Source: Candidatus Desulfaltia sp. | GTDB lineage: Bacteria > Desulfobacterota > Desulfobacteria > Desulfobacterales > ETH-SRB1 | DNA: 34,943 nt | Assembly: GCA_030656555.1 (NCBI GenBank) | Contig: JAUSPN010000107.1 | Span: forward strand, 1 to 34,943 | Direction: 5' to 3' | Part shown: piece by piece, positions 1 to 34,943 of the stretch | Position numbering within the stretch: the stretch's first letter is position 1 | How the letters are laid out: the number at the start of each line of letters is the position of its first letter | The notes under the pieces: generated by a model | Told to the model about the DNA's origin: nothing | Seen by the model: the letters and a program-made list of their open reading frames with translations, nothing else | Databases searched by the model: none | Position numbers and translations under genes: made by a program

Positions 1-14
1 CGAAAACGACTCAT
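1..14 (-). CDS. First codons of an outward-facing gene in the repeated element (partial)
   Basis: An ATG at 14-12 is preceded by AAAGGAG with a 6-base spacer and reads MSRF before leaving the window. The identical start occurs at the other end of the window. It is probably the transposase of the repeated element, but four residues cannot prove that. Confidence 0.4.
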
Positions 15-101
15 TTGTTACTCCTTTCCTGATGCTGTTGGGACAACTCAGGTCTGGATGTAACAATGGGTCGTTCAAAAGGCAAAGCCAATGAACTCTG
101 A

Positions 102-126
102 CCTTGCCCTGAGGGCAAGGGTTTTT
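102..126 (+). terminator. Hairpin plus T-tract at the element edge
   Basis: An 8-bp perfect stem (CCTTGCCC/GGGCAAGG, loop TGA) at 102-120 is followed by five T at 122-126, the shape of an intrinsic terminator reading rightwards. The mirror copy is at 34818-34842 on the minus strand. Terminator-like hairpins near IS ends can insulate the element from neighbouring transcription; that role is inferred. Confidence 0.5.
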
Positions 127-739
127 ATAATGGACTAAAACAGCCCGGAGGATATACTGAATATCCTAAAATCGGAAGAACGTTCAGCCCGTTCATAACC
201 CCCATGACTCCAAATCCTGCAAAAACATATTTCAGCCTGTTTTTTTGGATGTTGCTTTTTTCATTTCGAATTGCCTGAAAGATAAGTGTAAGAATAATTA
301 TAGTTACACACAGAAAGACGACCCCGAAAAGAGGATAAAGAACACCGCCTCTTGCAAAAAAGCCGAATGAATGTTTTTGCATGGACTCGATATAAAGCGG
401 CGTGGGGATAAACCACATAAGGATAAAGGCAAAAGCATATGCGAGCCTGATAAGCCAAATCTTACCGTAAACGTTAAGGTATGAGTGGAAAAAGTGGATA
501 TATACGGGAAAACTATAAATTATAAAAAAATGATCTATACGGCTGATTGTCAGCGCCAGGCCGGTGGATTTCACGTTAAATACAAACAATATGTCTATGT
601 AGAGAAAAGAACCTAATATGCAGGTAATAAAAAACAGGATATTTATTTTTGTCCTGTGTCCCCGTATAACAGTTAAAACGGCAAGCCCTAAAAAGCAGCA
701 CAATGTCAAAAAAGGAGGAATGTTAACAAATAAATTCAT
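125..739 (-). pseudogene. 7TM sensor (histidine kinase or GGDEF type) truncated by the terminal element
   Basis: The frame encodes 204 residues, about 198 of them native. It is almost entirely hydrophobic, with about six to seven membrane helices, and matches the style of the N-terminal 7TM sensor region of bacterial histidine kinases or diguanylate cyclases, including a late GYSVYPPG stretch like the GY-x-x-YP-x-G segment that normally precedes the cytoplasmic output domain. After that the frame runs into the terminal repeat (142/141) and stops after CFSPL. The output domain is therefore missing and its type cannot be told. The start at 739 overlaps the recN stop at 736, so the two genes were translationally coupled. 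The fragment may still make a membrane stub. Confidence 0.6.
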
Positions 740-2484
740 TTGTTGCTTTGTTTGTCTAATGGCCGATTTACGGCTTTATCAAGCATTTCATGCGCATGGT
801 CAAGGGTAGCCCTGGTAATTTCCACTCCGCCTAACATTCTGGCTATTTCTTTGACCCTCTCCTTGTCATCAAGCAATGTTATGCCGGTTATGGTTCTTCC
901 GCAAGATACATGTTTTGAAATCCTGAAATGATAGTCCCCAAATTTTGCAATCTGCGGCAAGTGGGTTATGCAGATTACCTGATGATAACGGGCAAGGGAA
1001 GACAGTTTTTCCCCCACGATCTCGGCCACACGTCCTCCGATCCCTGCATCAACCTCGTCAAAAACTATGGTTTCAACCGATTCTGTTTTGGCCAGAATGG
1101 CTTTTAAGGCAAGCACCACCCTTGAAAGCTCGCCTCCGGATACAATACTTGAAAGTGGCTTTAAAGCCTCGCCGATATTCGGCGCTATCATGAATGTAGC
1201 CCTGTCGATTCCGGTTTCACTAATAGCTTTATTGTCACAGGTAAGATGTGAATTAAGACTTTCCCCCGTTGGGCCATCAATTGGGGGTATTGATTGAAGT
1301 GCTATTTTAAATTTTGTTTGAGACATCTCAAGCGTGGACAGCTCCTTTTCCACCTTTTTAGCCAGGATGTCGGCTGATTGTTTTCTTTTTTTTGAAAGAT
1401 TCTCCGCAGAGTGTGCTAATTTAGCGTGCAAAGTATCCATCTTTGCTTCTGTCTCGGCTATCTTTTCAGATATATTTGCTGTTTTCGAAAGCTCCTGATC
1501 TATTGACTCAAGACAAGTAAAAATTGCATCGAGCGATCCTCCGTATTTCCTCTTTAGCTTATGAAGGACGTCGAGACGCTCTTCAATCTTTTCAAGAAGC
1601 CCTTCATCCATTTCTACGTTTTTTTGATAGTTTCTAAGCTCTTCAGCAATATCCTCCAGGTTGAATATTGATTTAGACAGTCCTTTTATCTGCTCAGTAA
1701 GCGCTGGATCGATCAGGCTCGCCTTTTCAAGCCTCTTTTTTACCTCTACAATGCGTTCTACTATCGCTCCCTGTGCGCTGTAAAGATCTTCAATGCTGCC
1801 GTTAACTGCCTGATAAAGTGCCTCCCCGTTTTTAAGCCGGATCTTTTTCTGCTCCAGAGCCTTATCTTCACCGGAACTGATAGAGGCATCAATTATCTCT
1901 TTTTTCTGAAATTCAAGCAGCTTGATATGTTGATCCTGATGATCTCCGGCAGACTTAAGCTCCTGCAGCATCTTTATCATTGGCACTATTTCATGATAAT
2001 ACCTGTAAATCTCGGCTCGCTGGGGCATCAAGCCGCCAAACTGGTCAAGTATTAAAAGATGCTGATCCTCTTTTAAAAGCCCTTGATGAGCATGTTGACC
2101 TGATATTCCGGCTAAGTTTTCTGTTATTGAATTCAGCATCTGTATGGTAGAAAGACAGCCGTTTATATATATTCTATGTCTGGCTTTGCGGGAAATAATT
2201 CTTCTGATTACAAGTTCTTCAGATTCATCAAAACCTTTTTCTTTCATGGTTTGGGCGAGTCTGCTTCCAGGTGTAATTTGAAATAATGCTTCAAGCTCCG
2301 CTTCCTCAAATCCTGTACGGATTAATCTTGACGTTGCCTTGCTGCCAAGCAGCAGATTTACCGCATTTATTATAATAGACTTGCCTGCGCCTGTTTCACC
2401 GCTTAATATGGTCAGCCCATCTGAAAAACTTATATTAAGCTTATCTATTATAGTAAAATTTTTTATGGAAAGTTCTCGAAGCAT
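736..2484 (-). CDS. recN: DNA repair protein RecN (SMC-like ATPase)
   Basis: This 582-residue protein has the normal length for RecN, the cytosolic SMC-family ATPase that acts at DNA double-strand breaks in RecA-dependent recombination. It opens with the standard family start MLRELSIKNFTII and a Walker A GETGAGKS at about residues 29-36. A long charged central region fits the antiparallel coiled coil. The C-terminal half has the ABC signature VSGGELSR and the Walker B/D-loop IVFDEVDAGIGG, then the switch-histidine region ICITHLPQIA. All the key motifs are intact. The gene is first of a two-gene unit with the truncated sensor, overlapping it by four bases. Upstream is a repeat-rich gap. Confidence 0.97.
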   Translation of the reverse strand: MLRELSIKNFTIIDKLNISFSDGLTILSGETGAGKSIIINAVNLLLGSKATSRLIRTGFEEAELEALFQITPGSRLAQTMKEKGFDESEELVIRRIISRKARHRIYINGCLSTIQMLNSITENLAGISGQHAHQGLLKEDQHLLILDQFGGLMPQRAEIYRYYHEIVPMIKMLQELKSAGDHQDQHIKLLEFQKKEIIDASISSGEDKALEQKKIRLKNGEALYQAVNGSIEDLYSAQGAIVERIVEVKKRLEKASLIDPALTEQIKGLSKSIFNLEDIAEELRNYQKNVEMDEGLLEKIEERLDVLHKLKRKYGGSLDAIFTCLESIDQELSKTANISEKIAETEAKMDTLHAKLAHSAENLSKKRKQSADILAKKVEKELSTLEMSQTKFKIALQSIPPIDGPTGESLNSHLTCDNKAISETGIDRATFMIAPNIGEALKPLSSIVSGGELSRVVLALKAILAKTESVETIVFDEVDAGIGGRVAEIVGEKLSSLARYHQVICITHLPQIAKFGDYHFRISKHVSCGRTITGITLLDDKERVKEIARMLGGVEITRATLDHAHEMLDKAVNRPLDKQSNK

Positions 2485-2838
2485 ATTTAGGCGAACTCTT
2501 TTGACAGGATTAACTGGATTTTACATGATTTGTGACCTTTATTTATTCTATTCATTTTGTTAACTCGACAGTCCAAGGTTTTCTAAAAAAACCTTCAAAT
2601 TCCCCCTTTGAAGGGGTAACACCCACCTATTCCCCCTTTGAAGGGGGATAAAGGGGGATGTAATTTCGTGGTAATACTACTAAAACACCCCCCTGCCCCC
2701 CTCAAGGGGGGGGAATAATTTGGGGTTTAATTATTCCAGCATGTTACAAGAACTTAGGACTGTCGAGTAAACATAAAAATGGGTAAAAACAAAAAAATGC
2801 CCTGGCTTTTTCAGTCAGAGTTAATTCGATTGTGCCTT
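2485..2838. other. Repeat-rich intergenic region, no gene
   Basis: No coding frame is supported here. The segment next to recN carries an acaggattaactgg-type stretch of the kind dispersed in many environmental genomes. It is followed by the MITE-like element at 2561-2770 and by two TTCCCCCTTTGAAGGGG palindromic units (near 2600-2616 and 2630-2647). Confidence 0.6.
2561..2770. mobile_element. MITE-like element with about 20-bp terminal inverted repeats
   Basis: The sequence at 2561-2580 and the reverse complement of 2751-2770 match at 17 of 20 positions, sharing the uninterrupted core ACTCGACAGTCC. They enclose about 170 bp of C-rich/G-rich palindromic sequence with no coding frame. The outward flanks (cattttgtt on the left, the complement of aacataaaaatg on the right) are also similar, so the true ends may lie slightly further out. 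Size and structure fit a non-autonomous miniature element; no transposase or target duplication was identified. Confidence 0.45.
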
Positions 2839-3198
2839 TTATTTTGCTTTGAAATCGGTGAAATCGGCAGCTTTCGCCAGTTTCTTATCAAGTGTCCAGA
2901 TTGGAACGCCCGTTAATACAGCGGATGCAATCAGCTGAACATCCACATAGCCCATGCCCTTTCCCATTAAGCGATTATTCTCGATAAATGATAATACTTC
3001 TTCATGTTCGGCTTCAATGCTCATCGGCAGCAGTTGCAAAAACGACAGAATGACCGCTCTGTCCTTGAGATTTCCACAAGCTAGTTCTCCGACGATTAAT
3101 GGGTGGCATAATACTCTTCCATCATTGAGCAAGCTTGCCAATTCGGTATTTCCGTCCCTCAAATGCGAGACCCAAACCGATGTGTCCACAAGAACCAT
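2839..3198 (-). CDS. vapC: VapC-family PIN-domain toxin (ribonuclease)
   Basis: This 119-residue single PIN domain has the usual VapC size. The acidic residues expected to hold Mg2+ are present: D5 in the opening LVDTSVW, E38 in GELACG, D86 in GYVDVQL and D104 in WTLDKKL. VapC toxins cleave tRNA or rRNA and are held inactive by VapB. The start lies 6 bases after the vapB stop, so the pair forms an operon. The exact RNA target cannot be predicted from sequence. Confidence 0.9.
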   Translation of the reverse strand: MVLVDTSVWVSHLRDGNTELASLLNDGRVLCHPLIVGELACGNLKDRAVILSFLQLLPMSIEAEHEEVLSFIENNRLMGKGMGYVDVQLIASAVLTGVPIWTLDKKLAKAADFTDFKAK

Positions 3199-3204
3199 GG
3201 TCTG

Positions 3205-3396
3205 TCATGCTCCTTTTCTTCTTGGTATTTCCTGAAGCTGCTTTTGAGTCCCACCCAGCTTTGCAAGCCTCCGTGCGCTTTCTCTGGCAATAAGCGCTTC
3301 CAAGCCTAGCTTAACGAGGGCTGTTTTTTCTTTAATTCCAGTAAGTTTGATCGCTTTGTCGATCAGCTTATCTTCAATATTCAGTGTTGTTCTCAT
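3205..3396 (-). CDS. vapB: VapB-family ribbon-helix-helix antitoxin
   Basis: This 63-residue protein begins MRTTLNIEDKLIDKAIKLTG, a ribbon-helix-helix DNA-binding N-terminus. It continues with a helical, charged C-terminus of the kind that wraps the VapC toxin, as in the DUF2191-type VapB antitoxins. It is the first gene of the vapBC pair. GAGGTGAAA precedes the ATG. A palindrome overlapping the promoter (3428-3446) is the likely site where VapB/VapBC represses its own transcription. Confidence 0.88.
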   Translation of the reverse strand: MRTTLNIEDKLIDKAIKLTGIKEKTALVKLGLEALIARESARRLAKLGGTQKQLQEIPRRKGA

Positions 3397-3425
3397 ATTT
3401 TCACCTCATATGATTATGATGCTTT

Positions 3426-3454
3426 AGTATGCATCTTCTATGCATATATGTCAA
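3426..3454 (-). promoter_or_regulatory. vapBC promoter with an overlapping palindromic operator
   Basis: On the minus strand TTGACA (3454-3449) is followed, after exactly 17 bases, by CATACT (3431-3426). Between and over them lies a perfect inverted repeat TATGCAT-CTTCT-ATGCATA (3428-3446). Placement between the -35 and -10 boxes fits the autorepression known for RHH antitoxins; binding itself is inferred. Confidence 0.6.
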
Positions 3455-3493
3455 GTCATTGCCTGATACCATAGCTTCGCGCATGCTTGGGCC

Positions 3494-4237
3494 TTATTTC
3501 TTTCCTGAGTTGAATTGAATTACTTTTTCCCAACGAATTGCTCCGGTTGAATCGCAAAACATTTCCATAAATTCAAGGGAAAACTTATTGATAACCTTGC
3601 TGTATTCTTCAAGAAATTGATCGTTTTTCTCTTTTGCTCGATGCCCAAGAGGTTCGATAATTTCAGTATATAAGTTGTCGTTGCCAGAAATAAAGGCCCA
3701 AAATCTTTGTCCACACAATTTCAGGTATTCGCCTTTGTCGGGATTGTTGTCTTTGCCGTAACAACAACCATTGACTGCAATAACATTGAGAGATGAAGCA
3801 ATGTTGGTTCCCAAAACACGCTTGGCCTTGCGAAAGTTATCCTTCATTTTATTGATCTGGCTTGAATTACCCCAGTTTGGCCCAGATTTAATGGAAACAA
3901 TGTATTTAGCACTATCTTTTTCAAGCTCTAAGTCAATTCCTACGGCAGAGGATTTGCTGCCATGATAAATATAGTTGCAAACATAAATTGCTAATCCTTC
4001 GAGAAAGCCACCGAATAATGTTTCTTCCTGTGAGGATAAATGAGCATCAAGAATCGTTTTTATAAAATCGCCAGCGGTAGTGATATGCTTGACCTTGAAC
4101 AGATAAGGATTTTTACGCTTGAGTACCGCTTTCAATTTGAGTTTTTTTAACTTTTCTATTCTGTTGCGATGAAACTCCGGTATGTTTCTCTCGACATACT
4201 TCGCTATTTTTTCTTTGGTTATTGGTTTCATATTCAT
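3494..4237 (-). CDS. PmeII-like type II restriction endonuclease
   Basis: I place the start at the ATG at 4237 (247 residues), because GAGG sits six bases upstream of it; the frame stays open to 4312. The central part reads GIDLELEKDSAKYIVSIKSGPNWGNSSQ-like, an acidic residue (D102) followed by a strand ending in S-I-K (K117). That resembles a PD-(D/E)XK nuclease core in which the E of ExK is S, and the SGPNWGN motif fits the PmeII-type restriction enzymes as I recall them. The gene overlaps the 3' end of the methyltransferase gene by about 125 bases in another frame, as in tight restriction-modification pairs. The recognition sequence is unknown. Confidence 0.72.
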   Translation of the reverse strand: MNMKPITKEKIAKYVERNIPEFHRNRIEKLKKLKLKAVLKRKNPYLFKVKHITTAGDFIKTILDAHLSSQEETLFGGFLEGLAIYVCNYIYHGSKSSAVGIDLELEKDSAKYIVSIKSGPNWGNSSQINKMKDNFRKAKRVLGTNIASSLNVIAVNGCCYGKDNNPDKGEYLKLCGQRFWAFISGNDNLYTEIIEPLGHRAKEKNDQFLEEYSKVINKFSLEFMEMFCDSTGAIRWEKVIQFNSGKK

Positions 4238-5072
4238 CTTCATCCTCGCATATTCTGTACTGATAATGGGCTGTCCTTTTTTGTGCAAGTTTGCAATATT
4301 CAGAAAGAACATCGATACCCACGAAGTTTCTGTTTAAGTTTTGGGCTACCTCTGCGGTAGTACCGGAACCAACAAAAGGATCAAGAACCCAATCATTCTC
4401 TTGAGTGAACAATTTCATAAACCATTCCGGTAATGCTTTTGGAAACACAGCGCTGTGATTTCGGTTATAGCATTCTGTGGCAAAATGCAAAACATTCGTG
4501 GGGTATGCATTTTCCCGTTTTACCCAATTGGAAATATTTTTTCCAAAACCACTTCCTACCTTGGAATTATCACGGGTTTTGTCTATGTCACTCAAATTTT
4601 TTAACCTACCTTTAGCCCAGTCACCCATTGGAACCATTACTGCTTCTTGATACATTTTGAACTTTTTAGACTTATTAAATTGAAGGCACTTTTCCCAAGC
4701 ATCTCTAAAACGATTAGGCCATTTCCCAGGGTAACAATTTTTTTTATGCCATACAAATTCTTCGGTCCATAGCCAGCCTTGCTTACGTAAGGCTAATATT
4801 AACTCTATTACGTATGTATGGCGTTCTCCATTGACCGCTTTTTCTTTTATGTTGAGAACAAAAGTGCCATCTGGCTTTAGAACCCGAAGGAATTCTTTTG
4901 CACGCGGCAAGAACCATTCAACATATTCATTTGGTTTGATGCCGCCGTATGTTTTATTTCTACTATCTGCATACGGTGGTGAAGTGACAATTAAATTAAA
5001 GAAATTATCTGGATACCGTTTAAGCACCTCTAAGCAGTCGCCATTTTCTATTTTTGTTTTAATTTGTTCCAT
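4113..5072 (-). CDS. DNA methyltransferase of the restriction-modification pair
   Basis: This 319-residue S-adenosylmethionine-dependent methyltransferase has its catalytic motif IV TSPPY at residues 30-34 and its AdoMet-binding motif DPFVGSGTT at 231-239 near the C-terminus. That is the beta-class order. A TSPPY core is typical of N4-cytosine enzymes, although some N6-adenine enzymes share it. The last roughly 45 residues are polar and low in hydrophobic content and overlap the endonuclease start. AGGGAGA precedes the ATG. A TATAAT within the 100 bases upstream could be its own -10 box, which would fit its position just beyond an attC-like site. Confidence 0.88.
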   Translation of the reverse strand: MEQIKTKIENGDCLEVLKRYPDNFFNLIVTSPPYADSRNKTYGGIKPNEYVEWFLPRAKEFLRVLKPDGTFVLNIKEKAVNGERHTYVIELILALRKQGWLWTEEFVWHKKNCYPGKWPNRFRDAWEKCLQFNKSKKFKMYQEAVMVPMGDWAKGRLKNLSDIDKTRDNSKVGSGFGKNISNWVKRENAYPTNVLHFATECYNRNHSAVFPKALPEWFMKLFTQENDWVLDPFVGSGTTAEVAQNLNRNFVGIDVLSEYCKLAQKRTAHYQYRICEDEDEYETNNQRKNSEVCREKHTGVSSQQNRKVKKTQIESGTQA

Positions 5073-5174
5073 AATGTCTCCCTTTTCCGTTTCATGGAAT
5101 GGGGTGATTATAAACTATTATTGGAAGAATATCTTTATCTATTTTTTTCCGGGTATGGAGCATAGTTTCAAGAA

Positions 5175-5301
5175 GCCCAACGACAGGGGTAACCTGCAGC
5201 AAGAATATGACAAAAAATGATAAGTGGAAATACCTTACGCGCTGCCCGATACTTCAACAACGCCGGCGTTCTTGCTGTCAGCGTTCACCCCATTGTTAGA
5301 C
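5175..5301 (-). other. attC-like integron recombination site
   Basis: Reading on the minus strand, the site starts with the heptamer GTCTAAC (5301-5295, consensus RYYYAAC) and ends with GTTGGGC (5181-5175, consensus GTTRRRY). Just inside them, 5269-5291 and 5186-5205 are imperfectly complementary. One arm carries extra unpaired bases relative to the other, as the extrahelical bases of attC do. A roughly 63-base loop contains the 12-bp palindrome AACGCCGGCGTT. The TAA stop of the upstream ATPase gene lies inside the first heptamer, the usual arrangement for integron cassettes. No integrase gene is in the window. Confidence 0.55.
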
Positions 5302-6990
5302 AATTGCATCTGCAGTTCTTGGCTTAAAATCAATATTTAATTTTTCTTTCAAGTATTGTTTTAAGACGTATACTTCGATTTTATGAGCTTTCTTTGGGTT
5401 ATCCAAAAAATATCTCGTGTAATCTGAACCATCACTCGGAGCAATAATTTGCATTTTTCGCTCCTCGCCGTTTATGTCTGACAAAATATCATAGTGCTTA
5501 ATCTCTGTTTCCCAGCAAATTAGACTGTGCAGGTTCTCAAATGAGTGGTTAAAACCTCTCTCAAGAGTCCTTTTGAATTCGATATAGAATAATTTTGAAC
5601 TAGATATTGGAGTGTTCTTGTCTCCTTTGACTATAACGTCTATGCCTTGATGTGTATCATAATCAATGACTTGAAAAGGGAACAGTTTGTCATTCAAAAT
5701 GGAAAGGTGGATAAAAATTGAATAAACCCCGCTTTCTCTTTCTGGCTCAACTAAAGTGACTCCGTTATAGGTAGCTACATTTGAACGGTTGACTTTTTTA
5801 ATTCGCCATTGGAAATTACTTCTTTCTTTCTCCGTTGTCTGATATGCTGCTGCTTCATCCTCAAGCCACTCCATTGCAGTCCAATCATCACCTTTAATAA
5901 TTTCATCATATATTTTTCGCACTTCTAAATGGATGTCCTGAAGCACTTCAGATGGCGTGTTTTCAATGGACCCACGGTTAGCTGTAAGTTTAAGGTTTTG
6001 ACAATTAAAAAAAGCATGAAATTTTGTATATTCAGACCCTTTGAAGGTTATCCATTCATTTTTTCGTTGAATAGGTATGAAATCTTTACATAGCCACAAA
6101 CCATATCTTTCTTGTATTGTATAAGATCCTGAGGGGGGAGAGTATCCTGGGCGTCTCAACATGTTGTTGTAATTATATTTTACATATTTGCCTTCTATTG
6201 CAAATATGGCCTGATAATTAATTTCTGGAAAATTTTTGAGGTGACCAGATTTTACTATTTTCTTGCAAAAATAATCTGGTGCTTTGGTTATATGAGTTTC
6301 AAAAAGTTTATTAATATCATCGCTATTTTCAGGGAAATAATGACCATTTACTAAAATTTCTTCTTTTTTAGCACCAAGACCTTTGAAAACTAATTTAACC
6401 TCTTGGCCTTGATCTTCAAATTGTCTTTCAACGGAACCATGTTTGGTGGACCAAAGAATATAATCTCTTAGGATTTCATGGGTAAATTTCTCTCTCCGGT
6501 TGTTGTTGTACCCATAAATAATGATCCTTGTTCCTGAGTTAGTGCCGTCTGCATTACTTGCAGTGACCACGACTGTGGGAATTTCTCTATTGTATAGTTT
6601 CCTGAAAGGTTCATCCATTATGGCATGATGAATAACACCTGAATTGTTTGTAATTACTTCTATTTTTTTGCTGTTAAAATAAACCTTTGTACCATGGCCC
6701 TTTTCTCCTATCGCCTCAGGATCATTTCTACGTAGTGAATTACCTAAATCGAAAAATGATTGGAGACCCTCTTGGTTCATGCCTGAACCATCGTCAATGA
6801 TGGAAATTTTCAATATGGATTCTCCATATTCTTGAACAACCTCAAATATAATTATTATCTCAGTAGCCTTTGCATCATAAGCATTGCTGATGGCCTCTCG
6901 AACCAAGTCAAGCGGATTCGAAAAATCATTTGCTATCTCAATAAATTCTTGTGTTTCATCAACTTTTGGAGTGATTACAAATGAACTCAT
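5296..6990 (-). CDS. MORC/MutL-like GHKL ATPase fused to a PD-(D/E)XK-like nuclease domain
   Basis: The 564-residue protein starts with a GHKL ATP-binding domain. The N-box is LVREAISNAYDAKATEI (E32, N36, D39), the G1 box is DDGSGM (66-71), the G2 box is GEKGHGTK (95-102), and a GT follows near 153. The middle is poorly recognisable. The C-terminal part (about 415-500) has an acidic residue E419, GID at 449-451, and a strand ending IEFKR (E471, K473), in the order of a PD-(D/E)XK nuclease. Prokaryotic MORC-like ATPases have been reported beside restriction-modification genes, which matches the neighbouring methyltransferase and endonuclease. A GGAGAGGAA ribosome site precedes the ATG. GTTAGAC lies 24 bases before the ATG and a GTCTAAC contains the stop, so the gene looks like an integron cassette. 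Confidence 0.7.
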   Translation of the reverse strand: MSSFVITPKVDETQEFIEIANDFSNPLDLVREAISNAYDAKATEIIIIFEVVQEYGESILKISIIDDGSGMNQEGLQSFFDLGNSLRRNDPEAIGEKGHGTKVYFNSKKIEVITNNSGVIHHAIMDEPFRKLYNREIPTVVVTASNADGTNSGTRIIIYGYNNNRREKFTHEILRDYILWSTKHGSVERQFEDQGQEVKLVFKGLGAKKEEILVNGHYFPENSDDINKLFETHITKAPDYFCKKIVKSGHLKNFPEINYQAIFAIEGKYVKYNYNNMLRRPGYSPPSGSYTIQERYGLWLCKDFIPIQRKNEWITFKGSEYTKFHAFFNCQNLKLTANRGSIENTPSEVLQDIHLEVRKIYDEIIKGDDWTAMEWLEDEAAAYQTTEKERSNFQWRIKKVNRSNVATYNGVTLVEPERESGVYSIFIHLSILNDKLFPFQVIDYDTHQGIDVIVKGDKNTPISSSKLFYIEFKRTLERGFNHSFENLHSLICWETEIKHYDILSDINGEERKMQIIAPSDGSDYTRYFLDNPKKAHKIEVYVLKQYLKEKLNIDFKPRTADAIV

Positions 6991-7394
6991 TTCCTCTCCT
7001 TTGGTTTATTCTTGTCTAACTTTGTTTTAGCGGGCCTAAAAGCCCGATTTGTTTTCGTGCATTATTGCCTGCGAAAAGGGATTATAAGGCGATTTTGCCT
7101 GATAAAACCCTTGGCAGTGAGTTTTATCGTGTGATTTTGCCAAATAAAAAGTTTTGATATTATAACAGAATGACTGGGGAGATACATTATCTTTTAATTC
7201 TCCTGTGCCGAAATAGTTATTATATAGTTTCTGACTATTACAATAGATATTCAAGAAACATAATGAATATATGTTTTTATTTCAGCATCGGAAATGCCGG
7301 GCATCAGGATAAATACAAGTAATGAAAAGGCAGGCTTTTCTAAGCATAGGATATCCTCTCTCAGGCTATTTAATTTGGTTGTGGAGGATGCCGA
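6991..7394. other. Gene-free segment with a direct repeat and hairpins
   Basis: No convincing gene is seen. The segment holds the core-site-like heptamer at 7014-7020, one copy of a 55-bp direct repeat, and a stem-loop GATAAAAC/GTTTTATC near 7099-7126. Near 7259-7306 on the minus strand is a short open stretch that reads like the tail of a c-type cytochrome; it has no haem motif and no start, so it is not called. Confidence 0.5.
7014..7068. repeat. 55-bp direct repeat, copy 1
   Basis: Copy 1 matches 7955-8009 at 48 of 55 positions, in the same orientation. It includes CGGGC-CTAAAA-GCCCG, which can form a small hairpin. The two copies flank brnTA. In copy 1 the outer seven bases are GTCTAAC, an integron core-site heptamer; in copy 2 they are GCCGAAC, which breaks the consensus. 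Whether these are remnants of recombination sites is unresolved. Confidence 0.7.
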
Positions 7395-7634
7395 TCAAGT
7401 ATTCTTGGTACTGCCAGGGAATGATGACTTGTTTTTTTGGGTTGTGCGAATTAAAAATCGCAAAGCTTCATTTACTGATTCAGAGTCTGGAAACATCTTT
7501 GCTACATCTGTTTCCAAACGTACTGTAGTCCCAAAAAAACTTTTCCGTTCAGGCCCAACCTTCCTCACTTTTAAGCTCATTAAGTCATATTCTGGCCTGA
7601 GCTCATCTTCCATTTTTACATTATCCTTCTTCAT
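7395..7634 (-). CDS. brnA: BrnA-family antitoxin
   Basis: I choose the ATG at 7634, giving 79 residues that start MKKDNVKMEDELRPEYD, the usual BrnA opening. The frame is open further upstream but that would overlap brnT needlessly. The C-terminal part (TTVRLETDVAKMFPDSESVNEALRFLIR) is a ribbon-helix-helix DNA-binding domain. BrnA neutralises BrnT and represses the operon. It overlaps the end of brnT by 14 bases in the toxin-first order typical of this family. Confidence 0.82.
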   Translation of the reverse strand: MKKDNVKMEDELRPEYDLMSLKVRKVGPERKSFFGTTVRLETDVAKMFPDSESVNEALRFLIRTTQKNKSSFPGSTKNT

Positions 7635-7899
7635 AAACTTTTTGTTCCCTCCGAGTAGCTTCTCTTGCACTGATTAAACGAACTTTATTTTTTCTTTCCG
7701 CATATGCAACAATCAGCAAACGGTTTTTCAGTGAAAGTCCAATGATAATATATCTGTGCTCATTATAGGAATGATCCGGATCATAGAAATCGACATAGAG
7801 TGGATCATCAAATACAGTTTTTGCTTCATCAAATGAGACTCCATGTTTCAAGAGATTGGATGCCGCTTTTTTTTTATCCCATTCTAATTTAATAAACAT
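7621..7899 (-). CDS. brnT: BrnT-family ribonuclease toxin
   Basis: The ATG at 7899 gives a 92-residue protein beginning MFIKLEWDKKKAASNLLKHGVSFDEA, the hallmark start of BrnT (W-D-x-x-K-x-x-x-N-x-x-K-H-G-V-x-F-x-E-A). The conserved end R-L-I-S-A-R-E-A-T-x-x-E is also present. BrnT is a RelE-fold mRNA-cleaving toxin. An upstream in-frame ATG at 7920 adds only seven residues outside the family consensus. With brnA it forms a complete module flanked by the two 55-bp direct repeats. Confidence 0.88.
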   Translation of the reverse strand: MFIKLEWDKKKAASNLLKHGVSFDEAKTVFDDPLYVDFYDPDHSYNEHRYIIIGLSLKNRLLIVAYAERKNKVRLISAREATRREQKVYEEG

Positions 7900-7954
7900 A
7901 ATTATAACACAAATCCACAATTCTAAACGTTCTTAAATTATCATTTATTATTCA

Positions 7955-8009
7955 GCCGAACTTTGATTTAGCGTGCCTAAAAACCCGATTTGTTTTCGAG
8001 TATTATTGC
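7955..8009. repeat. 55-bp direct repeat, copy 2
   Basis: This is the second copy of the repeat at 7014-7068 (48/55 identical, same orientation), located between brnT and iorA. Its outer heptamer reads GCCGAAC. Homology between copies ends exactly at the heptamer on one side and after ATTATTGC on the other. Confidence 0.7.
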
Positions 8010-8074
8010 ATAATATTCTGTATTTGTAAAGTTTCTCGCATTATTTAACCACAGCGTTTTCTTGCAGAAAAACC

Positions 8075-8104
8075 TTTACACGAAAAACGGTGCTGATATA
8101 TATA
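8075..8104 (+). promoter_or_regulatory. Candidate promoter of the redox cluster
   Basis: TTTACA (8075-8080) and TATATA (8099-8104) are separated by 18 bases, in an AT-rich stretch about 60 bases upstream of the iorA ATG. It is a sigma70-like match by eye only; no operator was recognised. Confidence 0.4.
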
Positions 8105-8164
8105 ATAATATTGAAAAAACTAAACTACTTTGCAATTTATTATTAAGAATTAAAAGGAAATACA

Positions 8165-10018
8165 ATGCATAAATTATTAACCGACCAGCCAGGCCAAAAA
8201 ATGCTGCTCCTTGGAAATGAAGCAATTGCCCGTGGAGCAATCGAGGCGGGTGTCGCTGTTGCGACAACATATCCAGGAACGCCGTCTTCCGAAATTTCAC
8301 TTAACCTTTTCCAGATGTCCAGGGAAAGCGATCTTTATTTTGAATACAGCGTCAATGAAAAGGTTGCCCTTGAAGTAGCGGCTGCTGCCGCAAATTCCGG
8401 GATTCGCAGCATGTGCGTAATGAAGCATGTAGGAATGAATGTGGCTGCAGATGCTCTCATGACCCTTGCTTACATCGGGGTAAAAGCGGGCCTGGTTATT
8501 ATTACGGCTGATGACCCGTTCATGTTTTCAAGCCAGAACGAACAGGACAACCGTTATTATGCCGTTATTTCAGGCCTTCCGCTTCTTGAACCATCCTCGG
8601 TTGAAGAGGCCGGAAAGATGTTTGCTTTTGCATTCGATCTTTCTGAAAAGCTTTGTGAACCGGTTATATTCAGAACAACTACCAGGCTCAACCATGCTAC
8701 TGAAGCCGTGAGTCTGGGTAAAATCAAAAAAGTAAAAACAAAAGGGGATTTTAAAAAAGATCCTTTTAATTATGTTACGGTTCCTGCTGTAGCGAGAAAG
8801 CTGCACGTCAAGCTGCTTGAAAATTATAAACATGCTGAAAAGATCTCTGAAACCAGCGCTTATAATTTTATAACAGGAAAAGGAAATCTTGGCGTTATAT
8901 GCAATGGCGTAAGCTACAACTATGTATATGATGCTGCAACAGACCTGGGCATGAGAGACAGGATTAAAATACTTCGCATAGGCTTTTCACATCCAATGCC
9001 TGCAAAACTGATAAAGGATTTCTTAAAAGGATGTAAAAAGGTTCTGATTGTAGAAGAAGGCGAGCCTTATATGGAAGAAAGCGTAAAGGCTTTCGCCCAG
9101 GAGGAAGGATTAACCCTGCCCATAACTGGCAAAAGCAAGGACCTTTTTTCACGTCTTTACGAGTTTAATCCCGGTCTTGTAAGGCGATGCATAGCAAGAT
9201 ATTTTGATGTTCCATATACTTTGCCAGATACTGTCGATCTTTCCAATATCCCGGAAATTCCCCAGCGGCCGCCTAATCTTTGCGCGGGTTGCTCACACAG
9301 AGCCACATATTATGCGGTTAAAAAGGCGGCAGAGGGCTTGGAAACCATATATCCGTCAGATATCGGATGTTATACTCTTGGCTTACTTCCCCCTCTTTCC
9401 ATGGCCGATTTTCTCATCTGCATGGGATCTTCTGTCGGGACCTCCTGCGGGTTTTCAAAAGCAACAGATAAAAAGGTCATTGCCTTTATAGGGGACTCAA
9501 CCTTCTTTCACTCAGGCATACCAGGGCTGATAAACGCTGTTTTCAATAACCACAATTTTACGCTGGTCATTCTCGATAATGGCACTACTGCCATGACAGG
9601 GCATCAGCCAAATCCCGGCGTTGATATGAAAAAATTAAATCTTGAAGGGTTCGGCCATGTCTCCATTGAAAATGTTGTCAGGGGAATCGGTGTGTCCCAC
9701 GTTACAGTCATCAGACCGTACAATATTAAAAAGAGTGTTGAAGCTGTAAAAAAAGCCCTTAATTATAAAGGGGTATCGGTCGTTATATCAAAACAGATGT
9801 GCACCCTTTATGCTAAGAGCCTGAAAATGCTCAAGGCCCTGCCGTTTTATATCAGCGATAAATGCAAAAATCACAGAAATTGCGTCAATGAACTCGCATG
9901 CCCGGCTTTTTATGTCCAGGGTGAAAAGGTTAAAATCGACCCTGACATGTGTGTCGGCTGCTCAATCTGCGCTCAGATCTGCCCGGAAAACGCAATTTTA
10001 CCGTTAAAAAACAAATAG
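8165..10018 (+). CDS. iorA: Indolepyruvate:ferredoxin oxidoreductase alpha subunit
   Basis: At 617 residues this has the normal IorA length. It catalyses thiamine-diphosphate-dependent oxidation of aryl pyruvates to aryl-acetyl-CoA with reduction of ferredoxin. The N-terminal pyrimidine-binding half has TYPGTPSSEIS (35-45). The C-terminal half has the PP-binding part with NLCAGCSH (371-378), GDST (443-446) and DNGTTAMTGHQ (471-481). The tail has one standard [4Fe-4S] motif CVGCSICAQICP (596-607), preceded by an altered one, C567-x2-H570-x2-C573-x5-C579-P, in which His stands at a usual Cys position. AAGGAAA precedes the ATG. No iorB follows, so its gamma-type partner must be elsewhere or be KorC. 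Confidence 0.93.
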   Translation: MHKLLTDQPGQKMLLLGNEAIARGAIEAGVAVATTYPGTPSSEISLNLFQMSRESDLYFEYSVNEKVALEVAAAAANSGIRSMCVMKHVGMNVAADALMTLAYIGVKAGLVIITADDPFMFSSQNEQDNRYYAVISGLPLLEPSSVEEAGKMFAFAFDLSEKLCEPVIFRTTTRLNHATEAVSLGKIKKVKTKGDFKKDPFNYVTVPAVARKLHVKLLENYKHAEKISETSAYNFITGKGNLGVICNGVSYNYVYDAATDLGMRDRIKILRIGFSHPMPAKLIKDFLKGCKKVLIVEEGEPYMEESVKAFAQEEGLTLPITGKSKDLFSRLYEFNPGLVRRCIARYFDVPYTLPDTVDLSNIPEIPQRPPNLCAGCSHRATYYAVKKAAEGLETIYPSDIGCYTLGLLPPLSMADFLICMGSSVGTSCGFSKATDKKVIAFIGDSTFFHSGIPGLINAVFNNHNFTLVILDNGTTAMTGHQPNPGVDMKKLNLEGFGHVSIENVVRGIGVSHVTVIRPYNIKKSVEAVKKALNYKGVSVVISKQMCTLYAKSLKMLKALPFYISDKCKNHRNCVNELACPAFYVQGEKVKIDPDMCVGCSICAQICPENAILPLKNK

Positions 10019-10206
10019 AAGAAGCCAGTCATTTTCACCACAGAGTACGCAGAGATCATAGATTAAATTAATCACGCATCTTCTCAAGGCGTACTCCTCA
10101 AAATCTGTTTTAGTTGCCAAACGATTTCTTCGAGCGAAACCTCAAGATACCCCTAAAAAAGTGAAGGAGTATCATCAATTTGATTAAAACACCGCAAATA
10201 TTATTA

Positions 10207-10234
10207 TTGACAAACTTATTGATAATTATATATT
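10207..10234 (+). promoter_or_regulatory. Candidate promoter of the kor genes
   Basis: TTGACA (10207-10212) and TATATT (10229-10234) are 16 bases apart in a very AT-rich gap, 55 bases before the ferredoxin ATG. This suggests the ferredoxin-korABC unit has its own start besides read-through from iorA. Confidence 0.55.
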
Positions 10235-10289
10235 TATCAAAATTTTTGATTAATAATACTAATTATTTTTTTACTTGGGGAAAGCCCAT

Positions 10290-10604
10290 ATGAAATTCTG
10301 GCGGGTTCCACTTGATGCGGACGAAATACATGTCTCTAAGGGCATAGTATATATTCTTGAAGATCGATGTAAGGGATGTGGTTACTGTATTGAATTTTGT
10401 CCACAGCAGGTTCTGGAATTTTCTTCACAGTTCAATAAAAAGGGATATCATCTTCCATCTGTCAAAAAGCCGGACGACTGTTTGAATTGCCATTACTGTG
10501 AAATAATTTGCCCTGAATTTGCGATATATTCGGTTAAGGTTACTTGTGAACCTGCTGATAATACAGAGGGTCTGGAAATAATCACGACAACACGAAAAAA
10601 TTAG
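10290..10604 (+). CDS. 2[4Fe-4S] ferredoxin subunit of 2-oxoacid:ferredoxin oxidoreductase (KorD-like)
   Basis: This 104-residue protein carries two cluster motifs, CKGCGYCIEFCP and CLNCHYCEIICP, and a short acidic N-terminus. It is the delta-type ferredoxin subunit that passes electrons out of KorABC. The frame is open from a TTG at 10275, but the ATG at 10290 has GGGGA eight bases upstream and is preferred. The gene stops 23 bases before korA and is probably co-transcribed with it. Confidence 0.85.
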   Translation: MKFWRVPLDADEIHVSKGIVYILEDRCKGCGYCIEFCPQQVLEFSSQFNKKGYHLPSVKKPDDCLNCHYCEIICPEFAIYSVKVTCEPADNTEGLEIITTTRKN

Positions 10605-10627
10605 AGAATTAAGAACTCAAAATTATA

Positions 10628-11773
10628 ATGAAACCAGCGATAAATACAGGTGAATATTTTATTACGGGTGACGTTGCCTGTGCTGAAGGGGCTCTGGCAG
10701 CAGGATGCCGTTTTTTCGGGGGATATCCCATAACTCCTGCTACTGAGATTGCCGAACATCTTTCTGTTAGACTTCCGAAAGTCGGGGGCACCTTTATACA
10801 GATGGAAGATGAAATTGCGGCCATGGCTGCTGTGCTTGGGGCTTCATGGGGCGGCGTAAAAAGCATGACAGCCACTTCCGGTCCAGGTTTCAGCCTTATG
10901 ATGGAAAACATCGGGCTGGGAATCTGTACTGAAACCCCCTGCGTAGTTGTAAATGTGCAGCGGGTCGGCCCATCCACCGGACTTCCAACTCAGGGGGCCC
11001 AAGGCGACATGATGCAGGCAAGATGGGGTTCGCATGGGCACTACGAGATTATCGCGCTCGCGCCTTTCTCTCCACAGGAGCTTTTTTATCAGACAATTCA
11101 TGCTTTTAACCTTAGCGAGACATATCGTTTGCCTGTGCTCATAATGACCGATGAAATGGTAGGGCATATGAGTGAAAAGGTGATAATTCCTGATGCAAAA
11201 AAGATTAAGACCGTATCCCGCTGCAAACCAAAAGGGAGAAAAAACCGCTTTAAACTCTATGAGCCTGGGCCAAACCTGGTTGCTCCCATGCCCGCCGCAG
11301 GAGAGGGTTATAATATACATGTGACAGGCCTTACACATGATACAAGAGGCTATCCAGACATGACGGTGGAAACTCATAAGCAGATGATGGATCGACTGAT
11401 CGGAAAAATTCGCGGTAATTTAAATGATATTATACAAACCGAAAGCTATCGTCTGGATGATGCGGAAATAGCCATTGTTTCTTACGGCATTTCTGCAAGA
11501 ACCAGCTCAGCCGCTGTTGATGAAGCCAGAAAACGGGGAATCAAGGCAGGACTTTTGCGTTTGATTACAGTATGGCCTTTCCCCGAAGACAAGATCAGGG
11601 AACTGGCCAACAGGGTAAAGGGTTTCGTGACGGTTGAAATTAATCTGGGCCAGATCCATCTGGAGGTTCAGCGATGCATTGGCGGAAAGGTGCCTGCCTT
11701 TTTAGTAGGAGATGCCGGAGGAGCGGTCATTCCCCCTGACAGGGTTCTTGAAGTGTTGAAGGAGGCGTTTTGA
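10628..11773 (+). CDS. korA: 2-oxoacid:ferredoxin oxidoreductase alpha subunit
   Basis: The protein has 381 residues, the usual KorA length. It opens with a GDVACAEGALAAGCRFFGGYPITPATEI region typical of the alpha subunit of 2-oxoglutarate/2-oxoacid ferredoxin oxidoreductases. QMEDEIAAMAAVLGASW, ATSGPGFSLM and NVQRVGPSTGLPTQ follow, then the transketolase C-terminal-like domain. Together with KorB it oxidises a 2-oxoacid to acyl-CoA; the substrate (2-oxoglutarate or a branched acid) cannot be fixed by eye. Its TGA overlaps the TTG start of korB, so the two are coupled. Confidence 0.92.
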   Translation: MKPAINTGEYFITGDVACAEGALAAGCRFFGGYPITPATEIAEHLSVRLPKVGGTFIQMEDEIAAMAAVLGASWGGVKSMTATSGPGFSLMMENIGLGICTETPCVVVNVQRVGPSTGLPTQGAQGDMMQARWGSHGHYEIIALAPFSPQELFYQTIHAFNLSETYRLPVLIMTDEMVGHMSEKVIIPDAKKIKTVSRCKPKGRKNRFKLYEPGPNLVAPMPAAGEGYNIHVTGLTHDTRGYPDMTVETHKQMMDRLIGKIRGNLNDIIQTESYRLDDAEIAIVSYGISARTSSAAVDEARKRGIKAGLLRLITVWPFPEDKIRELANRVKGFVTVEINLGQIHLEVQRCIGGKVPAFLVGDAGGAVIPPDRVLEVLKEAF

Positions 11774-12603
11774 AACCTGGTCATCCACCCGGTCATCCAT
11801 TGGAGGATTTATTGCGAACAGATCGCATTCCGTCTATCTGGTGCCCTGGATGCGGAATCGGAACGGCCTTTTCTTCCTGTTTAACAGCAATAAAAGAAAG
11901 CAAAATTGATCCAAAAAAAGTCGTGATGGTATCCGGGATCGGTTGTTCAGGACGTGCCGCCGGTTACGTCAAACTTGATTCCTTTCATACCACTCATGGA
12001 AGGGCGATCCCTTTTGCAACAGGCTTAAAGCTGGCCAGACCTGATCTTACGGTAATTGTATTCAGCGGAGACGGAGATCTTTTTGCCATAGGCGGGAATC
12101 ATTTTATTCATGCGGCGCGGCGCAATATAGATATAACCGTTGTCTGTGTGAATAATTTTAATTACGGCATGACCGGAGGCCAGGCTGCTGCAACCACCCC
12201 CAGTATGGCAAAAACCCCGACGACACCCTACGGCAACCCTGAAACTCCTTTTAATTTACCTTTAATGGCATACGCCTCAGGAGCGGTATATGTGGCCAGA
12301 TGGACTATACTCCACTCGCGTGACTTAACGGAATCAATTAACGAATCGCTTACAAAAACAGGATTTTCCTTTATCGAGGTTCTTTCTCCCTGTCCGGTTA
12401 ATTATGGACGACGCAACAAAGAAAAACCGCTCGACACATTAAAGATATATAAGGATAGAACCATAATAAAAAACAAAGCGCATCCAACACAAGTTGATCT
12501 TGACTATGAAAAGGGGATCATACTCGGTAAGTTTGTTGATGTTGATCGTCCTACATTCGGAGAGAGCTACGCAAAGATCTGCAGGCAGGATAAGCCTGAA
12601 TAG
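11770..12603 (+). CDS. korB: 2-oxoacid:ferredoxin oxidoreductase beta subunit (TPP-binding)
   Basis: The 277-residue protein carries the thiamine-diphosphate site: WCPGCGIGTAFSS near the N-terminus, SGIGCSGRAAGY, HTTHGRAIPFATG, then SGDGDLFAIGGNHFIHA followed by NNFNYGMTGGQ. The start is a TTG with GGAGG five bases upstream, overlapping the korA stop. That start codon is unusual, but no better ATG lies near. It is the catalytic partner of KorA and KorC. Confidence 0.93.
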   Translation: MKPGHPPGHPLEDLLRTDRIPSIWCPGCGIGTAFSSCLTAIKESKIDPKKVVMVSGIGCSGRAAGYVKLDSFHTTHGRAIPFATGLKLARPDLTVIVFSGDGDLFAIGGNHFIHAARRNIDITVVCVNNFNYGMTGGQAAATTPSMAKTPTTPYGNPETPFNLPLMAYASGAVYVARWTILHSRDLTESINESLTKTGFSFIEVLSPCPVNYGRRNKEKPLDTLKIYKDRTIIKNKAHPTQVDLDYEKGIILGKFVDVDRPTFGESYAKICRQDKPE

Positions 12604-12616
12604 CTAATATAAAACC

Positions 12617-13210
12617 ATGACTGCTAAACAAAAACAGAACAAGGAAATCATCATTACAGGGTTCGGTGGCCAGGGTATTATCATGGCCGGTCGTATATTA
12701 GGGAGATCTGCAGCCTTGGGAGACCGGAAAGAAAGCGTATTTACACAGTCTTATGGGCCGGAATCACGCGGAGGCGCCTGCAGCGCTCAAGTTGTAATCT
12801 CGGAAGAACCTATCCTCTACCCTTATGTAAGGCATCCTGACATCCTTATATGCATGTCTCAGGCTGGATACGAAAAATTTATCGTGCAGATGACGAATGA
12901 AACTATTTTGCTTATTGACCAGGATCTTGTGCGTCCGACTTTGAATAAATGCGATTCTTTTTCCATACCTGCCACACGCATGGCCGAGGAACTGGGGCGA
13001 AAGATGATGGCAAACATCATTATGCTCGGTTTTTGCACTGCCGTAACAAAGGTTGTCTCCCTAAATGCGGCTCTTGATAGTGTCGCGTCCTCTGTGCCAA
13101 GGGGTACGGAAGAGACAAATATCGGGGCATTTAAAAAAGGCTTTGATTATGGTCTGGCAATTCTTAAGGGGCGCGACAAGAAGGCTGTGGGCAGGACAGG
13201 AGCGGTTTAA
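12617..13210 (+). CDS. korC: 2-oxoacid:ferredoxin oxidoreductase gamma subunit
   Basis: This 197-residue gamma subunit has the family opening ITGFGGQGIIMAGRILGRSAAL and the SYGPESRGGACSAQVVIS segment. The latter is the KorC/PorG form, not the IorB form. It is bound to KorAB and completes the enzyme. Because IorB belongs to the same superfamily and none is present here, this subunit could conceivably also serve IorA; that is speculation. The stop overlaps the ATG of the next gene (TAATG). Confidence 0.92.
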   Translation: MTAKQKQNKEIIITGFGGQGIIMAGRILGRSAALGDRKESVFTQSYGPESRGGACSAQVVISEEPILYPYVRHPDILICMSQAGYEKFIVQMTNETILLIDQDLVRPTLNKCDSFSIPATRMAEELGRKMMANIIMLGFCTAVTKVVSLNAALDSVASSVPRGTEETNIGAFKKGFDYGLAILKGRDKKAVGRTGAV

Positions 13211-16200
13211 TGAAACACGCAAAAGACAGGCTTCGCAGGGTTATCGTTATAGGCGCCACACCAGCCGGAATAGCCGCTACCAACAAACTTGGCGAGCTTG
13301 GCATTCCGGTTACCCTTGTTGATTCCGATTGTGATCTTGATTTAAAACTTTCCTGTGATGAATATAAACTGAAATCAGGTGTTCCTTTCAATCATGCCCA
13401 CAGGCCCGGACTGATAAGAATTTTGAGAAATCCGGGCATTCGAACTGTTTTGCCTGTTGAAATAACCTATATAAAGCACAGCCCCCAGGGCTTTCGCTTA
13501 CGCATGAATCGATTACAAACCTTTGTGGATCAGGATCAATGCATATTATGCGGCCGCTGCGTAGATATTTGCCCGGTTTCAGATCCTGGAGAGGAAAAAG
13601 CAATCGGTTTTAACAGCAGGCGCAGCCTTCCGGGCAGCGCGGTTATCGATAAAAGACAACAACCACTTTGCAGGGAAAACTGTCCGCTTGGAGTTAATGT
13701 CCAGGGATATGTTGCTCTTGCAAAGGCAGGCAGGTTCTCGGATGCTTTGAATCTCATCAGGGAAGATAATATCCTGCCCGGGATCTGCGGACGAATTTGC
13801 ACACACCCTTGCGAGAAGGCATGCAGAAGAGGCGATATAGATGATCCGATTGCAATAAAGGATATAAAAAGATTTTTAGCAGACTATGAGCTGTTACATA
13901 AAGCAAAGACAAAACAAGGACTTGAGCCTTCCATAAAACAAAAAAAATCTGACTCAATCGCCATTATCGGTTCCGGACCCGCCGGTCTGTCTGCTGCCGC
14001 CGATCTTGCGAGGCATGGTTACCGGGTAACAATTTTTGAAAAGGAAAAGATGGCGGGCGGTCTGCTTAGATACGGAATCGGTCCTCATCGTCTTCCCAGA
14101 GACATCCTCGACATTGAAATAGCATATATTGAGAAGCTTGGGGTAAAATTCATAACATCCGCCTTAATTGATTTAGACAGCGATCTTGACGGCCTTAAAA
14201 AGGACTTTGACGCTGTTATCGTGGCCACAGGAACATGGTCTGACCGTATGCTTGGCATTCCCGGGGAAACACTTGAAGGTGTTGAAGGGTGTATATCCTT
14301 TCTTAAAAAAGTCTATTCCAACGAAATAGATGAGCTGAAAAAAAATGTAGCGGTGATCGGAGATGGAAATGCCGCATTTGACCTGGCCAGAACACTTATA
14401 CGTATTGGAGCCAAAGTCACAATATTATCATGGTTTCCCAGGAACTTAATTCCAGCAGATACGGAAGAGATAAAAACAGCGGAAGAAGAGGGTGTTGTTA
14501 TAAAGGACAGCCTTCAGGTTACCGCCTTTATAGAAAAAAACAACAGGCTGAATAAATTACGTTGCGTCCCAACCAAACCAGGGGAACCTGATAAACAAGG
14601 AATCCCCTGGCCTGTCATGATCCCGGAAAGCAAGCCTTTTGAACTTGAATTTGAGAGAGCTTTTGTTGCAACCGGTCAGGTTGGTGTATTTAAGGGTAGC
14701 AAAAGCAAAGGTGGCTGCGATATCACCGGTCGTGGCTATATCAACGTTGATAAATCGTTTAGCACAAACATCTCCAATGTATATGCGGCCGGAGATGCGG
14801 TTTCAGGTCCTTCGTCCGTAGTTCAGGCTATGGCAACCGGCAGAAAGGTTGCCTTAACGGTTCACAGAAGCCTTTCGGGTAATCAGCATGAAGGCAACAG
14901 TGTATTAAGACCCCTAAACAGAGATTTCCCGGCAATTCCGAAAGATCTTGCCGTGCTGTCACGGCCTGAGATGCCGCACATGCAAGCGGATGACCGCAGG
15001 GATAATTTTGGGGAAGTTGCATTGGGATATAGTGAATCGCAGGTTGTTTTTGAAGCCCGGCGATGTCTGCAGTGCGGCGTATGTTCCCAGTGCCTTCAGT
15101 GTGTTGACGCCTGCGGCTCAATCAACGCAGTGAATCATGGATGTCTTCCGGAAGACATTATTGAAAACGCGGGCGTTATAATTATAGCTGATCCATCTAT
15201 GGCCACCGGCATTAAAGGAGAAGATGTAATAAGAGCATATGGCCCAAAGAATGCCAAGACGGATATATACGCCATGATGCTGCGGGGCTATGCAGCAGCT
15301 GGACAGGCTATGATTCTGCTCGGTGGAAGCTCGCAACAGTTAAAAGGGTATGGTCTTTCTTTTTATCCTCCTGACCAGGGTCTTTCTTCCGATATCCGTA
15401 TTGGAATATTTGTTTGCAAATGCAATGATTCTCTTGGGTGGCTTGAAGGGATGAATGAATATATCAATGAATTAAGATCCCGTGAGGATGTTGTCCATGC
15501 TGAAGCCACAAGCTCTGCATGTATACCTGAAGGCTCGTCGGAACTTATAAGAACGATTCGCACAAAAGGTATTACGCGTATAGTTCTTGCATCCTGCGTA
15601 TGCTGCCCGTTGAATTTTGTATGCAGTGCATGCACCGACCAGAGAAGCAGACTAAAATATGCTCTATTTACAGGGACTGGGATAAGCCGGTCAATGGTCG
15701 AAGCTTGTAATTTGAGGGGAGAAGTTCTTAGACTTGTGGCAAATAATCCTTCACTGGCTTTAAGCAGGTTCAGAGGGCTGATAGATCGCTCTATTGAACG
15801 GACGAGAAGATTAAAGCCTTTGCCGGCGCTTGTTAGAAACTATAATTTCACAACTGCGGTGATCGGGGAGTCTGAACCGTCTGTGAGCAGCGCTTTTGCC
15901 CTTGCTGAAGCCGGGCTCGAGGTTTTTTTGTTTGGGACTTCTAAAAAACCGCTTAGTGAAACGCTGAACCATCCAAACATTCACAGTTTTGAGGGATCTT
16001 CGGTAAAATGGTTCAGCGGCACACTCGGAAATTTTCAGGTTTTTATAGATACGGGCGGTTTCCAGCAGGCCATACGTGTGGGCTCTGTGATACTTGGTGA
16101 AAAATCAAGGAAAAAAATTCAACATATACACCAGGAAGGATTGCCGAGCCGGATTGTTGCATCATCTTTGCAAAAAAGGGGTGTTTCCGGGATACCATTC

Positions 16201-16581
16201 TTTTATCCGGGAGTAACCTCTATTTCAGGACTTTTTCTTGCCGATCCTTCCGGCATTAATGTTTCTAAAAGACAAAAAGGGGCTGCCGCCGCAGTTCAGG
16301 CGGCGGCTATTATGCCGCGCGGACCGAGGCAGAGCAAGGGGTTTACTGTAGTAGTGGATGAAAGGTCCTGCCGTGGTTGCGGACGCTGCAATAGAGTTTG
16401 TCCTTATCACGCCATTAGCTTATACAAAAACAAAATTGATGGATGGTATGCATCGGTGGATGAAGTGCTGTGCAAGGGGTGCGGAAACTGTATCTCGGTA
16501 TGTCCGACAAATGCCGCCGACAGTCCATACAGAAACCAGGCTTATCTTGAATGGACACTTAAGGAATTAATGACTAACTAA
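13210..16581 (+). CDS. Giant multidomain flavin/Fe-S oxidoreductase (GltD-like plus HdrA-like)
   Basis: The 1123 residues run in order: a degenerate Rossmann region with GATPAG (15-20); one [4Fe-4S] motif CILCGRCVDICP (111-122); a GltD/NfnB-like module with its cysteines at 154-205, the FAD site GSGPAG (254-259), the NAD(P) site GDGNAA (384-389) and the AAGDA segment (526-530); a Cys-rich stretch (619-635); an HdrA-like part beginning IGIFVCKCND (731-740) with CVCC-x5-CSAC (796-808); and two C-terminal clusters (1054-1064, 1088-1098). It probably links NAD(P)H with ferredoxin or the Hdr proteins encoded next to it. AGGAG lies before the ATG, which overlaps the korC stop. The exact reaction is unknown. 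Confidence 0.8.
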   Translation: MKHAKDRLRRVIVIGATPAGIAATNKLGELGIPVTLVDSDCDLDLKLSCDEYKLKSGVPFNHAHRPGLIRILRNPGIRTVLPVEITYIKHSPQGFRLRMNRLQTFVDQDQCILCGRCVDICPVSDPGEEKAIGFNSRRSLPGSAVIDKRQQPLCRENCPLGVNVQGYVALAKAGRFSDALNLIREDNILPGICGRICTHPCEKACRRGDIDDPIAIKDIKRFLADYELLHKAKTKQGLEPSIKQKKSDSIAIIGSGPAGLSAAADLARHGYRVTIFEKEKMAGGLLRYGIGPHRLPRDILDIEIAYIEKLGVKFITSALIDLDSDLDGLKKDFDAVIVATGTWSDRMLGIPGETLEGVEGCISFLKKVYSNEIDELKKNVAVIGDGNAAFDLARTLIRIGAKVTILSWFPRNLIPADTEEIKTAEEEGVVIKDSLQVTAFIEKNNRLNKLRCVPTKPGEPDKQGIPWPVMIPESKPFELEFERAFVATGQVGVFKGSKSKGGCDITGRGYINVDKSFSTNISNVYAAGDAVSGPSSVVQAMATGRKVALTVHRSLSGNQHEGNSVLRPLNRDFPAIPKDLAVLSRPEMPHMQADDRRDNFGEVALGYSESQVVFEARRCLQCGVCSQCLQCVDACGSINAVNHGCLPEDIIENAGVIIIADPSMATGIKGEDVIRAYGPKNAKTDIYAMMLRGYAAAGQAMILLGGSSQQLKGYGLSFYPPDQGLSSDIRIGIFVCKCNDSLGWLEGMNEYINELRSREDVVHAEATSSACIPEGSSELIRTIRTKGITRIVLASCVCCPLNFVCSACTDQRSRLKYALFTGTGISRSMVEACNLRGEVLRLVANNPSLALSRFRGLIDRSIERTRRLKPLPALVRNYNFTTAVIGESEPSVSSAFALAEAGLEVFLFGTSKKPLSETLNHPNIHSFEGSSVKWFSGTLGNFQVFIDTGGFQQAIRVGSVILGEKSRKKIQHIHQEGLPSRIVASSLQKRGVSGIPFFYPGVTSISGLFLADPSGINVSKRQKGAAAAVQAAAIMPRGPRQSKGFTVVVDERSCRGCGRCNRVCPYHAISLYKNKIDGWYASVDEVLCKGCGNCISVCPTNAADSPYRNQAYLEWTLKELMTN

Positions 16582-16703
16582 CTCCTAAAGAAAGAACAGG
16601 ATATTTTTACCACGGAGCACACAGAGATCACAGAGAATCTCTTCTTTTTTATAGAAAATCTCAGTGTGCTCTGTGAACTCAGTGGTAAGATTTTTTTGCA
16701 ATT
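16582..16703. repeat. Palindromic ACCAC-type intergenic repeat
   Basis: The gap between two redox genes is largely an imperfect inverted repeat. TTACCAC (16607-16613) and following GAG/CACAGAG words pair with CTCTGTG and GTGGTAA (16682-16688). The same word family (ccacagag, cacagaga) recurs near 10035. It is a dispersed non-coding repeat; a role in transcription is not shown. Confidence 0.6.
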
Positions 16704-18287
16704 ATGAATAATTATAATATCATCTTAATGCTTTGTAACTGGGGGCCTCATACCGCATTTCAGATTCTTCAGGACAAAGGGGCTGAAATACCTCCGGAGG
16801 TTAAAATGATCCGCATTCCCTGCACAGGAAGGATCAGCAAATCTCTTCTATTTAAGGCTTTTGAGATGGGAGCAGATGGAGTAGCTCTTGTAGGATGTGA
16901 GCCAGGAGCCTGCCGTTATGGAAGCGGCACCGCCGCCGCGAGGGAAAATACACAAGATATGCGGGAGATTCTTGGGCTTCTGGGATTAGGGAAAGAACGC
17001 CTGCGCCTTGCCACATTCCTGCCTGACGATTCAGAACCGCTGCTGCAATTTCTTAAAGATTTTTGCAGTGATATTCAATCTCTTGGCAAAAGCCCTTTGG
17101 CGCTGGGAAAAGCAACAAAACCAGAAGCTGAAAGCAGAGAACTTTTATCTGATATAATTTCTTCTCATGATGTATATGCTTGTCAGGACTGCGGCAAATG
17201 TTCATCAACATGTCCGCTGGCGCTTAGCGGAAAGGATTTTTCACCTCGGGCTCTAGCCGGTTCAATCATAGCCGGCGATCTGGATTCTTCTTATGTCAAG
17301 GAGGATATATGGGCATGCCTGACCTGCGGCCTTTGTTATGACAGGTGTCCATCCGGCATTAACTTCCCTGAGTTTATCAGGGATGCTCGCCAATTTTTCA
17401 AAAAAGCCGGTGTTGATGGCCGTGAGGCTCACGGAGGCTTTTTCCAGTCTTTAATGCGGGCAATGAGCTCTCCGAAGCTTAAAACAGAGCGCTGGACATG
17501 GCTTCCGGATAACATCAAGCTTGATCATAAGAGTAAAGTCCTGTTTTTTGGCGGTTGCGCTCCATTTTTTGATATATTTTTCAGACATCATCTGAGCGTT
17601 CAGACTTCTAATATTATAGTTGACAGCCTTCGTTTGTTGAATTTTTTTGATATTAAGCCGGCTCTACTCAAAGATGAGCGATGTTGCGGGCACGATCTTC
17701 TATGGTCTGGAGACCAGGAGAACTTTTTAAGGCTTGCCAGATTCAATGTTGATTTAATCCATTCTCTTGGCATTGAAGAGGTTGTTACCTCCTGCCCGGA
17801 GTGTTACCGAACATTGAAACACGACTATATAAACTATGGCCTTGAATTAAAATTCAAGGTAACGCACATTTATGATCTTCTTGAGAAAGAGATTGACAAG
17901 GGCGCGGTGAGTTTCAAAAAAATTGATAAAAGGTTGACTTTTCAGGACCCGTGCCGTTTGAGCAGGCTTGAGCAAAAAGCCGATCTGCCAAGAATGTTGA
18001 TAAAGCGTCTTAAAGGCGACCGTTTCCAGGAAATGCAGGACAGCGGAGCTGCTGCTATCTGCTGTGGCAACAGCGCATGGACCGGATGCGATTCATTCAG
18101 CAAGGCACTTCAGGTAAAACGCCTGAGACAGGCTCATGCTACGGGAAGCGATCTTCTTATAACGGCCTGCCCTAAATGCCAGATTCATCTCAAATGCGCA
18201 ATGGAGGATCCTTTTCTTGGAGATGAATTAAGCATGGAGATGATGGACTTAACGAGCCTCTTAGCAAAGACTATTTGCTGGGAATAA
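16704..18287 (+). CDS. MvhD-HdrC-HdrB fusion protein
   Basis: The 527-residue protein joins three units normally encoded separately. Residues 1-125 resemble MvhD, with CNWGP, PCTGRIS and GCEPGACRYGSG. Residues 157-225 carry two [4Fe-4S] motifs, CQDCGKCSSTCP and CLTCGLCYDRCP, as in HdrC. The rest is HdrB-like with two CCG domains: C285/CCG at 327-329/C364-x2-C367, and C417/CCG at 453-455/C489-x2-C492. Both CCG sets are complete, so a non-cubane cluster site of the heterodisulfide-reductase type is plausible. The ribosome site is weak. It most likely works with the HdrA selenoprotein encoded just downstream. Confidence 0.85.
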   Translation: MNNYNIILMLCNWGPHTAFQILQDKGAEIPPEVKMIRIPCTGRISKSLLFKAFEMGADGVALVGCEPGACRYGSGTAAARENTQDMREILGLLGLGKERLRLATFLPDDSEPLLQFLKDFCSDIQSLGKSPLALGKATKPEAESRELLSDIISSHDVYACQDCGKCSSTCPLALSGKDFSPRALAGSIIAGDLDSSYVKEDIWACLTCGLCYDRCPSGINFPEFIRDARQFFKKAGVDGREAHGGFFQSLMRAMSSPKLKTERWTWLPDNIKLDHKSKVLFFGGCAPFFDIFFRHHLSVQTSNIIVDSLRLLNFFDIKPALLKDERCCGHDLLWSGDQENFLRLARFNVDLIHSLGIEEVVTSCPECYRTLKHDYINYGLELKFKVTHIYDLLEKEIDKGAVSFKKIDKRLTFQDPCRLSRLEQKADLPRMLIKRLKGDRFQEMQDSGAAAICCGNSAWTGCDSFSKALQVKRLRQAHATGSDLLITACPKCQIHLKCAMEDPFLGDELSMEMMDLTSLLAKTICWE

Positions 18288-18316
18288 GTAGGGGGTTAGT
18301 GGATTAAGGTATAAAA

Positions 18317-20770
18317 ATGGAAGAAAATGTTGCAGAAAATATTTCAATAAGCCCAGGTCAAGCCGTGCGTATAGGTGTTTATGTCTGCCACTGCGGTCTG
18401 AATATTTCCAGGACCATAAACTGTAGCCATGTGGCTGAAACAGCGTCAGTTCTTGATGGGGTTGTTGTTTCAAAAGACATAGCTTATGCCTGTTCCGAAC
18501 CAGGTCAGCAGGAGATCAAAGAGGACATCCTTGAACACGGATTAGACCGTATTGTTGTAGCTTCCTGTTCTCCAAGGCTTCACGAGCCCACCTTCCGCCA
18601 GATGATACAGTCTGTCGGTCTTAACCCGTTTCTTCTTGAAATGGCCAATCTGCGTGAACAGTGTAGCTGGGTTCACATGAATGAGCCTGATGCCGCGACA
18701 CAAAAGGCTGTAACCCTGGTAAAGATGGCTGTCTCTCGGGTGCGTATGCTTTGGCCTCTTGTCGGCGAAAGGGTGCCGCTGACGAAACGAGCTTTGGTGA
18801 TCGGTGGTGGAATAGCCGGAATCCAGGCGTCACTTGATCTTGCAGATAACGGTTATGAGGTAATCCTTGTTGAAAAAAGACCATCAATCGGCGGGACCAT
18901 GGCCCAGCTTGACAAGACCTTTCCCACAATGGACTGTTCCATCTGAATCCTCGGGCCGAAGATGACGGATGTCGGTCGACATCCTAAAATAAAACTTCAC
19001 ACCATGAGCGAGGTAATGGATGTTGAAGGATCTGTTGGAAACTTTAATGTAAGTATTTTAAAGCGGGCTCGTTATGTGGAGGAAAAAGATTGCACTGCCT
19101 GTGGAGATTGCGCCAAAGCATGTCCGGTAGTTCGTCCTGACGAGTTTAATGTGGGTCTTTCAACACGCAAAGCTATCTTTACCCCTTTCCCACAGGCGGT
19201 TCCCTCCGCATATGTTGTTAATATTAATGAATGTCTCGGGCATAACCCCTCTGTTTGTGCAAAATGCATGGATGCCTGCGAAAAAGGCTGCATCAATTTT
19301 CACATGTCTGATGAAGAGATTAAGGAAAGGGTTGGATCAATAGTTGTGGCTACCGGGTTGGAGCCATATGATCCGACAGAGCTTGACGAATACGGATATA
19401 CACGGTTTGAAAATGTATTAACCAGCCTTGAGTTTGAACGTCTTATAAATGCCGGAGGCCCAACCAAAGGGGAGCTGATCCGTTCAACAGACAGAAGACG
19501 TCCCAAATCCATCGGTTTTATACAGTGCGTTGGATCCCGTTCTGTCAGGAAAGGGGGCGGTTACTGTTCAAATGTCTGCTGTATGAATACAATTAAGAGT
19601 ACGCTTGTACTCAAAGAGCATTATACTGATATTACTATAAAGGTTTTCTATATTGATATCAGGGCTTTCGGAAAAGGATTCGAAGATCTTTACATGCGGA
19701 GTCGTCGATCAGGCGTCCATTATTTAAGAGGTTTGCCCGGAAACGTTGAGGAGCTTCCCAATGGAAGCCTGCGGGTTTCTGTTGAAAATACTGCATCAGG
19801 CATGCTGGAATTTCATGATTTGGATATGCTTGTACTGGCCATTGGGATCAAGCCTGCAAAAAGCGTTCAAAAGATTCGGGAGATGCTCGGTCTTCAATTG
19901 ACGCCGGATGGGTTTTTCCTGGAAGCCCATCCAAAATTGCAGCCGGTAGATGCGGCTACACGTGGGGTTTTTTATGCCGGATGCGCCGAAGGACCCAAAG
20001 ATATCAAGGAAAGTGTTACTCAGGCATCTGCGGCTACGGCGCGCTCTATACGCTTGATGCATAAAGGGGAAATTATAACCGAACCAATTACATCGGTGCT
20101 GATTCCAGGGCTGTGCAAATCGTGTGGAATATGTGCCGAGGTATGTCCTTACAATGCAATTACAGTCGATGTTAAGAAAAAAATGCCGGCTATGATTAAT
20201 TCAGCGGCATGCGCCGGATGCGGCACCTGTGCTGCAGAGTGTCCTTTTGGCGCCATCACAATGAACCATTTTACTGATGACCAGATTATATGTCAGATCG
20301 ATGCCATGCTCGAAGACAAAGCTCAAGAAAAGGTGCTGGTTTTTGCCTGTAACTGGTGCTCTTATGCCGGAGCAGACTACGCTGGGGTCTCGCGTATTCA
20401 ATATCCTGCCAGCGTGAATATAATACGCACCATGTGTTCAGGTCGTGTGGATAAAAACTTCATCTGGCATGCTTTCCTTAAAGGAGCGCCGGTTGTGCTT
20501 GTAAGTGGCTGCCATATAGGTGATTGTCACTATATTGATGCGAATCATTGGACCCAAAAAAGGGTTCAAAAGCTGCAAAAGAAGATGGAAAAGCTGGGCA
20601 TTAAACCAAATCGGCTTCAGCTTGAATGGATTAGCGCTGCAGAAGGTGTTCGATTTGCCGATGTAATGAATAAAATGGAAAAGATCAGACAAGAGGTTTC
20701 AAGTCAGGAAATTGCAGATACAATCAAGATTTTGAGCCGCAGAAAAAAACAGGTTCTCTTAAGTGATTGA
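18317..20770 (+). CDS. hdrA: HdrA-MvhD fusion, selenocysteine-containing
   Basis: I join two frames separated by one in-frame TGA (18944-18946), giving 817 residues with Sec at 210. The context MDCSI-U-ILGPKM matches the HdrA stretch DCSxCILTPKM, so the TGA stands exactly where HdrA has cysteine. N-terminal part: IGVYVCHCG (19-27) and the FAD site GGGIAG (163-168). After Sec: CTACGDCAKACP (259-270), two ferredoxin motifs (from about 600 and 632) and a C-terminal MvhD domain with CNWCSYAGADYAG from about residue 678. HdrA is the flavin subunit of heterodisulfide reductase complexes and the site of electron bifurcation. AAGG lies before the ATG. A frameshift-free split gene is the alternative, less likely given the hairpin after the TGA. 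Confidence 0.88.
18947..18984 (+). promoter_or_regulatory. Bacterial SECIS-like hairpin after the Sec codon
   Basis: A perfect 7-bp stem GGATGTC/GACATCC (18967-18973 and 18978-18984) closes a GGTC tetraloop, placing GGU in the apical loop 27 bases after the UGA. Bacterial SECIS elements sit inside the coding frame just downstream of UGA with a G-rich apical loop, so position and loop both fit. SelB binding is inferred. Confidence 0.7.
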
Positions 20771-20785
20771 TTTTCCGAGCAGTCT

Positions 20786-20862
20786 TTGCGAGGAGTGAGA
20801 AACGAACGACGAAGCAATCTCCTTGTTTTTAGGAGATTGCTTCGGTCATGCTTCCCTCGCAA
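20786..20862. repeat. Long palindromic repeat after the redox cluster
   Basis: A 14-bp perfect stem CGAAGCAATCTCCT (20810-20823) / AGGAGATTGCTTCG (20831-20844) with a 7-base loop sits inside outer arms TTGCGAGG (20786-20793) / CCTCGCAA (20855-20862). It resembles the gagattgcttcg-type dispersed palindromes common in environmental bacteria. It may end transcription of the cluster, but no clean T-tract follows. Confidence 0.65.
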
Positions 20863-20903
20863 GGACAAAAGTGTAATTTGGAGGGTTTTTGTTTACGCAC
20901 TAA

Positions 20904-21095
20904 TTAGTCTTCTGTAACTGTGATGGCGCCTGATTCACAGACTTCGATGCAGCTTTCACACCCTTCGCAATCTTCAGCATTTACAGGAACAGATTTTCCA
21001 TCCTGCATTTCAAAGACTTCCATAGGGCAAATATCTACGCATTCTTCACAACCTTCACATTTGTCCGCGTCAACAGTAGGGGTGGGCATATTCAT
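20904..21095 (-). CDS. Small acidic 2[4Fe-4S] ferredoxin
   Basis: The 63-residue protein has two cluster motifs, CEGCEECVDICP and CEGCESCIEVCESG, in a strongly acidic chain, like clostridial-type ferredoxins. The second motif has Glu where Pro usually follows the last Cys. It is convergent with the redox cluster and could be the soluble carrier for its enzymes, which is inference. AAAGGAG precedes the ATG. Confidence 0.9.
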   Translation of the reverse strand: MNMPTPTVDADKCEGCEECVDICPMEVFEMQDGKSVPVNAEDCEGCESCIEVCESGAITVTED

Positions 21096-21256
21096 TTCTC
21101 CTTTCTTAAAATTTTTTTTTACTTTGCTCCAAACAGATGGTAATCAAACCACCAATTGTTTCCAGCTTTAAAGAGGCCTTTAGAAAAAGTTCCATATATT
21201 AATTGATAGTTCGAGTCAAGTCTTCTAATGTTTTTTTTGCTGTAAACGCGAAATCT

Positions 21257-22252
21257 TTAAAATGGTCGAACAAGTCCAAGCAGGGTGTTTTGAAACTGAG
21301 ACTCTTCTTTTGATGCAGAATGGTTATATCCAAAGCAACCGGCAAAAAATTCATGCGGCGTTTGGCCGGGCACAACAGCAAGGGTTAGAGAAACCTTTGT
21401 ATCACTATTTTTAGCAAAACACGGACAAGCAATTTTGTCGGTCGATGTTAGCCAGGGATTTCTTGCTATAATTTCAAGCTGTTTAATGAAGTCGTCGCGC
21501 CATTTATCCGCCTTCTCAAAACTGTTTTTTTGTAAGGGTATTGAGTCAAAACTAACTATAATCTCGGTCCGAGATGCTTTATCAATTAAATACTCAAATG
21601 CCGAGGAGCTGTTTGTAATAAACAGGCCTGATTCCTGCGGATCGTGTTGCATAAGAAGAGCCCATGCTTTTATCCTGTCGGCTGTCATGTAAGCGCCCGG
21701 ATCGTAGGATTCAAGCAGACTGTTTTCAGCATTTTCAACAAATGAACTGTCAATTTCTCCCTTAATATTTTTAATGATATCTTGCTGCATCTTATCAACC
21801 ATAAAAAGCTTTTGATTTATTTCCCAATTTTGAGCGTCAAATTCCTGGGCAATGGCTAAAAATATCCTTGCGTTAAAAAGAGGGTCGGGCTTTACTTCAG
21901 GTTGCTTTTGCTGTGTGTTTTTTCTTATATCCGCCTTGATTTGCGCGGTAAAGGTATCATCAAAAAAGGGTATCTTATCTGCGTGTGTCTTGAAAAACGA
22001 GGTCATGCCTCGTTTATCACCCAGATGGAGATTTAACCATGATTTATACTCTTTTAACATCGCATCAAGTTTGTTTTCATCCTTTTTTACCGGTATTCGT
22101 ATATCAATAGCCTCTGTTTTTGCCAATTCCTGCATAATTTCAGGAAGATTTTTACTTGAGGGGCGATATACAACAGGCTGCCCAAAAATTGCCGAAATCA
22201 TTTCAGCAGATACATCAAAAATACAGGTAAATGGGAAATATATAGGTTTCAT
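21257..22252 (-). CDS. Unknown 331-residue protein coupled to the CysK-CysRS gene
   Basis: I do not recognise a family. The protein has no signal peptide, no clear membrane helix and no cofactor motif. It is largely helical and charged in the middle (KDENKLDAMLKEYKSWLNLHL, then DKMQQDIIKNIKGEI). A Cys-containing stretch CPCFAKN lies toward the end, followed by a hydrophobic strand LTLAVVPGQTPHEFFAGCFGYNH. The ATG overlaps the stop of the upstream cysteine synthase/CysRS fusion (ATGA), so it is the third gene of a tmk-cysKS-unknown operon. That coupling is the only hint to its role. Confidence 0.8.
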   Translation of the reverse strand: MKPIYFPFTCIFDVSAEMISAIFGQPVVYRPSSKNLPEIMQELAKTEAIDIRIPVKKDENKLDAMLKEYKSWLNLHLGDKRGMTSFFKTHADKIPFFDDTFTAQIKADIRKNTQQKQPEVKPDPLFNARIFLAIAQEFDAQNWEINQKLFMVDKMQQDIIKNIKGEIDSSFVENAENSLLESYDPGAYMTADRIKAWALLMQHDPQESGLFITNSSSAFEYLIDKASRTEIIVSFDSIPLQKNSFEKADKWRDDFIKQLEIIARNPWLTSTDKIACPCFAKNSDTKVSLTLAVVPGQTPHEFFAGCFGYNHSASKEESQFQNTLLGLVRPF

Positions 22253-24537
22253 TTTTTTTCAGTCGCTCTCTCGTCTTTTATGGTTATTCCACGAACTGTC
22301 AGTTGATCACGAATCTTGTCGGCAAGAGCCCAATCTTTTTCCATCCTGGCCTTATCTCGTTGTTTAATCAGGCGTTGAATTTCAGGATCGGAAATATTGT
22401 CTCTAAGGTCGAATATTTTCAGCACCGAATCTATATTTCGAAAAGCATCCACAACCCGCAGGGCGCCAATCGGATCAATCATTTTCTTTAGTACAAGGAT
22501 GTTTATCTGTTTGAGAATTTTAAAAATAGAGGCCATTGCCACTGAAATATTCAGGTCATCATCCATGGCTTCGGTAAAACCGTGCTTGATATTGTATAGA
22601 AGCTGATCCAGTTCAGGATATGGAGCGCCCTCTTTTATGTTGAGCAGGGCATGCACGCATGAATCAAGCCTTTTCAGAGAATGTTTGGCGCTGTCAAACC
22701 TGTCAACGGACAAGATTACAGGTTTTCTATAATGACTTGCAATAAGCCAATATCTGATAACCCTTCCAGAATAGCCTTTAGCGTTTAAATCCGCAAGTGT
22801 GATGCCGGCCTTATTTTCATCCATTTTTTTGCCGTCAACCAATACCCTGTCGCAATGCATCCAGTATTTTGCCATGGGGTTTCCGGTAACAGCTCCGGCT
22901 ATTGCCATTTCATTTTCATGATGCGGAAATACAAGCTCTCTGCTGCTTGTATGGATATCAAAACTTTCCCCAAGGTATTTCATGGATATGGCCGCGCATT
23001 GAAGATGCCATGAGGGACGAACATTGCCCCAGCCTGTTTTTACATATATTCCTCTTTTCAGCTCCGAAAGCTTGGACCTTTTCAGGAGCGTGAAATCTCT
23101 GGGGTTGTCCTTTTCATATTCATCGAGATCTACAGTGGCTCCAAGTTTTATCTTGTCTATATTTATACCCGACAGCCTGCCGTAATCGGAAAAACGGGAA
23201 ATATCAAAGTATATGGAATGAAGTTTTTCATATGCAAAGCCTTTGTTGACAAGTTTTTCAGCCAATGCAACCATATCTTCGACATGCTCGCTTGCCCTGG
23301 GATATTTATCGGCAGGCTTTATGTTTAAGGTCTTTAGATCCGTCATAAAGGACTCGATATGTTTGCCGGTAAATTCAGAAAGGCTAAGACCTGCCTTTTC
23401 AGAACCATGTATGGTCTTATCATCCATGTCCGTAATATTCATGATGTGTGTTACGGAGTAGTTTCTGTATTCAAGATACCGGCACAACAGGTCGGCAAAA
23501 ACAAGACGCCGGCATTCTCCCATGCCTATCCTGGCATTTGCCGTAGGGCCGCAGGAATATATCCCAACCTTTCCGGCAACAATCGGCTTAAAAGGCTCCT
23601 TGCTTTTGCTCATGGTGTTGAACAGTCTCAACTTAGCCATGTCTCGTGCATCGAAAAGGGATGTGCTCAGGTATCGCTCCCCTCCATCCGGAAATATTAC
23701 TACAATCGTGCCCTCAGCCATAGTTTTGGCTTCTTTGCGGGCAATAACCATGGCCGCGCCGCTGCTCATACCTGCAAAGATTCCTTCCTCCTTTGCAAGA
23801 CGTCTCGTCATTTCAAAGGCTTCTTCGTCGTCGATATTTACTTTTTTGTCTAATAGTTTTTTATCGAATATTTCCGGACGATAAGCCTCCTTCATATTCT
23901 TTAATCCCTGGATTTTATGATTAAGGTACGGCTCGACGCCGACTATGCAGATATCGGGATTATATTCCTTCAGTCTTTTTGAAAGGCCCATAACGGTTCC
24001 TGTGGTGCCCATTGTAGCAACAACCATTGTAACCTTTCCCGTAGTCTGCTCCCAGATTTCTTCTGCAGTACCATAGTAGTGGGCTTGCCAGTTGGCCGGA
24101 TTATTAAACTGATCCGTCATAAAATAGATTTCCGGATTTTCGCGAGCCAGGCGATAGGCCTCCTCTATAGCGCCGTCCGTGCCAAGATGGCTTGGGGTAA
24201 GCAAAATGTCTGCGCCGCGAGCCTTCAGTATCTTCTGCCGTTCAACACTTGCCGATTCAGACATGGTCAGCAGGAGTTTATATCCTTTGATAGAGCATAC
24301 CAGGGCAAGTCCGATACCGGTATTTCCACTTGTTGCCTCTATAACGGTCTTGTCCGTGGTGAGCTCGCCCGATTTTTCCCCGGCTTTAATCATGAAAATG
24401 GCGGCCCTGTCCTTGATTGAACCTCCGGGATTAAGATATTCGAGCTTTGCCAGGATTTTTACCTTAGGATTTGGATTGAGCTTTTTTATTTCAACAAGTG
24501 GTGTGTTCCCTATGGTATCTAATATTGAATAGTTCAT
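22249..24537 (-). CDS. Cysteine synthase-cysteinyl-tRNA synthetase fusion
   Basis: Residues 1-300 are an O-acetylserine sulfhydrylase: NTPL, the PLP lysine K42 in GGSIKDR, TSGNTG (69-74) and MGTTGT (176-181). Residues from about 310 are a class I cysteinyl-tRNA synthetase with the zinc ligands of that family: C329 in YSCGPT, C514 in WHLQC, and HHENE (539-543). The HIGH site reads RIGM (336-339) and the KMSKS site reads KMDEN (571-575), so both ATP-handling signatures deviate. The fused enzyme could make cysteine and charge it in one protein, or the synthetase half could have another amino-acid ligation role. It starts 13 bases after tmk. Confidence 0.88.
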   Translation of the reverse strand: MNYSILDTIGNTPLVEIKKLNPNPKVKILAKLEYLNPGGSIKDRAAIFMIKAGEKSGELTTDKTVIEATSGNTGIGLALVCSIKGYKLLLTMSESASVERQKILKARGADILLTPSHLGTDGAIEEAYRLARENPEIYFMTDQFNNPANWQAHYYGTAEEIWEQTTGKVTMVVATMGTTGTVMGLSKRLKEYNPDICIVGVEPYLNHKIQGLKNMKEAYRPEIFDKKLLDKKVNIDDEEAFEMTRRLAKEEGIFAGMSSGAAMVIARKEAKTMAEGTIVVIFPDGGERYLSTSLFDARDMAKLRLFNTMSKSKEPFKPIVAGKVGIYSCGPTANARIGMGECRRLVFADLLCRYLEYRNYSVTHIMNITDMDDKTIHGSEKAGLSLSEFTGKHIESFMTDLKTLNIKPADKYPRASEHVEDMVALAEKLVNKGFAYEKLHSIYFDISRFSDYGRLSGINIDKIKLGATVDLDEYEKDNPRDFTLLKRSKLSELKRGIYVKTGWGNVRPSWHLQCAAISMKYLGESFDIHTSSRELVFPHHENEMAIAGAVTGNPMAKYWMHCDRVLVDGKKMDENKAGITLADLNAKGYSGRVIRYWLIASHYRKPVILSVDRFDSAKHSLKRLDSCVHALLNIKEGAPYPELDQLLYNIKHGFTEAMDDDLNISVAMASIFKILKQINILVLKKMIDPIGALRVVDAFRNIDSVLKIFDLRDNISDPEIQRLIKQRDKARMEKDWALADKIRDQLTVRGITIKDERATEKK

Positions 24538-24550
24538 AGTCTTTTTTGAG

Positions 24551-25183
24551 TTAAGAGAATTTGGTTGTCAATGCATTAATTATCTGTTGCTTAACCTGAT
24601 TTTCGCTTTTTGATGCATCTATTACACAAAACCGCTTGGGCTCAAGACGCGCAAGTTCAAGGTAGCCTGCTCTGATTTTTTTATGAAATGAAAGGGTTTC
24701 TTTTTCAAACCTGGTTTCACCACCGCTTCTTGAGCCGTTATCAATCTGTTTCCATGCCCGTGAAAGGCCGATTTCAGGCAAAAGATCGAGCAGGATAGTA
24801 ATATCCGGTTTTAAGCCGTCAACCGTCATCTTGTGTAATCCGGTTATCAGCTCTATGTCAAGACCTCGCGCATAACCCTGATAAACCAGCGTGGCATCGA
24901 AAAAGCGGTCGCATATTATTGTTTTACCTTCGGATAAAGCAGGATTTATCAGTTCTTTTATATGCTGCACCCTATCCGAACAATACAAAAGAAGCTCACA
25001 TACAGGCTCCATGTTTCTATTTTCCGGATCAAGGAGGATCGACCGGATTTTTTTTCCGATTTTTGTGCCGCCCGGCTCCCTTGTAACCATACAGTCATAA
25101 CCCTTGTCTTCAAGAAATTCGACTATATTTTTTATCTGGGTTGTTTTGCCAGAGCCTTCTATTCCTTCAAGAGTTATAAACAT
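24551..25183 (-). CDS. tmk: Thymidylate kinase
   Basis: The 210-residue cytosolic kinase phosphorylates dTMP to dTDP. The P-loop is GIEGSGKTT (7-15), the DRF motif follows in ICDRFFDATLVYQGYARG, and the EPGGT substrate segment is present in TREPGGTKIG. All the residues expected by eye are intact and the length is normal. It precedes the CysK-CysRS fusion by 13 bases and probably heads that operon. Confidence 0.96.
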   Translation of the reverse strand: MFITLEGIEGSGKTTQIKNIVEFLEDKGYDCMVTREPGGTKIGKKIRSILLDPENRNMEPVCELLLYCSDRVQHIKELINPALSEGKTIICDRFFDATLVYQGYARGLDIELITGLHKMTVDGLKPDITILLDLLPEIGLSRAWKQIDNGSRSGGETRFEKETLSFHKKIRAGYLELARLEPKRFCVIDASKSENQVKQQIINALTTKFS

Positions 25184-25206
25184 AATAAGTAACCGTTCAC
25201 GGTTGT

Positions 25207-25241
25207 CGGTTCACGGTTCACAGTTTTTTAACCGTGAACCG
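25207..25241. repeat. CGGTTCACGGTT inverted repeat
   Basis: A 12-bp perfect inverted repeat (25207-25218 and 25230-25241) with an 11-base loop lies between tmk and the yhaM-like gene. Similar accgtgaac words continue on both sides. It is a dispersed palindromic repeat; as a terminator it lacks a T-tract on the minus strand. Confidence 0.6.
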
Positions 25242-25310
25242 ATAATTGTAAGCCGTAAACGGTTATATTCTCCTCTACCTTTTGTTTTTTTCAACTGCAA
25301 ACGGTTATTT

Positions 25311-26267
25311 TTATTTTTTACCAATATAAAAATGGCGTTCCAGCAATCTATGATACGATGTCCAGATTTCGTTTGGGTCTTCGGTTGCTATAAACTCGCG
25401 AATGCAGTTAACCTTGGAATCTATCTCGTCAATATAATTCAGCAATACCGCCTCAATGGTTTTAGGCGGTTCCGGCGACCCGAACTCCCTGATTCCATGA
25501 TGGCTCACAATCATATGTTTGAGCAAAATTGCCTGATCCTCGGGGAAATCTTTTATCTTTCTAAGTTTTTTATCAAGCATTTCGATTCCGATAACAATAT
25601 GATTAAGAAGCCTGCCTTTAACCGAATAGTCAATACTGAATTTATAATCAAATTCAATTGTCTTGCCAATATCATGAAGAACCGCACCTGTAAGAAGGAG
25701 ATCTCTGTCAATTCCTTTGTAATAGTCTTTGTAGTGCCCTGCAATTTTATTGGCCAGAATTGCCGTAGAAAGAGTATGCTCAAGCAGGCCACCAAGATAG
25801 GCGTGATGCATTTTTTTTGCCGCAGGAGCGGTTTTAAATTTGCGAACAAAATCTTCGTCATTCCAAAAAGCTTCAAGCAACTCTTTTAAATATCCGGTTT
25901 CTATGGAAGCGGTTGTTTTTAACAGGCGTACATACATATCATCAATATTAAGATCCGTTGCAGGGATAAAGTCTAACGGGTTTATCGAGTCGGGCGAAAC
26001 AGCCACCATTGTTTTTACACCAAGCTGGAGTATTCCCTTGTATTCTGAAATTTTCCCATTGATATGCACAAAACCGCCTGCAGTTATACCGGAGACTTGA
26101 TCGACGTTATCCCATACCACCCCCTTTATGCTTCCGCTTTTATCGGAAACAGTGATATTTAAAAAGTTTTTCCCGTCCCTTTTCTGAGATAGAGTCTTTT
26201 CAGACAACACAAAAATGTCATCAACAGTATCACCGGCTTTGATTGTGTTTATAAACTGCTTTTTCAT
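25311..26267 (-). CDS. YhaM-like 3'-5' exoribonuclease (OB-fold plus HD domain)
   Basis: The 318-residue protein starts with an OB-fold nucleic-acid-binding region (GDTVDDIFVLSEKTLSQKRDGKNFLNITVSDKSG and following). It ends with an HD metal-dependent domain: HHAYLGGLLEHT, then AVLHDIGK, then HMIVSHHG. This is the layout of the YhaM family, which trims RNA or single-stranded DNA from the 3' end. The metal-binding histidines and aspartate are intact. It is separated from tmk by a palindromic repeat. Substrate preference cannot be told. Confidence 0.86.
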   Translation of the reverse strand: MKKQFINTIKAGDTVDDIFVLSEKTLSQKRDGKNFLNITVSDKSGSIKGVVWDNVDQVSGITAGGFVHINGKISEYKGILQLGVKTMVAVSPDSINPLDFIPATDLNIDDMYVRLLKTTASIETGYLKELLEAFWNDEDFVRKFKTAPAAKKMHHAYLGGLLEHTLSTAILANKIAGHYKDYYKGIDRDLLLTGAVLHDIGKTIEFDYKFSIDYSVKGRLLNHIVIGIEMLDKKLRKIKDFPEDQAILLKHMIVSHHGIREFGSPEPPKTIEAVLLNYIDEIDSKVNCIREFIATEDPNEIWTSYHRLLERHFYIGKK

Positions 26268-26493
26268 GCTGAAACACCATGTTTAAATTTGTGGTAATTA
26301 TTTAGCCACAGATTTACGCTGATCATCACTGATATTTTTTACAAAAACTCCATCTCTGTGATTTCTTTGTATTTAAAACCATCTGTGTGAATCTGTGGCT
26401 GAATAGTTACTTTAATTCTTTGTAATTCTTGAACATTCCACTCGAACCCTCGAACCCTTGAACCTTTGAACCTTTGAACCTTTGACCCGGTGC
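26268..26493. repeat. Palindromic repeat plus short tandem repeat
   Basis: AGCCACAGATT (26304-26314) and AATCTGTGGCT (26390-26400) form an 11-bp inverted repeat around other ATCTGTG words. Beyond it, 26442-26486 is an imperfect tandem array of about six TTTGAACC/TCGAACCC octamers. Both are non-coding dispersed repeat types; variable copy number is likely for the tandem part. Confidence 0.65.
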
Positions 26494-27252
26494 CTATTTG
26501 CTTATATTCCACCTTTTAATATCTTCAATCGCATCGTAATCGGTCATATCGCATTTTATCGGGGTTATAGAGATAAAATTCCGGCCAATTGCAGCCCCAT
26601 CAAAATCGGGATTTTTATAGGAGGTTTGGGGATCGCTTCCCTGCCAGTAATATGTCCGGTTTCGCGGGTCGGTTCTTTTTTCAACATATTCGGTGAAAAA
26701 TTCGATTCCCTGTCTGCTTATGCAGATTCCGGCTATATCTTCCCAGGGCATATCAGGGATGTTAACATTAAGAAATGTTCCGGAAGGCAGTCCTTTATTC
26801 CAAACATTTTCCGCAAGTTTTTGTATAAAACCTGTAGCATCATCATAATTTTCGATTTGATGTCCGTGCATCGATACCGATATTGCCTGTATGCCATATA
26901 AAGTAGCCTCTTTAGCGGCGGCAACGGTCCCTGAATAGTTGATATTGACGCCGACATTTGCGCCTGGATTTATCCCTGAAATTACGATGTCTGGTTTGTT
27001 GTCGAGTATTTCAAGAAGGCCGAGCTTAATGCAATCAGCAGGGGTTCCGTTTACGGCATATCCCATATAGCCGCCATTTACAGCAACCATGGTCGCGCGA
27101 AGCGGTTCATGCAGCGTTATGCCGTGTCCTACCGCACTCCGCTCACGATCAGGAGCTATTACAGCTACGGAATGTTGATTGGAAAATCTTGCATATAAGG
27201 CCCATAGCCCGTCAGCATAAATGCCGTCGTCATTTGTCAGGAGAATATTCAT
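26494..27252 (-). CDS. surE: 5'/3'-nucleotidase SurE
   Basis: The real start is the ATG at 27252 (252 residues), where the family start MNILLTNDDG begins. The frame is open further up, but only through the ssb gene. SurE is a metal-dependent phosphatase that removes phosphate from nucleoside monophosphates. The metal ligands in NDDG, the SAVGHGIT segment and the GTPADC(I)xLG stretch are present. It begins one base after the ssb stop, so the two are probably translated together. Confidence 0.94.
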   Translation of the reverse strand: MNILLTNDDGIYADGLWALYARFSNQHSVAVIAPDRERSAVGHGITLHEPLRATMVAVNGGYMGYAVNGTPADCIKLGLLEILDNKPDIVISGINPGANVGVNINYSGTVAAAKEATLYGIQAISVSMHGHQIENYDDATGFIQKLAENVWNKGLPSGTFLNVNIPDMPWEDIAGICISRQGIEFFTEYVEKRTDPRNRTYYWQGSDPQTSYKNPDFDGAAIGRNFISITPIKCDMTDYDAIEDIKRWNISK

Positions 27253-27253
27253 C

Positions 27254-27694
27254 TTAAAAGGGGATGTCATCATCCCTGGTTTCAGAGCCCTGCGGCGCAG
27301 GCATATCCGGTCCCGCAACACGGGATTTATCAATATATGATCCGCCTGCATTACTTGAGTCTTTTGCGCCGAGAAACTGTATGTCAGATGCAATAATTTC
27401 TGTGGTATGGCGCTTATTCCCATCCTTGTCTTCCCAGCTTCGGGTTTGAATACGGCCTTCAACATAAATCTGCTTGCCCTTTGCAAGGTATTCACCGCAT
27501 ATCTCTCCAAGCTTGCGCCAAGCAACAACACGATGCCATTCTGTCCTTTCTTTCTTTTCGCCTGTATTTTTATCTTTCCACTCCTCAGATGTTGCTATGG
27601 AAAAGCTGGCTACGGCCGTGCCGTCCGGAGTATATCGAAGTTCAGGGTCACTGCCCAACCTGCCTATCAGCATTACTTTGTTTAAACCTGACAT
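27254..27694 (-). CDS. ssb: Single-stranded DNA-binding protein
   Basis: The 146-residue SSB has the standard start [37 protein letters not shown], the OB fold core, a short glycine-containing linker and the acidic tip DDDIPF that binds partner proteins. AGGAGGT before the ATG is a strong ribosome site. The length is a little under the E. coli form because of the short linker. It is followed directly by surE. Confidence 0.96.
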
Positions 27695-27828
27695 GTTTTA
27701 CCTCCTTGAATATTGATAAATTCGTCAAAAATCGAATTTATCAGATGTTAGGTGTTATAATCACTATTGGCTGATAGATACAGGAATCTATCCGTTGTGT
27801 CAATCAGAGCAAGAACTATTGATTAAAA

Positions 27829-28929
27829 CTATCTAAACAGGGAAAGTATCTTGCCAGGCAAAGGCTCTGCAGAGCTAAGCGCCCCATGAGGACATACCTC
27901 TATACAGCAGTAGCACCTGATACACCTGTCATAGTCAAAACCTATCCCTTTTTCCTGTTTAGCAATAGCCTTTGTGGGACAGTATTGCCAGCATTCACCG
28001 CATAATTGACAGATATGATTATTTACTAAAGGCCTCTGGAGCAGGTGCTTTCGCATGAATTTATGAAACACTTTCGGCCCGAACATAAGAGAGGTTTGCG
28101 CTGGAAGCAAAAAATCATTAACCATATAAAAATCTCCGCTTATATGTATTTTGTTGCTGACCAGCCCTGTTTTTTTTGCCTCTTTTACGGTAAGCAGATT
28201 ATCTGGTTCCACCCCCAACATGCTGCATACAGCCATGTCTGCGGCAGAAGCATTATCGCTTCCGACAAGTATGCCCAGATGCCGTGGAATGCCGCTTTTG
28301 CCCGGACCCTGCCCTTCCATGGCTAAAATGCCGTCAATTATGGTAATCGACGGTTTTATTGCATTGTAAATTTGAACAAGGAGTTTTGCAAAGATTTCCC
28401 TGTCAACGCCGCTTCTAAAATGCCATTCCGGTTTTTTTAAACCTACAATGCATCCAAACATGTTTTTTACGCCAAGGGTAAGAAGCATCTGGGAGTGGGT
28501 TTTAAGTTTTGCCAGGTTTATCACGACATCGGCTTCAACAGCATCCTTTGCAATATCTATACTGCCGAAAGGTTCGCCGATATCTACCTTTACGGAGGTT
28601 TGGAACTCTTTAAATTCAACGCCAATATCTTTAAGGGTTTTCTTATATCCGCCCTCTTTGAGTATCTTTTCAAATGAACCGGTAGCAGGGCTATCGGAAA
28701 TCTGAACATAACCTCCTTTACTTTGAATATATTCGGCAACTACCCTGACAACAAGCGGATGGGTAAGAATCGCTTTTTCAGGTTTGGCCGGCAAAAGAAG
28801 ATTCGGCTTAACAAGAACCCTGTCCTGTCTTTTAATACAATCTCCAGATATGGAGTCAATCATCTCAAAAAGTATCGGCTTTAAGGTTTCATAATCATAT
28901 ACAGCTTTTTTGAATATTACTTTATGCAT
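27829..28929 (-). CDS. DUF362 protein with C-terminal 2[4Fe-4S] ferredoxin domain
   Basis: Residues 1-300 fit the DUF362 fold: VLVKPNLL, THP, SDSPATGSF, NLAKLKTHSQMLLTLGVKNMFGC, DGILAMEGQGPGKSG. The C-terminus has two ferredoxin motifs, CQLCGECWQYCP and CIRCYCCIEVCP. DUF362-ferredoxin proteins are common in anaerobes; their function is not established as far as I know, though they are thought to be redox proteins. The gene stands alone, between ssb and a repeat-free gap. Confidence 0.85.
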   Translation of the reverse strand: MHKVIFKKAVYDYETLKPILFEMIDSISGDCIKRQDRVLVKPNLLLPAKPEKAILTHPLVVRVVAEYIQSKGGYVQISDSPATGSFEKILKEGGYKKTLKDIGVEFKEFQTSVKVDIGEPFGSIDIAKDAVEADVVINLAKLKTHSQMLLTLGVKNMFGCIVGLKKPEWHFRSGVDREIFAKLLVQIYNAIKPSITIIDGILAMEGQGPGKSGIPRHLGILVGSDNASAADMAVCSMLGVEPDNLLTVKEAKKTGLVSNKIHISGDFYMVNDFLLPAQTSLMFGPKVFHKFMRKHLLQRPLVNNHICQLCGECWQYCPTKAIAKQEKGIGFDYDRCIRCYCCIEVCPHGALSSAEPLPGKILSLFR

Positions 28930-29245
28930 TTGTTTTTACCCGCAGTGAAGGTAGGCGCCTTGCCGAGAAACTATTATATTTATAATATTTTTTATCAAGT
29001 AATTTTATAATAATGCAAGCTTTGCACTTCTTATTACCAATAAGCATGTGACTGCTGTAATCTATCAACTCGCTCAATTATGTTTTCTTGCTACAGGGAA
29101 TCTTCGACCGTAAGGGCATAAGAAAGAGAAATAGGTGGATGTTAATGGGGAAAACCTCTAAACTAGAAAGGACATCACAAGGAAAGTCAAAAAGACATTG
29201 CAGCTTGTGCGGCTCGAGGGTTTTGGAAACCGTCCTGCAACGAAA
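28930..29245. other. Intergenic region with a possible terminator and a possible small ORF
   Basis: This gap of about 316 bases has no recognised gene or RNA. It is AT-rich near the DUF362 start. Closer to the dksA-like gene it carries a nested hairpin (29198-29240) and, on the plus strand, a 36-codon frame described separately. Confidence 0.5.
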
Positions 29246-29249
29246 TTAA
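29139..29249 (+). CDS. Possible small CxxC protein (36 residues)
   Basis: An ATG with GGTGG just before it opens a 36-residue frame ending ...HCSLCGSRVLETVLQRN. It has one CSLC pair, as in half a zinc ribbon, and a lysine-rich start. A second in-frame ATG at 29145 has better ribosome-site spacing. The frame runs antisense through the putative terminator of the dksA-like gene, so chance is a real alternative. Confidence 0.22.
   Translation: MLMGKTSKLERTSQGKSKRHCSLCGSRVLETVLQRN
29198..29240 (-). terminator. Possible terminator of the dksA-like gene
   Basis: On the minus strand TTGCAG (29240-29235) pairs with CTGCAA (29203-29198) around an inner GGTTT/AAACC hairpin. TGTCTTTTT follows. It lies six bases beyond the stop of the dksA-like gene. 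The stem is interrupted, so strength is uncertain. Confidence 0.4.
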
Positions 29250-29620
29250 ATTAATATTTGTGTTCCAATTACTTTTTCAAGTGTCTCTTCCTTGGTTTTA
29301 CATTCAATACATAGAGTTGCAACCGGTCTCGCCTTTAGACGTTTTATAGAAATCTCTCCACCACATCTTTCACAAATCCAAAATGTGCCGTTTTCAATTC
29401 GTTCAAGGGCGTTTTTGATTTTCTTGATAAGTCTGCTTTCTCTGTCTCTGATACGAAGAGTAAAATTTCTGTCTATCTCAATAGAAGCTCTGTCAAGAGG
29501 ATCACCATAACTATTGATCTCCTCACTCATGTCCGCTACTGAAGAACCAGCCTGATTCAAAAGCTCTTTCATCTGGTCGTTTAGAAGCCTTTTAAAAAAT
29601 TCAAGTTCTTTTTCTTTCAC
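29246..29620 (-). CDS. DksA/TraR-family C4 zinc-finger protein
   Basis: I prefer the GTG at 29620 (124 residues), which has AAAGGG eight bases upstream. The TTG at 29674 would put a 7-bp hairpin (CCTTCGT/ACGAAGG) inside the coding start and has no ribosome site. The protein has a helical hairpin with the tip motif D-P-L-D-R-A, as in the DxxDxA of DksA. It then has a C4 zinc finger, CERC...CIEC (C83, C86, C104, C107), with the KRLKARP segment typical of the family. DksA proteins enter the RNA polymerase secondary channel and tune transcription. It stands alone between non-coding gaps. Confidence 0.82.
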   Translation of the reverse strand: MKEKELEFFKRLLNDQMKELLNQAGSSVADMSEEINSYGDPLDRASIEIDRNFTLRIRDRESRLIKKIKNALERIENGTFWICERCGGEISIKRLKARPVATLCIECKTKEETLEKVIGTQILI

Positions 29621-29799
29621 AATTATATCCCTTTCAAGATCACGCCCTTCGTGGGACGAAGGCGAGTTTTTCAATTTTAGCGTATTGAGCTTTAGAAGCG
29701 TTCAAAAGGATTAAACCGGTGATAGAGAATATCGCTAATATATTTAAACTAAACATGTTTTTGAAAACCGCTATAAAGGTTGATTCGGTAAAGTTGGCT

Positions 29800-30825
29800 T
29801 TACTTCATGAAAAGCCTGGAAGATTTCCACTGTTTCCTTTTCTTCCAGGCGCCTCTGTGGAAGGCGTCGCTGGCAAGAAGGGGAAGTGTAATGGTGGCCT
29901 CACCAAATACCATCTGCTGGTACTTCAAGTCTACTTTACCCCACGAGCACGCTTCTTTGAGCGTAGACCCTGATAGTCCACCATCCCGTTCATCAGCCAC
30001 TGTGATTTGAATGGCATATTTGTGCATGGGCTTTTCTTTTCCTAATATGTCTGTAGCCACCACTATGTCCTGGGTAAAATTCTTGGGCACACCACCACCT
30101 ATCATTATTATACCCGTGTCTTTCGCCGCGATTTTGATCTCTGTCAGCTCACGGAAATCTCGAACAGAGTCGATGGTAAGATGTTCTTCCTTGTTTTGCC
30201 ATTGATGATAGACCAGTCCAAAACCAGCAGAGCAATCTGAAAATGCAGGAACAAAGATCGGCACGCCCTTTTTATAAGCAGAGTAAGTTACTGACCTTTC
30301 CGCTTTTAACCCTTCTTTTTCTAAATAGACTCCCATGGCGTGGATGAATTCTCTTGAAGAATGGGGTTTAGGAGGTAACGTATCAGCTATCTTTGCTATA
30401 GTCATGTCACAGATTCGCAGTTCATCTTCGTCAATATAGGTATCATAAATTCGATCAATGGCAAGTTTTTGCAACTCCATATCGTCCACAAGCGGGTTTC
30501 CAATGTAGTGCTTAAAACCAAGGGCTTCAAAAAAATCCTGGTCCACAATTATAGCCCCCGTAGATACTATGCAATCCACCATGTTGTGATCTATCATATC
30601 CGCTACAACATGTTTTAACCCCGCACTGAATAGAGAGCCCGAAAGTGTTAAAATAATTTTACAGTCTTGATCCGACAGCATACGATCGTAGATGTCGGCC
30701 GCAATGGAAATGTTTCTTGCCTGAAAAGCCATTGAAGCAAAACTATTTATGATTGGTCTTGCATCAAACTTTTTTATGTCGATATGCTCAACCGGTTTTC
30801 TTAAAAAATCTTTTTTCTTATTCAA
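29800..30825 (-). CDS. Deoxyhypusine-synthase-like protein (SpeY-type)
   Basis: The 341-residue protein matches the deoxyhypusine synthase family: LTLSGSLFSAGLKHV, then IVSTGA, then VPIFVPAFSDCSAGFG, MIGGGVPKNF, and EACSWGK with K297 where eukaryotic DHS has its reactive lysine. In bacteria there is no eIF5A. A cyanobacterial homologue (SpeY) takes part in homospermidine synthesis. The gene overlaps the agmatinase stop (ATGA), so it is the last gene of a polyamine operon. It probably transfers an aminobutyl group from spermidine or putrescine; the product is not known. Confidence 0.83.
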   Translation of the reverse strand: MNKKKDFLRKPVEHIDIKKFDARPIINSFASMAFQARNISIAADIYDRMLSDQDCKIILTLSGSLFSAGLKHVVADMIDHNMVDCIVSTGAIIVDQDFFEALGFKHYIGNPLVDDMELQKLAIDRIYDTYIDEDELRICDMTIAKIADTLPPKPHSSREFIHAMGVYLEKEGLKAERSVTYSAYKKGVPIFVPAFSDCSAGFGLVYHQWQNKEEHLTIDSVRDFRELTEIKIAAKDTGIIMIGGGVPKNFTQDIVVATDILGKEKPMHKYAIQITVADERDGGLSGSTLKEACSWGKVDLKYQQMVFGEATITLPLLASDAFHRGAWKKRKQWKSSRLFMK

Positions 30826-31697
30826 TTTTTCCCTCTTTTTGAAAAGATCATGCTTAAAATCCTGTAGACCAATTTGGCTGCCATAAAATCCGGGGCTCTA
30901 TTGGTGGGATTGGGTAAGAGCTCTGTTATATCTATTCCGACCACTTCTTTTTCCATTATGACTGATCTCATTAGCTTTATCAAAGTATACCAATCCAATC
31001 CGCCTGGCTCAGGAGTTCCAGTGGATGGCATGCTGGAGGGGTCAAAAACATCTAGATCAATAGTAATATATACGTTATGAGTTAATTCATTTAAAATTTT
31101 TTGGGTTACATTTGAACCATTAAGAATTTCATGTGCAAAAAATGTGCGATCGCTATTTAATCTCTCAAGTTCAGAGGAATCCATACTTCTAATACCTACC
31201 TGAACATAAGGGCAAATTTCACCGATCCTTGACATAACACAGGCATGATTGTATTTGCTGCCTTCATACTCTGTTCGTGTATCTGAATGAGCGTCTAATT
31301 GCAAAACCGAAACATCTCTGACTTTTTCTGCAATTGCCCTAACTAACCCAACAGAAATCGTATGTTCGCCACCTATGCCAACTATAAATTTGCCATCATT
31401 CAAGAGGGATCTTGCACGATCACAAACAACATCGACCATTGCTTCCGGGTCATCGGGACAAGAAACTGGATCAATAGTAACTATCCCGCGTTTGAAAACT
31501 TCCGAATTGGTTTCAATGTCGTACAATTCCATATTGGCAGAAGCATCCAGCAAGGCTTGAGGGCCACGATCTGAGCCTTTAATCCAAGTAGATGTGCCAT
31601 CGTAAGGAATCGGCAAAATTGCAATCGATGCTTTCTCATACCGGCAGAATTTTTCAGGAATGCAGCCATAAGAACCGGAGTATGTGTTTGTTTTCAT
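30822..31697 (-). CDS. speB: Agmatinase (arginase family)
   Basis: The 291-residue ureohydrolase has the dimanganese ligands of the family: GGEHTIS, LQLDAHSDTR and ITIDLDVFDPSSMPSTGTPEPGG. It converts agmatine to putrescine and urea, feeding the neighbouring polyamine enzymes. AAGGTG precedes the ATG, 15 bases after the speD stop. An arginase or guanidino-acid hydrolase specificity is possible, but the operon favours agmatinase. No arginine decarboxylase gene is in the window. Confidence 0.9.
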   Translation of the reverse strand: MKTNTYSGSYGCIPEKFCRYEKASIAILPIPYDGTSTWIKGSDRGPQALLDASANMELYDIETNSEVFKRGIVTIDPVSCPDDPEAMVDVVCDRARSLLNDGKFIVGIGGEHTISVGLVRAIAEKVRDVSVLQLDAHSDTRTEYEGSKYNHACVMSRIGEICPYVQVGIRSMDSSELERLNSDRTFFAHEILNGSNVTQKILNELTHNVYITIDLDVFDPSSMPSTGTPEPGGLDWYTLIKLMRSVIMEKEVVGIDITELLPNPTNRAPDFMAAKLVYRILSMIFSKRGKN

Positions 31698-31712
31698 GAA
31701 AACACACCTTTG

Positions 31713-32111
31713 TTATGCGATTTTGATAGCTGCCGGGAAAGCTGCGCCACGTTCCTGAACATGATATAGGGCAGATTTTGATTGGAAGAATTGGGTTACA
31801 TAGTCCCTGGCCATATCCACATCAAATGGTTTGCATGAAAACAGATCAACAAATACAAAGCGCTTCCCGGGATAAGTATGAAGAGAGATATGGCTCTCAG
31901 CAATAATAACCACTCCGGTAATACCTTCGTCTTCTGGTACAGGTGCGCTGTATCTAAACACATAGGGTTGCGTTATCTTTGTCATACCGATAATATCCGG
32001 CAAATCGCTCAATAATTTAAAGCAAGCCTCAAGATCGTCCAAGATTATCGGATTACAGTCGCTCAAGTCCAGCATTAGATGGGGGCCGTATCCACATGTC
32101 TGCTTCTTCAT
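31713..32111 (-). CDS. speD: S-adenosylmethionine decarboxylase proenzyme
   Basis: The 132-residue protein is the short prokaryotic SpeD type. The self-cleavage site is AESHISLHTYP, with S73 expected to become the pyruvoyl group. A conserved cysteine follows in LFSCKPFD. It makes decarboxylated AdoMet, the aminopropyl donor for spermidine. AAGGAG lies 12 bases before the ATG. It is first in the speD-speB-dys-like operon, although no spermidine synthase gene is present. Confidence 0.93.
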   Translation of the reverse strand: MKKQTCGYGPHLMLDLSDCNPIILDDLEACFKLLSDLPDIIGMTKITQPYVFRYSAPVPEDEGITGVVIIAESHISLHTYPGKRFVFVDLFSCKPFDVDMARDYVTQFFQSKSALYHVQERGAAFPAAIKIA

Positions 32112-32210
32112 TTTTCATAAATTCTCCTTACCAATAATGGTTTCAATCTTAGCCTACGTAAAGAACCAAAAAAACATACCGCAAATGTTTTTTCAGAGTA
32201 CCTTTATTTA

Positions 32211-32486
32211 TTATAAGATTGCATCTTTTATGGCCTTGCCTGCTTTAAACTTTATTGCATAACGGGCCTCAATAGTCATTTTTTTGCCGGTTGCAGGATT
32301 TACTCCCTGACGGGCCTTACGATAAACTTTTGAAAAGGTACCAAAACCAGTGAGTGTGATTTTGCCATCCTTCTCCTTGATTGCTTCCATAATACCATCA
32401 ATAAACGAGTTAAACGCTTTGCCTGCTTCGGCCTTTGAGATACCGGCATCTTTTGCCATCTGCTCAATTAGTTGTGTTTTTGTCAT
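32211..32486 (-). CDS. HU-family DNA-binding protein
   Basis: The ATG at 32486 gives 91 residues beginning MTKTQLIEQMAKDAGISKAEA, the standard HU length and start; the open frame above it is unlikely to be translated. The beta-arm signature GFGTFSKVYRKARQGVNPATGKKM is intact. HU bends and packs DNA. AGGAGG precedes the start. The upstream neighbour on the same strand is a SET-domain gene. Confidence 0.95.
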   Translation of the reverse strand: MTKTQLIEQMAKDAGISKAEAGKAFNSFIDGIMEAIKEKDGKITLTGFGTFSKVYRKARQGVNPATGKKMTIEARYAIKFKAGKAIKDAIL

Positions 32487-32530
32487 TATACTTTCCTCCT
32501 TTGTCTGTTTGAAACGCAAAAGCTAGCACA

Positions 32531-32560
32531 TTCCCCGCTGCTTGCGGCGGGGAGCTTCAA
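32531..32560. repeat. GC palindrome, copy 1
   Basis: TTCCCCGC...GCGGGGA hairpin unit followed by GCTTCAA. It recurs at 33646-33675 and 33716-33746. Confidence 0.7.
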
Positions 32561-32641
32561 TAAAGCGTTTTGTCTAAAGCCCAGAAGGCTTAATAATAAT
32601 TTAGTTAAATGTCAATAATAATAATGAACTACCCCGCCCCA

Positions 32642-33121
32642 TTAAAATTCTTCTTTCCATTTTTTTTTCAAAAAAGGCGAAAGAAAGGATTCTATTCTCT
32701 TTTTGTGGCTTAACGGCAAATACTTAAATCCTTTAATATCACCAACGCAGTCTTCCGAACCGCAAAAACATGTGAAAGAGCAGCCCTGGTCTATCAGATC
32801 ATATTCAGACGTATTGTAATCGAAAGTCAATTCTTGCCCTTTCTGAATATCTTTCATGGCCATCAGATTTAATTGTTTAAAATCGATATAGCAATTAGGG
32901 TTACAGCTATGATTTAAACTCTCATCGGCTGTTCCATCTGATTCCAAAAATACGTCTTCATCGAGTTGCAATACAGCATTGGGATTTTTCACGTTTTTTC
33001 TGGAAATCGGTTTTCCAAAAAAGCTTAGAATTACTTCACCCCCTCTTATATACTCTCTTGCAATAATTCCATTACCCTTAATTGCAATGTTTATAATAGC
33101 GACAAACTCACATGGCTTCAT
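32642..33121 (-). CDS. SET-domain protein (predicted lysine methyltransferase)
   Basis: The 159-residue protein consists of a SET fold: GNGIIAREYIRGGEVI at the start, the catalytic-core motif ESLNHSCNPNC, then ELTFDYN. A post-SET cysteine cluster follows (CFCGSEDCVG). Such proteins transfer methyl groups from AdoMet to protein lysines in eukaryotes; bacterial substrates are poorly known. The gene starts two bases after a small unknown gene and lies just upstream of the HU gene. Confidence 0.88.
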   Translation of the reverse strand: MKPCEFVAIINIAIKGNGIIAREYIRGGEVILSFFGKPISRKNVKNPNAVLQLDEDVFLESDGTADESLNHSCNPNCYIDFKQLNLMAMKDIQKGQELTFDYNTSEYDLIDQGCSFTCFCGSEDCVGDIKGFKYLPLSHKKRIESFLSPFLKKKWKEEF

Positions 33122-33123
33122 GC

Positions 33124-33423
33124 TTACCGATTATCATCTATTTTTAATCTGTAATTTTTTACTGTAATGGTCTTGCAACCTTTGATCGCCTTTCTGACTA
33201 CGCCGTCCACCTCTATCTCATGTCTTATAAATTCCAACAGTTCTTTTCCTTTTTCATCTTGTTCAATCATATACTCCTGCTCATCTAAACCTGAAATAAC
33301 AGCAGCAAGTGCAATCCCTTCCTCATCCCATTCCACCGGAATCACAATGCCTCTGACCGTAGTCGGTTTGTCGACAAATCTCCCTTTTTTATTTGCCTTC
33401 TTTCCAAGGAATTCTCTTATCAT
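33124..33423 (-). CDS. Unknown 99-residue protein upstream of the SET gene
   Basis: I do not recognise this protein. It is charged and soluble, with a strand-rich middle (TTVRGIVIPVEWDEEGIALAAVISGLDEQEYMI) and a C-terminal IKGCKTITVKNYRL. It ends two bases before the SET-domain ATG, so the two are probably one transcript. Confidence 0.6.
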   Translation of the reverse strand: MIREFLGKKANKKGRFVDKPTTVRGIVIPVEWDEEGIALAAVISGLDEQEYMIEQDEKGKELLEFIRHEIEVDGVVRKAIKGCKTITVKNYRLKIDDNR

Positions 33424-33644
33424 ATTCAGCCGTTACTGTACTTCTGTTTATTCAGGCTTCATTGGATAGGCATCCACAGGTTCATATCACGACTTCCATC
33501 CAAAAGCACTATCCGTGTCAAAGCTATAATCTGTTGATATTTAAAGGTTTATTGGGGTTGGTTCAAGTTGCCATCGGAACTATACGTTCTTGTTGAATCA
33601 AAAAACAGGAACCGATAGTACCGGTTTTGAACCGCAAAAGCGAG

Positions 33645-33676
33645 CGCATTCCCCGCTGCTTGCGGCGGGGAATGCG
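33645..33676. repeat. GC palindrome, copy 2
   Basis: A perfect 12-bp stem CGCATTCCCCGC (33645-33656) / GCGGGGAATGCG (33665-33676) with an 8-base loop. It has the same core as the copies at 32531 and 33716. Confidence 0.75.
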
Positions 33677-33715
33677 AGCGAATCCAAAAAGGGTAAACTT
33701 CCTTACGGTCGAAGA

Positions 33716-33746
33716 TTCCCCACTGCTTGCGGCGGGGAGCTTCAAT
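33716..33746. repeat. GC palindrome, copy 3
   Basis: TTCCCCAC...GCGGGGA followed by GCTTCAATT, about 30 bases, matching copy 1 apart from one base in the stem. Confidence 0.7.
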
Positions 33747-33869
33747 TATATGTGTTTGTAAGGCTTAGTGGTTCAATTAGTGGTAGTTTTGGCAAGGAAC
33801 TTGCTTTTAAAAAGACGAATAAAAATTGATAGTAATTTTAATCATCCATTATCAAAACAGGGGTTACTA

Positions 33870-34043
33870 ATGCAAAAGCAAGTTAAAAAAGATTATAAAA
33901 TCCGGATAAAAAAGAAAAATGATACAGGTAGAAAATGCAAAATTTGCGGTAAGGACCCTTACCCAAACTATTTCTATTGCCCTGCCTGTCATCATAGAAT
34001 TGGTCATCACGATGAAAATGATAATATTATCAAAATGCTTTAG
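33870..34043 (+). CDS. Small zinc-ribbon protein
   Basis: The ATG at 33870 (AGGGG about eight bases upstream) gives 57 residues: a very basic N-terminus (KKDYKIRIKKKND) followed by CKIC and CPAC knuckles, 14 residues apart, and a His-rich stretch HHRIGHHDEND. The four Cys fit a zinc ribbon. Function is unknown. The longer open frame upstream of this ATG reads poorly and is not used. Confidence 0.6.
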   Translation: MQKQVKKDYKIRIKKKNDTGRKCKICGKDPYPNYFYCPACHHRIGHHDENDNIIKML

Positions 34044-34118
34044 GGTCTTATTTATTTTATGGTTTTTAATACCCCGGCCGCCATCCGCTATCGGCAGGGT
34101 AACCATGCAAAAAGGGAG

Positions 34119-34151
34119 ATGATGGCGGGGAACCATGTTCCCCGTCATCAT
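34119..34151. terminator. Bidirectional hairpin between convergent genes
   Basis: A 15-bp stem with a single G-T pair (34119-34133 and 34137-34151) and loop CAT lies between the zinc-ribbon gene and the convergent secreted-protein gene. On the minus strand CTCCCTTTTT follows, and on the plus strand ATAAATTGGTTTTTA. Confidence 0.6.
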
Positions 34152-34163
34152 ATAAATTGGTTT

Positions 34164-34460
34164 TTATTCTATATCTTTAACTTCATAGGAAGTAACAGTA
34201 ATAATTTTCTCTCCCCCATTACTCTCTTGAATTGTTCCACTTACTTTTACGGTTTTGCCAATATATTGAAGAACAACCTCATTGCCCTTGTCAGTATCCG
34301 CCACTTCGTAAATTTGTCCATCTTCAGCTATAATTTGATAATTATCATTAACCTTCCCTTTAACAGTGATTTCTTCACATAATACATTTGTTGAAAGAAA
34401 CATTGAAACCATTAGAAAAACTATAACGCTAACTGCAAAAATCGATCTTTTTCTTTTCAT
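34164..34460 (-). CDS. Small secreted or periplasmic protein with OB-like fold
   Basis: The 98-residue precursor has a signal peptide: basic MKRKR, then a hydrophobic stretch to about residue 24 and a likely cut near LCEE. The mature part is strand-rich (ITVKGKVNDNYQIIAEDGQIYEV...GKTVKVSGTIQESNGGEKIITVTSYEV), with G-T-x-E/Q-S and V-K-V-S-G-T motifs that look like an OB fold. The specific function is unknown. A GGAGGTAAT-type ribosome site lies before the ATG. Confidence 0.75.
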   Translation of the reverse strand: MKRKRSIFAVSVIVFLMVSMFLSTNVLCEEITVKGKVNDNYQIIAEDGQIYEVADTDKGNEVVLQYIGKTVKVSGTIQESNGGEKIITVTSYEVKDIE

Positions 34461-34802
34461 ACTATTACCTCCGTTATTTATATTTATAATTGATGGTTAT
34501 TCTGAACGGTATTTCAGAAAGCATCTTTATAGAAAGCAACAGTTGTGCCACTTTGTTAAGACTCAAACAAACATCATTAAACCCACTGAAACTATTAGCA
34601 ATTTATTTTTTCAATATTGTTTATGCGGGTTTCAGGTGACATAATTAATTTAATAAGAACAAATAGTTCTGTTTTTTTTATTGAAGGCTTTAGGCTTTTC
34701 GTGCAATATGTGAAAAAAAGACTTGAGGTTTTTGAGCCGCGATAATGAATTGCTCTGATTTCAATCGCTATTGATACTACCGTGGAGGTATGGATGAAAA
34801 GC
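34461..34802. other. Gene-free segment next to the right terminal repeat
   Basis: No gene is called. A weak hairpin AGAAC/GTTCT with eight T (34656-34679) could terminate transcription. Just before the right repeat, GGAGG precedes an ATG at 34794-34796 that reads MKS before entering the repeat, perhaps the start of a gene cut by the element. Confidence 0.45.
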
Positions 34803-34943
34803 GTTTTAGTCCATTATAAAAACCCTTGCCCTCAGGGCAAGGTCAGAGTTCATTGGCTTTGCCTTTTGAACGACCCATTGTTACATCCAGACCTGAGTTG
34901 TCCCAACAGCATCAGGAAAGGAGTAACAAATGAGTCGTTTTCG
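34803..34943 (+). mobile_element. Right copy of the terminal inverted repeat
   Basis: This is the exact reverse complement of 1-141. It carries the same hairpin (34824-34842), the same AAAGGAG and the same outward ATG. Its inner boundary follows directly on the ATGAAAAGC near 34794-34802. Two inverted copies of one element could mean a composite-transposon-like arrangement or two separate insertions. Confidence 0.7.
34930..34943 (+). CDS. First codons of the element's outward-facing gene (partial, right copy)
   Basis: ATG at 34930 with AAAGGAG six bases upstream, reading MSRF up to the window edge; the same start as at 14-1. Confidence 0.4.

Follow-up and report, generated by a model that had tools for sequence, protein, structure and literature searches.

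An HdrA-MvhD fusion gene of Candidatus Desulfaltia with a UGA codon that is very probably read as selenocysteine, in a genome that also carries a selC*-selB* cassette

Selenocysteine (Sec) forms of HdrA are a bacterial selenoprotein family that has been known since at least 2006, going by the available portion of PMC1794560 (Zhang et al. 2006), which reports 16 HdrA selenoproteins, 7 of them in Syntrophobacter fumaroxidans, and also refers to fusions that involve the hdrA gene. Sec-HdrA is also included in the accessible part of a 2026 review (PMC13188914). In HdrA2, the MvhD protein is fused to HdrA, and homologues of HdrA2 occur in Bacteria, as stated in the available text of PMC6019823. The gene described here is less surprising than it was first rated, since Sec-HdrA is a long-known family, and it is well supported that it adds one member to it. 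Similarly to the deltaproteobacterial hdrA genes in the portion of PMC1794560 at hand, it has a UGA that would encode Sec; however, the operon presented there is glpC-hdrA-frhD-frhG-frhA, whereas here hdrA lies beside kor and nfn-like genes. The product has the same domain order as HdrA2 of Methanosarcina (NF040770) and scores above the curated cut-off of that family, and it is for the product described here that a Sec codon, at residue 210, is noted.

The window, which is the whole stretch of 34,943 nucleotides that was analysed, carries hdrA on the forward strand at 18317..20770, as a frame of 817 amino acids that is interrupted, apart from its terminal TGA, only by the TGA at 18944..18946 (residue 210). 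An earlier note on this DNA had proposed that two adjacent frames are a single HdrA, that the reading frame runs on unchanged past the TGA, and that automated annotation would report two pieces. All of this is borne out: ORF calling yields 18317-18946 (209 aa) and 18962-20770 (602 aa), the frame stays open to the terminal TGA, and the read-through product matches the NCBIfam model of HdrA2 (NF040770) at residues 18-798 with 1198.4 bits against a cut-off of 1100. Among PDB entries it matches HdrA (5odc, 775.2 bits) and MvhD (136.5 bits), and the MvhD/FlpD domain of the fusion occupies residues 673-790 (20333..20686, forward strand; Pfam PF02662, 163.2 bits). The alignment to 5odc is ungapped around residue 210, which corresponds to the second Cys of the DCSICIL motif of that HdrA, and the Sec would lie C-terminal to the GGGIAG motif of the flavoprotein domain, at a distance of 41 residues. 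The TGA therefore sits at an HdrA cysteine, as had been claimed; the motif, on the other hand, had been given as DCSxCILTPKM and actually reads DCSI-U-ILGPKM. When the window was scanned for TGA codons flanked on each side by 70 or more open codons, six came up, and the five besides that of hdrA lie opposite longer ORFs on the other strand. We consider it very probable, to the point of near certainty, that 18317-20770 is a single HdrA2-type HdrA-MvhD fusion gene whose UGA codon 210 is read as selenocysteine.

That the TGA is a real stop, so that the locus would be a pseudogene or would consist of two separately translated halves, the second starting at the ATG at 18962, is very improbable. Automatic ORF calls do give two pieces and this ATG follows the TGA by only 15 nt, but the split would cut through the flavoprotein domain (Pyr_redox_2, residues 159-569), and 72 of 89 distinct coding sequences (CDS) from several phyla share both the TGA and the continuing frame, with the protein conserved on both sides. 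These CDS derive from a wider set of 96 loci, comprising the own locus, 15 relatives and 80 loci from named genomes (the best 80 of 278 relatives), of which 95 passed an orthologue filter that asked for 55% identity or more across 400 or more residues (L253 is without an orthologue), and in which 6 duplicate pairs were merged. The codon at the position of residue 210 is TGA in 72, TGT in 13 and TGC in 4 of the 89, proportions that are no census of Sec and Cys since the named loci were taken from the best 80 of 278 relatives. The earlier note had suggested comparing residue 210 with HdrA homologues, and Cys is indeed found there, in the 5odc HdrA and in 17 of the 89 CDS.

A sequencing or assembly error that turned TGT or TGC into TGA deserves almost no credence, even though the genome is a draft (2.73 Mb in 107 contigs, completeness 100), because the assemblies of many other genomes have a TGA with a downstream hairpin at the same place. 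In a sample of 58 genomes, a full-length HdrA match with at least 59% identity is present in 16, each with one TGA, at the residue-210 codon, which together with the 72 of 89 CDS makes such an error unlikely. In the genome G005 the TGA-hdrA is divided between two matches, which brings the TGA-hdrA genomes of this sample to 17; a more distant full-length HdrA match (46%) in G044 has TGC. Record titles and their NCBI ranks place the Sec form in Thermodesulfobacteriota, in Chloroflexota, in an Aminicenantes bin and in bins titled only bacterium or Deltaproteobacteria, and the 17 Cys forms belong to Bacteroidota (5), Chloroflexota (7), Thermoplasmata bins (2) and Thermodesulfobacteriota (3). The closest relatives among the best 80 of 278 are from Desulfobacterales metagenome-assembled genomes, with 94 and 92% identity; Desulfobacteraceae bacterium Eth-SRB1 is one of the nearest named relatives, and its hdrA (L041 and L176) is identical to that of G007, a genome from the family to which the own genome belongs. 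The cultured Desulfoferrobacter suflitae DRH4 (L204) likewise has the TGA form. With 72 Sec forms and 17 Cys forms, the set of CDS offers a natural comparison of the two residues at a single position in what is presumed to be a bifurcating flavoenzyme. As a separate observation, many of the relatives have a second HdrA paralogue whose open frame spans roughly 1010 aa or more and contains an in-frame TGA, which in L063, L066 and L067 falls in the same motif; the paralogue of the own genome (contig C101) has TGT.

For the bacterial SECIS, the accessible part of PMC13188914 gives a model with an apical loop of 3-9 nt, an upper stem of 4-16 bp, a G at one or both of the first two loop positions, 16-37 nt between the UGA and the apical loop, and a minimum free energy of at most -7.5 kcal/mol. 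The 7-bp hairpin with a GGU apical loop that the earlier note had placed 27 bases past the TGA is present at 18967..18984 on the forward strand (GGATGTC-GGTC-GACATCC). Its stem begins 20 nt past the UGA, its GGUC loop occupies 18974-18977 and is separated from the UGA by 27 nt (18947-18973), and the isolated hairpin folds with -9.4 kcal/mol, so that its 4-nt loop, 7-bp stem, loop sequence, spacing and energy all lie within the limits of that model in PMC13188914, as far as the source is available. Only 1 of 200 shuffles folds as well as the isolated hairpin and none of 200 matches a 28-nt piece; wider contexts of 42, 57 and 81 nt at the UGA fold no better than shuffles (z -1.15 for 57 nt), and Rfam returned nothing relevant over the window at gathering score, nor permissively around the UGA. 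Because the 57-nt context is unexceptional, the hairpin in one sequence is no proof of a SECIS; the proof comes from its conservation.

Among the 89 distinct CDS, a hairpin in which 6 or all 7 of the 7 pairs form and whose loop begins with GGU or GGG is found in 72 of the 72 TGA genes and in none of the 17 Cys genes. The loop condition matters here, since 6 of 7 pairs also form in 3 of the 17 Cys genes once the loop is ignored, and it was chosen after the TGA rows had been seen. One Cys gene, L219, with a GGAC loop and at least 6 pairs, may hold a decayed SECIS. Furthermore, the Cys genes L219, L220 and L221 encode CILGPKMTDVGRHPN, which equals the peptide of the window except for Sec/Cys and the last residue, with other codons and without a GGU loop, and therefore the protein sequence does not force the RNA hairpin. 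Covariation is seen at pair 29-36, which is T-A in 41, C-G in 22 and T-G in 9 of the 72 TGA CDS and never C-A; on a tree of 86 rows, a quick one with SH-aLRT support only, this pair changes at least 18 (TA), 12 (CG) and 8 (TG) times and the Cys state at least 4 times. In a smaller set of 17 TGA rows, the same pair is UA in 9, CG in 7 and UG in 1, the hairpin cells are paired in 97.5% as opposed to at most 57.1% for slid versions, and in 3 rows the outermost pair does not form. In addition, the synonymous difference rate of 16 orthologues averages 0.554 (sd 0.086) over 813 windows of 7 codons, and the five lowest windows of hdrA (0.127-0.224) start 4 to 8 codons past the UGA. The SECIS proposed at this place thus both fits the published bacterial model and is conserved with covariation.

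The own genome (G000) encodes the complete machinery for Sec, with tRNA-Sec (selC) on contig C75 (75.9 bits, anticodon tca), SelB on contig C95 (380.2 bits), SelA on contig C38 (619.8 bits) and SelD on contig C31 (387.2 bits, cut-off 125). The earlier note had staked the Sec reading on finding selA, selB, selC and selD elsewhere in the genome, and with all four of them present the reading survives. SelA would form Sec on the tRNA-Sec, using selenophosphate supplied by SelD, and SelB would bind the mRNA hairpin at 18967-18984 and deliver the charged tRNA to the UGA; from this known bacterial pathway we infer that Sec is actually inserted at codon 210. SelB is over its cut-off in 16 of the 17 TGA-hdrA genomes of the 58-genome sample, and its absence from G047 possibly reflects an assembly gap. 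The selD gene itself (L017:12049-13101) is broken by an in-frame TGA at residue 18 (SGUASK), and for this reason SelD is probably a selenoprotein as well; the context downstream of this TGA folds no better than shuffles. Thirteen tRNA-Sec matches of the own genome were considered as possible extra Sec tRNAs; of the 8 best, which were examined, 2 are tRNA-Sec and ARAGORN reads the other six as three Ser, one Leu, one Trp and one Tyr. Short SelB matches close to the termini of contigs C2, C19 and C91 resemble the beginning of EF-Tu, judging from their position and score.

Upstream of hdrA and on the same strand lie, in order, iorA, a korD-like ferredoxin gene, korA, korB, korC, an NfnB/GltD-like gene and an HdrD-like gene. 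The run starts with iorA (8165..10018), the alpha subunit of indolepyruvate ferredoxin oxidoreductase (TIGR03336, 781.9 bits, cut-off 650.9), which is followed by 2-oxoacid:ferredoxin oxidoreductase genes (10275..13210). Within the latter, korA is over its cut-off, korB and korC have best matches below theirs, and the ferredoxin (10275-10604), which has no profile match, is called korD-like from its sequence only. The next gene (13210..16581) specifies an NfnB/GltD-like pyridine nucleotide oxidoreductase with a C-terminal ferredoxin part and without an NCBIfam match over the cut-off. The immediate neighbour (16704..18287) encodes an HdrD/GlpC-like probable partner subunit that combines FlpD, ferredoxin and two CCG domains (Pfam FlpD 109.2 bits, CCG 81.2 bits), again with no NCBIfam match over its cut-off. 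Curated NCBIfam cut-offs are reached upstream of hdrA by iorA and korA only, the others having matches below the cut-off or to Pfam only. With a single tblastn match at E 1e-15 that covers half of the protein or more as the criterion, the HdrD-like neighbour is present in 65, the NfnB-like in 46 and korC in 48 of the 80 named-genome loci (the best 80 of 278), many of which are truncated where the contig or the 6-kb flank ends and most of which end before korA/korB. In distant loci the identity of the neighbours falls to 26%, and the NfnB-like match of L221 lies elsewhere.

From this gene order, the hdrA product would be the FAD/Fe-S subunit of a complex of HdrA-MvhD, HdrD-like and NfnB-like proteins, encoded beside 2-oxoacid:ferredoxin oxidoreductases. 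Family membership and gene order together indicate that the complex is probably electron-bifurcating or confurcating, and that it would be a soluble assembly in which NAD(P)H, the HdrA flavin, ferredoxin and the CCG subunit exchange electrons with 2-oxoacid oxidation. Sec at residue 210 occupies the Cys position of other HdrA, and the notion that it may tune the bifurcating centre, like bifurcation itself, is extrapolated from the HdrABC literature as presented in the available parts of PMC5861303 and PMC6019823, where this residue is not described. Annotation of such genes as two fragments would conceal a probable energy-conservation subunit, both in Desulfobacterales and in some genomes of Chloroflexota.

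The same genome harbours a second, putative set of UGA-decoding genes. A selC* tRNA-Cys that works with a second SelB, SelB*, was reportedly described by Mukai et al. in 2017 and Vargas-Rodriguez et al. in 2018. Such a pair is already in print for Desulfobacterales, with features that recur in the own cassette, as far as the available portions of PMC7609411 and PMC9437257 go, and in the latter aminoacylated SelC* inserts Cys at Sec UGA codons, a function posited for selenium scarcity. A literature search for a second or paired selB in one genome found unrelated papers only. The own cassette (L017:4036-6081 on contig C31) consists of selC* at 4036-4127 and the second selB at 4159-6081, whose product scores 303 bits and is 30% identical to SelB1. 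Its tRNA scores 52.5 bits as tRNA-Sec, with a tca anticodon, an 8-bp acceptor stem (AGGGGCAA/TTGCCCCT), an A1:U72 pair and a U73 that precedes CCA. The opal tRNA with UCA, U73 and A1:U72 and the selB directly downstream agree with the described system. The described tRNA has a modified 8/4 structure with an unpaired A in the T-stem, of which the 8-bp acceptor is seen here. By contrast, the described Desulfobacterales have a CysRS* without anticodon domain downstream of selB*, which was not found here, and the own cassette has fdhA/fdhB-like genes on its upstream side and, on its downstream side, a run that includes yedF, yedE and selD. At a site where FdhA often has Sec, the FdhA beside selC*-selB* is of the Cys type (TGC) in three motif-matched loci (L017:34-3000, L126 and L127).

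In the 58-genome sample selB* is present in 9 genomes (G000, G002, G007, G011, G014, G026, G029, G032 and G033), all of which also have SelB1, and in each of the 9 loci a tRNA precedes selB* at a distance of no more than about 0.5 kb. The most divergent SelB*, that of G029, is 36% identical to the own SelB*. This patchy occurrence suggests horizontal spread or repeated loss. In G007 (L127:5373-8343 on its contig C40) the cassette is tandem, with two selC* copies and a second selB* that is an open frame of 177 aa. A tRNA-Sec-like tRNA with a gca (Cys) anticodon at L134:7719-7810 (G021, contig C128) resembles a selC*-type tRNA-Cys with a normal anticodon. In Switch II, the SelB* proteins of G000 and G002 and the full-length one of G007 (L010/L017, L126, L127) have the motif DVPGQ, as opposed to DVPGH in the other SelB* and in all SelB1 rows compared; the histidine of DVPGH is, we assume, the GTPase histidine as in EF-Tu, and it is glutamine in these SelB*.

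Owing to this cassette, it is not quite certain that the hdrA codon is read as Sec and only Sec, and Cys insertion at the UGA by selC* and SelB* is possible. A tentative reading, which we hold to be rather unlikely, is that the codon is decoded in two ways, as Sec by SelB and tRNA-Sec when selenium is available and as Cys by SelB* and the selC* tRNA-Cys(UCA) when it is scarce. The genome has the selC* tRNA (UCA, 8-bp acceptor, A1:U72, U73) directly before the second SelB, SelB* retains the last winged helix (SelB-wing_3, 44.9 bits), 6 of the 9 selB* genomes of the sample also carry TGA-hdrA, and the posited role of SelC* under selenium scarcity in the accessible text of PMC9437257 would fit such an exchange. 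Nevertheless, no selB* is visible in 11 of the 17 TGA-hdrA genomes (one of them, G031, has a partial tRNA match at a contig end), so hdrA does not need selB* and the canonical pathway suffices. Moreover, SelB* gave no match to SelB-wing_2 at E 1e-5 and, together with its 30% identity to SelB1 and its DVPGQ motif, this makes its activity and SECIS specificity uncertain. In the same doubtful scenario the UGA would be ambiguous, with SelB/tRNA-Sec and SelB*/selC* competing for the hairpin and the form of HdrA that is made, Sec or Cys, depending on the selenium supply. If it were true, competition at the hairpin would switch the properties of an energy-conserving flavoprotein with selenium supply. 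The co-occurrence of hdrA and selC*-selB* in one genome provides a concrete target gene for the question of two-way UGA reading. Decoding as Sec is still the preferred reading of codon 210.

A further point against two-way decoding is that an anticodon-domain-less CysRS* was not found among the ORFs of C31:1-16000. Genome-wide, two CysRS are over the cut-off, a canonical one on contig C104 and one inside the window, where a cysteine synthase is fused to a CysRS-like domain (22249-24537, reverse strand). The fusion still matches DALR_2 and CysS_C, its KMSKS is not intact, and this pentapeptide is intact in 0 of 17 aligned fusions, an alignment from which L166 and L270-L272 were dropped by the length/motif filter and L273 was left out. 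The comparison of sites covered KMSKS, since the HIGH and Zn-Cys patterns gave no match in the reference row of this alignment. As the charging enzyme of selC* the fusion was considered and is a weakened candidate, given that a second CysRS occurs in 49 of 58 genomes as against 9 of 58 for selB*, and given the KMSKS result. A title search turned up no paper title that names a cysteine synthase-CysRS fusion. The 49 genomes are those in which a further CysRS match, of low score, falls in an open frame no shorter than 718 aa, the fusion itself being confirmed only in the aligned rows, and in G000, G001, G003 and G005 this second CysRS lies close to hdrA on the same contig.
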